Shown piece after piece: positions 1 to 54,887 of a DNA stretch of 54,887 nucleotides. Position 1 is the first letter of the stretch, and each line of letters begins with the position of its first letter. Under the pieces are notes generated by a model. The model was not told where the DNA came from. It searched no databases and saw only the letters and a list, made by a program, of their open reading frames with translations. The stretch is taken from contig JACSRX010000046.1 of the NCBI GenBank assembly GCA_014879535.1, positions 1-54,887 on the forward strand. Reading direction: 5' to 3'. Source of the DNA: Chthoniobacterales bacterium (GTDB lineage Bacteria > Verrucomicrobiota > Verrucomicrobiia > Chthoniobacterales > JACTMZ01). The position numbers were made by a program, and so were the translations under genes.

Positions 1-66
1 TGTAGTTCAATGGTAGAACGGCAGCTTCCCAAGCTGCATACGAGGGTTCGATTCCCTTCACCCGCT
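1..66 (+). tRNA. tRNA-Gly (anticodon CCC), 5' end cut by window edge
   Basis: The anticodon stem GCAGC/GCTGC encloses the seven-base loop TTCCCAA, which places CCC at positions 34-36 of the tRNA. The T arm (GGGTTCGATTCCC) is intact. The 3' acceptor strand CACCCGC (59-65) would pair with a GCGGGTG 5' strand whose first bases lie outside the window. After discriminator T66 the sequence reads CCCA, so CCA is not encoded directly next to the discriminator and may be added after transcription. It decodes GGG glycine codons. Confidence 0.93.
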
Positions 67-791
67 CCCATTTGATAATCAACAACTTGCGAAAAAGAAG
101 GGCGAAAAGTATGCCAATCCGTATGCCATCCGCCCCTCTAAATCTCGCCACGTTTCGGGAGTTTTGAGGAAGTCCGAAAAAGCGAAAATTGCCCTTTGGA
201 GAACGAATCTTGGCGGGAACATCGGTCCGCCCGGTTGAGTGCTGACAAGAAAAGAGAGGGGGGATTCTCTCTCCCTACTTCACGCACAAGCGCCGCCTCG
301 GATCCACCGCATCCGCCACCCCCGGCCGCTTGAATTCCTTCGCCACTTCCCGCCTCCAGCCCCGCGCGAAACTCCAATCGCACATCTCGCCCGACCGGCC
401 TTGATTGCTTCAGTGCTTGTGCCGCTTGCGCAATCATTCCTCGCACCCTGCTTCAGTCTACGCGCAAACCTTCCCGAACCGCAGATTGTGGGGCGATGGG
501 TTTAGATTCGAATTCCAGCCCTCTCCATCGCCATTAGCTCCCTGCCCCGCTTCATTGCTTCGCCCGCAAGGATTCGATCTCTGACGGCGTTAACGGGGTT
601 TCACTTGAGGAGGGAAGGGGCATCGCCTCAAGACATGGCTCCGGCATCGCTGGCCGCGTCTCACCGCCCTTGCCTTTTGCTTCGCCATATCCTTGCCAAT
701 GTATAGGCAGGTTCCGCATCTGGCCAAGCGGGGAGAGAAAGCCGCGCGTTGAAATTTTCAACCGTTCCGCGTCTTTGGCCGACGAACGGAT
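67..791. other. Intergenic stretch without a convincing gene
   Basis: About 725 bases separate the tRNA from the end of the first flavoprotein gene. Open frames of up to about 100 codons exist on both strands but show no recognisable domain and look like chance frames in GC-rich DNA. A near-perfect tandem repeat (TATGCCAATCCG then TATGCCATCCG) occupies 110-132, and a nested inverted repeat lies at 722-780. No integrase, attachment-site duplicate or RNA family is recognised, although position next to a tRNA is where integrative-element remnants often lie. Confidence 0.6.
722..780 (-). terminator. Nested inverted repeat, possible end of the minus-strand cluster
   Basis: An outer arm GGCCAA (722-727) can pair with TTGGCC (775-780). 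Inside it is an almost perfect palindrome, GTTGAAA-T-TTTCAAC (748-762). The element lies just downstream of the stop at 792 of the last gene in the minus-strand cluster. It lacks a clean T tract, so it could be a factor-dependent stop, an mRNA-stabilising hairpin or a protein-binding palindrome. Confidence 0.3.
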
Positions 792-3638
792 TCAGCGAAG
801 CGTGGAGGCCCGCAGTGGTTCGGTGGAGGCCTTCTTCTTCTTTTTCCCTTCTTTGGGAGACGGACGTTCGGGCAAGATGTGCTGTGGAGCGTAGGGGGAG
901 GAGACTGTCACCGTGTAACGTCCCTTCTTGCGCATCAGATCCGCCACCCTCAGAGCCAGTTCCGCACGGGTCTGGGTTCTTGACGCCAGATCTTTCGGAA
1001 GATCACGGCCTTCGGGCAGGACTTTGGCAAGTTGCTGTAAAACTGTGGCCAGATCTTCGCTGCTGACGGTCTCCGATGCCCCCCACCTTGCGGTGTCTGC
1101 CAGCATCTCGTCTTGGGATATGGATCCTGGACGGTCCATCATGCCGTAAAGGGCCAGCAGCTGTGTTGCCTGCCAGAGCGGGGTGCCCCAGTCCACATCT
1201 GCATACCAGCGGGGCACCAGCGAGTCGCCGCTCGCGAGCAAGGCGGTTTGGACGTCGAGGATATTGAGCTGTCGCGGCTGGATGCCTTGGCGGGCGGCAA
1301 GGGCAGCCATCGCTCCAACCGCTTGGCCGTTCAGCATCGTGCTCGGCTGCATGCGCGTGGCCCCGTTCACCAGGCGCGATTGGGAGAAATTCTTCTCCGC
1401 GGGCAGGAAGCCGTCGACTTTCTCGGGAATGAAAACGCCGAACGGCACCTGGAAGGGGCCGGTTTGGCTTTTGTAGTCCAATTCGTCCAGGTCGAGCTCC
1501 AGGCTGTCCCTCGTCCCGTGCAGGTCAAAGCCGTAATCGTTGATCGCGACGGCGCTTGCCCAGTGTCTCGCACGTTCGTCCTGAAGATCGCGGGTGTAGA
1601 GATCCCGGCCGCGAAGGGTTTCCAATCCGATCATCCTGCGAGCCTCCCGCACATAGGGGCACTGCGGCAGTTTGGCGGCGATGGGGAGCAGGTCGGGACG
1701 CACGCCGCGTTCCTTCATTTTCGCCAGATTGTATGCCGTGTCGTAGGTCTCATCGTCCGCCACAGACCAAGGGAGCCCCAGTTCGTTCTGGAACCAATAA
1801 ATGATCCCGAGGGTCTTGTTGATCCCGATCAATTCGTCCTTGGCGCGCTGATCCGCGCTTTCTGCGGTTCCGGCGGTGACATCGTAGTCGTTTCCGCCGA
1901 TCAATCCGCACTTGGTATGCCGCTCTTCGGTCATCTGGCCGCTGGTGGCGCTCGTGGAGTCCGGCATTCCGCGCCAAGAGACATAGTCCGTGTAGATCCT
2001 TGGGGACGGAGTCAACTTGCCATCGGCGGAATACCGGGAGGCTCCATACACTTGGTATTTTTTGAACCGGTCGCGCATCTCCTCGTAGTTTGGGGGCGGT
2101 GCGGGCAGCTTCAGTTCGGGAGGGAGGCCTTCGGGATATTCCTTGATCACGCCGGGCCATGTGTGCCGCTGCATCGGCGCATCGAGATTCATGGTGTCGC
2201 TGTCGGTATTGCCCACCCGGTAGCGCACGCCGGCCATGGGGAGCAGGTCGCCATACTCCGTGGCATCGACGAGGATCTTGCTTTGCACCTTCCTCTCCTC
2301 GACTCCTTCTTCGGTCCAATACTGCAATGTCGCCCCCGTCACGACATCGCCTGTCTTCAAGACGGAGGACACACGGCTGCGGGTCGCAAGATCGAGCACG
2401 GGATGACCGCCCCCGGGCAGCTTGCGTCCGCGGGTTTCCGCGATGAGTGCGTAAAGGATCGCGCGGGCGACGTGCGGCTCATATCCGCCTTTGGCCTGCG
2501 GATTGAAGTGGTAGGCCGTGTAGGGGTCCTTGTTCAGCGTGTAGTAGTGATTGACGGCGCTCTCATGGAACTCCCGGTAGATGCCGCGTTCCCGCACGGT
2601 CATCTTGCCCCAGAGGCCCGCTTCATCCATGGAGGTGACGCCGGCATTCGCCATCTGCCCGCCGATGCAGTCCGTCTCCTCCAGCAGCAGCACGGAGGCG
2701 CCCATTCGTGCGGCCTGCAAGGCGGCCCCGAATCCGCCGGTGCCCGCTCCGGCAATCACCACATCATACGCATCACGCAGTTTGTCGAAGGGTGTGTTCA
2801 GTGCCGCGGGATTCTTCTCCGCGCTGACAACGGGGTAGTCGGGCTCCTGGCGCGCGAGGACTGCCACGGCATTGCGGTCGGCGATCTCCTCCGGGGACAG
2901 TTTGGCGACGGCTCCCGGAAGCGCGATGGAGAAATCCGAGAGCGCGGCGAAGGTTGTCGCCGTCAATCCCACGGTCCCTGCCGGAATGGAGGCGTCCTTG
3001 GCATCCACGCGCGCCTGTTCCTTGCCTTCGGCATCCAAGATCCGTCCTGTGAGCCGCTCGCCCTCAGCTTTCAGGGAGATCCTCAAGGCATCCGTTTCCC
3101 CGAGATGGTCCCGGGAGACGGTGGATGCCAGGACCTCCCGGTGGTTTCCCGAAACCTTGACGAGGCGCAGCAGGTTGTTGCCTGAAAACTCCAACGAATA
3201 ATATTCATCGCGGTCCAGGGCACGCGCGACGACACCCCCGAACACATCCCGGTCCGGCGTCTTGTTCAGCGTTGCCGACACCTCAACATCCGTGAGTTCC
3301 TTCGGATCCTCCTCGTTGGCCAGGAGACCCTCGTAAACGAGGAGGCCCTGCATGTGGGTGATCGCCCACTTTTTCAGGATGTCCACCCTGCGCTGCCGCT
3401 CTCCCCCGGCCGGATAGCCGAGGTAATCTTTCCATGTCACCCGGAGCAACCCGCGGCCATCCACGGACCAATTGCGCATCGGACGGTAATTCACCAGATC
3501 ACGCCACCCCGCCGGAAGGCGGCCCAGCGCCGTATCGTGAAACCTCGTGGAATACACGGGGCGGAATGCGGATTCTTCCGAGGCGTGGGCGGAAATGAGG
3601 CAGAGGAGGATTGAAAGGCCGCGAAGAGGGGGCTTCAT
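792..3638 (-). CDS. Exported FAD-dependent oxidoreductase, type A (FAD_oxidored family)
   Basis: This 948-residue protein starts with a Sec-type signal peptide (about 1-20) without a twin-arginine motif. Residues about 25-240 look like a LamG/DUF1080-type jelly-roll domain. A Rossmann FAD site follows, with GAGTGG at 297-302 and the ribose-binding acidic end LLLEE near 320. The motif RHTKCGLIGG is shared with three paralogues in the window and may be near the active site. A TRAELA stretch near the C terminus resembles the start of an S-layer-homology repeat, and the tail is lysine-rich (EGKKKKK). The substrate is unknown; the neighbours suggest extracellular sugar chemistry. It is closest to the protein at 22820-25654. 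It is the last gene of the cluster, 24 bases after the sulfatase stop. Confidence 0.85.
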   Translation of the reverse strand: MKPPLRGLSILLCLISAHASEESAFRPVYSTRFHDTALGRLPAGWRDLVNYRPMRNWSVDGRGLLRVTWKDYLGYPAGGERQRRVDILKKWAITHMQGLLVYEGLLANEEDPKELTDVEVSATLNKTPDRDVFGGVVARALDRDEYYSLEFSGNNLLRLVKVSGNHREVLASTVSRDHLGETDALRISLKAEGERLTGRILDAEGKEQARVDAKDASIPAGTVGLTATTFAALSDFSIALPGAVAKLSPEEIADRNAVAVLARQEPDYPVVSAEKNPAALNTPFDKLRDAYDVVIAGAGTGGFGAALQAARMGASVLLLEETDCIGGQMANAGVTSMDEAGLWGKMTVRERGIYREFHESAVNHYYTLNKDPYTAYHFNPQAKGGYEPHVARAILYALIAETRGRKLPGGGHPVLDLATRSRVSSVLKTGDVVTGATLQYWTEEGVEERKVQSKILVDATEYGDLLPMAGVRYRVGNTDSDTMNLDAPMQRHTWPGVIKEYPEGLPPELKLPAPPPNYEEMRDRFKKYQVYGASRYSADGKLTPSPRIYTDYVSWRGMPDSTSATSGQMTEERHTKCGLIGGNDYDVTAGTAESADQRAKDELIGINKTLGIIYWFQNELGLPWSVADDETYDTAYNLAKMKERGVRPDLLPIAAKLPQCPYVREARRMIGLETLRGRDLYTRDLQDERARHWASAVAINDYGFDLHGTRDSLELDLDELDYKSQTGPFQVPFGVFIPEKVDGFLPAEKNFSQSRLVNGATRMQPSTMLNGQAVGAMAALAARQGIQPRQLNILDVQTALLASGDSLVPRWYADVDWGTPLWQATQLLALYGMMDRPGSISQDEMLADTARWGASETVSSEDLATVLQQLAKVLPEGRDLPKDLASRTQTRAELALRVADLMRKKGRYTVTVSSPYAPQHILPERPSPKEGKKKKKASTEPLRASTLR

Positions 3639-3662
3639 GAGGCTTCAAGATTTCATCGAGGG

Positions 3663-5210
3663 CTATTCGGAGGCAGGTTTCGCGGGGCGCTTCTCCTTCC
3701 GGACTCTCCAATGCCCCGGGGAACCTGTCTCGAATTCGACATTCATCAGTTCGGGTTTCCTCTGGCGTTCGGCCAGGGTCGCCTTCCACTCCGCCACAAT
3801 TTCCGGGGTTCCGAGTGCCGGCTTGAGCCCGGATCGGAAGTCGTCGAAGAGCTGCCGCAGATGTTGCGCCACTTCGGGTTTGGATTCGATCAGGTTGTGC
3901 TCCTCATGGGCGTCGGAGCCCAGATCGTAGAGTTGCAGTTCGACCGTCCTCGGTTCCGAGTCCCGCAGCACGTTGGGGTCTGTAATTTCGCGAACCAGCT
4001 TCCAATCCCCTTCACGCACCGCCCACGTCCCGGGATGCTCCAGGCACCAATACATCCGGGGATGCGGGAGCGCTTTCGTTTCACCCTTCAGATACGGGAT
4101 CAGGTTCACCCCGTCCAATGGCTGGGTCTTCAGATCCGCAGCCCCGGCCGCTGCAAGGAATGTCGGATAAAAGTCCAGTTGGGACACCGGCTTGGTGTAG
4201 ATTTCCCCCGCAGGAAGGCGCTTCGGCCAGTTCACGATGCACGGAACACGGATTCCACCCTCGTAGTAGGTGCCTTTGCGGCCCTTGAGTCCTCCGTTGT
4301 GCTGGGTCATGCGGCCGGGGCCGCCATCGCTGCCGCCATTGTCGCTTGTGAGGACGATGAGGGTGTTTTCGCGCAGGCCCTTTTCCTCCAGCCATGCGCA
4401 CAACCGGCCGACGTTGTCGTCGAGGTTCTCGATCATGGCGCGCGCGATGTCGCGATTGGTGAATTTCCCCCCCGGACGGGCCGATGCATGTTTTTCCAGA
4501 TACTCCCATGGAGCCTGCAGTGGTGGATGGGGGGTGTTGTAGGGGATGTAGAGGAAGAAGGGCTTTTCCTCCTCTTGGGCCATGAATTCGATGGCCCGGT
4601 CGGTGAACTCCTCGGTGAGGTATTTGGTCTCCGCCACCGGCGTCTCCTGATCGTAGATCGGGGCATCGGAGCTGCAGCCGACCCCGTGCATCGTCTCCCC
4701 GATGTTGGCCTCGTAAAAATCGTGCTGACCCCCGATGAAACCGAAGAACCGGTCGAACCCGCGATCCAGCGGCCAAGATCCGGGCGCCGAGCTGACGTGC
4801 CATTTGCCGATCATGCCGGTGCGATACCCTGCCTCCCGCAGGGCTTCGGGGAGCAGCTTCAGGTCGTTTGGAATCGGGGCAAGACTGTCCTCGAAACCGT
4901 AGTAGCCGAAACGTTGTTCATACTGGCCGGAAATCAGTCCTGCCCGGGAAGGCGCGCAGACCATGCCCGTCGTGTAGCCCTGCGTGCACTTCACTCCCGT
5001 GGCGGCCAGCGCATCCATGTGCGGAGTGGAAATGTGTGCTTCCTCCCCCCAAGCTTCACCCTTCGGGTAACACCCCAAATCCCCCCAACCGAGGTCATCG
5101 GCGACGATCAGGATGATATTGGGACGGCTGGGTTCGGCCGCCATCAAGGGATTGCAGGTCTGGATCGTTGCGGCGAGGAGGGAGGAGAGAGGAAGGAGGG
5201 ATGTTTTCAC
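3663..5210 (-). CDS. Secreted sulfatase, formylglycine-dependent (type I)
   Basis: This is a 515-residue arylsulfatase-family protein. ADDLGWGD near residues 37-44 supplies the first metal-binding aspartates. The activation motif CAPSR at 85-89 carries the cysteine that is converted to formylglycine, and later GGSDGG and KGRKGTYYEGG stretches match the family core. The GTG start at 5210 was chosen because VKTSLLPLSS begins a signal peptide ending near MAAEP; the frame is open upstream to 5333, but that extension is arginine-rich and unlike a leader. Placement between an esterase and a flavoprotein suggests it removes sulfate esters from a polysaccharide or glycan. No maturation enzyme is encoded in the window. 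Confidence 0.88.
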   Translation of the reverse strand: MKTSLLPLSSLLAATIQTCNPLMAAEPSRPNIILIVADDLGWGDLGCYPKGEAWGEEAHISTPHMDALAATGVKCTQGYTTGMVCAPSRAGLISGQYEQRFGYYGFEDSLAPIPNDLKLLPEALREAGYRTGMIGKWHVSSAPGSWPLDRGFDRFFGFIGGQHDFYEANIGETMHGVGCSSDAPIYDQETPVAETKYLTEEFTDRAIEFMAQEEEKPFFLYIPYNTPHPPLQAPWEYLEKHASARPGGKFTNRDIARAMIENLDDNVGRLCAWLEEKGLRENTLIVLTSDNGGSDGGPGRMTQHNGGLKGRKGTYYEGGIRVPCIVNWPKRLPAGEIYTKPVSQLDFYPTFLAAAGAADLKTQPLDGVNLIPYLKGETKALPHPRMYWCLEHPGTWAVREGDWKLVREITDPNVLRDSEPRTVELQLYDLGSDAHEEHNLIESKPEVAQHLRQLFDDFRSGLKPALGTPEIVAEWKATLAERQRKPELMNVEFETGSPGHWRVRKEKRPAKPASE

Positions 5211-5260
5211 AGGGATGGATGCCGAGTGGTGAGTGAAACCGAGCACGAGGCTGCCGGGGC

Positions 5261-6142
5261 TTACCGGGCGGGGTTCTCTCCGGTCAGTTTGAGCAGTTCC
5301 TCGACGAGAGGGTCGATCCACGCGGGATTCCAAGTGTGCGGGGTTGTGAGATCAGGGCGGTAGATGTGGCGGACGCCTTCGGTGTCCAGCAGTTCGTGCA
5401 TGCGGACGGTATGGCTTCCCCCTTGGGGCGCGGGTATCATCTCTCCCCACAGCTTTTCCCCGCCGAGCACGAGGCGTGTGCGGTCCTTGAAGGGACCACC
5501 GGAGGAGACGGCGAGCAGATCAGGCCGGCAGGCTGCGAGTTGCTCCGTCGTTCCGAAGATGCCGTCCATTCCGTATTTGAAACTGTCCAGCATCATCGGC
5601 GCATCCCACGCGGCGGCGTAGCCGAAGACATCGGGGTTGCGCAGGATGAGGCTGAAGGCGCCCCAGCCGCTTTTGCTGAATCCGAGGAGCAGGCGCCCTT
5701 CGGGCGTTCCGAGCGTCGAGTATTTTTCCTCGACCCATGGCACGACGAAGTCCCTCAGGTGACTCTCCTGCCGCACCAGGGGATTGGTGGCATGGTCGCC
5801 ATACCACGGGACCTTCTCGAAGGTCATTTCGACGAGAATCAAGTCGTGACGGTTTGCGATGTCCAGACCACGGAAGACTTTGAGGGCTGATTTCTTCCCG
5901 GGACCCGCTCCGACCGGCAGAATGTAGAGGACCCTGTAGCGTTTCTGAGGATCGTAGCCATCCGGAAGGACCACGCGGATTTCGTGGGTGCCGGATTGAT
6001 AGGGGGATGTCACCGGAAAACTGGTGAACTGCGGCGCCGCCTGATCGGTCAACGCGGCTTCATGCGGCGAGGCGGCGGCCCCATGAAGACAATACCCGAT
6101 CAACGTGCCCGAGATCAGCAGTTTTGGGAGGTCAATTCGCAT
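5261..6142 (-). CDS. Secreted alpha/beta-hydrolase, putative esterase family
   Basis: The 293-residue product has an N-terminal signal peptide (cleavage probably after GAAA near 24) and an alpha/beta-hydrolase fold of the esterase D/feruloyl esterase-like group. The nucleophile elbow is GFSKSG (154-159), with Ser156 as likely nucleophile and Ser158 where many relatives have glycine. A late His in the TPHTWNPAW stretch is a candidate for the triad. Its start overlaps the end of the upstream flavoprotein gene by 11 bases, which indicates translational coupling. It probably removes acyl groups from a carbohydrate, but the acyl substrate cannot be read from sequence. Confidence 0.8.
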   Translation of the reverse strand: MRIDLPKLLISGTLIGYCLHGAAASPHEAALTDQAAPQFTSFPVTSPYQSGTHEIRVVLPDGYDPQKRYRVLYILPVGAGPGKKSALKVFRGLDIANRHDLILVEMTFEKVPWYGDHATNPLVRQESHLRDFVVPWVEEKYSTLGTPEGRLLLGFSKSGWGAFSLILRNPDVFGYAAAWDAPMMLDSFKYGMDGIFGTTEQLAACRPDLLAVSSGGPFKDRTRLVLGGEKLWGEMIPAPQGGSHTVRMHELLDTEGVRHIYRPDLTTPHTWNPAWIDPLVEELLKLTGENPAR

Positions 6143-8723
6143 CCGCCGGAATGTCCTTGTCGCTCAGCAGGGGCGGCCTCCCGGATTTCGTGAGCACCTC
6201 CGCGGCGGCCAGGGCGAACTCACCGCGTGTCATGGATTGCGGCGGGAGGGCGGCCTTGGCTGTTCCGGAAAGTTCCGTCAGACGTTTCGCGGCCGCGGAG
6301 AAAGTGTCGCTTTCCAGCGGATCATCGGGGCGCCACAGGTTGCCGGCGCCCATGGGAATGCCTTGTTTGGAGTTGAATGGCCCTGGCGCATCCATCACGC
6401 CGTGGAGGGTCAACAATTGCGTGGCGCGCCACAGCGGGGTGCCCCAAGGCACGTCGTCATACCAGCGCTGCACGAGATTGGAGCCCGCCTTCAGCAGGAC
6501 CGCCTGCACCGCGATGGGGTTCACGTTGCGCGGTGGAATGTTCTCCCGCGCGGCAAGTGCGGCGATGGCACCCGCGGCCTGTCCCATGAGAATCGTGCTC
6601 GGTTGCAGGCGCGTGGCGCCATTGACGGCCCGGGATTGGGAGATGTTTTTCTCCGCAAAAACGAGTCCGTTGATCTTTTCCGGGATGAACACCTCGAAGG
6701 GGACTTGGAACGGCCCGCTGCCGGGAGGGATTTCCGCACCGTCGAGATCGCGCTCGAGGGCGTGCGCCGTCTTGCCGTGGTCGAGATCCATGAAGTAATC
6801 GCCCATTGCCACGGAGTTCGGGAACAGGCGCGCATTTTTGAACCTGCCCATGTCGGATGTGCGCTGCGTGTAAACCCCGGCTCCTCGGCGGCACTCACGA
6901 ACATAGGGCCATTGCGGGAGGTGGATCGCGATGGGAAGAAGGTCCGGGCGAAGGTCGAGACTTTCCATCGTGCGGCGGTTGTGTGCGGTGTTGAACCCCT
7001 CATCCTCGGCAACGGCCCACGGCAGGCCGAGTTCGTTCTGCAGGTAGTAGATTTCATTCAGCGTTCGGTAAACACCGTCACGCTGCTGGCGTTTTCTCTC
7101 CGCCAAATCCTCGATGCCTTTCGCATCGACCGCATAGTCTTGGCGGCCGCCGTTGAGCCCGCATTGGGTGTGCCTCTGCTGGGTTGGGAGCCCGGTCATG
7201 GGACTGTCGGTGTCGGCCATGCCACGCCATGCCAAGAGCACGCGGTAGACGCGGGGCCCCTTGTAGTCCTTGCCGATGCTCCCCCAGATGAGGCGGCCGT
7301 AGAGTTGCGACTTCTGATAGCGCTTCGGGTTGTATTCGGGGGGCGGGGACTTGATCCGCAGGTGGTCCGGGACGCCTTCCGGGTATTCCCGGATCACTCC
7401 GAGCCATGTGTGGTATTGGATGAGCGCCTCGGGATCGACGTTGTCGCTTGTCGAGGTCCCGAGGCGGTAGCGCGCACCCGCCAGCGGCAGCACATCGCCG
7501 TATTCGGTGGCCTCCACGAGCACCTTGGCCGCGATCTGCTTCTTCACGGTGTCCCCCGTGCCGGACACATGCTCGACGGTCACCCCGGTCACCGTGTCCC
7601 CGCTTTTCCGCACCTCGGCGACGCGCGTTCGCACTGCGAGGTCGAGAACGCCCTTCCTGCGCGCTTCTCCGATGAAGGCATAGAGCACGGCCCGGACGAC
7701 CTTCGGCTCATACCCTCCTTCGAGCTGCTCGGGCCATGCGTAATACGCCCGGAACGGATCCTTGTTCAGCGTGTAGTAGTAATTCACCATGCTCTCGTGG
7801 AACTCGCGGTAGATCCCGCGCTCCCGCACCGGGAACTTTCCGCTGATGCCGGCCTCATCCATCGAAGTCACTGCGGCTGCGGCCATCTGGCCGCCGATCC
7901 AGTCGGTTTCCTCGAGCAGAAGCACCTTCGCACCCATCCGCGATGCCTGCAGCGCGGCCGCCCATCCCCCGCTTCCCGCGCCGGCCACGATCACGTCGTA
8001 GCTTGAGGCCAGCTTGTCGAACGGCGTGTTGAGTTTCTCGACGTCCTTCGCCGGCTGCACGACCACGGTCGGCGTGTCCCGAGGCGAGGGGGAGGGTGGT
8101 GCCGGCTGGGCGCCGTGGACAATGAAGTTCCTGGCTGCGGCGAAGTTCGTTGCACGCAAGCCCGCGGTGCCCGAGGCGAAGCCGTCTTCTTCGAGCGCAT
8201 CAACCCGGGCCTGGACGATGCCTTTGCCGTCGAGGACTTCGCCGGTGATCCGTGGTCCCTCGAACTTGAGGGAGAGCGTCCATGTCGCGCCCTCGGGGTA
8301 GCGTTCCATCGTGACGAAATCCGCCAGCACCTCCTCCTGCCCGTCGGTGACCTTGATCAGGTCGAGCGTGTTCGCGCCGGAGAACCGGACGGCGTAGTAG
8401 TTTCCAGGGTCCTGGATGCGTCCTGCGATGCTGAAGGTCACCTTCTCATCGGGGGTCTTCTGGAAATCGGCGGTGATTGTCCCGTCTTGGAGCGTGCCAT
8501 TCCATCCGATGAAGCCGTTCTCGCCCTTCCAAACCACGCGGAGCATCCCGCGTCCGTCCACGGCCCAGTTGGGGCTGGAACGAACCATGCCGAAGTCCTG
8601 CCAGCCGGGTGGAAGCCCCCCTGCCGGTGTCGAGGCGAAGGTGGTCGTGTGGCTCTTCTGCTCACCGTAGACGGGGGCAACGAGGGCCATGAAGGCGATG
8701 AATCGGAAGAGTGCTGTTTTCAT
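6132..8723 (-). CDS. Exported FAD-dependent oxidoreductase, type B (FAD_oxidored family)
   Basis: The 863-residue protein has a Sec signal peptide ending near VYGEQ (about 20), a jelly-roll domain (about 25-205) and a proline/serine linker. The FAD-binding Rossmann motif GAGSGG is at 248-253. It carries the invariant motif RHTQCGLNGG followed by RQDY, which marks type B; type A members read RHTKCGL and NDY. The C terminus contains TRGEFALAAAEVL, resembling an S-layer-homology motif, and lacks the lysine tail of type A. It is closest to the protein at 20092-22839. It follows a small secreted protein by 27 bases and overlaps the esterase gene by 11. Reaction and electron acceptor are unknown. 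Confidence 0.85.
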   Translation of the reverse strand: MKTALFRFIAFMALVAPVYGEQKSHTTTFASTPAGGLPPGWQDFGMVRSSPNWAVDGRGMLRVVWKGENGFIGWNGTLQDGTITADFQKTPDEKVTFSIAGRIQDPGNYYAVRFSGANTLDLIKVTDGQEEVLADFVTMERYPEGATWTLSLKFEGPRITGEVLDGKGIVQARVDALEEDGFASGTAGLRATNFAAARNFIVHGAQPAPPSPSPRDTPTVVVQPAKDVEKLNTPFDKLASSYDVIVAGAGSGGWAAALQASRMGAKVLLLEETDWIGGQMAAAAVTSMDEAGISGKFPVRERGIYREFHESMVNYYYTLNKDPFRAYYAWPEQLEGGYEPKVVRAVLYAFIGEARRKGVLDLAVRTRVAEVRKSGDTVTGVTVEHVSGTGDTVKKQIAAKVLVEATEYGDVLPLAGARYRLGTSTSDNVDPEALIQYHTWLGVIREYPEGVPDHLRIKSPPPEYNPKRYQKSQLYGRLIWGSIGKDYKGPRVYRVLLAWRGMADTDSPMTGLPTQQRHTQCGLNGGRQDYAVDAKGIEDLAERKRQQRDGVYRTLNEIYYLQNELGLPWAVAEDEGFNTAHNRRTMESLDLRPDLLPIAIHLPQWPYVRECRRGAGVYTQRTSDMGRFKNARLFPNSVAMGDYFMDLDHGKTAHALERDLDGAEIPPGSGPFQVPFEVFIPEKINGLVFAEKNISQSRAVNGATRLQPSTILMGQAAGAIAALAARENIPPRNVNPIAVQAVLLKAGSNLVQRWYDDVPWGTPLWRATQLLTLHGVMDAPGPFNSKQGIPMGAGNLWRPDDPLESDTFSAAAKRLTELSGTAKAALPPQSMTRGEFALAAAEVLTKSGRPPLLSDKDIPADAN

Positions 8724-8750
8724 GAATGGGGATGTGCCTGCTTCAGGGCG

Positions 8751-9299
8751 TCAGGGGGTGAATTCCACCAACGCCACGGATTGGGAGACCTCAAGGACAT
8801 AGAGCTTGAATGATCCCCCCGTGCTATCCACCGCGGAGAGCGGGCTTTTCAGCCTGAACTCCATAGGTTGCCTTGCCGGGCGCCCGCCCGCCTCGAAGCC
8901 AATGCCAAAGCCCTGGATGACCGGATTGCTGTGGCCGCTGAGCGAGATCTTGATGGCGCCTCCCTTGCCGGGGAGGTCGGTTTTTCCCTGCAGGAGCTTG
9001 GAGCTTCGATTTGCTGAAGGCTTGAGCGTCACGGGGGATGAGTCGTCCGGGTTGATGGTGCGGGAAACGCCCTCGTGGCCGAAGGCGGCGACCACAAGGG
9101 TGGCGCGTCCCGAGAATGGCTCGAACTTGATGACTTCATTTTCCCGCCGCCCCGTCTGATGGGCGCCGGAGCTGAAAATCAAGGCCGCTTCGGCTTCCAT
9201 GAGGGGGTTTCCGTCCGGGCCGACAACTTGGAGATCGAGTGCGAGGCACTGGAGGGGCATCGCGCAGGCGAACAGGATGGCGGGTGTGGGCAGTTTCAT
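8751..9299 (-). CDS. Small secreted protein of unknown function
   Basis: The start at 9299 gives MKLPTPAILFACAMPLQCLA, a good signal peptide, and a 182-residue product; the frame is open upstream but that part is proline/arginine-rich and non-leader-like. The mature part begins DLQVVGPDGNPL and alternates short hydrophobic strands (ATLVVAAFGHEG, FKLYVLEV), consistent with one or two beta-sandwich modules of the carboxypeptidase-regulatory or Ig-like kind. No catalytic motif is seen. It lies between the acetylesterase-like gene (46 bases upstream) and a type B flavoprotein gene (27 bases downstream), so it is probably co-transcribed and may assist binding or assembly. Confidence 0.65.
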   Translation of the reverse strand: MKLPTPAILFACAMPLQCLALDLQVVGPDGNPLMEAEAALIFSSGAHQTGRRENEVIKFEPFSGRATLVVAAFGHEGVSRTINPDDSSPVTLKPSANRSSKLLQGKTDLPGKGGAIKISLSGHSNPVIQGFGIGFEAGGRPARQPMEFRLKSPLSAVDSTGGSFKLYVLEVSQSVALVEFTP

Positions 9300-9345
9300 G
9301 GGTGGTTCCGGGCGGTGGTGGATTGGGATCAGGTTCCGGCCGGGC

Positions 9346-11658
9346 TCATGGCGCCTGCGGCGCGAAGGCCCCTCCGGTGTCGAAGGCAAGGTGGGTGATG
9401 TTGGCGAAGCACTTTCCGCCCTCCGTGGATTTTCCGATGCGCAGATAGGAGGAGTCGCCGGGAACAGTTTCCCCCGTCGTTGTGCCGATGATTTTGCCGC
9501 CGTCGTAGATCTGGGCCACGCCGTCGGGACGGATTGCGATGCGAAGAATGCGGTGGGCTTCGTCCAGATCACTGCGGAGCAGGTGCGTCTCCGTGCTTTC
9601 GGGAACGCGGCCGCCGAGGAAATTCCGGAAGGTGATCAGCCTGCTTGGAAAGGCCGCGAGTTGGTATCGCCGGATGGTTCCATCCGCTTGCCGGACGCCG
9701 GCCTCGATGTTGAATCCGCTGCTTCCCGTGGTGTTGACCTGCACGGCCGCCTCGAGTGTGAGGCCGCGGGCCGGATCGATTTCCGGACGTGCGGTCCAGT
9801 CCACCACCGGGCTGGCCGGAAAGCCGCGGCGGGGAGGGAAGCCCCTCACTTGGATGTTGGCGGCGCGCTGCGTGCAACTCAGGAACATCTCCCCGAATTT
9901 CGGATCTGCTGCGGCCTCCGAGAGGATCCAAGGCGCTGCTTCCTGGGAGGCCAGATTTTTCCCGGCCGTGACGTTGGCGAGTTGGGCCTTCCCAGGGAGG
10001 GATTGAGGCACCATTTCCTGACCGGCAACGGGCCAGTCGTCACTGCGGAAGGGGGCCACGGGCAGCCCCCCTGTGTTGAACATGTTGACTTCCGGAGCCT
10101 CCGCCCATGCATAGCGGACGGCGACAGGCTGGGGGACTTCGGAGGATTTCACAACAACCGTCGAACCTTCGATCACGGCCTCCGCCGGTTTGAAAACACG
10201 GTCCTCCCCGGCGACTTGAAACTCGCGCGGAGGTTTGTTGTCGGAGGTTTTCAGGCCGCCGTCGCCCCCTTGGAAGTGGACGCGCATCGCGGCACCGTCC
10301 TTCTCCGCACGTTGGAACTTGGTGAGGCCGGGCCATGTTTTTTGCCCGTAGTGGTCACCCAGCACGAGGGCGGCGAGCCGCTGGGCCACGGCGAACTTGT
10401 TTTTCGGGTGAAGGTCGCCGGGAGGAACGATGTCAACCGTCGGGATCATCGCCGTTCCGGGTTCGGCGGTCGCGAAGGCCTGGGACTCCCGCACGACTTC
10501 CCAGCGCTCCCCCTTGGTCCGGGGAGGAAGCTGGACGATGTAGAAGGGCAGCGCGTCCTCCCGCCAGGCACGGCGCCAGTCGCGGATGAGGCTCGTCAGA
10601 AGATGCCGGTGAACGAAGGCATTCTGGAGTTCGGTGGCATCGGTTTCACCCTGATACCAGCAGAACCCCGAGATCGCGAGCGGTGCGACCGGGCGAAGCA
10701 TCCCATTGTAGAGGCGCCCGGGCGCCAGGTTTGAGCCCCATTCCGGAACATCTTCGGGGAAATACCCGTTGAGCGGCGGCGAGCGCAGGGTTTCCGGGCT
10801 GATCCAACTGCAGGCCGAGGAACCGCCCCAGGAGCACATCACGATGCCCACGGGGACATCCAAGGCGGCGCGCAGGCTTTCGCCGAAGTAGGCCGCCATG
10901 GCGGAGAACCCTCCGGCATTTTCCTTGTTCCACTCCATCCATCCCGTCCGGGTCACGGCGTCCTCGCGCTGCCGTTCGGCGGAAGTGTCCTGAACACGGT
11001 AGGTGCGCAGCAACGGATCGTTGGCTGCGGCCATGTCGGCTTCGGCTTTCACGATGGAGGGTCCCTTCGGCGCCTTGGCCGCCTCGGCGCGTGTCTCCGA
11101 GCCGAGGATCTCCGGCGTGCCCGGGATCGCCGACATGAGCAGGGCCATGTTCGATTGGCCGGACATCAGCCACACCTCGCCGACGACGACATCGCGGATC
11201 GTGCGGGTCTCGCCTCCGGTCGAAATGGTCAGATCGGCCCCCGTTTTGGATGCCTTGAGCGGTGCCAGGACAGCCTTCCAGCGTCCATCCTCATCGGCCA
11301 AGGCTGAAGCCTCCCGGGTCTCGAATCGGACCTTCACGGTGTCTCCCGGCGCCGCACGTCCCCAGACGGGAACGGGCTTGCCCTGCTGGAGAACCATGCG
11401 GTCCGAGAACAGGGATGGAAGCCACAGCGCCGTCTCCGCCGCATGCGCAGGCAGCAGGGATGCAAGGGCGGCGAGGAGGCAGACCAGCAGCTTCAGCGTT
11501 CGGTGCGCCTGATCCAGACGCGGCGGGATGCGGGAGATGATCGCATGCTCCGGGCGGGCGGTGCCCGATGCGTTTCCGGACGCGGAGACTCCACCCCGGG
11601 GACGTCCCTGCGGCGCTATTCCACGCCGGCCGATTCGAGCTTGGTAACGCCGTTCCAC
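9346..11658 (-). CDS. Sialate O-acetylesterase-type SGNH enzyme with C-terminal jelly-roll
   Basis: The 770-residue frame contains the SASA-type SGNH domain. Block I reads GEVWLMSGQSNM, with Ser169 as nucleophile, after an N-terminal beta domain (FSDRMVLQQGKPVPVWG). SWGGSSACSWIS and WYQGETDA are further family signatures. From about residue 600 a LamG-like domain appears (AIRPDGVAQIYDGGKIIG). The hydrophobic signal core sits at residues 56-72, so a start at 11658 leaves an unusual 55-residue leader. A CTG at 11496 directly before KLLVCLLA is a possible real start. The ATG at 11658 overlaps the upstream gene by 43 bases. It likely deacetylates a plant or algal glycan rather than sialic acid. 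Confidence 0.82.
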   Translation of the reverse strand: MERRYQARIGRRGIAPQGRPRGGVSASGNASGTARPEHAIISRIPPRLDQAHRTLKLLVCLLAALASLLPAHAAETALWLPSLFSDRMVLQQGKPVPVWGRAAPGDTVKVRFETREASALADEDGRWKAVLAPLKASKTGADLTISTGGETRTIRDVVVGEVWLMSGQSNMALLMSAIPGTPEILGSETRAEAAKAPKGPSIVKAEADMAAANDPLLRTYRVQDTSAERQREDAVTRTGWMEWNKENAGGFSAMAAYFGESLRAALDVPVGIVMCSWGGSSACSWISPETLRSPPLNGYFPEDVPEWGSNLAPGRLYNGMLRPVAPLAISGFCWYQGETDATELQNAFVHRHLLTSLIRDWRRAWREDALPFYIVQLPPRTKGERWEVVRESQAFATAEPGTAMIPTVDIVPPGDLHPKNKFAVAQRLAALVLGDHYGQKTWPGLTKFQRAEKDGAAMRVHFQGGDGGLKTSDNKPPREFQVAGEDRVFKPAEAVIEGSTVVVKSSEVPQPVAVRYAWAEAPEVNMFNTGGLPVAPFRSDDWPVAGQEMVPQSLPGKAQLANVTAGKNLASQEAAPWILSEAAADPKFGEMFLSCTQRAANIQVRGFPPRRGFPASPVVDWTARPEIDPARGLTLEAAVQVNTTGSSGFNIEAGVRQADGTIRRYQLAAFPSRLITFRNFLGGRVPESTETHLLRSDLDEAHRILRIAIRPDGVAQIYDGGKIIGTTTGETVPGDSSYLRIGKSTEGGKCFANITHLAFDTGGAFAPQAP

Positions 11659-12530
11659 CTCGGAGGGGGGGGGGATTCGATGGATGCGAAGGGGTCTGGA
11701 ATCACGATCTTGGCGGCCGCGGCATCGCTCAACCCTACGTAGAGCTCCGCCGTTCCGTTGTTGCCCCGCACCAGCCCTCCGCTGAAAATGACATCCTCCA
11801 GATCCGGGCGCTTCTTGGGCCCCTCGGGAAAGTCCCGCCGCTCCGCGATGAGTCGCAGGGGGCCGGCATGGCCGGTTGACGGGCAGACGGTAAAGACGAC
11901 GGCAAAGTATTGCCGGTGTTCGTTGTGGTCGAACCGGGCCAGGTGGCCGAGCACGCCGAGCTTGCCGTTTTCAAGCAGGTGAATCTCGTTGGCGCCGCTC
12001 CACTCGTCGGAGGAGTGCTGGGCCGGGAGCAGGCGTCCGGCCTCCATCACCTCGGCAGTCACTTCGGAAAGGCTGCCCACCACGGTGAGCCCGATGCGGC
12101 CGCGACCTCCGATTTCTCCCTGCGGCCGGGTGAAAACCGCGATGGAACCGTCGGACAGCTGCTTGAGTCGGATGTCCTTCATTTTGTCGGGTCCGTTGAA
12201 CAGGTGGTCGAGCTGCCCGTCGGGCCCCAAGCGGTAGAACTCCATGCGCCATCCCGTGGTCCCGTCGTGCAAATCCACGGGGAATCTCACGCCACCCAGG
12301 ATGATGTCGCCGTCCACCTCCGTGAAGCATGGATCCTGCAGGGAATCCAACGGGGCCATGAGGTCGCTCGGTGCCCACACGCCGTCGTCGCCGCGGGAAA
12401 AAAGCACCAGTTTCGAATGTTCCACATCCCGGGCCTCCACGCGGCCGAAGAGACAGGTTTGACCGAGCCGGTGGAAGGGCGCGGTGATGTTGTAGACGTC
12501 GAGCCCGTCAACACCTTGGAATCGTATCAT
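11616..12530 (-). CDS. DUF1861 family protein, glycosidase-like beta-propeller
   Basis: The 304-residue product starts MIRFQGVDGLDVYN and has no signal peptide, so it is probably cytoplasmic. The series VYNITAPF, GRVEARDVEHSKL, LQDPCFTEVDGDII and GGVRF matches DUF1861 proteins, which resemble the five-bladed propeller glycosidases. EDVIFSGGLVRGNNGTAELYVG fits the last blade and is split here only by description. The ATG at 12530 was preferred to an upstream frame opening because it begins the conserved domain. It is the first gene of the minus-strand cluster and faces an AraC regulator across a 205-base region. The activity is not established from sequence. Confidence 0.75.
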   Translation of the reverse strand: MIRFQGVDGLDVYNITAPFHRLGQTCLFGRVEARDVEHSKLVLFSRGDDGVWAPSDLMAPLDSLQDPCFTEVDGDIILGGVRFPVDLHDGTTGWRMEFYRLGPDGQLDHLFNGPDKMKDIRLKQLSDGSIAVFTRPQGEIGGRGRIGLTVVGSLSEVTAEVMEAGRLLPAQHSSDEWSGANEIHLLENGKLGVLGHLARFDHNEHRQYFAVVFTVCPSTGHAGPLRLIAERRDFPEGPKKRPDLEDVIFSGGLVRGNNGTAELYVGLSDAAAAKIVIPDPFASIESPPPPRWNGVTKLESAGVE

Positions 12531-12735
12531 TTCCGACGGCCCCCGGGAGCCATTGCGCCCGGAAGACTCCCGATGCTCCTGCAGGAGGTCGGTGGCAGTT
12601 CGACAGCATGTTTGCATCAGTAGTCCGCAAGCATAGATCAACCGTCCATCCGCGACGTTTGTTTGCTGCCACCCGCGGAAATCCAACGCGTCCGGGGTTG
12701 CGGAGGGGGGACATGTCGCTTAAGAGACAGATGCT
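12531..12735. promoter_or_regulatory. Divergent control region between DUF1861 and AraC genes
   Basis: This 205-base region must contain promoters for the seven-gene minus cluster and for the AraC-type gene. A motif search by eye finds no clear -35/-10 pair. TGTTTGCATCAG and GACGTTTGTTTGC carry a repeated TGTTTGC core about 45 bases apart, which could be regulator half-sites. The call rests on gene geometry rather than a proven site. Confidence 0.45.
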
Positions 12736-13659
12736 TTGCTTACCGCGAAAAAGAAAGAATCCCTCCAGCGCTGGAACGAAGCCCAGACCCAGGCTGGCAT
12801 GGAACGTGAAACGTGGGAGGGGCGCCGCCGCCTGCTCTCCGAGCTGTCGATTTTCGGGTGGTTGAGATTCCATTCCGCCCTCCTCGGCGCGCTCGAGCCC
12901 GACCGGCATCCCGGGGAGTTCGAGATCCATTACTTGAAGCGGGGACGACTCAACTGGTGGGTCGGCGAGGAGTCCCACGAGTTTCTGCCGGGGAGCGTGT
13001 TCTTCATCCGGCCGAACGAACTGCACGGCGCGGACGAGCAGGCGCTCCAACCCTGCGAGCACCTTTGGTTCCGTTTCCGCCTTCCCGCCAAACCGCTGCC
13101 CGGTCTCACCGCGCAGGAGTTCGGGGAATTGAAGCGCGGCCTGCAGCACATCAACCATCCGACGTTTCCGGTCTCGACCACCGTCGCCGGATTCCTCGAC
13201 GGCATGCTGCAGGAGCACAGGGCGCGGAACGAGCTGAGCTGCATGATGGCGAGGAGCATGCTGCATGCGGTGCTGGCCACGGTGATCCGCGACTACCGTG
13301 TCTTTGCCAACCGCCCCCGCAGCACGCCCCTCGTCACCTGGCGGATACGCAAGGCTCTTGAAATACTGGAGGTGGACGCGGATGCGAACCAGAAGATCGC
13401 GGATTTGGCGAGAAAGGTCGGCCTCAGCGAGTCCGGATTCCGGGAGCGTTTCAAAGCCGAGACGGGCTTTGCTCCGCACGAATACATCCTGGATCGGCGG
13501 GTCACCGAGGCGCGGCGCCGCCTGCAGGAAACGGCGGATGACATCACTCGCATCGCCCTCGACCTCGGCTTTGCCAGCAGCCAGTATTTCGCCACCGTTT
13601 TCCGGCGGCTCGTCGGGATGTCCCCGGGCGATTACCGCAGGCGGCACGCGAAAAATTGA
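12736..13659 (+). CDS. AraC/XylS-type transcriptional regulator
   Basis: This 307-residue protein has an N-terminal cupin-like sensor domain (about 45-130, with FEIHYLKRGRLNWWVGEE and FIRPNELHGAD). A C-terminal pair of helix-turn-helix motifs lies at about 205-303, including IADLARKVGLSESGFRERFK and ITRIALDLGFASSQYFATVF. The ending SPGDYRRRHA is typical of the family. The start at 12736 is TTG; ATG 12799 (MERETWEGRR) is a credible alternative that leaves all domains intact. Divergence from the DUF1861-led cluster suggests it controls that cluster, probably in response to a sugar. It precedes the CstA gene by 167 bases. Confidence 0.9.
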   Translation: MLTAKKKESLQRWNEAQTQAGMERETWEGRRRLLSELSIFGWLRFHSALLGALEPDRHPGEFEIHYLKRGRLNWWVGEESHEFLPGSVFFIRPNELHGADEQALQPCEHLWFRFRLPAKPLPGLTAQEFGELKRGLQHINHPTFPVSTTVAGFLDGMLQEHRARNELSCMMARSMLHAVLATVIRDYRVFANRPRSTPLVTWRIRKALEILEVDADANQKIADLARKVGLSESGFRERFKAETGFAPHEYILDRRVTEARRRLQETADDITRIALDLGFASSQYFATVFRRLVGMSPGDYRRRHAKN

Positions 13660-13712
13660 ACTGCCGTGCCGCTTCCGATTCCGGCAAAACGACTGTCTTG
13701 GAAATCGAACGC

Positions 13713-13729
13713 GACCGTCATTGACGGTC
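13713..13729. promoter_or_regulatory. Perfect 8-bp inverted repeat upstream of cstA-like gene
   Basis: The sequence is GACCGTCA-T-TGACGGTC, a perfect palindrome around a single central base. It starts 54 bases after the AraC stop and ends 98 bases before the CstA start. It is not followed by a T tract, so an operator is more likely than a terminator. The cognate regulator is unknown; the adjacent AraC protein and the downstream HTH protein are candidates. Confidence 0.45.
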
Positions 13730-13826
13730 CCCATCTTGTCGGCGTGTCAACAATTGTCATGTGCCCGTCGGTGACATTGCCGGTTCCGGCCGCGATCTGC
13801 TGCGGCCTGTTTGCACCCTGCTGAGC

Positions 13827-15761
13827 ATGCAGTCGCTGTTCATCGTGCTGGGAGCGGCGGTGCTCTATCTTGCAGCCTACCACACCTACGGGAGGTGGTT
13901 GGCGCGCCGGATCTTCAAGCTGGACCGGGCGACGGTGGTGCCAAGCGTGGAACTCAACGACAACGTGGACTATGTCCCGACGGCCAAGAGCGTTGTTTTC
14001 GGGCATCACTTCACAAGCATCGCCGGCACGGGGCCGATTGTCGGTCCGGCCCTGGCGATCATGTGGGGTTGGGTGCCGGCGCTGCTGTGGATCGTGCTGG
14101 GCTCGATTTTCATGGGGGCGATGCACGATCTCAGCACCCTCGTCGTGAGTCTGCGCAACCGCGGCATGACAGTGGGGGAGATCGCAGGGCGGCTGCTCAA
14201 TCCCCGCGTGCGCGTCTTGTTCCTCGTGCTCCTGCTTTTCGCGCTCTGGGTGGTGCTGGCCATCTTCGGCTGGGTGATCGCAAGCGTCTTCGTCCAATTC
14301 CCGATGGCGATCTTGCCGGTCTTCCTGCAGATCCCCATCGCGGTGTGGATCGGCCTGACCGTGCACCGCCGCGGGGGGCGGCTTCTGCTGCCGAGCGTGC
14401 TCGCCCTGGTGCTGATGTTCGCCACGGTCTGGTTGGGAGCGGGGTGTCCCGGCCTGGCGTGGTCGGGTGGTGCGCTGGGGGAGGCCATCCAGGGCTTGAA
14501 CGCGAGGTTGGCCGCATGGCCGATCTGGGTATGGGTCGGGGTGCTGTTGGCCTACTGCTATGTCGCGAGTGTCATGCCGGTCTGGGTTCTGCTGCAGCCG
14601 CGCGATTACATCAACAGCCTGCAGCTCATCGCCTCCCTGGTTTTGCTCGTGGCGGGGCTGTGCGTCGCGGCGTTGGTGGGGTTTCCCGCGGGCGGTGGCA
14701 GCCAGCCACTGCAGCTCGTGGCCCCTGCGTGGAACTTCCACCCGCTCAACGCCCCGCCGATCTTCCCCTTCCTGTTCGTCACCGTCGCGTGCGGAGCCAT
14801 CAGCGGCTTCCATTGCCTGGTCAGTTCGGGGACGAGCAGCAAGCAGTTGAAGTGCGAGACCGACGCGCAGTTCGTCGGATACGGCTCGATGCTTCTGGAG
14901 GGTTTCCTTGCGGTTCTTGTGATCGTGTCGGTTGGTGCAGGCCTCGGGCTGGGGTGGCCGCAGGCCCATCCGGACCTGCTGGGCGGGGAGTTGTGGAGGG
15001 AGGTCTACGGCGACTGGAGCGGCGTGACCGGAGGCAAGGCCATTGCGGCGTTTGTTGTCGGCTCAGGCAACCTCCTGCAGGCGATCGGGCTGCCCGCCAG
15101 CCTTTCCACCGCCATCATGGGTGTGCTGGTCGCAAGCTTTGCCGGGACGACGCTGGACACGGCGACCCGTCTCCAGCGCTATGTGGTTCAGGAGCTCGCC
15201 GCAACGGTCGCGGGACAGGTTTCACCGGGCGCGATGGCGGCCGAAGGCTACGACACCGAGTTCGAGAGGGGGACGGTGCGCCGGGGATTCTCGTGGAACC
15301 CGCTTTACTGGCTGACAACCACGCACGGGGCAACGTTCTTTGCCGTCGCGACCGCGTTTGTCCTCGCGATCTTTCCCGCCCCCGGGCGCGCCTGGGCGTG
15401 GGACAGCGTCGGCACGGGGGGGCTCATCCTGTGGCCGCTTTTCGGGGCGACCAACCAGTTGCTGGCCGGCCTCGCGCTTCTCGTGGTCTCCTTCTGGCTG
15501 CTGCGTCGCGGACTGCCCACCTTTTTCGCGTCCATTCCCATGGTCATCATGCTTGTCATGCCGGCTTGGGCGCTGGCCTTGGATGTGGGGCGCTGGCTGG
15601 CGACCGGCAGCTGGATTCTCGTGGCCGTGTCGTGCCTGCTGTTTCTTGTCACCGTCTGGATGGCGATCGAGGGATTGATGCTCTGGAAAAAAGCGCGAGG
15701 CGTGCTCGAGGCGCCGATTCCGGATGAAAGCATCGCCAAGGCGGTGCATCTCCCGCAATGA
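13827..15761 (+). CDS. cstA: CstA-family inner-membrane transporter (peptide/pyruvate type)
   Basis: The 644-residue protein has many hydrophobic segments across its whole length. It carries CstA-family signatures: YGRWLARRIFKLD, the Asn/Asp-rich DYVPTAK segment, HHFTSIAGTGPIVGPALA near residues 60-77, and SGFHCLVSSGTSSKQL. Characterised relatives (E. coli CstA and BtsT) import pyruvate or peptides with protons and are somewhat longer, around 700 residues. ATG 13827 was chosen because it begins directly at the first membrane helix (MQSLFIVLGAAVLYLAAYH). A short HTH-alphaCTD gene starts 24 bases after the stop, so the two are probably co-transcribed. Substrate is not predictable. Confidence 0.88.
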   Translation: MQSLFIVLGAAVLYLAAYHTYGRWLARRIFKLDRATVVPSVELNDNVDYVPTAKSVVFGHHFTSIAGTGPIVGPALAIMWGWVPALLWIVLGSIFMGAMHDLSTLVVSLRNRGMTVGEIAGRLLNPRVRVLFLVLLLFALWVVLAIFGWVIASVFVQFPMAILPVFLQIPIAVWIGLTVHRRGGRLLLPSVLALVLMFATVWLGAGCPGLAWSGGALGEAIQGLNARLAAWPIWVWVGVLLAYCYVASVMPVWVLLQPRDYINSLQLIASLVLLVAGLCVAALVGFPAGGGSQPLQLVAPAWNFHPLNAPPIFPFLFVTVACGAISGFHCLVSSGTSSKQLKCETDAQFVGYGSMLLEGFLAVLVIVSVGAGLGLGWPQAHPDLLGGELWREVYGDWSGVTGGKAIAAFVVGSGNLLQAIGLPASLSTAIMGVLVASFAGTTLDTATRLQRYVVQELAATVAGQVSPGAMAAEGYDTEFERGTVRRGFSWNPLYWLTTTHGATFFAVATAFVLAIFPAPGRAWAWDSVGTGGLILWPLFGATNQLLAGLALLVVSFWLLRRGLPTFFASIPMVIMLVMPAWALALDVGRWLATGSWILVAVSCLLFLVTVWMAIEGLMLWKKARGVLEAPIPDESIAKAVHLPQ

Positions 15762-15785
15762 ACGCGGCCGCATGACGGAACTTTC

Positions 15786-16232
15786 ATGAACGAATTGCAG
15801 CAACCAACCATGACAACAATGCACACAGTATCCTCCGCGACATCCCATCCCGTCCCCGCGGTCATCCCCACGGATGCAAGAATCGAGGGTCTCGCGGACC
15901 TTCCGCAGAGGATTCGCGACATCGCCACACTGCGCGGATTGGGTTATTCCCTGCGCGAAATCGCATCCCAGCTGGATGTGACGCCCCAGGCGGTTTCACT
16001 CATGCTGAGCCGCCATCAGCGGGCACTGAAGTCCCTGGGGGGGGCCATCGACCTTCAAGGGCTCTCGTCCCGAGCGGTCAACGCGCTCGGGCGCCACGGG
16101 ATTTCCAGCAGGAAACAGGCGCGGGAACGCAACGTGCTGCCGAAACTGCGGGGGGCCCGGAATTGCGGCCCCAAGACCCTCCGGGAGATCGAGAGCTGGC
16201 TGGGTGAGGAATCCATGGCCTCAAGGGGGTGA
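15786..16232 (+). CDS. Small HTH protein with RNA polymerase alpha-CTD-like domain
   Basis: The 148-residue product has a disordered N terminus of about 35 residues. A helix-turn-helix at about 41-80 reads LREIASQLDVTPQAVSLML and resembles sigma region 4 or ArsR-type helices. The C-terminal segment at about 92-141 (LSSRAVNALGRHGISS, then LRGARNCGPKTLREI) matches the helix-hairpin-helix pattern of the RNA polymerase alpha-subunit C-terminal domain. This combination suggests a DNA-binding protein that touches upstream DNA or mimics alpha-CTD at promoters. Its position just after cstA suggests it regulates that gene or the neighbouring surface and sugar genes. Function is inferred only from domains. 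Confidence 0.75.
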   Translation: MNELQQPTMTTMHTVSSATSHPVPAVIPTDARIEGLADLPQRIRDIATLRGLGYSLREIASQLDVTPQAVSLMLSRHQRALKSLGGAIDLQGLSSRAVNALGRHGISSRKQARERNVLPKLRGARNCGPKTLREIESWLGEESMASRG

Positions 16233-16360
16233 TCCGTTCGAGAAACGACGGCGTCGGAGAATGCACGCCGGATCCTGTGTCAAGCTGCATTTTGCATGGA
16301 GTTGTGGCAGATTTTGAAACATCGCCGCAAATCACCCAATTCAGCCCCCAGTTAATCGCC

Positions 16361-18886
16361 ATGATTTCCATCCCCTCCCTCCGCATCGCCGCCGTTGCAA
16401 CCCTGTTGTCCGCCGCCGCTTTTCCGGACGCGAATGCCGACACCTTCTATTGGGGTGGCACCTCCAGCTCGGGAACCAATCCGCCGGTCGGTGGCACCGC
16501 CACTTGGGTGACGAATGCTACGCCTACGCGCTGGACGCTCCAGAATTACGCGGGTGTGGGGACGCCCGGGTATTTTGCGTGGGCTGACGGCAATACAGCG
16601 GTATTCGGAGGCACAGACGGGACGGTCAATATCGGCAACAGTTACACTCTGGTCGATTTCAACGTTGAAACCAGCGGTTACATCTTTGAATTCGGGGCCA
16701 CACGCACGCTCACGCTCACCAATTTCGGTGGGGCGGGGCTCTCCAGTTCGGTCTGGCGCCCCACCACGAATGCCACACGCACGCTCGTTTTTGCCGTCGA
16801 GGGCGATACCGAATTCACCGGTCTCCTGACCGATGCGACAAACGGCACCAGCCTGTTGAACTTCACCAAACAGGGCGCCGGAACGCTGACGCTGCCAAAC
16901 TCCAATTCGTTGACCGGAATTGTGACGGCCGGTGCGGGTGTCCTGCGTGTGGGCAACAACAATGCCTTTGGCCCGGGCACTGTCGTGATTAGCGCAAGCG
17001 CAACGCTTGCGGGGGCAAACCAAACCCTGACGATTTCCAATGCTGTCTCAGTCGGTGGCTCCTCCGGAAGTCCCTCGATCCTCGCCGGTGCCGAGAACAT
17101 CTCCGTTGTCGGCAAAACAGCGGGATCGGCTGGTGCCAGCCGCGGACTGCAGAACAACATCTCGCCGGGCAAGACGCTGACTCTCGGTGACGTGGACATA
17201 AGCCCGGACACAGCCAATAATCGCACGATGTTCTTCTCGGGAAGCGGGGAGACCCTGGTTTCCGGAACGATCGCCAATGGCAACGGTGTGACGACCAACA
17301 GCATCTCGCTGGCGGTTTCCGGGTCGATCACCCTGGCCTCCAGCAACAGCTACACCGGCACCACGACAATGGCGGCAAGCAACACCGGTGTCGTGCGGCT
17401 CGGTCATGACAATTCGTTCGGAACGGGTGTCGTGACTTTCAGCGGCGGAACGCTGCAGGCGCATGGTGGCCCGCGGACCCTTGCGAACAATTTCACGATC
17501 GGCGGGGATGTGACTTTCGGGGGATCCAACGCCATCGCGCTCAACGGGACGACGACAGTCAACAACAGCCGTGATGTCACCAACAATGTTGCCGGAGGTC
17601 TTGTGTTCAGCAATGTCGTGATCGGCATTGACGGCACGGCGCGCACGCTGATCCTCCATGGCAGCAACAGCACCACGTTCGCGGGCCAGATTGCCAACAG
17701 CTCTGCCCCGAACGTTGCGAGTCTGGATATCCGCTCCACCGGCCTGACCGTGCTGAATGCGAGCAACAGCTACAGCGGCAACACGGTCATCCGCGGGAGC
17801 GTGGATCCGACCAACATTCCGGGGGCAGTCGTGAAGATCGGAAGCGCCTATCCCTTCGGCTCGCCGGGCGGATCAAACACGGTGAACAGCGGCGCCCAGC
17901 TCGACCTCAACGGGCAGAGTGTTTCCGGCGAGGATCTGCGGATTCTCGGCTCTGGATTCCAGGAGGCGGGAGCCTTGGTGAACAGCGCATCCGCCGCCGC
18001 CAGTTGGGCTGGTCCGATCGCATTGCTGGGAGCAACCACGGTGGCAACGACCAACGGCAACATCGCCTTTTCAGGCGTCGTCAGCGGAGCCAATTCGGGC
18101 TTCTCGCTCATCAAGACCGGGTCCGCCACGCTCACCCTGTCCGGAGCAAACACCTATGTTGGCAACACGATCGTGAATGCCGGCCGGCTTGATCTTGCCA
18201 CCAATAGCACCCTGCGTTTTGTCATTCAGGCCAACGGAACGAACAATTCGGTGAGCGGGGCGGGCAGTGCCGGATTCAATGGTGCGTTCGATGTCGACCT
18301 GGCACTTGCCGGGACGAATCTCGCGGACTCATGGACGCTTGTCTCGGTTGCCAGCCCCACCTACGGGACCAATTTCATCGTCAATGGATTCAACACCTCG
18401 GGAGGCGGTATCTGGACGCTTGAGACCAACAACGTGACCTATGAATTTTCCCAGGCCTCCGGGGTTCTTGAGGTGACGGCAGTGGCCAATGCTTACACCA
18501 GCTGGCTGACGAATTATCCGTCGTTGACCGGCACCAACGCGGTTCCCTCGGCGGATCCGGACAGCGATGGTTTCAACAATGGCACGGAGTTCGCCTTCGA
18601 TGGCAATCCCACGATGGGGACTCCGGCCTTGATGACAGCTGTCAAGGGAGGCACAAACGTGCTGTTCCGCTATGTCGGACGCATCGACAGCGCGACGAAC
18701 TACCATGTCCTGTCCACCGCCAATCTCGCCACGGGGCCATGGGTGACGAACACCAATGTCACGGTGACGAATTCCGCGGACCAATCCGGCATTCTCCTGC
18801 CCGCGGAATACGTCCGGCGCGAGTTCAGCGTGCCGGGAACCAACAACGGTTTCTACCGCATCGAGGCCACGGTTCCGGCGCCCTGA
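16361..18886 (+). CDS. Autotransporter-type beta-strand repeat surface protein
   Basis: This 841-residue secreted protein begins MISIPSLRIAAVATLL and has a signal peptide ending near ANA/DTF (about 26). The body is rich in Gly, Ser, Thr and Asn. It contains repeats of the autotransporter-associated type, such as SNSYTGTTTM, SNSYSGNTVI and GANTYVGNTIVNAGRLDL, which predict a right-handed beta-helix. No outer-membrane barrel and no PEP-CTERM anchor are present. The C-terminal part carries a calcium-loop-like DPDSDGFNNGTEF motif from residue 732. Its N-terminal 150 residues are clearly paralogous to those of the protein at 32290-34695. A GH130 gene begins eight bases after its stop, suggesting a shared transcript and a role in substrate binding or adhesion. 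Confidence 0.82.
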   Translation: MISIPSLRIAAVATLLSAAAFPDANADTFYWGGTSSSGTNPPVGGTATWVTNATPTRWTLQNYAGVGTPGYFAWADGNTAVFGGTDGTVNIGNSYTLVDFNVETSGYIFEFGATRTLTLTNFGGAGLSSSVWRPTTNATRTLVFAVEGDTEFTGLLTDATNGTSLLNFTKQGAGTLTLPNSNSLTGIVTAGAGVLRVGNNNAFGPGTVVISASATLAGANQTLTISNAVSVGGSSGSPSILAGAENISVVGKTAGSAGASRGLQNNISPGKTLTLGDVDISPDTANNRTMFFSGSGETLVSGTIANGNGVTTNSISLAVSGSITLASSNSYTGTTTMAASNTGVVRLGHDNSFGTGVVTFSGGTLQAHGGPRTLANNFTIGGDVTFGGSNAIALNGTTTVNNSRDVTNNVAGGLVFSNVVIGIDGTARTLILHGSNSTTFAGQIANSSAPNVASLDIRSTGLTVLNASNSYSGNTVIRGSVDPTNIPGAVVKIGSAYPFGSPGGSNTVNSGAQLDLNGQSVSGEDLRILGSGFQEAGALVNSASAAASWAGPIALLGATTVATTNGNIAFSGVVSGANSGFSLIKTGSATLTLSGANTYVGNTIVNAGRLDLATNSTLRFVIQANGTNNSVSGAGSAGFNGAFDVDLALAGTNLADSWTLVSVASPTYGTNFIVNGFNTSGGGIWTLETNNVTYEFSQASGVLEVTAVANAYTSWLTNYPSLTGTNAVPSADPDSDGFNNGTEFAFDGNPTMGTPALMTAVKGGTNVLFRYVGRIDSATNYHVLSTANLATGPWVTNTNVTVTNSADQSGILLPAEYVRREFSVPGTNNGFYRIEATVPAP

Positions 18887-18894
18887 TTCGAGGC

Positions 18895-19986
18895 ATGGGC
18901 ACGGCTTGCGAGGAAACTCCAAGGGTTGCCCCCGGACGCGGGGATGGAGCGGTGGCGCGGCGCCTGACCGCCAATCCGATCCTGAGTCCCGAGGCGGTCC
19001 GGCCCAGTCATCCGGACCTTGTCGTTGAATGCCTTCTGAACCCAGGCGCCTTCGTCTGGAACGGCATCACCGGTCTGCTCCTCCGGGTGGCGGAACGTCC
19101 GCGGCAGGAGGAGGGGTGGGTCAGCACGCCCGTGTTGTCCGCCGACGGGGAAGTCGAGGTCCGGCGGTTCCGCACCGGCGATCCAGATCTGGATCTCTCC
19201 GATCCCCGCCTGATCCGGCATCGCGGGATGACATTCCTGACAACACTTTCCCACCTGCGGCTTGCATGGAGCCCCGACGGAGTGAAGTTCGCCGTCGAGG
19301 ACAATCCGGCGCTGGTCGGCGCGGGCCCCGGGGAAAACTTCGGGGTTGAGGATGCCCGCGTCGTCCGGATCGGCGACAGCTTCCATATCACTTACACCGC
19401 GGTCTCGGACAAGGGGCATGGCGTCGGGATGGCCAGGACCAAGGACTGGGCCATTTTCGAGCGCTGCGGCATGATCCTTCCGCCGCCGAACAAGGACTGC
19501 GCGATTTTCGAGAGGGCGATTGACGGCAGGTTCTGGATGCATCACCGGCCGACGACGAGCGGCTTCGCCGGCAATTGCATCTGGGCGGCCGAGTCCGAGG
19601 ACCTCGTGCACTGGTCCGGGCACCGGTTCGTCGCCGCGCCGAGGCCCGGCAGCTGGGACGAGGGGCGGGTGGGGGCCGGTGCGGCTCCGATCGAGACGGG
19701 ACATGGATGGCTCTCGGTCTACCACGGGGCCACCAGGGATCACCGTTACTGCCTCGGTCTGCTGCTGCTGGACCTTAACGATCCCTCAAAGGTTCTCGCG
19801 CGTTCCGCCGCACCGGTCATGCAGCCCGATGCGGATTACGAGGCTTCCGGGTTCCTAGGCGGTGTGATCTTCACGAACGGCCACGTGGTGGACGGCGACA
19901 GACTCACCATCTACTACGGCGCGGCCGACCATGTGGTGTGTGCCGCGGAATTCTCGCTCGGGCAGTTGCTTTCGACCCTCATTTGA
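18895..19986 (+). CDS. GH130-family glycoside phosphorylase or hydrolase
   Basis: The 363-residue protein has no signal peptide and should be cytoplasmic. Family features run in order: LTANPILSP, LLNPGAFVWNG (48-57), LSDPRL (101-106), FGVEDARVVRI (149-159, with Asp153 matching the GH130 catalytic aspartate), KDCAIFER and WDEGRVGAGAAPI, ending with the GLLLLDLNDP segment. GH130 enzymes mostly act on beta-mannosides, by phosphorolysis in most subgroups and hydrolysis in some; the subgroup cannot be fixed here. The start at 18895 lies eight bases after the surface protein stop. It probably processes imported oligosaccharides released outside the cell by neighbouring enzymes. Confidence 0.85.
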   Translation: MGTACEETPRVAPGRGDGAVARRLTANPILSPEAVRPSHPDLVVECLLNPGAFVWNGITGLLLRVAERPRQEEGWVSTPVLSADGEVEVRRFRTGDPDLDLSDPRLIRHRGMTFLTTLSHLRLAWSPDGVKFAVEDNPALVGAGPGENFGVEDARVVRIGDSFHITYTAVSDKGHGVGMARTKDWAIFERCGMILPPPNKDCAIFERAIDGRFWMHHRPTTSGFAGNCIWAAESEDLVHWSGHRFVAAPRPGSWDEGRVGAGAAPIETGHGWLSVYHGATRDHRYCLGLLLLDLNDPSKVLARSAAPVMQPDADYEASGFLGGVIFTNGHVVDGDRLTIYYGAADHVVCAAEFSLGQLLSTLI

Positions 19987-20091
19987 TTTCTCCACGACCC
20001 CGTGACCTTGGTTGGAAAATCACCGGTGGCGAATCGGGCACGCATCGCGGATGGTTTCCGCCACAATGCACGATCACCTGTTGTCCCCCCC

Positions 20092-22839
20092 ATGAAGCAC
20101 AGTTTCCCCATCGCAGGCGTCCTGCTTTTTTGCGCCACGGCGCTGTTGCGCGCCGACGCCCCCCTTTACTCCACGGAGTTCTCCAAGGCCGATCGCGGCA
20201 AGCTGCCCTCCGGCTGGAACGAACTCGGCGTTCCGAAGGCGAGCCCGAAGTGGGGTGTCGACGGCCAAGGCTTCCTGCGGGTCCTGTGGAAGGGGGAGAA
20301 CGGTGTGATCGCCTACGAGGGGCTGATGGCGGACGGCAGGAAGGCTGCGGAGCTGGTTGACGGAACCATCACGGCGCAGTTCAAAAAGACGCCGGATGAT
20401 GAGGTGCATGCCGCGGTTCTGGGACGCCTGCAGAACGAGAAGAATTTCCTGGGTGTCCGGTTTCTGGGTGATTCGCGCATCGAGCTGGTCCGCGTGAAGG
20501 ATGGCGCCGAAGAGGTTCTCACGAAATGGGTGACCCGCAGCCGCATGGGGGAGGAGGATGTGTGGACGCTCGAACTGACGCTGAACGGGCCGATGGTCAC
20601 CGGACGCGTTCTCAACGGAAAGAACGTGGAACAGGCACGCGTCGATGCGAAACTGGAGGGCGCGGATGCAGCCGGGGGCGGGGCGCCCGGCCTGGGGGCG
20701 ACAAACTTCGTCGGTTTCCGGTCATTCTCCGTCGTCGCCAAGGCGCCCGTGAAGGCGGTGATGTCACCCTCCGGGATCGAGGGAAAGAATGCGGCCTCGG
20801 CGCCGCGCGCCGTGGACTACAGGGTGCTGGCGCCCGCGGCGTCGCCGGAGTCGCTCGACACACCCTTCGTGAAACTTGCGTCCGCCTATGATGTGATCGT
20901 TGCCGGGGCCGGCACGGGAGGCTGGGCGGCGTCGCTGCAGGCCTCGAGGATGGGTGCGAAGGTGCTCCTGCTCGAGGAGAGCGATTGGATCGGCGGGCAG
21001 ATGGCGGCAGCTGCGGTGGCGACGATGGACGAGGAGGGATGTTGGGAGAAGTTCCCGGTGCGCGAGCGCGGGATCTACCGCGAGTTCCACGAGAGCATGG
21101 TGAATTTCTATTACACGATGAACAAGGACCCGTTCCGGGCCTACTATGCGTGGCCCGCGCAATTGGAGGGCGGCTACGAGCCGAAAGTCGTGCGGGCGGT
21201 GCTCTACGCTTTCATTGAGGAGGCCCGAAAGACCGGCGTTCTCGATCTCGCGGTGCGTTCACGGGTGGCGTCGGTGGACAAAAGCGGCGACACGGTGACC
21301 GGGGTGACCGTGGAGCATGTCACCGACTCGGGGGAGAAGGTGACCAGACGGATCGGAAGCAAGGTGCTCGTGGAGGCCACGGAATACGGCGACGTGCTCC
21401 CCCTCACCGGGGCGCGCTACCGCGTCGGGACCACGACGAGTGACGACGTTGAAGCCGAGGCGCTCGTGCAGCATCACACCTGGGTCGGGGTGATCCGTGA
21501 ATACCCGGACGGAGTTCCGCCGCACCTGGTGATGAAGCAGCCTCCGCCCGGCTACGATTCCAAGCAGTATCGGGGCTCGCAGCTCCACGGGCCGGTCGTT
21601 TGGGGCGGTGCGGGCAAGGACGTGAAGGGCCCCCGCTCCTACCGGGTTCTTTTCGCGTGGCGCGGCATGGCCGACAGCGACAGCCCTGCCACGGGGAAAC
21701 TCACGGAGCAGCGGCACACCCAGTGCGGCCTGAACGGCGGCCGCCAGGATTACCCGGTGACCGCGGCCTGCATCGAGGAGTCCAAGGCGCGGCAGGAGGG
21801 GCAACTCGGCGGCATTTACCGGACCCTTTCGGAGATTTACTATTTCCAGCAGGAGTTGGGGCTTCCATGGTCCGTTGCCGACGATGAGGGGTTCGACACG
21901 GCGCACAACCGCCGCACGATGGACGCTCTCGGGGTGAGGGACGATCTCAAGCCTCTTGCGGTCCAACTTCCCCAGTGGCCCTATGTAAGGGAGGCCCGCC
22001 GGGGGCGGGGTCTATACACGCTGCGGGCGGATGATCTGACGCGTTTTGAGAAGGCCAGGCTCTTCCCGACAGCAGTTGCGATGGGCGACTACTTCATGGA
22101 CCTCGATCACGGCGACACGGCCCATGCGGTCGAGGCCGATCTGGACAGCACCGAGCCGCCGCGGGGAGGCGGACCTTTCCAGGTGCCCTTCGAGGTTTTC
22201 ATCCCGGAGAAGATCGACGGGTTGGTCTTCGCCGAGAAGAACATCTCCCAATCGCGGCAGGTCAACGGGGCGACGCGCCTGCAGCCGGTCACGATTCTCA
22301 CAGGACAGGCCGCGGGTGCGATTGCAGCGCTCGCAATCCGGGGAAACGTCCAGCCGAGGAATGTCAATCCCGTGGCCGTGCAGCAGGTTCTCCTTGCCTC
22401 CGGCATGAACCTGGTTCAGCGGTGGTATGAGGACGTGGCATGGGGCACGGACCTTTGGCGTGCGTCGCAGTTGCTTTCGCTCTACGGCGTGATGGATCCG
22501 CCCGGGCACTTCGCGAAGGGCGAGAACACACCCCTCGGTGCGGGAAATTTCTGGCGTCCCGAGGGGCGGCTCTCCTCCGATGAATTCAACAGGGCGCTTG
22601 CGCGCCTCGCCGAGTTGTCCGGGAAGAACCCGAAGTTGTCCCCCGTGTCCGGCGAGCTGACATGGTCGTCCATCACCCCGCTCCTGAACTCCCTCGATGC
22701 CGGTTGGCAGTCTGCCGAGACCGGTGTTTCCGTCACACCGGAGAATTCCGTCACACGCAGGGACTTCGCCCTGATCGCCGCGCAGATCCTCGCCTCAACC
22801 GCCCGCCCGGTGCTGCTCAATGACAACACGGTTTCCTGA
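20092..22839 (+). CDS. Exported FAD-dependent oxidoreductase, type B, second copy
   Basis: Start 20092 gives a signal peptide (MKHSFPIAGVLLFCATALLRA) and a 915-residue product; a longer frame from 20002 lacks a leader. A jelly-roll domain spans about 24-215, and the Rossmann motif GAGTGG is at 272-277. The motif RHTQCGLNGG followed by RQDY places it with the protein at 6132-8723, with which it shares long identical-looking stretches such as PVRERGIYREFHESM. The C terminus has TRRDFALIAAQIL, resembling an S-layer-homology segment. Its last 20 bases overlap the start of the type A gene. A 105-base gap from the GH130 gene may hold a promoter. Substrate and acceptor are unknown. Confidence 0.86.
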   Translation: MKHSFPIAGVLLFCATALLRADAPLYSTEFSKADRGKLPSGWNELGVPKASPKWGVDGQGFLRVLWKGENGVIAYEGLMADGRKAAELVDGTITAQFKKTPDDEVHAAVLGRLQNEKNFLGVRFLGDSRIELVRVKDGAEEVLTKWVTRSRMGEEDVWTLELTLNGPMVTGRVLNGKNVEQARVDAKLEGADAAGGGAPGLGATNFVGFRSFSVVAKAPVKAVMSPSGIEGKNAASAPRAVDYRVLAPAASPESLDTPFVKLASAYDVIVAGAGTGGWAASLQASRMGAKVLLLEESDWIGGQMAAAAVATMDEEGCWEKFPVRERGIYREFHESMVNFYYTMNKDPFRAYYAWPAQLEGGYEPKVVRAVLYAFIEEARKTGVLDLAVRSRVASVDKSGDTVTGVTVEHVTDSGEKVTRRIGSKVLVEATEYGDVLPLTGARYRVGTTTSDDVEAEALVQHHTWVGVIREYPDGVPPHLVMKQPPPGYDSKQYRGSQLHGPVVWGGAGKDVKGPRSYRVLFAWRGMADSDSPATGKLTEQRHTQCGLNGGRQDYPVTAACIEESKARQEGQLGGIYRTLSEIYYFQQELGLPWSVADDEGFDTAHNRRTMDALGVRDDLKPLAVQLPQWPYVREARRGRGLYTLRADDLTRFEKARLFPTAVAMGDYFMDLDHGDTAHAVEADLDSTEPPRGGGPFQVPFEVFIPEKIDGLVFAEKNISQSRQVNGATRLQPVTILTGQAAGAIAALAIRGNVQPRNVNPVAVQQVLLASGMNLVQRWYEDVAWGTDLWRASQLLSLYGVMDPPGHFAKGENTPLGAGNFWRPEGRLSSDEFNRALARLAELSGKNPKLSPVSGELTWSSITPLLNSLDAGWQSAETGVSVTPENSVTRRDFALIAAQILASTARPVLLNDNTVS

Positions 22840-25654
22840 GTTCCGGGATTGGGTTGCGGTGGTTTGCTCCTTGGCTCTGGCCCTTGCCGGGGTGTGGGAG
22901 GCGCGTGCCGCGGAAGGTGCTGCGACGCTCTATTCGGTGGAGTTCCAGGCCGTGCCGCTCGGAACCGAGCCTGCCGGTTGGCTCGATCTGGTCGACCACC
23001 GACCGTCACGGAACTGGGCGGTGGATGGAAAGGGATTCCTCCGCGTCATGCTCAAGGAGTATGTCGGCAACCCGACCGAGGGAGACCGGCTGAGGCGGCG
23101 TGAATACCTGGAGCGCGGCGGATTGGGCAAGTTTGCAGGCGTCTTGGTCTATGACGGCCTGCTCGCCGACGGGGCCGCCGCGAAAAGTCTGGGTGATGTG
23201 ACTGCAGAGGCCTGGGGCAAGAAGACGCCGGACAGGAACGTGTTCGTCGGGGTGCTTCTTCGTGTGCAGGACAGCGCGAACTATTACGAGGCGAGGGTCA
23301 CGGGAGCGAACCGTCTCGCCCTGATCAAGGTGGAGAACGGCAAGGAGTCGTCCCTCGGCGAATCGGTGATGCCGCAACGTTTGACAGATGGTGCACCGTT
23401 TTCCATCCGCTTCCGTGCTTCGGGCGGGAACCTGTCCGCGTCCGTCCAGAATGGTTCCGGGCTGGAACTGGCGAAAGTGGATGCGAAGGATGCGACCTGG
23501 ATGCGCGGCTGGGCGGGGCTCAGTGCCACCACGTTCGGTGCATTTTCGAAATTCGCGCTCCTCTCACCGAAGCCTTTTGTCGCGAAACATTCCACCGCGG
23601 AAATGGACGCCGCCGACTCCCGCAGACCGCGTGCCGAATACCCCGTGGTGCGCTCCGTCGAGGATCCCGCGATGGTGGAAACACCTTTCTCCAAGCTCTC
23701 CGAGAATTACGATGTCGTCGTGGCCGGAGCCGGCACGGGTGGCGTCGGAGCAGCTCTTCAGGCCGCACGCCTTGGGGCGAAGGTGCTTCTCGTCGAGGAG
23801 ACGGATCACTTGGGAGGCCAGATGGGCAATGCGGCGGTGACCTCGATGGATGACGGGGGAATCTGGGGAAAGAACCCGGTTCGCGAACGCGGCATTTACC
23901 GCGAATTCCACGAAAGCGCGGTGAATCATTACTACACTTTGGACAAGGATCCGTTCACGGCCTACAAATTCAACCTGCAATCGGAAGGCGGATTCGAGCC
24001 GCGGGTCGCCCGGGGGATTCTTCTCGGCTTGATCGAGGAGGCCAGAAAGAGCGCGCCTCACGGGGCTGTGCTTGATTATGTCACGCGGACCAAGGTTTCC
24101 GGCGTCGGAAAATCCGGCGACACGGTCAACCGTGCCGACCTTGAACGCTGGACCGAACACGGGCCCGAAAAGCGGTCTGTTGCATGCAAGGTGCTTGTCG
24201 ATGCCACCGAATACGGGGATGTCATCCCGCTGACAGGCGCCCGCTACCGCGTCGGCGTCGGCACCAGCGACAATCTTGACCCGGCATCCCCGGTCCAAGA
24301 CCACACGTGGGTGGGGGTCATACGCGAGTATCCCGAGGGAATTCCCGACGAGTTGAAAATCAAGAATCCGCCGCCCGGCTATGAGACCATCAAGAGGCGG
24401 ATGAAAGGCTACCAACTCTACGGTGATGCCATCTGGGGCGGGGAACATCGCGGCGTCAAGGGACCACGATTGTGGTGGGTTTACGCTGCGTGGCGCGGAA
24501 TGCCGGATTCCAGCAGTCCCGCCACCGGGGAGTTGACGGAACAGCGGCATACGAAATGCGGCTTGAACGGCGGGAACGATTATCCTGTCAGCGCGGGCAC
24601 GATGGAGGATCCTGCCCGCCGGGCCAGTGATGAATTGGAGGGCATCAACCGCACGCTGGGCATTGTCTATTGGTTCCAGAACGAATTGGGGCTTTCATGG
24701 GCCGTGGCGGACGAAGAAGGGTATTTTTCCCCCTACAGCCTTGAGCGGATGAAGCAGCGCGGGGTGCGCGAGGATCTGCTTGCCGTGGCAGCGCGGCTGC
24801 CCCAGTGGCCTTACGTCCGGGAGTCGCGGCGAATCATCGGGGTGGAAACCCTGCGCGGCGAGGATCTCTACACGCGTGACCGCGGCACGGAGGCCGCCAA
24901 GCACTGGGCATCCGCCGTGGCGATCAACGACTACTCTTTCGACCTGCACGGCACCGAGGACAGCCTGGAGGAGGGGCTCGACGAGCACGACTACATCAAC
25001 GCCACGGGGCCTTTCGCAGTGCCGTTCGGCGTGTTCATCCCCGAAAAGATCGATGGATTCGTCCCCGCGGAGAAGAATTATTCCCAGTCCCGGCTGGCCA
25101 ACGGCGCAACCCGCCTCCAGCCGAGCACGATGCTCACGGGCCAAGCGGCGGGTGCGATCGCCGCATTGGCTGCGCTAAAATCCACTCAACCCCGCCATCT
25201 CAACATCATCGAGGTCCAGGCGTCGCTGCTTGATGCCGGTGATTCGCTCGTCTCCCGTTGGTATCGGGATGTCCCCTACGGAACGCCCCTGTGGCGGGCC
25301 ACCCAACTCCTGGCGCTGTATGGGGCGATGGACCGTCCCGGGGCGCTTCTGAAGGAAGAACCGTTGGGGCATGCTGCGTCTTGGGGCGCGGATGAAAAGC
25401 TGGGCGAGGCGGAGCGGGAGGCCGTGTTGACCCGCCTGGCCGCGGTGGTTCCGAAGGAGGCGCTTCCGGGTCCGTTGGCGGGGACGTTTTCGACCCGTGC
25501 CGAATTTGCGCTCGCCGCCGCGGAATTGTTGCGCGCCAACGGCCGCTACTCGGTTGCGGATCCGGCGCCGTTTGCGCCTCCGCATGATTTTGCAAAGGCC
25601 CGAAAGGCCAATGAAAAGAAGAACAACAAATCAGACAAAAGGAACGAATCATGA
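22820..25654 (+). CDS. Exported FAD-dependent oxidoreductase, type A, second copy
   Basis: The 944-residue protein has a signal peptide (core WVAVVCSLALALAGVW, ending near 30) and a jelly-roll domain to about 250. The FAD motif GAGTGG is at 303-308. RHTKCGLNGG followed by NDY and a lysine/asparagine-rich tail (KKNNKSDKRNES) mark it as type A, most like the protein at 792-3638. FSTRAEFALAAAELL near the end is S-layer-homology-like. It overlaps the preceding type B gene by 20 bases and the next gene by 4, so expression of the pair is probably tightly coupled. The preserved B/A pairing in both clusters suggests joint function, perhaps as a complex. Confidence 0.86.
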   Translation: MTTRFPEFRDWVAVVCSLALALAGVWEARAAEGAATLYSVEFQAVPLGTEPAGWLDLVDHRPSRNWAVDGKGFLRVMLKEYVGNPTEGDRLRRREYLERGGLGKFAGVLVYDGLLADGAAAKSLGDVTAEAWGKKTPDRNVFVGVLLRVQDSANYYEARVTGANRLALIKVENGKESSLGESVMPQRLTDGAPFSIRFRASGGNLSASVQNGSGLELAKVDAKDATWMRGWAGLSATTFGAFSKFALLSPKPFVAKHSTAEMDAADSRRPRAEYPVVRSVEDPAMVETPFSKLSENYDVVVAGAGTGGVGAALQAARLGAKVLLVEETDHLGGQMGNAAVTSMDDGGIWGKNPVRERGIYREFHESAVNHYYTLDKDPFTAYKFNLQSEGGFEPRVARGILLGLIEEARKSAPHGAVLDYVTRTKVSGVGKSGDTVNRADLERWTEHGPEKRSVACKVLVDATEYGDVIPLTGARYRVGVGTSDNLDPASPVQDHTWVGVIREYPEGIPDELKIKNPPPGYETIKRRMKGYQLYGDAIWGGEHRGVKGPRLWWVYAAWRGMPDSSSPATGELTEQRHTKCGLNGGNDYPVSAGTMEDPARRASDELEGINRTLGIVYWFQNELGLSWAVADEEGYFSPYSLERMKQRGVREDLLAVAARLPQWPYVRESRRIIGVETLRGEDLYTRDRGTEAAKHWASAVAINDYSFDLHGTEDSLEEGLDEHDYINATGPFAVPFGVFIPEKIDGFVPAEKNYSQSRLANGATRLQPSTMLTGQAAGAIAALAALKSTQPRHLNIIEVQASLLDAGDSLVSRWYRDVPYGTPLWRATQLLALYGAMDRPGALLKEEPLGHAASWGADEKLGEAEREAVLTRLAAVVPKEALPGPLAGTFSTRAEFALAAAELLRANGRYSVADPAPFAPPHDFAKARKANEKKNNKSDKRNES

Positions 25655-27084
25655 AAACGTCGATCATTGCAGCATTGGGTATCGTGTGTGCCGCCTGTCC
25701 TGTTCTGGGGCAGGGGACGGTGTTGACGAATGCTCCCAGCGTGCGGGGTGTGCTCCAGATGTTCATGGATGAGGACAATCTCACTCCCCAACAAAAGCAG
25801 CAGGTCGAGGCGGCCCTCTCCGGAGTCGTGCAGGAACCCGAAATCGCCTCGGTGATGTCGGAACTCACCGCCATGCGCATAAAAATCCAGGAGGGCAGAA
25901 AGCAGAATTCAGGCGCGGTTGACACGGAACTCGTGGAAAAATACCGGGAGATGCAGAGGGAGACCATGCCCAAGATCCGGGCCTCTCTCCTCGCTGTTGA
26001 TCCGAGTTTGGCGGAACTGATCAAGGGTGGTGGAGCAGGCAGCGCGCCTGCGACGGCCGAGCCGCCAGCGACCGCGGACACCCCTGATTCCCCGGCAAAC
26101 GGGGATGACAGTTCCGGAAAAGGCGCAATCAACATGTCCGCGGTGCGTTCCGTCACGATGACGCTGTGGAACGAGGACAACCTGAGCCCCGAGCAAAAGG
26201 CCCAAGCTGATGCAGCCGTGTCCAAGGTGCTGCAGCAACAGGGGATCGCTGCTTCCATGAGCGAGCTTGCCGAGGCCCGCAAGGCCCACCAGAACGAGCG
26301 TGCGAAGTTCCCGGCCGAGCGCGACAACTCGGTGAGCGCAAATTACCGCAGGGTGCAGAAAGTGACCACGGAAACTCTCAGGGCTGCGCTGCTTGCGGCG
26401 GATCCGGACATGGCCAAGATCATGACCGGGAAAAACGAGGGCGAGGATGCGACCGACTCGGAAAGCGGAAACAAGAGGGCCATGGTGCCCATCACCGACG
26501 TGGAAGGCCTGCCCCGGGTTCTGCTCATCGGTGATTCGATTTCGATCGGCTACACGCTCCAGGTTCGCGAGAAGCTCGATGGGAAAGCCAATGTCCACCG
26601 GGTCCCCATGAATGCCGGAGCAACCGAGGTCGGGTTGGCAAACATCGACAAATGGCTGGGCGAGGGGAAGTGGGATGTCATCCATTTCAACTTCGGGCTG
26701 CATGACGCGAAGTATGCGTCGGCGACCACGCAGCGTGCGACGCGGGAGCAATACGTCGCCAACCTGCAGCAGTTGATCGACCGCATGAAGCTCACCGGCG
26801 CCAAGCTCGTGTTCGCCACCACGACGCCGATCCCGGAGACGCTGGAATACGGCAAGGCCAAGGGCAACCGCATGTTCGATGGCATCCCCGAGCGGAATGC
26901 GCTGGCGGTGGAGCTGATGAAGAAGAATGGCGTGGCCGTTGATGACCTCTATGCCCTTGTGCTCCCGGTGAGGGAAACCGCCTGCCGCCCGTCGGACGTG
27001 CATTTCACACCGGAGGGCTATGAATTGCTTTCGACCGCGGTGGCGAAGAGCATCGAGGAGCAGTTGCCAGGAACGAATCCATGA
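25651..27084 (+). CDS. Secreted SGNH hydrolase with duplicated helical N-terminal domain
   Basis: This 477-residue protein has a signal peptide (about 1-21). Two homologous helical segments follow, about 28-125 and 161-259, both of the pattern SVR..DEDNLTPQQK or SVT..NEDNLSPEQK and both ending in LLAxDPxxA. An acidic/alanine-proline linker separates them. The SGNH domain starts near 285 with GDSIS (294-298, Ser296 nucleophile), and DVHF supplies Asp449 and His451. A good AAAGGA ribosome site lies before the ATG. Four-base overlaps on both sides indicate translational coupling. The helical repeats are unrecognised and may bind protein partners or the cell wall. An ester group on carbohydrate is the likely substrate. 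Confidence 0.8.
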   Translation: MKTSIIAALGIVCAACPVLGQGTVLTNAPSVRGVLQMFMDEDNLTPQQKQQVEAALSGVVQEPEIASVMSELTAMRIKIQEGRKQNSGAVDTELVEKYREMQRETMPKIRASLLAVDPSLAELIKGGGAGSAPATAEPPATADTPDSPANGDDSSGKGAINMSAVRSVTMTLWNEDNLSPEQKAQADAAVSKVLQQQGIAASMSELAEARKAHQNERAKFPAERDNSVSANYRRVQKVTTETLRAALLAADPDMAKIMTGKNEGEDATDSESGNKRAMVPITDVEGLPRVLLIGDSISIGYTLQVREKLDGKANVHRVPMNAGATEVGLANIDKWLGEGKWDVIHFNFGLHDAKYASATTQRATREQYVANLQQLIDRMKLTGAKLVFATTTPIPETLEYGKAKGNRMFDGIPERNALAVELMKKNGVAVDDLYALVLPVRETACRPSDVHFTPEGYELLSTAVAKSIEEQLPGTNP

Positions 27085-27833
27085 TGAACCTCCGGGGAAC
27101 CATTGCAGGGACCCTTGGGGTCGCGGTGTTTTCCATCCTGTTTGCTTCGGGTATACGTGCCGGGGATGAAGTGCCTCATGCCACGATTCAGGAGGCGAAG
27201 GTGGTCTTTCTGGGCGACAGCCTCACCACCAACAACGGCAATCTCGGACCCGCGCGGGGTTACTACCATTGGACCGACACGTTGCAGCAGCGCTTCAACC
27301 TGGAGGTCGTCAACCTGGGAAAAGGTGGCAGCAGGGCCGATGCCGGTCTCGGGCGGCTCCGCACGGCCTTGGCTGATGGGACCAAGCCGCCGGACTTCGT
27401 CCTGATCAACTTCGGCATGAACGACCACAAGATCCGCGAGAGTGACGGTCAGGACGTTTCCAGCCCGGAGGATTTCGAACGCCAACTCACAGAAATTGTG
27501 GCTGCGGCCAGAGTTGCCGGCGCAATCCCTGTCCTCGTGACGCCGCACAAGATCCACGAAGGCGCGCCGGATGAGCCCGGGTCCTACTACAACAAATACA
27601 CTCCCGCCAACTTCGACAAGGAGGGCGGAGCACTCGCCAGGTTCGACAAGTTCATCGCCGTCATCCGCAAGGTTGCATCGATGCAGAAGGTCGACCTCAT
27701 CGACCTCCGGGCGGAGTCGGACAAGCACCCGGGCGGATCCCTCACGTTGGACGGCGTCCATCTCAACGGGGCCGGGCACGGCATGTATGGCGATGTCATC
27801 GCGGCCCATCTTTCGGAAAAATATCCACCATGA
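27081..27833 (+). CDS. Secreted SGNH/GDSL hydrolase
   Basis: The 250-residue product has a signal peptide (about 1-27). The catalytic SGNH blocks are block I FLGDSLTTNN (Ser47), block III INFGMNDHK, and block V DGVHL with Asp224 and His227. It is highly similar to the C-terminal domain of the repeat protein at 32290-34695; both share GYYHWTD, LGKGGS and VTPHxIxEG stretches. It overlaps the upstream and downstream genes by four bases each. In this setting it is probably an acetyl or other short-acyl esterase acting on polysaccharide. Confidence 0.85.
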   Translation: MMNLRGTIAGTLGVAVFSILFASGIRAGDEVPHATIQEAKVVFLGDSLTTNNGNLGPARGYYHWTDTLQQRFNLEVVNLGKGGSRADAGLGRLRTALADGTKPPDFVLINFGMNDHKIRESDGQDVSSPEDFERQLTEIVAAARVAGAIPVLVTPHKIHEGAPDEPGSYYNKYTPANFDKEGGALARFDKFIAVIRKVASMQKVDLIDLRAESDKHPGGSLTLDGVHLNGAGHGMYGDVIAAHLSEKYPP

Positions 27834-29854
27834 GGAATTTCACATTGCGAAACATCCACGGCGCGCTCGCCCTGATTCTTGCGCCCGCCTGCATGGGGGC
27901 GGATCAGATCGCGTTGCCGACGGTGGAGAAGATGCCGCCTGTGCCCCATCCGTTCATCCTGAGGGATTGGAAGAACGTGGCCCGGAATTTCGATGAGATC
28001 GCCTTCGATTTCGACAGGCGGGGGGAGTTTCTGCCCCTCCCGTGGTGGGATGATTCCCGTGTGGATCACGAGATCACCGGCTTTGCACTGCCGGCGTATG
28101 TCGGGGATTTGCGACAGACGGCGGAGCGGAACAATTACGACGCCATTACCTGCATGGGCGCTGTCTTGGGCGCGACATTGGCGGGCATCGACAAGAGCAA
28201 CCAGAACGGACGCAACTGGGTGCGCATGCTCAACATCTATTACTCCCGCGCGAACGGCACGAACCTCTACATGAACAACCCCGGCGAGACGACAGGCCAG
28301 AGTTTCTGGTATGAGTTGTTTCCCAGCCTGTTGTTCTTCCAGATCTACGACCGTTACCGCGACGAACCCGGATGGCGCGAGCAGGCGCAGGCGATCGGAG
28401 AGCGTTGGTATGAAGGATGCAGGGCGCTCGGGGCCGGGGATGGCAAGGCCCCGGACTTCGACCACACGGCGCTTGATGTTGTCACGGGCCGTCCCTTCGA
28501 CAATCCGCGGTGGCGCGAGCCGGATGCGGCTGCGGCAGTCGCATGGCTTGAATACATGGCCTATGTGGTGACGAAGGACGCGAGGTTCCTTCAGGCTGCC
28601 AATTGGGCCATGCAGTTCCTGGAGGAGCGGCAGCAAAATCCGTTCTACGAGTGCCTGCTGCCCTACGGGGCGTATCTTTCCGCGCGCATGAACGCAGAGC
28701 AGGGCACGTCCTATCCGACGACGAAGCTGGTCAACTGGGTTTTCGACGGGGACAACCCGCGGCAGTGGGGGGTGATCGCGGAAAAGTGGGGCGATGTCGA
28801 AGCCTACGGCCTGATGGGCAGTGTGCACAAGGGGTCGGAATACGCGTTCACGATGAACTCATTCCTCGCTCCCGCGGTCATGGTGCCGATGGTCCGTTAC
28901 GATGCGCGGTATGCCCGCGCCATGGCCAGGTGGGTGTTGAATGCCGCGGTGAACAGCCGCTGCTTCTACGCCGACTCCATGGAGCCGGGGCGCCAGACCT
29001 CGTGGGACTGGTCATCCGCCAACGATCCCAAGTTCTCCATCGCCTACGAGGGGCTCCGCAAGCGAGGTGCGCGGCGGATACGGCTGGCGGAATCCGGGAA
29101 GGACGAAGTGCTGCGTCCCGGACCCGATGGCCGCATCGAGAAGATCTGGAGCACCGAGGTGCCTGCGGACAGCAAGAATGTCCTTGTGATGGAGTTGAAG
29201 CCGCGTGACGGAACCTCCGAGCGTGACGTCGACGTCAGTATTGCGTCCGCACCGGACGGCCCTTGGAAGTCCGCCTTCCGGTTCGCGAGGGGGGACAAGA
29301 ATCGCAAATGGATGAACCTGAAGAAACCCGGACCGCTTTACGTCCGGCTCGAGGCCGGCAAGGGATCGGCGCCGCGCGCCAAGCCTCTGGTCATCGATCA
29401 GGTTTTCATCGACTCCAAGTTCGAGATGACGCCATTCCTGAGCGGCGATCCGCTGTTTCACGGCTGGGGGAGGACGGATCTGGGCCTTTACGGCGGTTCG
29501 TTCGTCGGCCTGCTGGCGGCCTTGGTGGAGCCCACGGATGTCGAGGGCATCCTCCGCATCGACTGCCGCGCCACGGAGTCGTGGGCTGCCCCCGGTTATC
29601 CCACGTTCCTTCTGCACAATCCGCACAGGCAGCAGAAAACGGTCACGTTTCCGTGCAGCGACACCCCGTCGGACTTTTACGATCTCGCTTCCAGGGAAAT
29701 CCTCGTCCGTGACGCCAAGGGGAAAGCATCGCTGCCTTTGGCTCCCGATCAGGCCGTCGTGCTGGTCGGAATCCCCGCCGGCGGGAAACTCCAGAAGCTC
29801 GAGGGACGTCTCGAGTGCGACGGGATCGTGGTTGATTACGCTCCGGCCCCCTGA
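27830..29854 (+). CDS. Large secreted protein of unknown function, possible alpha/alpha-toroid
   Basis: The 674-residue product has a signal peptide ending near CMGADQ (about 23). The first 400 residues are helix-rich, with repeated aromatic and acidic patches (PLPWWDDSR, WLEYMAYVV, GQTSWDWSS-like segments). This suggests an (alpha/alpha)-barrel like those of some glycoside hydrolases and polysaccharide lyases. The C-terminal 220 residues look beta-rich, with a final VVLVGIPAGG strand pattern. No catalytic motif is recognised with confidence. It is the last gene of the coupled plus-strand cluster, overlapping the SGNH gene by four bases. It ends in a 19-base convergent overlap with the symporter gene. 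Confidence 0.6.
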   Translation: MRNFTLRNIHGALALILAPACMGADQIALPTVEKMPPVPHPFILRDWKNVARNFDEIAFDFDRRGEFLPLPWWDDSRVDHEITGFALPAYVGDLRQTAERNNYDAITCMGAVLGATLAGIDKSNQNGRNWVRMLNIYYSRANGTNLYMNNPGETTGQSFWYELFPSLLFFQIYDRYRDEPGWREQAQAIGERWYEGCRALGAGDGKAPDFDHTALDVVTGRPFDNPRWREPDAAAAVAWLEYMAYVVTKDARFLQAANWAMQFLEERQQNPFYECLLPYGAYLSARMNAEQGTSYPTTKLVNWVFDGDNPRQWGVIAEKWGDVEAYGLMGSVHKGSEYAFTMNSFLAPAVMVPMVRYDARYARAMARWVLNAAVNSRCFYADSMEPGRQTSWDWSSANDPKFSIAYEGLRKRGARRIRLAESGKDEVLRPGPDGRIEKIWSTEVPADSKNVLVMELKPRDGTSERDVDVSIASAPDGPWKSAFRFARGDKNRKWMNLKKPGPLYVRLEAGKGSAPRAKPLVIDQVFIDSKFEMTPFLSGDPLFHGWGRTDLGLYGGSFVGLLAALVEPTDVEGILRIDCRATESWAAPGYPTFLLHNPHRQQKTVTFPCSDTPSDFYDLASREILVRDAKGKASLPLAPDQAVVLVGIPAGGKLQKLEGRLECDGIVVDYAPAP

Positions 29855-31260
29855 GGCCCCGATTCGCGCTCCCGCTTCCGTTCGTCCAGCTGGCGGCGGA
29901 TGTTCTCGGAACGGGCGCGGGTGATCGGATACCTCCAGATGAACAGGATGGCGGCGAAGACCGCGACGATCTGGATTCCAATGAGCATGGACCGCATTGA
30001 GGCGAGTTGTGCGGCGTCGGGCGGCATGTTGGTGTCGTGGTAGCCTGCAAGCCTTGGAAGCCAGCCGCTGAGAAGCAAGGTGATGATGCTGGCAATTTTG
30101 CCCAGAAAGCCTCCGGTGGCGACATACATGCCCTCGCGGCGCATGCCCGTGCGGAGTTCATCCTCATCGGTGATGTCTGCCGTCATCGATCCGAACATGA
30201 GGGATGCCGCAGGCATGCCAAGGGCGATGATGACCCATGAGACGATGATGAGATACGGCGCTTGGGGAACCAGAGTGAAGGGAAGCAGGGAGATGCCGAC
30301 GAGAGCGATGCAGAGTCCGACGACGGCGCCGATCCTTTTTCCGTAGTGCGTCGAGATCCACAGGCCCAGGGGCAAGGCGGCAAAGCTCGAAAAGACCGTG
30401 AGGGTTCCCCCGAATCCGGTGATGACGGAAGCCAGTTCCTTGCTGCCCTGGCAGGTGTAATAAATGTGGACGTAACTGCCGATCAGGCCTTCGCATCCCG
30501 TGCCGATCGCGATGATCAACACGCTGGCCTGCAGGATCAGGAAGGGACGGTCCGACAAGGTGAGTTTCAGCGCAGGCAGGAGCGGGATCTTGGGCTGCCT
30601 TGCCGAGGCCTCCACCTTTTCTCGGCAGGCGAACACCGTTGCCAGCAGGCCTGCGAGCATGACGAGGCTCACGAATCCGCTGATCCAGCGAACCCCCACC
30701 ACCTCGTTGCCAAATACGGGATGCAGGCAGGCCCAATAAAGCCACGCGGCTCCGAACGTGCCCAGCACCTGCACATAGCCCTTCCACGCGAGCACGCGCG
30801 TGCGCTCGTCGTAGTTGGTGCTCAACTGGAAACCGAGCGCCCCGTAGGGGACGACAAAGAACGAATATGCCGCCGCGAAGATCCCGAGGAGGATGGCAAG
30901 CCAGATGAACATCCCCGTCTGCGTCGCCACGGGCGGCATCCAGATCAGCGGCAGAAGGATCACCCCGATCAGGCCGCCGCCCAGGATGAAGGGCTTCCTC
31001 CGTCCCCACCGGGTTCGGGCGTTGTCGGAGATCGCCCCCGCCACCGGATCGGTGACCGCCCCCACAACCTTCGGAATGGCGAGCGCCACGGCGACAAGCA
31101 TGGGGTCCATCTTCAGCGCGATGGCGAAGATGGGGACCGCCATCGCGTTGACGAGATTGAGGAAGAAATAGTCCGTCAACCCGCCCAGCCCGTAGGAAAT
31201 TTTGGTCGCCAGGGGAACCCGCTCTGCTGGAGGCACGGGGTGGGAGGTTTCTGTGGTCAT
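29836..31260 (-). CDS. GPH-family sugar:cation symporter (MFS)
   Basis: The 474-residue protein has about twelve hydrophobic helices. It shows glycoside-pentoside-hexuronide symporter features: KISYGLGGLTDYFF at the first helix, DPVAGAISDNARTRWGRRKP in the helix 2-3 loop, and a MelB-like central loop. GPH proteins import glycosides or uronides with protons or sodium. It is the only obvious sugar importer near the two clusters and could take up the oligosaccharides made outside. It is convergent with the unknown secreted protein and divergent from the prepilin-like gene. A GTTCGAA repeat pair lies between the two divergent starts. Confidence 0.88.
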   Translation of the reverse strand: MTTETSHPVPPAERVPLATKISYGLGGLTDYFFLNLVNAMAVPIFAIALKMDPMLVAVALAIPKVVGAVTDPVAGAISDNARTRWGRRKPFILGGGLIGVILLPLIWMPPVATQTGMFIWLAILLGIFAAAYSFFVVPYGALGFQLSTNYDERTRVLAWKGYVQVLGTFGAAWLYWACLHPVFGNEVVGVRWISGFVSLVMLAGLLATVFACREKVEASARQPKIPLLPALKLTLSDRPFLILQASVLIIAIGTGCEGLIGSYVHIYYTCQGSKELASVITGFGGTLTVFSSFAALPLGLWISTHYGKRIGAVVGLCIALVGISLLPFTLVPQAPYLIIVSWVIIALGMPAASLMFGSMTADITDEDELRTGMRREGMYVATGGFLGKIASIITLLLSGWLPRLAGYHDTNMPPDAAQLASMRSMLIGIQIVAVFAAILFIWRYPITRARSENIRRQLDERKRERESGPQGAGA

Positions 31261-31337
31261 GGGCTGACGGCAACCGTGTCCGGAATGTCCGGTTCATGGA
31301 TGGCTTCACAATCTGTTTAAATCAACCTCCGGCTTTC

Positions 31338-31372
31338 ACGTTCGAAAAATGCGCTTCTTGCTGTTCGAACGT
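31338..31372. promoter_or_regulatory. GTTCGAA inverted/direct repeat pair, candidate operator
   Basis: ACGTTCGAA (31338-31346) and TTCGAACGT (31364-31372) form a perfect 9-bp inverted repeat. The core GTTCGAA also recurs as a direct repeat 23 bases apart, about two helical turns. The element sits between the divergent symporter and prepilin-like genes. A similar GCGTTCGAATTT occurs at 34745-34756, between another divergent pair. It resembles a binding site for a LacI- or AraC-type regulator; the regulator is unknown. Confidence 0.45.
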
Positions 31373-31423
31373 CACGGCGAACCAATTTGTGGAAATGTTG
31401 CGGAAGTAGGCTTTGTTAATCCT

Positions 31424-32137
31424 ATGCCCCCCCGCAAAAAATCACGTCAGCATGTGTCTGGTCGCGCCAAGGTGCAGGTGGCCGGCTTTACCCTCATCGA
31501 ACTTCTCGTGGTCGTTTCCATCATCGCCGTGCTTGCTGTGCTGGTCGTTCCCGCCGTGTCGGGCGCGCTGGCGAAGAGCAATGACACGAAATGTCTCCAC
31601 AATCTGCGCCAGCTTTACGCAGGGTTCCGTCTTTACGGCGCCGATAACGACGGCAATCTTCCCTACGATCAAGACAAACATGAAATCTTACCAGGGGTGA
31701 CGGTCGGAGGGAGTGCTTGGCACAGCTTAGTCTTCAAATACATTTATCCCCAAGCCGATGACGAAGCGTTGCAGTCGGCATTCGCAGAATGGGGCGACAC
31801 AAACAATCTGGCCGCGAACCGGAAAAAATACTCGGTGTATTATTGCCCGGCGGACCAAGACCCCCGAAGCGGGAAGTTGAGTTACGGCGCCAACTACTTC
31901 CTCAAGATGAGGAAAATCTACTCCATCCCCGGCGACGTCATCCTTCTCGCCGATACTCACCCCGCGAAGGCCGGCGGTCTCGCTCCCTATGAACTCAGGG
32001 AAGCGGACATGAACGAGCAGGGGTCGAAGCGACATGCAGGCGATCACGACCATTTCCTCTTCGCCGACGGTCATGTCGAATCCCGTGTGTGGCCGAAATA
32101 CTCGACCAACAACGCAATTTGGGATCCCTCGAAGTGA
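31424..32137 (+). CDS. Type II secretion/prepilin-like protein with N-methylation motif
   Basis: The 237-residue product carries a class III prepilin signal: a basic leader followed by GFTLIELLVVVSIIAVLAVL, with cleavage expected after the glycine. The body has conserved cysteines (KCLHNLRQLY, YYCPADQD) and ends with FADGHVE, the C-terminal DGH motif of a prepilin-like family that is highly expanded in Verrucomicrobiota and Planctomycetota. The ATG at 31424 was chosen because it gives the short basic leader MPPRKKSRQH. It is likely a surface or secretion-associated pseudopilin; no pilus machinery is encoded nearby. A GC hairpin follows the stop. Confidence 0.88.
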   Translation: MPPRKKSRQHVSGRAKVQVAGFTLIELLVVVSIIAVLAVLVVPAVSGALAKSNDTKCLHNLRQLYAGFRLYGADNDGNLPYDQDKHEILPGVTVGGSAWHSLVFKYIYPQADDEALQSAFAEWGDTNNLAANRKKYSVYYCPADQDPRSGKLSYGANYFLKMRKIYSIPGDVILLADTHPAKAGGLAPYELREADMNEQGSKRHAGDHDHFLFADGHVESRVWPKYSTNNAIWDPSK

Positions 32138-32145
32138 GTCTGGAA

Positions 32146-32168
32146 TTCCGCGCCCGCGGGACGCGGAA
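32146..32168 (+). terminator. GC-rich hairpin between convergent genes
   Basis: TTCCGCG (32146-32152) pairs with CGCGGAA (32162-32168) around a nine-base GC-rich loop. It lies nine bases after the prepilin-like stop and upstream of the convergent stop at 32290. There is no T tract, so termination would be imperfect or factor-assisted. The rest of 32138-32289 shows no gene. Confidence 0.4.
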
Positions 32169-32289
32169 ACTCCGCCCCTGCGTTCCGGTCTTTTGCGATT
32201 GTCCCCGCAACGGTGTGTGTGATCCTCACCGGCAGGGTTGGCGGGGATGACTGGTGTGGCCGCGGCACTCCGGGGCCGAATCATGGAAC

Positions 32290-34695
32290 TCAACGGGGAA
32301 ACTGTTCCGCCAGAAAGTCCCCGATGACGTCGCCATACATCTGGTGGCCGAGGCGGCTGAGGTGGACGCCATCGATGGTGTAGGCGGAGCGGTCATAATC
32401 GTCGGAAGCCTGACGGAGGTCGATCAACGCGACATTCTGCGAATACGCGACACGGCGCGTGGCTTCCATGAACGTGTCGAAGCGCATGAGCGCACCGCCA
32501 TCTTGGCTGAACAATGCGGGGTCGTATTTCTCGTAATAGCTCCTCGGCCAGCCCTTCCCGCCCTCGAAAATCGCATGGGGGGTGACGAGAATCGGGATGG
32601 AGCCGACGCTTCTGGTCAATGTGACAATGCGGGTGAGATCATCCTCGAACTTGGCCGTGTCCATGACGGGCAGTCCGTTCTTCTCGTAAATTTTGTGGTC
32701 GTTCATGCCGAAATTGATCAGCACGAAGTCCGGACGGTTGCCATCGGTCACAAGGTTTTCGTAGAGGCGGTCGTAGCCTGCGTAGGCGTAACTTCCCCCT
32801 TTGCCGAGATTGGTGACGGTGAGGTTGAAGCGCTGCTGCAGCACGTCGGTCCAGTGGTAGTAGCCCCGGGACGGGCCGAGCAGGCCGTTGTTGCTGGTCA
32901 GGCTGTCCCCGAGGAACACGATCCTCGCATTCAGAATGGGGGTGGCGGCGTTTCCGGAAGCAAGCCTTCTGGCGGCCAGCTGCAGGAATTTCTGCGAGGC
33001 CGTGCCGCGCCGGGTTGAAAAAATACGGCGCTCCGTCGCACCCGGGACAGATCCTGATTGATCCTCCGCTGGCACGCCGATGATCCGGTTGCCGAGCCAT
33101 GTGGAGAGGTTCGTCGAAACCAGACCGAACACCTCCACGTCCGGGTCGTTGATGCGCACGACCGCGGTGACAGAAAGCATGCCGTCCGGGCTCATCGCGG
33201 GCGCGGGGTGCGGGAGCGGACGGAGGGTGCCATCGGAGCCGAGCCCGTAAGCCACCAAGGAGCCGATGCCGTCCCTGTCCGGATCATCCGCGGGGGATTG
33301 CCCGGGAAATGTCGCATCGAACCCGGCCGCCGGAGCGGGTTGGGGCAGGACGACAAGAGTCCGGCTCACGTTGGCGGCGGTGTGATAGCTTGCATCGCCG
33401 TCTTGGCTGGCGGTGATGACGGTGGTGCCGGGGCCGTTGATCGTCACAAGGAAGCTCGAGAGTCCGGAGATGCTCGCAACGTTGGTGTCGGATGAGGTGT
33501 AGCTGACAGCCAAGGCCGAGGATGCCGTGGCCCGAAGGCTGAAGGGGGGAGCTCCCTCCGTTTTCTGCGGAAGCGGGGCGAAGTTGATCGACTGTGCGGA
33601 CTTGGCCACGATCACCGAGTTGGTGATGGAATGGCCGGAGAGATGGCTGTTCGTGTCGTCCGACGTGAATGTCGCCACGAGCCTGTTCGTTCCCACCCCC
33701 AGAATTTCCCCGGGTGCCACCTCCGTGCCGGTTGTCAGCGCATAGTTGAAGGTGCCGGGGATGTTCGCGGTCGCCGTGAGCAGGGTGCTTGGGAGGGCGC
33801 GCGTTCCATAGATGATGGTTCCCAGTGGGGTCGGCTGCCAATCGAGCACGGGCGCCGTTCGCGTCGAGGCAACCAGCACCAGCGATGTGCCGGCATGGTT
33901 CGTGAGTTCGTAGCCGGGAACCCCGGTCAGGCTCGGAGTCCCCTGGATGCCGGACGCCTGCAGGGCGATCACATTGATGCCGGCATGCTCGGCAGGCAGC
34001 CGCAGTCCTGAGCCGGGAGCGAATGTGACCGTTCCCGGCACGGAAAGGGGGGAGTTTCCGTTCACCTCGAGAACGGCGCCGGCACTGACTTGGAGATTGG
34101 TGCTGGAAAGGGTTCCCGAAATTCTGAGCGTCCCCTCATTCACCAAGGTGTTCCCCGTGTAGGTGTTGTCGCGCGACAGCATCAGCGTTCCCGAGCCCTG
34201 CTTGGTGAGCGAAAGGCGGCTGGTGCCGTTCGTGTTGTCGCTCAGGAGCGCCGTCAATCCGGTGGAGCCTGTCACGGACAGCGTGAGTGTCCGGCTTGCG
34301 GCTGAAGATGGACGGAATGTGGCGGTGGCCAGGCCGGAACCGCCGAACTCCCGAAGTTCCAAAGTCCTGGGGCCCCCGAATTCGAAAATGTAACCCGATG
34401 TCTCGACCAGGAATCTCTCGAAGACGTAGCTGCCGCCGATGTTGACCGTGCCGGCGTTGCCACCGAAGACGGATGTGTTCCCGTTTGTCCAAGGGCCGTA
34501 GCCGCCGCCGCCCTGACCGGAGTAATTTTTTGCCGTCCACCGTGTGACGGTGGGTGTCCAAGTGGCGGTTCCACCGACCGGAGTGCCCGTTCCAGAGGAT
34601 GTGGGGCCGCCCCAATATTGGGTGTCACCCAAGGCAAAGGTCGCCGACACCAAGACGAGCGACGCCGACAGATACGCGACAGGAAATGAGATCAC
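32290..34695 (-). CDS. Beta-strand repeat protein fused to an SGNH hydrolase
   Basis: The start is GTG at 34695, giving MISFPVAYLSASLVLVSA, and the product is 801 residues. The first 150 residues are paralogous to the surface protein at 16361-18886 (both start D-T-x-YWGG and share ETSGYIFEFG). A single strong autotransporter-type repeat unit follows (RDNTYTGNTLVNEGTLRI). Next come Ig-like or cadherin-like beta domains (about 250-480) and a DDPDRDG calcium-loop motif. From residue 590 there is a complete SGNH hydrolase: GDS at 596-598 (Ser598), NFGMND (661-666), Asp775 and His778. It may anchor an esterase at the cell surface or on the substrate. It lies divergent to a PEP-CTERM gene. Confidence 0.85.
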   Translation of the reverse strand: MISFPVAYLSASLVLVSATFALGDTQYWGGPTSSGTGTPVGGTATWTPTVTRWTAKNYSGQGGGGYGPWTNGNTSVFGGNAGTVNIGGSYVFERFLVETSGYIFEFGGPRTLELREFGGSGLATATFRPSSAASRTLTLSVTGSTGLTALLSDNTNGTSRLSLTKQGSGTLMLSRDNTYTGNTLVNEGTLRISGTLSSTNLQVSAGAVLEVNGNSPLSVPGTVTFAPGSGLRLPAEHAGINVIALQASGIQGTPSLTGVPGYELTNHAGTSLVLVASTRTAPVLDWQPTPLGTIIYGTRALPSTLLTATANIPGTFNYALTTGTEVAPGEILGVGTNRLVATFTSDDTNSHLSGHSITNSVIVAKSAQSINFAPLPQKTEGAPPFSLRATASSALAVSYTSSDTNVASISGLSSFLVTINGPGTTVITASQDGDASYHTAANVSRTLVVLPQPAPAAGFDATFPGQSPADDPDRDGIGSLVAYGLGSDGTLRPLPHPAPAMSPDGMLSVTAVVRINDPDVEVFGLVSTNLSTWLGNRIIGVPAEDQSGSVPGATERRIFSTRRGTASQKFLQLAARRLASGNAATPILNARIVFLGDSLTSNNGLLGPSRGYYHWTDVLQQRFNLTVTNLGKGGSYAYAGYDRLYENLVTDGNRPDFVLINFGMNDHKIYEKNGLPVMDTAKFEDDLTRIVTLTRSVGSIPILVTPHAIFEGGKGWPRSYYEKYDPALFSQDGGALMRFDTFMEATRRVAYSQNVALIDLRQASDDYDRSAYTIDGVHLSRLGHQMYGDVIGDFLAEQFPR

Positions 34696-34881
34696 GACAT
34701 CAAATATAACTTGAGAATCCAGATTAGTTCGCTTGGGTAGCCCGTGCGTTCGAATTTCAGCGGTCGCTATTCTTGGTTCGGATCGGGTGGGAGCCCCGCT
34801 TGTTCAAAAAAAACCGCACGCGAATTGCATACGCGGTTTCGGTTGGCATTTGACACATTGCGACGAAACGCATCCCCCACC
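34696..34881. promoter_or_regulatory. Divergent control region with stem-loop
   Basis: This region separates the repeat-SGNH gene from the PEP-CTERM gene. It holds a GTTCGAA core at 34747-34753. It also holds AAACCGC (34811-34817) paired with GCGGTTT (34833-34839), directly after a run of eight A. The latter could be an operator or a leader hairpin. A TATATT-like sequence near 34705 on the minus strand may be a -10 element of the GTG-started gene. No regulator gene lies beside it. Confidence 0.4.
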
Positions 34882-36747
34882 ATGAGAAACCTCCCCACCC
34901 TGTTCGCCGTTCCGGCTCGTCTCCTTGCGACCGGCTCCGCTCTGCTCCTCATCTCTGCACCGCCTTTGGCCCACGCTGGCACCAACGGCACATGGATCAC
35001 GAACGCATCCGGCAACTGGACCAACACCGCGAATTGGAGCAACGGCATCTATGCAACCGGGGCGGATGCCAACGCCTACTTTGATGCCATCGATGCCAGC
35101 AGCACCAGGAACATCACCAACAGCGTGAACAACACGATCGGGAATTTTTACGGCGGGGATACGGGCGGGACGGCCGTCGCTTGGCGGCTCGTCGGGGCCG
35201 GCACCATCACCTTTGATACAACGTCGGGGACGCCGACAATTTCGAACAGTGTGACCGTGACAATCAGCAACATCATTGCGGGAAACGACGGCCTTCTGAA
35301 AACCGGCTCCGGCATCCTCCAATTGGGAGGGGCCAACGTCTTCACCGGAGGTCTCACGATCGAGCAGGACCGCGTCCGCCTGGTGACGAACAATGTCCTC
35401 GAGGATACGACGATCGTCACTTTCGCCGACAACACCAACAGCAGGTTTTTTGAGTTGGATAACGGTGCGAACGAGACCATCGGAGGCTTGAATGCGACCA
35501 GCACCAGCGGCAACCGCGTCGTCCAAGGCGTCAGCGGCTCCCTCGCCGCTCCCACCCTGACCTTGAATGTCGATGGCGGGGCGTCCTACACCTTCAACCA
35601 CATTGTGCGTGACACGGCATCCGGTGTCAGCAACAGCATCGCCCTTTCGATCGTCAAGAGCGGCTCGGGCACCCAGGTTTTTTCCGGCGGGAGCGTGGTC
35701 GCGTATAGCGGAACAACCACGGTCAATGGCGGCGTGCTGGAGTTCGCCGGGGCGACAGTCAACAACAACACCGCCATCAGCATCGGAACCAACGGGACCA
35801 TGCGGTTCAACACCACGACGAATGCCTCCCGCACGAACACGATCTCGGGCGCCGGGGCCTTGGTGAAGACCGGCGCGGGCACCTTGACCATCTCCAACAC
35901 GACCCACACCGGCGGGACGACGGTTGAAGCGGGCGTTTTGGCCCTTGCCTCCGGGGGTGACAACCGTCTCTCGACCAATGGCAGTGTCGCAATCAGCAAC
36001 GGGGCCACCCTCGACCTCGGTGGCAACGGCCAGATTCTGAAAGTGCTGACGGGTGCCGGAACCGTGACAAACTCCGCAGGCACGCTTGAGCTCAACATCG
36101 GCAGCGGCACGAACAACGTATTCGCCGGCGCCTTGGTCGGAGGGGGCGCCTTGACGAAATCCGGTGACGGCACAGTGACACTGTCCGGCACCAACACCCA
36201 CACGGGGACCACCACGGTCAGCGGCGGCGTCCTCCATCTGGCCACGTCCGGAGGAGGGGGGGCCGCTTCGACGACCAACGTGGTTGTTTCCACCGGCGCG
36301 GTTCTCCTCATCTCCCAGGGCGAACAGGTCAACAACTCCGCCTCGGTCAGTCTTTCCGGGGGCACCATCACGCTCTCCGGCGCGGTGAGCGAGACATTCG
36401 GGGACTTGGCGATGAGTGGTGATTCCTTCCTCAATTATGGCGGCACCGAAGGCGCGCATTTCATCAAGTTCGGATCCCTGACACTGAACGACTTCACTCT
36501 GGGCATCTCGAACTTTGTCCTTGGAAACAAGCTCCAATACTCCGCGGCCGACTATGCGGAGGGAGAAGCCTTGGCCAATACCTTCGACTTCACTTCCAGT
36601 GCCGATCGCGGATTCAGCTTCAACGGCGGCGTGTTCACCATCACAGCCATCCCGGAGCCGTCCACCATCGTTGCGGCCCTCGGCCTGCTTGGTGTCTGCC
36701 TCTGGCCGGTGCGCCGCCGGTTGCTGTCCTGCCTGTCTGGATCGTAG
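34882..36747 (+). CDS. PEP-CTERM beta-strand repeat surface protein
   Basis: The start at 34882 gives a signal peptide MRNLPTLFAVPARLLATGSALLL and a 621-residue product. The body has several autotransporter-associated repeats (GSGILQLGGANVFTGGL, GAGTLTISNTTHTGGTTV, GDGTVTLSGTNTHTGTTTV), predicted to form a beta-helix. The C terminus is a canonical PEP-CTERM sorting signal: IPEPSTI, a hydrophobic helix, then VRRR. This signal directs processing by an exosortase-type system, which is not encoded in the window. A strong terminator follows. It is divergent from the repeat-SGNH gene and may be exported to the same surface. Confidence 0.88.
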   Translation: MRNLPTLFAVPARLLATGSALLLISAPPLAHAGTNGTWITNASGNWTNTANWSNGIYATGADANAYFDAIDASSTRNITNSVNNTIGNFYGGDTGGTAVAWRLVGAGTITFDTTSGTPTISNSVTVTISNIIAGNDGLLKTGSGILQLGGANVFTGGLTIEQDRVRLVTNNVLEDTTIVTFADNTNSRFFELDNGANETIGGLNATSTSGNRVVQGVSGSLAAPTLTLNVDGGASYTFNHIVRDTASGVSNSIALSIVKSGSGTQVFSGGSVVAYSGTTTVNGGVLEFAGATVNNNTAISIGTNGTMRFNTTTNASRTNTISGAGALVKTGAGTLTISNTTHTGGTTVEAGVLALASGGDNRLSTNGSVAISNGATLDLGGNGQILKVLTGAGTVTNSAGTLELNIGSGTNNVFAGALVGGGALTKSGDGTVTLSGTNTHTGTTTVSGGVLHLATSGGGGAASTTNVVVSTGAVLLISQGEQVNNSASVSLSGGTITLSGAVSETFGDLAMSGDSFLNYGGTEGAHFIKFGSLTLNDFTLGISNFVLGNKLQYSAADYAEGEALANTFDFTSSADRGFSFNGGVFTITAIPEPSTIVAALGLLGVCLWPVRRRLLSCLSGS

Positions 36748-36772
36748 GCTGGTTGGAGTTTTTTTGGGGTGT

Positions 36773-36818
36773 CAGCCCGCCGGGGAGCCGAGGGGAGCTT
36801 GCGGCGGGCTGGCTTTTT
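36773..36818 (+). terminator. Rho-independent terminator after the PEP-CTERM gene
   Basis: CAGCCCGCCG (36773-36782) pairs with CGGCGGGCTG (36802-36811), ten base pairs around a 19-base loop. It is followed by a CTTTTTCC tract. It lies 26 bases after the stop at 36747 and insulates the downstream LPMO-chitinase gene. Confidence 0.85.
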
Positions 36819-36838
36819 CCCGGGAGAGGGAAAGAAAC

Positions 36839-36858
36839 GTCCGTTTGATTGAACGGAC
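36839..36858. promoter_or_regulatory. Palindrome upstream of the LPMO-chitinase gene
   Basis: GTCCGTT-N6-AACGGAC is a perfect 7-bp inverted repeat with a six-base spacer, centred about 70 bases upstream of the ATG at 36918. The spacing suits a dimeric repressor or activator site. No -35/-10 pair is obvious and the regulator is unknown. Confidence 0.45.
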
Positions 36859-36917
36859 AGGGCGTCCTGCCGGTCATATCCTCATCGACCAAAGCCCCTG
36901 GATGCGGGCGCCGTCTC

Positions 36918-39611
36918 ATGAAACAACCCTCCCCAACGATTTGCTGGCGCGGCCCGGTGCGGACCGCGCTTTTTTTTGTCCTCATCTGCGGCATGGCCGT
37001 GCCCGGCCGGATCTGGGCGCACGGTTCCATGCAGGATCCCGTGAGCCGCGTTTACCGGATCTTTCTCGATAATCCCGAAGCCCCAAAAAACGACTCCGCG
37101 CGTGCGGCGCTTGCAGTCAATGGAACACAGCCGTTCTACGACTGGCACGAGGTTTCCCGGAACGTGCCGGATTACAACTGGCAGGCCGCGGTTCCGGACG
37201 GACAACTGGCGAGTGGTGGTCGGGCCAAGTATGCCGGGATCGATCTCGTCCGCTCCGACTGGCCGGCGACGCTGCTGCAGCCGGGACCTTACCATTTCGT
37301 CTACCACGCCCACGTTCCGCATGATCCGAGCTTTTTCCGGGCCTTCATCACGAAGGAGGGATGGGATCCGGACACGCCGCTTGCTTGGGGCGACCTGGAG
37401 CCGCTGCCCGGCGCCGAGAATGCGGTGCGGGACGGCAATTACTACGAATGGGACGGCGTTCTGCCCGCGCGCACGGGGCGTCATGTGATCTATGTCGTGT
37501 GGCAACGCATCGACCCCGCGGGGGAGGTGTTCTTCTCGGCGAGCGACGTGGTCTTCGGAGCCGACAACGGCACCGGGGGCGGCGAGGTCACGCCGGGCAC
37601 GGACTACGAGCCGGTGCCCGGGGAGCCGAGTGGTCCATGCGGCAACGCTTTGCATGAATGCCAGTGCAGCAAGGGCGACGTTGCCGTGGCATTCCAGGTG
37701 ACCAGTTCATGGAGCGGCGGGTTCGTCGCCAGCATCACCATCACCAACCACGGTTCCGCGGCCATCAACGGTTGGGAACTCTCGTTCGATCTGCCCCGAG
37801 ACCTGGTGAACCACTGGAGCGCGGTCCTCAAGAGTGCGGCAGCCGGACGTTACACCTTCGGGCATGAGGCGTGGACGGCAACAATTCCGGCGGGCGGCAG
37901 CGTCACATTCGGCCTGCAGGTGGACGGAACATCCGATGCGTCTCCCACCGCCATCCAGTTCAATGGCAATGCGGTCGGCGGCGACGGGGGGACGACGCCG
38001 GGAGGCGATCCCGGGGACGAGGAGGAAGAAACCCCATCCGTCCCGGGGCCCGGTGAGGAGGTGACGGTGGTTCCGTCCGAGCGGCGCATCGTGGCCTATT
38101 TCCCGAGTTGGGGGATCTACCAGAAGGGCTACGAGGTTGCCGATCTGCCCGCCGGAAAGCTGACCCACGTGATCCACGCTTTCGCGCGCATTTCTGCAGC
38201 CGGGGAAATCGAAATCATCGACCCGTGGGCCGATATCGAAAGGGCCTTGGGCCCGGACACATGGGAGACGCCGGTGCGCGGCCACTTCGGGGCTTACGCG
38301 CGGTTGAAAGCCGCGCATCCCCACCTGCGCGTTCTCATCGCCGTCGGCGGCTGGTTCGATTCCGGGCGCTTTTCAACGGTGGCGGCCACCCCGGCGGCGC
38401 GGCAGAAATTCGCGGCTTCGGTGCGGAGCTTTGTCGTGCGCTACGGCTTCGACGGTGTGGATCTCGATTGGGAATACCCCGTCGTGGCGACCGACGTGAA
38501 CTCGAACGTTCGCCCCGAGGATTCCACCAACTACGCCCTCCTCGCCGCCGCCATCCGGGCCGAGTTCGATGCGCAGTCGGCCGTGGACGGCCGGCGCTAC
38601 GAGATCACGGCCGCGGTCCCGGCGGGTTACGACAAATTCGAACGGATCGACCTCGCCGCGCTGGGTGCCCAGCTCGATTTCCTCAACCTGATGACCTACG
38701 ATTTCCACGGGCGGTGGATCCCGAACCAGACCGGGCACAACGCGCCGCTTTTCCGCAGTGCGGGCGATCCGAACGCGCGCTACAACACGGACGAAGCCGT
38801 GAAAGGGTATCTTGCGGCCGGAGTGCCCGCGGCGAAGATCGTGCTGGGAGTCCCCGCCTACGGCTACGGTTGGACAGGGGTGACAAATCCGACACCGTTC
38901 AGCAGTGCCACGGGCCTTGGTCCGGGAACGCTGCCGACAATCGAGCCGGGGTTCTATGATTACCGCACGGTGGCGGCCCTTGTTCAGGCCGATCCCTCGG
39001 CCGAAAAATGGGACGAGGCCGCGCAGGCCTCGTATTTTTACAACGGAAATCTGTGGATCGGCTACGACAGTCCGCGTGCGCTGCGGCGGAAGCTCGAGTA
39101 TGTCGGGGACATGGGGCTTGGCGGTGTGATGTTCTGGGAAGCTTCGACCGATGTGCGCAATGCGGATGACCCGCTCTCGCTGCTGAACATTGCAAACCGG
39201 GTGCTGGCTGCCCCGTCCACCTGGGCGGAATGGCGCCAACTGCGGTTCACGGCAGGCCACCGGGCGGACGAAGGCATCAGCGGAACGGCTGCCGATCCGG
39301 ATGGTGACGGGGTTCCGAACCTCATGGAATACGCCATCGGAAGCGACCCGTGGGTTCCTTCGCGGCGTCCCGTGGATCTGCGGCTTGATCCGTCCACGCA
39401 CCGGATGATCCTGCGCGTGGAAAAATCCCCGTATGCGGACGACGTCGATTATGTCGTGGAAGCCCTGGGGGGCCCGGATGGCAATCTTGCATGGAGCACG
39501 CTGCACACCACCGTGTTGAACGACAACAGGGCGCTGATTGAGGTCGCCGACAATATCGCCCCGGATGACGCGCCATGGCGCTGGATGCGCCTGCGGGTGA
39601 ACCTTCGTTGA
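36918..39611 (+). CDS. AA10 LPMO - CBM2 - GH18 chitinase fusion
   Basis: This 897-residue secreted protein has a signal peptide ending at Ala34, so that His35 becomes the N-terminal histidine of the copper brace. AA10 features include HGSMQDPVSR and His135 in VPHDP, followed by ITKEGWDPDTPLAW. A carbohydrate-binding module of family 2 type spans about 245-355 (SWSGGFVASITITNHGS, INGWELSF). After an acidic proline/glycine linker, a GH18 domain begins at 390. Its catalytic motif FDGVDLDWEYP is at 511-521 with Glu519 as general acid. A DPDGDGVPNLMEYA calcium-loop motif ends the protein. It should cleave chitin both oxidatively and hydrolytically outside the cell. Confidence 0.9.
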   Translation: MKQPSPTICWRGPVRTALFFVLICGMAVPGRIWAHGSMQDPVSRVYRIFLDNPEAPKNDSARAALAVNGTQPFYDWHEVSRNVPDYNWQAAVPDGQLASGGRAKYAGIDLVRSDWPATLLQPGPYHFVYHAHVPHDPSFFRAFITKEGWDPDTPLAWGDLEPLPGAENAVRDGNYYEWDGVLPARTGRHVIYVVWQRIDPAGEVFFSASDVVFGADNGTGGGEVTPGTDYEPVPGEPSGPCGNALHECQCSKGDVAVAFQVTSSWSGGFVASITITNHGSAAINGWELSFDLPRDLVNHWSAVLKSAAAGRYTFGHEAWTATIPAGGSVTFGLQVDGTSDASPTAIQFNGNAVGGDGGTTPGGDPGDEEEETPSVPGPGEEVTVVPSERRIVAYFPSWGIYQKGYEVADLPAGKLTHVIHAFARISAAGEIEIIDPWADIERALGPDTWETPVRGHFGAYARLKAAHPHLRVLIAVGGWFDSGRFSTVAATPAARQKFAASVRSFVVRYGFDGVDLDWEYPVVATDVNSNVRPEDSTNYALLAAAIRAEFDAQSAVDGRRYEITAAVPAGYDKFERIDLAALGAQLDFLNLMTYDFHGRWIPNQTGHNAPLFRSAGDPNARYNTDEAVKGYLAAGVPAAKIVLGVPAYGYGWTGVTNPTPFSSATGLGPGTLPTIEPGFYDYRTVAALVQADPSAEKWDEAAQASYFYNGNLWIGYDSPRALRRKLEYVGDMGLGGVMFWEASTDVRNADDPLSLLNIANRVLAAPSTWAEWRQLRFTAGHRADEGISGTAADPDGDGVPNLMEYAIGSDPWVPSRRPVDLRLDPSTHRMILRVEKSPYADDVDYVVEALGGPDGNLAWSTLHTTVLNDNRALIEVADNIAPDDAPWRWMRLRVNLR

Positions 39612-39638
39612 TGTGCGCCTGTCGCGAGCCGCGCCGCG

Positions 39639-40103
39639 TTACGAGTCGCCGGGATGCAGTCGCCCCTCGTCGAGATCGATGAATTCAAACATCGTCTGGA
39701 CGGTGCCCGGCGGGAGGCCGATCTCGGCGAGCCGCTCGTTCAGGCGTTGCGTGCCGGCGTCCCGCCAGCCGCGCTTGGTCATGAATGCGTTCCAGATTTC
39801 GATTTCCTCCATGGTGGGGCGGTGCCCTTGCCGGAAGGCCCATTCCAGCAACTCTTCGTCCGTCTTTCCGCCCTTGAGCGTCTCCGCCTCGATCGCCGCA
39901 TAATCGATGCTGAGGAATTTGCAGCAACGGTCATCGAAGCTGTTCTTCATCCCTTGTCCCCGTTCCGCCTGCCAGCCCTCGGGCAGTCTCCCCGCCGCGG
40001 CCAGCCGGATTTTGTCCAACATCCGGCCGAAATACACCAGGCCGCCGACCTCCTCGGAGGGGCTGCGCAGGTCGGGAATGATCGTGGGGTAGGGAAGTGC
40101 CAT
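39639..40103 (-). CDS. DUF5069 family protein
   Basis: The 154-residue product begins MALPYPTIIPDLRSPSEE and contains LVYFGRMLDKIRL, typical of DUF5069 proteins, which are small, probably cytoplasmic and of unknown function. There is no signal peptide or membrane helix. ATG 40103 was chosen because it begins the conserved domain. It is convergent with the chitinase gene, 27 bases apart, and lies 71 bases downstream of the efflux gene on the same strand. Confidence 0.8.
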   Translation of the reverse strand: MALPYPTIIPDLRSPSEEVGGLVYFGRMLDKIRLAAAGRLPEGWQAERGQGMKNSFDDRCCKFLSIDYAAIEAETLKGGKTDEELLEWAFRQGHRPTMEEIEIWNAFMTKRGWRDAGTQRLNERLAEIGLPPGTVQTMFEFIDLDEGRLHPGDS

Positions 40104-40174
40104 GGGGTTCAGGAGATCAACTTTTCCGGATTCCGGCAAGCGGCCTGCTCAAACCCGGTTTGCATCGGGGGTGC

Positions 40175-41731
40175 TCAATGCGCCGGTGCCCCCGCGCTGC
40201 CGGAGGGCCGGCAAAGGAAGGCCGCGGCGATCATTGCCGTCATCACCACGCCGACGATGAAGAAACAGTCGGCAAAGGACATGACGAAGGCCTCCCGGCG
40301 GACGATGCCGGCGATTGCGGCGACCGCCTGATCGTTCGCCCTCAGCGGGTCGGCGCCAAGCCCCATGAAATATTGCGTCAATCCGGCGAGGCGCTCCTCG
40401 GTTGCCTTGGCGAAGATGCTGACATTCTCGCCGATGCGCACGGAGTGGAATTTTTCGCGCCAGTCGAGCTGCGTTGCCAGGAGTGCGATGCCGATGCTGC
40501 CGCCGAGGTTGCGGAGCATGTTGAACAGCGCGGATGCCGAGCCGCTCTGGTCCTGCTCGATGCCGCCGGTGGCCAGCGCCGTGAGGGGGACGATGGTCAG
40601 GGGCATTCCGACGGCGCGGAGGAGCTGCGCCACCTTCAGTTGGTCGTAGGCTGTGAGGTTGGTCAGGGTGGCGTTGACGAAGCAGCTTGCGCCGAAGAAG
40701 CCGAGCCCCGCCGCCAGCAACAACCGCGCGTCAACGCGCCGGAGCAACAGGGCCGCAACAGGCATCATCAGCAGCTGGGGTGCCCCGCTCCACATGATCG
40801 TCCAACCGATCTGCTGTGCGCTGTAGCCCTGCACCCGGGCCAGATACAGGGGCAACAGATACGCCGCGCCATACATGGCAAAACCGAAGGCCATGCCCAC
40901 GAGCGCACCAAGGCCGAAGTTCCGTCGCGTCAGCAGCCTGAGATTCACGAGAGGGCGGGGATTCCTCCACTCGATGGTGAAGGCCGCAGTCAATGCGAGC
41001 GCGGCGGTGAAACCGAGGGTGGTGATCATGCGCGAGCTGAACCACTCGTTCCGATTGCCCTCCTCGAGGAAGATGATGAGTGATCCGAGGCCCAGCGCCA
41101 TCGTTCCGATCCCCCACCAGTTGCCGGTGCGCAGCAGATCGAGCCGGGGCTTTTCGCCCTCCAGCCCCCATGCAAGTGTCACCATCATGATCGCGCCCGG
41201 GATGAGGTTGAGGTAGAAAATCGCCGGCCAACCCATGTTGTCGGTCAGCCAGCCGCCCACCGTCGGGCCGACGGCCGGCGCGAATGTCGCCGTCATCCCG
41301 AAAAGTCCGAACCCGAGGGGATGGGCGCCCGGTGGAAGCAATCGGAGCACAAGGGTGAACGCCATCGGGATCAGCGCCCCGCCGGTGAATCCCTGAAGCA
41401 CCCGGAAGACGATCAGTCCGTTCAGGGACTGCGCGAACGCGCACCCGACCGAAAACACGAGGAAGAGGGCCGTGTTGACGAGCATATACCGGCGCGTGCC
41501 GAAGACGGAGGCCAGCCATGCCGTCATCGGGATCACGATGATTTCCGACACCAGGTAGCTCGTCTGGATCCACGATCCCTCGTCGAGCGTGGAGCCGAGG
41601 GAACCGAGGATCTCCGGAAGCGACGAGTTTGTGATCTGGATGTCGAGCACGGCCATGAATGCCCCCAGCATCGCGCCCCAGAGCGCAATCCACGAACGGA
41701 GGGGGACACCGGGTCCGGGTGAGCGATTCAT
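40175..41731 (-). CDS. emrB: DHA2-family multidrug efflux transporter (EmrB-like)
   Basis: The 518-residue protein has about 14 hydrophobic helices. It carries DHA2 signatures, including MAVLDIQITNSSLPEI in helix 1 and the SYLVSEIIVIPMTAWLAS segment. Helix 5 carries motif C-like PAVGPTVGGWLTDN. These drug:proton antiporters work with a periplasmic adaptor and an outer-membrane channel. The adaptor gene lies eight bases upstream on the same strand, so the two form an efflux operon. No TolC-like gene is in the window. Substrate is unknown. Confidence 0.9.
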   Translation of the reverse strand: MNRSPGPGVPLRSWIALWGAMLGAFMAVLDIQITNSSLPEILGSLGSTLDEGSWIQTSYLVSEIIVIPMTAWLASVFGTRRYMLVNTALFLVFSVGCAFAQSLNGLIVFRVLQGFTGGALIPMAFTLVLRLLPPGAHPLGFGLFGMTATFAPAVGPTVGGWLTDNMGWPAIFYLNLIPGAIMMVTLAWGLEGEKPRLDLLRTGNWWGIGTMALGLGSLIIFLEEGNRNEWFSSRMITTLGFTAALALTAAFTIEWRNPRPLVNLRLLTRRNFGLGALVGMAFGFAMYGAAYLLPLYLARVQGYSAQQIGWTIMWSGAPQLLMMPVAALLLRRVDARLLLAAGLGFFGASCFVNATLTNLTAYDQLKVAQLLRAVGMPLTIVPLTALATGGIEQDQSGSASALFNMLRNLGGSIGIALLATQLDWREKFHSVRIGENVSIFAKATEERLAGLTQYFMGLGADPLRANDQAVAAIAGIVRREAFVMSFADCFFIVGVVMTAMIAAAFLCRPSGSAGAPAH

Positions 41732-41739
41732 GACGGACC

Positions 41740-42837
41740 TCAGTCCCTCAGGCGGACCTTCGCGATGACCGACATGCCGGGAACCATCCTTCCCGCAAAG
41801 GTGCCGGGTGTGTTTTCGGTGAAGACGATCTTCACGGGCACGCGCTGCACGACCTTCGTGAAGTTCCCGGTGGCGTTGTCCGGCGGAAGCAGGGCGAACT
41901 GCGCCCCGCTGGCCGGGGCGAAGGTCTCGACGCGCCCGGTGAACTCCTCGCCCGGCAGCCCATCCACCGTGAGCTTCACGGTCTGCCCGGGATGCAGTCG
42001 TGCGAGCTGGGTCTCCTTGAAGTTCGCGATGACCCAGATTTCCGGCGTCACCAATGCCATCAGGGCCTGCCCCGGAAGCACACGGTTCCCGGGCTCGATG
42101 TTCTTGCGGCCCACACGGCCGGAGGCAGGGGCGACGATGTCGGTGTAGTCGAGTTGCAGCGACACATCGGCCAGTTGCGCCGCGGCGACCTGCACTTGCG
42201 CCCCGGCGGCGAGGGCATCCGCGCGGCTTGCATCGAGCGCGCCGCGGGCGGATTCAAGCGTGGTGCGCGCGGCATCGAAGTCCGCCTGCGAGATCACGCC
42301 GGAGGATTTGTGGAACAGGCGGTCCGCGCGATCGAAGTCGGCCTCGGCCTTGCCTGCACCAGCCTCGTCGCGGACGACCTGGGCGCGGGCGCGGGCGAGC
42401 TGTGCCTCGGCCTGTGCGATCTCCGCCTTTGCCTTGTCGCGCTGGACGTTCAGGTCGGCGGCATCGAGTCGGGCAAGCACGGCGCCGGCGGCGACATCCT
42501 GATTGTCATCCACGAGGACCTCGCTCACCGTGCCGGCAATGCGCGGGCTGATCGTGAGGATGTGCCCGGCAAGATAGGCGTTGTCGGTCACGGCCCATGT
42601 GTGGGTGTAGACCCACCAGCGCCATGCAATCCCGAGGATGGCCGCGAGGGCCAGCATGGCGACGCCCGCTTTGCGGCGCCGCCTGTGTGCGTCGGGGGCG
42701 GGGTTTCCAGTCGAGGAGCCCAAGGCATTGGCCGCCCATGTGTCGTAGCTCTCCGACAATGCGACCGGAACGGTTTCCACGGCTGTGTCGGTATCTTGAT
42801 TTGCGCTCATTGCTGCCTCCGATACTTCTGTAGCCAT
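41740..42837 (-). CDS. emrA: Membrane fusion protein of efflux pump (EmrA/HlyD-like)
   Basis: The 365-residue protein has a cytoplasmic N terminus, one transmembrane helix (about 57-74, AGVAMLALAAILGIAW) and a lipoyl/barrel-sandwich domain (ISPRIAGTVSEVLVDDNQDV). A long helical hairpin of alanine-rich heptads spans about 120-220, and a beta-barrel part follows. This is the adaptor of an EmrAB-type pump. ATG 42810 (MSANQD) is a possible shorter start. It is divergent from a LysR-type gene that probably controls it. Confidence 0.9.
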   Translation of the reverse strand: MATEVSEAAMSANQDTDTAVETVPVALSESYDTWAANALGSSTGNPAPDAHRRRRKAGVAMLALAAILGIAWRWWVYTHTWAVTDNAYLAGHILTISPRIAGTVSEVLVDDNQDVAAGAVLARLDAADLNVQRDKAKAEIAQAEAQLARARAQVVRDEAGAGKAEADFDRADRLFHKSSGVISQADFDAARTTLESARGALDASRADALAAGAQVQVAAAQLADVSLQLDYTDIVAPASGRVGRKNIEPGNRVLPGQALMALVTPEIWVIANFKETQLARLHPGQTVKLTVDGLPGEEFTGRVETFAPASGAQFALLPPDNATGNFTKVVQRVPVKIVFTENTPGTFAGRMVPGMSVIAKVRLRD

Positions 42838-43755
42838 GGGTTCCGTGCCCGGCCAATACCTTGTTTCTTGGTCTGGCCATGCCGGAGAGGTATGATGCCG
42901 CCATGGAGTTGCGGCATCTCCGGTATTTCGTGGCGGTGGCGGAGGAGCTGAATTTCACGCGTGCCGCAGCCAAACTCAGGTTGGCACAACCTGCGTTGAG
43001 CCGCCAGATCCTGGCCCTGGAGGAGGAGTTGCAGGCATCCCTTTTCGAGCGCACGCGTTCCGGAGTGCTTCTCACGCAAGCCGGCCGCGCGTTCTATCCG
43101 CGCGCCCGTGCGATTTTGTCCGCGGCGGACGATGCCGCCAACGAGGCGCGCACGGCAAGCGGGGTCGTTTCCGGCCGCATCACCATCGGTTACCCGACGG
43201 GGCTTCACCTGAATTACCTTGCGCCGGTGATTGCCTCGTTCCGGAAGGCGCATCCGCGGGTGGAGCTTGATTTCTTCCACGGCCTGCCCCCGGAGCAGTT
43301 GAAAGCGCTGCGTGACGCGACGATCGACATCGGCTTCGTGACATTCCCGGTGAGGCTCGACGGGTTCGGGCACCGTGTCATCTGGCGGGTGCCGTTCGAG
43401 GTTGTGCTGCCGATGCGGCATCCCCTGGCCAGGCGCCGCTCGTTCGAACTCCGCGACCTGCGCAACGAGGATTTCGTGTTCTGCACCCGCGAGTCGCGCC
43501 CCGAATTCTACGACGAGTTTTTCCGGCAGTGCGCCAATGCGGGTTTCCGTCCGAGGGTCGTCAAGGAGGTCGGGGGCTATCCCACCACCATGCTCGGCCT
43601 GGTCTCGGTCGGCGTCGGGGTGGGGGTGTTGCCGCATTTCAGGGAGGCCGAGCGCATACGCGGGATAACTTGGCGCCCATTGGTGAAGCCGAGGATCGAG
43701 GTCGAATTTGCGCTCGTGTGGCGCCGGGACCGGATTTCGAGGGTCAGCGAGGAAT

Positions 43756-46990
<3,235 letters not shown>

Positions 46991-47009
46991 GCGCCGGCGC
47001 GCGGAGCGG

Positions 47010-47477
47010 TCAATCCTTCGGCGGCCATTCCGTCCCCGCCAGCTCTTCCGGAAGCTGCGCGGGGTCTTCCGGGTAGATGAGCGAGAGGTCCGCCTTGGAC
47101 TTCGTGCCTTGGAGGTATTCCAATTCCTCCGGTGCCCCGACGATGAGCCAGAGCACGTCCTCGTCCGTGTCGTTGAAAACCTGACGCAGCAAGTCCGGGC
47201 CCACCAGCACGCCGCCGTATTTGGGCACAGTCAACGTCTCATCACCGACGCGCATCCGTCCGGTTCCTTCCAGCACGAAGTAGAACTCTTCCGACCGGAC
47301 ATGCTTGTGCAGCGTGTTGGCGCTCCGGGGCGGCAGCCGCCAGAGCCTTGCCCCGAGATTCCCGCTTCCCGTGCGCTCCAGGTAATCCGCATTCGGAATC
47401 TTCATCAGGTTCGACGGCCGCCAATGCAGATCCTCAGGCCTGATGAGGTGGTAGCCGCTGATTGGCCCCGTTGTCAT
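47010..47477 (-). CDS. Cupin-domain protein
   Basis: The 155-residue product has a single conserved cupin barrel with metal-ligand-like HKHVRSEEFYFVLEG and GRMRVGDE, followed by PKYGGVLVGPDLLRQVFN. It has no signal peptide. Such proteins range from isomerases to small sensors, so function is open. Its start lies three bases after the stop of the PIN-domain toxin gene on the same strand, so it may be expressed with the toxin-antitoxin genes by read-through. It is convergent with katG. Confidence 0.82.
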   Translation of the reverse strand: MTTGPISGYHLIRPEDLHWRPSNLMKIPNADYLERTGSGNLGARLWRLPPRSANTLHKHVRSEEFYFVLEGTGRMRVGDETLTVPKYGGVLVGPDLLRQVFNDTDEDVLWLIVGAPEELEYLQGTKSKADLSLIYPEDPAQLPEELAGTEWPPKD

Positions 47478-47480
47478 GCC

Positions 47481-47876
47481 TCAGTGGTAAAGCACGACGC
47501 CCAAGCCCGGCACGCGGGAAAATTCCTCGACGTTGCTCGTCACGATTCCCATGCCATGAACCAACGCGGTGGCGGCGATCCACAGATCGTTCGTGCCGAT
47601 GAGTTGTCCTCTTGAGGCAAGCGTCCGGTAAAGCTCGCCGTATTTCCAAGAGACATCGCTGTTCCATGCGAGCACGGGGTAGGGTTGGCAAAGTTGCTCC
47701 CAGTCCTTCCGGGGGGAGGCCGACCGTCCGCAGGCCAGTTCGCCCGCGATCGTGAACGTGATGAAGAACGTCTCGCTCGCCCGGTCTGCAAAAAAGCGGT
47801 CGATCATGGCCGTGAGCCCGCGTCTCGCCTCGCGCTCGGCGGCGACGATGAAATTCGTGTCGAGGATCAGGCCCAT
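47481..47876 (-). CDS. vapC: PIN-domain ribonuclease toxin (VapC type)
   Basis: The 131-residue protein begins MGLILDTNFIVAAERE. PIN-domain acidic residues are visible: Asp6 in LDTNF, Glu46 in AGELACG and Asp97 in TNDLWIAATA. The TSNVEEF motif replaces the more usual TxNxxDF. These enzymes cut specific RNAs with magnesium. Start 47876 was chosen because it begins the domain. It overlaps the antitoxin gene by ten bases. Confidence 0.9.
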   Translation of the reverse strand: MGLILDTNFIVAAEREARRGLTAMIDRFFADRASETFFITFTIAGELACGRSASPRKDWEQLCQPYPVLAWNSDVSWKYGELYRTLASRGQLIGTNDLWIAATALVHGMGIVTSNVEEFSRVPGLGVVLYH

Positions 47877-48106
47877 GGATCCTCGGGGTGGGGATCGTGC
47901 GCGGCGGCTTCCTCCAAGGCATCGAGATACTTGCCGCTGACGCCGCTTCCTCCCCGGTGAAAATGTTCGCGCAGCGCCGAACCGGTTGCGGGCGTGTGCT
48001 CCCAAACCGCCCGGCGGACCACTTCCGTGAAGGATTCACCACGGTGCTTGGCCGCCCGGAGCTTCTCATAGGCATCAATTTCCAGCGTGATCGTCTTTGT
48101 TGCCAT
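47867..48106 (-). CDS. vapB: VapB-type antitoxin
   Basis: The 79-residue product begins MATKTITLEIDAYEKLRAAK and has the ESFTEVVRRAV helix of the VAPB_antitox family. The N-terminal strand and helices should form a ribbon-helix-helix DNA-binding dimer, and the acidic C terminus (DPHPEDPWA) should contact the toxin. It overlaps the vapC start by ten bases. A short palindrome directly upstream suggests autoregulation by the VapBC complex. Confidence 0.88.
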   Translation of the reverse strand: MATKTITLEIDAYEKLRAAKHRGESFTEVVRRAVWEHTPATGSALREHFHRGGSGVSGKYLDALEEAAAHDPHPEDPWA

Positions 48107-48120
48107 GCACGAAACGTGCA
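48106..48120. promoter_or_regulatory. Palindrome at the vapB start, probable VapBC operator
   Basis: TGCACG-AAA-CGTGCA is a perfect 6-bp inverted repeat that touches the vapB ATG, and TGCACGAAA recurs directly after it. Antitoxin-toxin complexes commonly bind such sites over their own promoter. An AT-rich segment (CAAATATCATATTTTCG on the coding strand) just upstream could hold the -10 region. Confidence 0.6.
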
Positions 48121-48170
48121 CGAAAATATGATATTTGCAAGATTTTCGATGTTCTCATGACCCCATGCAG

Positions 48171-48201
48171 GCCTGCCGGGGGTTTGGAATTCCCGGCAGG
48201 C
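48171..48201 (-). terminator. Perfect hairpin after the first SRPBCC gene
   Basis: GCCTGCCGGG (48171-48180) pairs exactly with CCCGGCAGGC (48192-48201), ten base pairs around an 11-base loop. It lies 20 bases beyond the stop at 48221 of the minus-strand SRPBCC gene and before vapB. There is no T tract, so termination strength is uncertain. Confidence 0.55.
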
Positions 48202-48220
48202 CCGGTGGCTTGACGGCGGG

Positions 48221-48664
48221 TCAGTTCTGTCCGCCGCAGAAGATTTTGAGCCCCGTTCCGGTCTCGAGGAACGTCTTGAGGCTGGAAAGGACGCGCGGCC
48301 AACCTTGGGAGATTTTGCCCGGCATCGCCGAGGTCTCCGAGAACTTGTCGTGCTTCACCGTCAGGCAGACCATGTCCTCGACTTTCTCGATCTCGATGGT
48401 GACACGCGAGGTGTCCTTGAGGTCGTCGGGGTCGATCCATGTGAGCACGAGGCGTTTCGGGGGCGTGCTTTCGACCACCTCTCCGGTGACCCAGACCTCG
48501 TTGTCGGGGCTGAGGTGCTCCCATTTCGATCCCTGTTTCCAATCGGAAACGTTGGCCAGTCCCCCCCAATACTGGCGCGTGAACTCCGGTTGGCATATCG
48601 CGTCCCACGTCTTCTCGGGTGTGGAACGGATGAATGTTGTGTAAACGAACTCTGGCTTGCTCAT
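48221..48664 (-). CDS. SRPBCC/AHSA1-domain protein, first copy
   Basis: The 147-residue product is a single START-like AHSA1 domain (FVYTTFIRSTPEKTWDAI, RQYWGGLANVSDW, GWPRVLSSLKTFLETG). These form hydrophobic ligand pockets, and many are encoded beside ArsR-type regulators in bacteria. Its start overlaps the ArsR stop by four bases, so translation is coupled. A ligand cannot be named. Confidence 0.87.
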   Translation of the reverse strand: MSKPEFVYTTFIRSTPEKTWDAICQPEFTRQYWGGLANVSDWKQGSKWEHLSPDNEVWVTGEVVESTPPKRLVLTWIDPDDLKDTSRVTIEIEKVEDMVCLTVKHDKFSETSAMPGKISQGWPRVLSSLKTFLETGTGLKIFCGGQN

Positions 48665-48993
48665 GATGTCGGTTTTTTCCTGGTGTTTGTTGTTTCGAGA
48701 CCCTTTTTCAGATCGCTCAACGCCGCAAGGCGATGACTCTCGTATTTGCCGATCCAGCGCTCGTAGATCTCATGCAACGGCACCGGATTCAGATAATGCA
48801 GCTTCTCGCGCCCGCGCCGCACGGTCGTCACCAAGTTCGCCTTCTCCAGCAGAACAAGGTGCTTCGTGACCGCCTGACGCGTCATGTCCAGATGCCCGCA
48901 CAGCTCGGACAGCGTCTGGCCGTTGCACTTGTGCAACTGGTCCAGGAGCTTCCGCCGGCTTGCATCCGCCAAGGCTTTGAACACTGCATCCAT
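48661..48993 (-). CDS. ArsR-type HTH regulator, first copy
   Basis: The 110-residue protein has a winged HTH (MDAVFKALADASRRKLLDQL, LSELCGHLDMTRQAVTKHL). It lacks the metal-binding cysteine motif of metalloregulators and so belongs to the group paired with SRPBCC proteins. It overlaps the SRPBCC gene by four bases. It likely represses this two-gene operon or a distant target. A second such pair is at 51862-52658. Confidence 0.9.
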   Translation of the reverse strand: MDAVFKALADASRRKLLDQLHKCNGQTLSELCGHLDMTRQAVTKHLVLLEKANLVTTVRRGREKLHYLNPVPLHEIYERWIGKYESHRLAALSDLKKGLETTNTRKKPTS

Positions 48994-49065
48994 CGAAGGT
49001 CAAAATATGTAACCAAAAGGTTGCATGTCAAGCGGGGCATTCCGGACTGCAACCTTTGCTGCGGG

Positions 49066-49536
49066 TCAGTCGTCCTTGCCGTCCACGATGGCGAACATCC
49101 CGGCCAGCGTCTCTTCGCGGGCGAGGGCCTCGCGTCCTTGATCCAGATCGTCGCGCCATGTCTGGTCCTCGAGGCGTGGCCGCAGGAGTTGGCGCGCCAC
49201 GGCGATGCCGGACTCCGGAGCCCGGGCGAGTTGGAATGTCACGGGCGTGTTTCCCGTGGGGTGTGTCATGAGCCAAAGGGTGCCGTGTGTGGAGGCGAGT
49301 TCCTCCAAGATGTAGATGTTGAAGTCCGAGTCGATCAACGCCGGCGGACCTGTCAGTGCGTTCAGGCTGGCGATCGAGGCGAAGCCGAGCGTGTGGGCGT
49401 TGGGATAAAGCACCACCGAGGTTGTGCCGTAGATCACGACGACCGGAAAATGCAGGTCTGCAACCGTGGGTTCCGGTTTGGCGCGGCATCCTGCAACAAG
49501 CGCGATGAGGAGCGTCCAACGCATGGTGCGGCGCAT
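49066..49536 (-). CDS. Putative lipoprotein of unknown function
   Basis: The 156-residue product has a basic N terminus (MRRTMRW), a hydrophobic core and the lipobox LVAGC (Cys17), so it is probably a lipid-anchored envelope protein. The mature part contains alternating beta-like strands (FPVVVIYGTTSVVLYP, NIYILEELASTHGTLWLM). No family is recognised. It stands alone, downstream of nothing related, and faces the small secreted protein gene at 49693. Confidence 0.6.
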   Translation of the reverse strand: MRRTMRWTLLIALVAGCRAKPEPTVADLHFPVVVIYGTTSVVLYPNAHTLGFASIASLNALTGPPALIDSDFNIYILEELASTHGTLWLMTHPTGNTPVTFQLARAPESGIAVARQLLRPRLEDQTWRDDLDQGREALAREETLAGMFAIVDGKDD

Positions 49537-49692
49537 GGTCCCTCTCTTTGCGGCGGCGCATCTGTCATTCGGGCCCATGCCTCGATTGCTAGGATCTCAT
49601 GGGAACGAATGCAAGAGGGTGGTTCCCCTCTGCGGGAGACGATCTTCGGCCTTGTGTTCGCCTCCGTCATGGGATGAGTGTTGGAGTCTCCC

Positions 49693-50094
49693 ATGAAATC
49701 ACGGCTTCTACCCCTAGTCGCGTTTCTTGCCCTCGCCTTCGTTCCCGCCCGCGCCCAGGAAAGCACCGCCCTGCCGTTCCCGGTCAGCCTCGGCGGCCAG
49801 GCGGCCACTTACAAGGCAGGCGAGCCGTTCGCGAAGATCGCCAACGCGGTGAAGAACGATGCCGCCATCGAGGTCGGCGCCAAGGAGAGCGGCATGATCA
49901 TCATCAACGTCCACAAGGTGACCGGAAGCGGCGAACCGGTGCAGGGAAGCCAGCCGGCGGTCATTCTGCTGCAAGGAACGACGAAGGGCGCGCTCGACGG
50001 AACCATGGATCAGCAGAAGCTCGCGCCGGGCAACTACCTGCTGAGCGTGGTGGCCGATGGCAACACCGCTTCCATCCTGTTCGAGGTGGAGTAA
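49693..50094 (+). CDS. Small secreted protein of unknown function
   Basis: The start at 49693 gives a clear signal peptide (MKSRLLPLVAFLALAFVPARA) and a 133-residue product. The mature part has short beta-like strands (MIIINVHKVTG, AVILLQGTTKG, YLLSVVADGN) and may be one beta-sandwich. No catalytic motif is seen. The start codon sits in a CATGGGA/TCCCATG inverted repeat (49668-49695), which could modulate translation. Confidence 0.6.
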   Translation: MKSRLLPLVAFLALAFVPARAQESTALPFPVSLGGQAATYKAGEPFAKIANAVKNDAAIEVGAKESGMIIINVHKVTGSGEPVQGSQPAVILLQGTTKGALDGTMDQQKLAPGNYLLSVVADGNTASILFEVE

Positions 50095-50121
50095 AACCCA
50101 AAGGCATACTCGGCGGACGTG

Positions 50122-51027
50122 ATGAAGCGCCTGAGTCCCGATTCCGACGCCTCACGGGATCTCGCTTCCGGACGCTATCGCATTCGAAGGCTCGATGCAG
50201 CCGGGATTGCGGCGATTCCAATCCCGTGGATGCGCGAGGAGGGTTGGAATCCCGGCCTTCACGACGAGGAGACGTTTTATGCCGCCGATCCTCAAGGCTT
50301 CCTGGTCGGGGAACTCGACGGCGTGCCCATCGCGACGGTGAGCGCCGTTCGTTACGGTGACACCTTCGGATTCATCGGCTGTTACATCGTGTCCGCCCCG
50401 TTCCGAGGACGCGGTTACGGCATGGCGATCCACGAGGCGGCGCGACGGCATCTCGAAGGATGCACCCAAGGCGGTGATGGTGTGCTCGCCAATGTGGACA
50501 TCTACCGGAAGATCGGGCGCGCTTGCGCCTACAGGAACGCACGCTTCGAGGGTGTCAAACAAGGCGGTGACTGGGCGCCGTCCATCCCGCTGCAGGATGC
50601 CCGCGAGGTTTCGTTTGAAGCCCTCGCAGCACTCGATCGTGCCTGCTTTCCCGCGCCGCGCGCGGAGTTCCTCCGGGCATGGATCCATCAACCCGATGCT
50701 TCCGCTCTGGCTGCCGTGGCGCCCGGGGACCCAGCGACGCTCGATGGCTACGGCGTCGTCCGGCGCTGTTTCCGCGGATGGAAGATCGGCCCGCTCTTCG
50801 CAAGGAAGGCGGGCGTGGCGGAGGCCGTCTTCCGCGGATTGGTGGACCGCATCCCAGCCGGTGATCCGTTCGTCTTAGACATCGCCGAGCCCAATGAGGC
50901 CGCGAAGGCCCTTGTCGGGCGCCATGGCATGACCGAGGTATTCGCCACCGCGCGGATGTATACCGGCCCGTTTCCGAAAGTCCGCCTCGACTGGATTTAC
51001 GGCGTCACGACGTTCGAGCTCGGCTGA
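50122..51027 (+). CDS. GNAT-family N-acetyltransferase, two-domain
   Basis: The 301-residue product has an N-terminal GNAT domain with the acetyl-CoA loop FRGRGYGMAIH and a second, weaker acetyltransferase-like half (about 150-300, FVLDIAEPNEAAKALVGRHG). This layout matches the Acetyltransf_1 plus Acetyltransf_18 type. An in-frame GTG at 50119 is an alternative start. Substrate is unknown. It follows the secreted protein gene by 27 bases. Confidence 0.82.
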   Translation: MKRLSPDSDASRDLASGRYRIRRLDAAGIAAIPIPWMREEGWNPGLHDEETFYAADPQGFLVGELDGVPIATVSAVRYGDTFGFIGCYIVSAPFRGRGYGMAIHEAARRHLEGCTQGGDGVLANVDIYRKIGRACAYRNARFEGVKQGGDWAPSIPLQDAREVSFEALAALDRACFPAPRAEFLRAWIHQPDASALAAVAPGDPATLDGYGVVRRCFRGWKIGPLFARKAGVAEAVFRGLVDRIPAGDPFVLDIAEPNEAAKALVGRHGMTEVFATARMYTGPFPKVRLDWIYGVTTFELG

Positions 51028-51039
51028 CGTTTTTCAGCC

Positions 51040-51603
51040 TCAGACGCGCAGCGAGCTGCGGAAGCCCCGGACGCCGTAATACGACTGGGCGCCATTGTGG
51101 CCCGTGAAGATGCGGCTGTAGCGGCGCTCGGCGTAGAGCGCGCCGCCGAGCTTGCGGATGTCCGGCGGCGTGGCGATCCAGCTCGATGTTTTCAGGTCGA
51201 ATTCTCCGAGCTTCTGCAACGCGAGGTATTCGTCCTCCGTCAGGAGCCCGACACCCATTTCCGTCGCCATGTCCATCGCCGTGGTCTTGGGCCGGTGTTC
51301 CTTGCGCGATTCCCAACCCGCGCGGTCGTAGCACACGCTGCGTCGTCCGGCGGGGCTTTCCGGCGAGCAATCGTTGAAGACGAATTCGCCGGTCTTTTTG
51401 TCGTGTCCGACGACATCCGGTTCGCCTCCGGTCTCCTCCATCTGGTGGAGCGACCAGAGCTTGTCCGGCTTGGCTTCGAGGCGTGCCTGCACTTTGGCCC
51501 AGTCGAGCCCCTTGTGGCGTCCGGGATTTTTCCCGAAGCGCGTCTTCAGGGTGGCGAGCAACGCGTCGCTCTGCTTCGGGGACATTGCCTTTTTGGTTTT
51601 CAT
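51040..51603 (-). CDS. DUF4256 family protein
   Basis: The 187-residue product carries the conserved DUF4256 segments FGKNPGRHKGLDW, LWSLHQMEETGGEPDVV, FNDCSPESPAGRRSVCYD and GVRGFRSSLRV. It has no signal peptide or membrane helix. The family has no established function. It is convergent with the GNAT gene, 12 bases apart, and lies four bases after the small membrane protein stop on the minus strand. Confidence 0.85.
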   Translation of the reverse strand: MKTKKAMSPKQSDALLATLKTRFGKNPGRHKGLDWAKVQARLEAKPDKLWSLHQMEETGGEPDVVGHDKKTGEFVFNDCSPESPAGRRSVCYDRAGWESRKEHRPKTTAMDMATEMGVGLLTEDEYLALQKLGEFDLKTSSWIATPPDIRKLGGALYAERRYSRIFTGHNGAQSYYGVRGFRSSLRV

Positions 51604-51607
51604 GACG

Positions 51608-51829
51608 TTATTGCGGGGGCGTGCCGGAACTCTTCGAGAAAAGCCGTGTCAGGACGTGGCCCTTCCACATCAACAACCCCGAGAGCAGGATCACCGGCAT
51701 GTAGAAGTATCGGAAGAAGGGGAGGTATTGGACGGTTTCCTCGGGCGGACCGTAGATGTAGCCGAGCAGTGACAGGCCGAAGAGGATGTGAATCCATCGC
51801 AGGATCGTTCGTTTGGTGTTCGGTTTCAT
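51608..51829 (-). CDS. Small two-helix membrane protein
   Basis: The 73-residue product has two hydrophobic segments (ILRWIHILFGLSLLGYIYG and YFYMPVILLSGLLMW) separated by a short loop containing GPPEETVQYLP. Its charge pattern suggests an inner-membrane protein. It lies 32 bases after the SRPBCC gene and four bases before the DUF4256 gene. It may belong to the ArsR/SRPBCC transcript. Confidence 0.7.
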   Translation of the reverse strand: MKPNTKRTILRWIHILFGLSLLGYIYGPPEETVQYLPFFRYFYMPVILLSGLLMWKGHVLTRLFSKSSGTPPQ

Positions 51830-51861
51830 GATGGGTTGATGATGGCTTTTACAGCAAACGA

Positions 51862-52329
51862 TTATATCAGCTTCTCCATGATTTCCTGCAGTGTGTCGTG
51901 AGCCATGTTGAGGCCGTAGGCGAAGGGCATCTGCAGCAACTGGTCCCTGTGCCCCGGTGATTCATAGACGACATGGATCCGGAGCTTGCTTGTGTCGCCG
52001 GTGAGCGCCTCGAATTCGAGCAGCTCCAACTGGACGCCGAAAGGCGCCCCGTCCATCTCGAAGGTCCGGGTGATCTTCCGGTTCGGGGTGAACTCATGGA
52101 TGACGCCGTGGGCTTGGAAGATCACGTTGCCCTGCGGATCGGAGGTTTCGATGCGGTAGCCGCCGTGCGGCTTGCATTCCAGCTTCAGCACCTTCGTGCC
52201 CATCCATTGCTCCAGGAGGTCGGCTTCCACATACGCCCGGAAAAGCAACTCCACCGGCAGGTCGAACTCGCGGGTGATCGTCAGGTCCTGCTTGCCGTCC
52301 TCGGCAGCGATCTTCGTTTTGGGTTCCAT
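51862..52329 (-). CDS. SRPBCC/AHSA1-domain protein, second copy
   Basis: The 155-residue product is one AHSA1-type domain (LTITREFDLPVELLFRAY, LLEQWMGTKVLKLECKPHGG, FTPNRKITRTFEM) ending DTLQEIMEKLI. ATG 52329 begins the domain. It lies five bases after the ArsR stop, forming a second ArsR-SRPBCC pair that resembles 48221-48993 in layout but not closely in sequence. Confidence 0.87.
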   Translation of the reverse strand: MEPKTKIAAEDGKQDLTITREFDLPVELLFRAYVEADLLEQWMGTKVLKLECKPHGGYRIETSDPQGNVIFQAHGVIHEFTPNRKITRTFEMDGAPFGVQLELLEFEALTGDTSKLRIHVVYESPGHRDQLLQMPFAYGLNMAHDTLQEIMEKLI

Positions 52330-52334
52330 GGGCG

Positions 52335-52658
52335 TTATTTCCGGTTTTTGAATTTCTTCATGACGTTTTCCAGCTTGCTGAACCGGCCTTCCCACATCAT
52401 GCGGAACGGTTCGAGGAATTCGGCGATTTCCTTCATCTTCCCGGGGTTCAGGTGGTAGCGGATTTCCCGCCCGTGCTGCTCCTGCTCCAGCAGATCGCAC
52501 TCGGTGAGAATCTGCAGGTGACGTGAAACGGTCGGCCGGGCTGTGTCGAAGTTCGCCGCGATGGCGCCCGCGGTCATGGACTGCGCCGCCACGAGCAGCA
52601 AAATGGCCCGCCGGGTCGGATCGGCAATGGCCTGGAATGGATCGCGTCGGAGGTTCAT
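52335..52658 (-). CDS. ArsR-type HTH regulator, second copy
   Basis: The 107-residue protein has the winged HTH ([38 protein letters not shown]-like pattern read as [17 protein letters not shown]), with no metal-binding cysteines. A C-terminal basic helix ([13 protein letters not shown]) follows. Directly upstream, AGTGACTAC (52670-52678) and GTAGTCATT (52687-52695) contain an inverted GACTAC/GTAGTC pair, a likely operator for this repressor. Confidence 0.88.
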
Positions 52659-52669
52659 TGCGTAGCTGA

Positions 52670-52695
52670 GTGACTACAAAATAAGCGTAGTCATT
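52670..52695. promoter_or_regulatory. Inverted repeat upstream of the second arsR gene
   Basis: TGACTAC (52672-52678) and GTAGTCA (52687-52693) are exact inverted repeats with an eight-base spacer containing AAATAAGC. They lie just upstream of the ArsR start at 52658. ArsR-type repressors bind such sites over their own promoters. Confidence 0.6.
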
Positions 52696-52728
52696 CCTCT
52701 ACGCAATGATTTTCCCGAATCGCACACT

Positions 52729-54507
52729 CTACCGCCCTCCCGAGGTTCCATCCAACAGGGTCAAGGTCACGCGTCGCACATCCATCACGGATTTCCCGGG
52801 GATCTCGATCGCCCGCAGCGTGAGGGGGGCTTTCCCGGCGGGAAGCGTGATTTCGCCGAGCTTGAGGGTGCGGAACTCCTTCATCTGTGACTCGCCGTTC
52901 GGGCGCGGAAGGGTGTCCTGGTTCGTGTTGAGCGGAGGATCCCAGCCCGGCTCGACCTTGCCGGTGAGTCGGGCGTCCTTGAATGAAAGCTCCACGGTCG
53001 AGCCCGCGTCGTCCATGGGACATGTGTAGTCGATGCTCGCCTCGTATTTTCCGGCGGTGTGGACATCGACCAGCCAATCCATGCGGTCATCCTTGCCCGT
53101 CCAGTTCACGAAGTAGGAGCAGTTCGGGGCGTCGTCGCTGCGCCTCACGTTGCCGTGCGGCTTGCCGTCGCGGGCGGGGAGCATGGTGATGGGAAACTCG
53201 CGGTAGCCGACGGGAATCGGACGCGGGTCCACGGCGCCGCCGGGGCCTGTGTTCCCGCCGAGCATCTCTTCCTGCCATGAACGGACGGCGGCGGTGAGCT
53301 TTGCGGCAATTTCAGGCTCCGAGTCGTTGATCGGCTTGGTCTGTCCGGGATCGGCGATCATGTCGAAAAGCTGTCCGGCGCTGTCGAGCAGATGCGCCTG
53401 CGTGCGCACGGCGACTTTGCCGTCCCAGATGGTGAAGATCATGCGGTCCGGCCAATCGACCTCCTCCTGCTTGAGCAGCGGGGACAGATCGCGGCCGTCC
53501 AGGGGCTTGTCCCCGGTCCGTTGGATGCCTGCGAGCGCGGTGAGCGTGGGCAGGAGGTCGATCGCGCCGGCAATCTGCGGCACCGTGGTGCCGGCCGGGA
53601 TCTTTGCGGGCCAGCTCAGGTAGCAGACCGAGCGCACGCCGCCATCATCCGTGCTGCCCTTCCTTCCCTTCATCCCGCCGGTCCAGCGCATCGTGTTCGG
53701 GCCGTTGTCCGAGAAATAGACGACGATCGTGTTTTCCTCGACGCCGAGCTCGCGCAGTTTCTCCAGGATGCGGCCCACGTTCATGTCCTGGTTCTCCATC
53801 ATGGCGAGCGCGCAGCGGGTTTGGTCCTGCTCTTCCTCGTCGGGTGCGGTTGCGCGCTGGGTGAGTTGCTTGTCCTTGAACCGCTCCCAGTCGCCCTCCG
53901 GCGCCGCCCAAGGGGAGTGCGGCGTGGTGAAGGGCACGTAGCAGAGGAACGGCTTGTCCTTGTTCCTCCCGATGAAGGCGAGGGCGCGGTCCGTGCAGAC
54001 ATCCACGATGTAGCCCTGCGTGCGGACCATGCGGCCGTTCTCCTCGAGCGGCGCGTCGAAGTATTCGCCCCAGTGCCCGGACGTGTAGCCGAAGAACTCG
54101 TCGAAGCCCCGCGCCATCGGGTGGTAGGGCCACTGGCTCCCATTGTGCCATTTGCCGAAACAGCCCGTGGCATAGCCTGCTGCCTTGAAGGCATCTGCAA
54201 ATGTCTTCTCGTCCAGGTCCAGCCGCTCATGCCCGGTGGAAACACCGCGGACACCGCCGCGCAGGTGATAGCGTCCGGTGAGAACCTCCGCGCGCGTGGG
54301 CGAGCACACGGGTTGGACGAAAAACCGGTCCAGCGAGACACCGTGGCGTGCGATCGAGTCGATATTCGGCGTGTTGACCTGCGTGTTGCCCGAGTGGCTG
54401 AAATCCCCCCAGCCCGCATCATCCGCGAGGAAGATGACGACATTGGGCGGCGCCGCCGAAAGCTTCACGGCGAAGATCAACGACAGCAGGCCGGTGGTCA
54501 GTTTCAT
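52729..54507 (-). CDS. Secreted sulfatase, formylglycine-dependent, second copy
   Basis: The 592-residue product has a signal peptide (MKLTTGLLSLIFAVKLSA) and the sulfatase metal site FLADDAGWGD. The activation motif CSPTR is at 68-72. A C-terminal 130-residue part beyond the usual sulfatase fold (GKYEASIDYTCPMDD, AGSTVELSFKD) looks like a beta-sandwich, perhaps carbohydrate-binding. The start at 54507 was preferred to an upstream arginine-rich extension. It overlaps the DUF1801 gene by four bases. It is only distantly similar to the sulfatase at 3663-5210 and likely has a different substrate. Confidence 0.88.
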   Translation of the reverse strand: MKLTTGLLSLIFAVKLSAAPPNVVIFLADDAGWGDFSHSGNTQVNTPNIDSIARHGVSLDRFFVQPVCSPTRAEVLTGRYHLRGGVRGVSTGHERLDLDEKTFADAFKAAGYATGCFGKWHNGSQWPYHPMARGFDEFFGYTSGHWGEYFDAPLEENGRMVRTQGYIVDVCTDRALAFIGRNKDKPFLCYVPFTTPHSPWAAPEGDWERFKDKQLTQRATAPDEEEQDQTRCALAMMENQDMNVGRILEKLRELGVEENTIVVYFSDNGPNTMRWTGGMKGRKGSTDDGGVRSVCYLSWPAKIPAGTTVPQIAGAIDLLPTLTALAGIQRTGDKPLDGRDLSPLLKQEEVDWPDRMIFTIWDGKVAVRTQAHLLDSAGQLFDMIADPGQTKPINDSEPEIAAKLTAAVRSWQEEMLGGNTGPGGAVDPRPIPVGYREFPITMLPARDGKPHGNVRRSDDAPNCSYFVNWTGKDDRMDWLVDVHTAGKYEASIDYTCPMDDAGSTVELSFKDARLTGKVEPGWDPPLNTNQDTLPRPNGESQMKEFRTLKLGEITLPAGKAPLTLRAIEIPGKSVMDVRRVTLTLLDGTSGGR

Positions 54508-54887
54508 GAACGGGAAGACCCCTTTGCGGGGTGTTTGCGGAGGCCCTTGGTGACGGATTCGTATTCCTTGATGAATCCGCGGACCGAGACGTTCCGGACG
54601 AACTTGCCGATCACGTCGAGTGCCAGGTCCCCGATCTTCCGGAAGCGCACGCAGGCCTTCCCCATGTCGAGCTTCTTGCCGGTCTTCGCCCATGCCGCCC
54701 GGAACGCCTTTTCGCGCTCCGGGCCGTAAATGCATCCGAGATACACGGACATGTGGTGCTTCTGCGAGGCGAGGCCCGCGAAGGGCAGCGGCTGGCGCGG
54801 GTCGCAGTGGTAGCCCGGCGGATACACCCGGTGCGGCACGTAGTATCCGATCATTCCATACTGCATCCCTTCCTCGAAAAGCGGATC
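54504..54887 (-). CDS. DUF1801 domain protein, 5' end beyond window
   Basis: The frame stays open to the right edge and codes DPLFEEGMQYGMIGYYVPH, which is internal to the DUF1801 fold. The visible 127 residues are therefore a C-terminal fragment, and the internal ATG at 54866 is unlikely to be the start. PLPFAGLASQKHHMSVYL and KACVRFRKIGDL are conserved family segments. It overlaps the downstream sulfatase start by four bases. Function of the family is mostly unknown, with some members linked to iron handling. Confidence 0.82.
   Translation of the reverse strand, partial: DPLFEEGMQYGMIGYYVPHRVYPPGYHCDPRQPLPFAGLASQKHHMSVYLGCIYGPEREKAFRAAWAKTGKKLDMGKACVRFRKIGDLALDVIGKFVRNVSVRGFIKEYESVTKGLRKHPAKGSSRS

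Follow-up and report, generated by a model that had tools for sequence, protein, structure and literature searches.

A predicted SGNH O-acyl esterase joined behind beta-rich surface-type modules in a Chthoniobacterales genome

The fusion gene and its neighbourhood

The window, that is, the whole 54,887-nucleotide stretch of contig JACSRX010000046.1 that was analysed, encodes on its minus strand a protein, P0003, in which a complete SGNH hydrolase domain stands at the C terminus of a beta-rich, surface-type protein. P0003 and the genes of the adjacent cluster are as follows.

16361..18886 (+), P0002, with the same N-terminal module (N-module) as P0003, PATR repeats and a C-terminal domain (C-domain), and without an enzyme
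18739..19986 (+), GH130 family protein (PF04041, 1.3e-47)
20002..22839 (+), FAD-dependent oxidoreductase 1 (PF12831, 9e-70; syntenic in L038)
22820..25654 (+), FAD-dependent oxidoreductase 2 (PF12831, 9e-68; syntenic in L038)
25651..27084 (+), SGNH1, a different SGNH protein of the cluster (PF13472, 1.9e-10; 59% identical to L038)
27081..27833 (+), SGNH2 (P0001), a free SGNH paralogue with its own putative signal peptide (syntenic copy in L038)
27830..29854 (+), E674, a partner enzyme candidate without a Pfam family (60% identical in L038)
29836..31260 (-), MFS_2 sugar transporter (PF13347, 6e-68; 74% identical and syntenic in L038)
32290..34695 (-), P0003, the fusion gene (GTG start at 34695, 801 aa, no internal stop)

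The cluster at 20002-31260, comprising two FAD oxidoreductases, SGNH1, SGNH2, E674 and the convergent MFS_2 gene, is syntenic at 59-74% identity with L038, a locus from another family of the same order, and the L038 copy carries an extra SASA-type esterase. In the window the GH130 gene adjoins this cluster, and its product matches NCBIfam mannobiose phosphorylase models below their cut-off. A pilin-like protein of a type common in Planctomycetes and Verrucomicrobiota, which carries a methylation motif at its N terminus and 'FADGHVE' late in the sequence, is encoded at 31349-32137. The divergent neighbour of P0003 (34744-36747) is a PATR protein with a PEP-CTERM-like tail, and 36849-39611 encodes a chitin-degrading multidomain enzyme that combines LPMO_10, CBM2, GH18 and a C-domain in one protein.

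The open reading frame at 32290-34695, listed in the initial annotation without a strand, is real and lies on the minus strand; read on the plus strand, this interval is interrupted by stops. Its GTG is the sole ATG/GTG/TTG start upstream of the conserved N-module within an 837-aa open frame. Frame 0 had the best codon score in 19/19 sliding windows, and GC3 was 0.75-0.80 in every part of the gene. An assembly join or frameshift error could in principle have fused two separate genes, one for a surface protein and one for a free SGNH enzyme, and such an artefact would fit a genome fragmented into 97 contigs and the absence of P0003 as a whole from every other genome searched. However, the interval 32900-33300, where such an error had been suspected, contains no stop and no frame shift by inspection of frame and codon score; coding bias keeps one frame throughout, which argues against an assembly join, and GC3 is uniform. 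The position of the join coincides exactly with a domain boundary, the signal peptide of the esterase is missing, and no SGNH relative on the rest of the genome is more than 64-65% identical, so that no near-identical donor for a chimeric contig is present. On another contig this enzyme pair occurs in two further decorated forms. We consider an artificial fusion extremely improbable. As far as sequence can show, the fusion is real: a rare arrangement with a real joint and parts of known kinds.

Domain architecture and the junction

P0003 can be divided into the following parts.

34627..34695 (-), residues 1-23, putative signal peptide (MISFPVAYLSASLVLVSATFALG), recognized by eye in the sequence
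34096..34626 (-), residues 24-200, N-terminal 'YWGG' module (N-module), predicted beta-rich
34120..34209 (-), residues 163-192, single PATR repeat (PF12951, 3.7e-11; TIGR02601, 1.3e-12)
33331..33855 (-), residues 281-455, Ig-like stretches (sub-threshold Big_2 match)
32965..33327 (-), residues 457-577, Verrucomicrobiota C-domain, internal here (127.7 bits to profile A6)
32938..32964 (-), residues 578-586, junction (relatives stop at most 7 aa past the C-domain; SGNH homology from residue 587)
32296..32937 (-), residues 587-800, SGNH hydrolase domain (Pfam Lipase_GDSL_2 at residues 594-785)

The putative signal peptide is hydrophobic, which suggests that P0003 may be secreted; against this, it starts at GTG and lacks a basic n-region (no basic residue). 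The N-module is present in three copies among 388 genomes of the phylum, all of them in this genome: in P0002 beside the cluster, in P0003 on the SGNH domain, and in a protein at another locus (L068) on an E674-type (E-type) protein. The P0003 copy is 43% identical to the L068 protein, and the N-terminus of P0003 shares 54% identity with P0002 over about 192-197 aa (E 3e-53), which bears out the proposed relationship to 16361-18886. The PATR repeat exceeds the Pfam cut-off and also passes the TIGR02601 beta strand repeat model (47.2 bits versus a cut-off of 19.85). Ig-like domains had also been claimed; such stretches are present, at less than the claimed strength, with a sub-threshold Big_2 match (E 0.03) as their only match. 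Residues 281-576, covering the Ig-like stretches and the C-domain, are 33-44% identical to large proteins of related genomes (33-38% for proteins of G004, G005, G007 and G033). Only the SGNH part and a portion of the N-module (pLDDT about 60-84 at residues 71-220) are well modelled, and confidence is low in the middle of the structure model. P0003 resembles the PATR/TIGR02601 proteins of Verrucomicrobiota in its PATR repeat, signal-like N terminus and large beta-rich build; it differs from most other PATR proteins of this genome, whose C-terminal element is a PEP-CTERM-like tail, a barrel or a C-domain, in having an enzyme at this position. Residues 120-216 (the PATR part, 1.3e-9) and 561-795 (the SGNH part, 3.5e-6) gave weak PHROG matches to tail fibre proteins, which probably reflect shared domain types only.

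The C-domain (motif DPDxDG...W...FLxL, also written with the ending FxRx) matched no Pfam family when Pfam was searched. It was found in all 11 genomes of the genus that were searched, with 26 copies in this genome (G000), and it lies at or near the stop codon in 24 of these 26, a count in which some profile matches are partial and the leftover tail completes the domain. The two internal copies belong to P0003, with 224 residues after the domain, and to a large protein on contig C42 (L217, G000:C42:51500-53675), the sole other protein of this genome with an internal C-domain. The Ig/C-domain block also ends the protein in five related genomes (in G002 the C-domain alone); the distance from match end to stop is 3-7 residues in four of the five, and in G004 the stop falls just inside the match. 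Because the C-domain is thus normally protein-final, the junction is placed at residues 578-586, which makes P0003 a 3' fusion in which the esterase no longer has a signal peptide of its own; the joint would have replaced the old stop codon. The initial annotation had placed the esterase where an anchor might be expected. The C-terminal position stands, and is better described as lying behind a domain that is itself normally C-terminal. We regard the C-domain as a candidate sorting or structural domain. If P0003 is correctly localized, this widespread domain need not be C-terminal, which bears on the question of whether it serves as a sorting tag.

The designation 'autotransporter-type' did not survive a Pfam scan: P0003 has one PATR copy only and no PF03797 beta-barrel, and the same scan detects the barrel at 165 bits in L135, the real autotransporter of this genome, which served as a positive control. 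Membership in the type Va autotransporters was rejected on the lack of a C-terminal PF03797 barrel. The GDSL-lipase autotransporters (EstA, ApeE and McaP; group 6) are anchored in the membrane and have no beta-helix stalk (PMC9289746). They share with P0003 an exported GDSL-type esterase on a surface-type protein, and the combination of a PATR repeat and a GDSL-type enzyme in one protein would suit an EstA-like type V autotransporter with an esterase passenger. However, the layout is reversed in P0003, which has beta-rich modules in front, no barrel, and the enzyme itself at the C terminus, so that an EstA-like reading has next to no likelihood. The protein ends ...GDFLAEQFPR, without the PEP motif, transmembrane helix and basic tail of a PEP-CTERM/exosortase C-terminus.

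The SGNH domain scores over the cut-off for PF13472 (Lipase_GDSL_2, 1e-17) and has a complete catalytic set: Ser598 (block I), Gly633 (II), Asn665 (III) and Asp775/His778 (V). The three residues named in the initial annotation (Ser598, Asp775 and His778) were exact, and Gly633 and Asn665 are present as well. Foldseek aligned the SGNH part, modelled at a local pLDDT of about 60-86, to SGNH structures with a probability of 1.00 and TMt of up to 0.78, so that P0003 has both the block residues and the flavodoxin-like alpha/beta fold of the superfamily. Among the fold matches are Axe2, sialic acid esterase and rhamnogalacturonan acetylesterase, and also thioesterases and lipases; a profile search gave an acetylxylan esterase (7ddy, E 8e-10) as the closest solved sequence. 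Catalytic blocks and fold are alike in P0003 and in SGNH/GDSL acetylesterases (AlAXEase 7ddy, Axe2 and rhamnogalacturonan acetylesterase), whereas sequence identity is low and in P0003 the domain follows 580 residues of repeat, Ig-like and C-domain sequence. Scores of the free paralogue P0001 against NCBIfam esterase models lie far below cut-off. SGNH enzymes act on lipids and other esters too. The P0003 domain most likely acts as a glycan deacylase, with acetyl as the probable group removed.

Relatives of the parts of P0003

The esterase had been described as closely related to the free enzyme at 27081-27833, and P0001 is indeed a true homologue (59% identity over 214 aa, E 2e-83). Pairwise comparison placed other relatives closer: identities to the P0003 SGNH domain are 64% for L067, 61% for L038 and 59% for P0001. 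The L067 protein (L067:8171-11407) is a second SGNH fusion, on contig C66 of the same genome. It belongs to the same SGNH clade and has the same kind of C-domain, and differs from P0003 in its N-terminal SGNH domain, its other repeats and its C-terminal C-domain. An approximately unbiased (AU) test on the four SGNH sequences accepted all three topologies (p-AU 0.65, 0.42 and 0.32). The clade was found in two genomes in the phylum, order and class samples, which overlap and hold an estimated ~800 different genomes in total; its members score 408-422 bits and the next match scores 69 bits.

A recent recombination between the local genes at 16361-18886 and 27081-27833, as the initial annotation proposed, would draw on two true homologues on the same contig. 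The mosaic character of P0003 and the homology of both relatives hold, but the identities are only 54-59%, so the events are old, which argues for excluding a recent local event. Moreover, the P0003 SGNH domain is closer in identity to L067 than to P0001, and a tree and the AU test both leave its sister open. Residues 281-577 (Ig-like stretches and C-domain) come, judging by sequence comparison, from a third family, and the P0003 C-domain shares only about 25% identity with that of P0002. At least three sources are thus mixed in P0003, and we hold recent local recombination to be very unlikely.

The initial annotation suggested a search for repeat-SGNH fusions in other Verrucomicrobiota. PATR was in frame with SGNH in 0 of 13 SGNH loci of the order, among the matches listed, 12 of these 13 being the loci listed with longer open frames. 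Longer SGNH frames in the phylum search had other architectures, for example glycosidase-SGNH and esterase-SGNH. The literature that was searched yielded nothing specific on Verrucomicrobiota PATR proteins with SGNH domains.

Proposed role and the three formats of the enzyme pair

P0003 would belong among the modular secreted carbohydrate-active enzymes, a known kind. We propose, as a probable though far from certain reading, that P0003 is a long-established secreted SGNH carbohydrate O-acyl esterase of the adjacent cluster, fused behind surface-type modules that keep it close to its substrate or to the cell surface. A complete SGNH O-acyl esterase domain would have been joined behind a protein with repeat, Ig-like and C-domain parts, and would belong to the enzyme set of the cluster (FAD oxidoreductases, SGNH1, SGNH2, E674 and MFS, with GH130 beside it), where it may deacetylate a polysaccharide or its oligosaccharides. 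SGNH2 would be the plain soluble version. It is most likely through the beta-rich front modules that the enzyme stays close to substrate or cell surface, as the architecture and the recurrence of this decoration on a partner protein suggest. None of these modules is assigned to a carbohydrate-binding family, so a 'targeting' role is proposed by analogy.

P0003 might instead be mainly an adhesin or extracellular-matrix protein, its esterase modifying the cell's own exopolysaccharide or matrix and not a nutrient glycan. The PATR/PEP-CTERM neighbours (34744-36747, with its PEP-CTERM-like tail) suggest surface biology, and P0003 lies on the strand opposite the main cluster, 5 kb from SGNH2. Nevertheless, both the SGNH clade and the N-module are associated with the catabolic cluster and the E protein, and a sugar transporter and GH130 adjoin. 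We judge the adhesin role unlikely, and favour the cluster esterase described above.

The partner enzyme candidate E674 had no Pfam family and no PDB profile match, and its model, built from a two-sequence input with a mean pLDDT of 38, gives a mostly helical impression only. Members of its family are as follows.

27830-29854, E674, in the window
L038:9535-11532
L067:5628-7679
L068:7217-8767

Outside the class, in distant Verrucomicrobiota, E674 relatives lie near GH130 genes in three genomes (G263, G246 and G366), with MFS_2 genes close by as well in the first two. E674 is of interest as a candidate for an enzyme family that Pfam does not model, and possibly for a new carbohydrate-active enzyme family. 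Domain shuffling here reformats a small enzyme set, in which two catalytic units occur plain and with two beta-rich module sets: E and SGNH2 are plain in the cluster, the N-module is attached to SGNH2 in P0003 and to E in L068:5336-9193, and E and SGNH stand in tandem on L067 in a format with QTF-type repeats and a C-domain. These plain and decorated versions offer a natural comparison for the role of the front modules. More speculatively, and with more doubt than conviction, the 'YWGG' module could be a new glycan-binding or surface-sorting module, attached separately to the SGNH esterase and to E674 (each with plain, N-module and QTF-repeat versions), and E674 could found a new carbohydrate-active enzyme family working with GH130 and MFS_2. 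We note that on L067 the E-type protein (L067:2556-8126) adjoins the SGNH protein (L067:8171-11407) at about 102.5-111.4 kb of G000:C66, and that the two share QTF-type repeats at 57-75% identity and C-domains at 63%.
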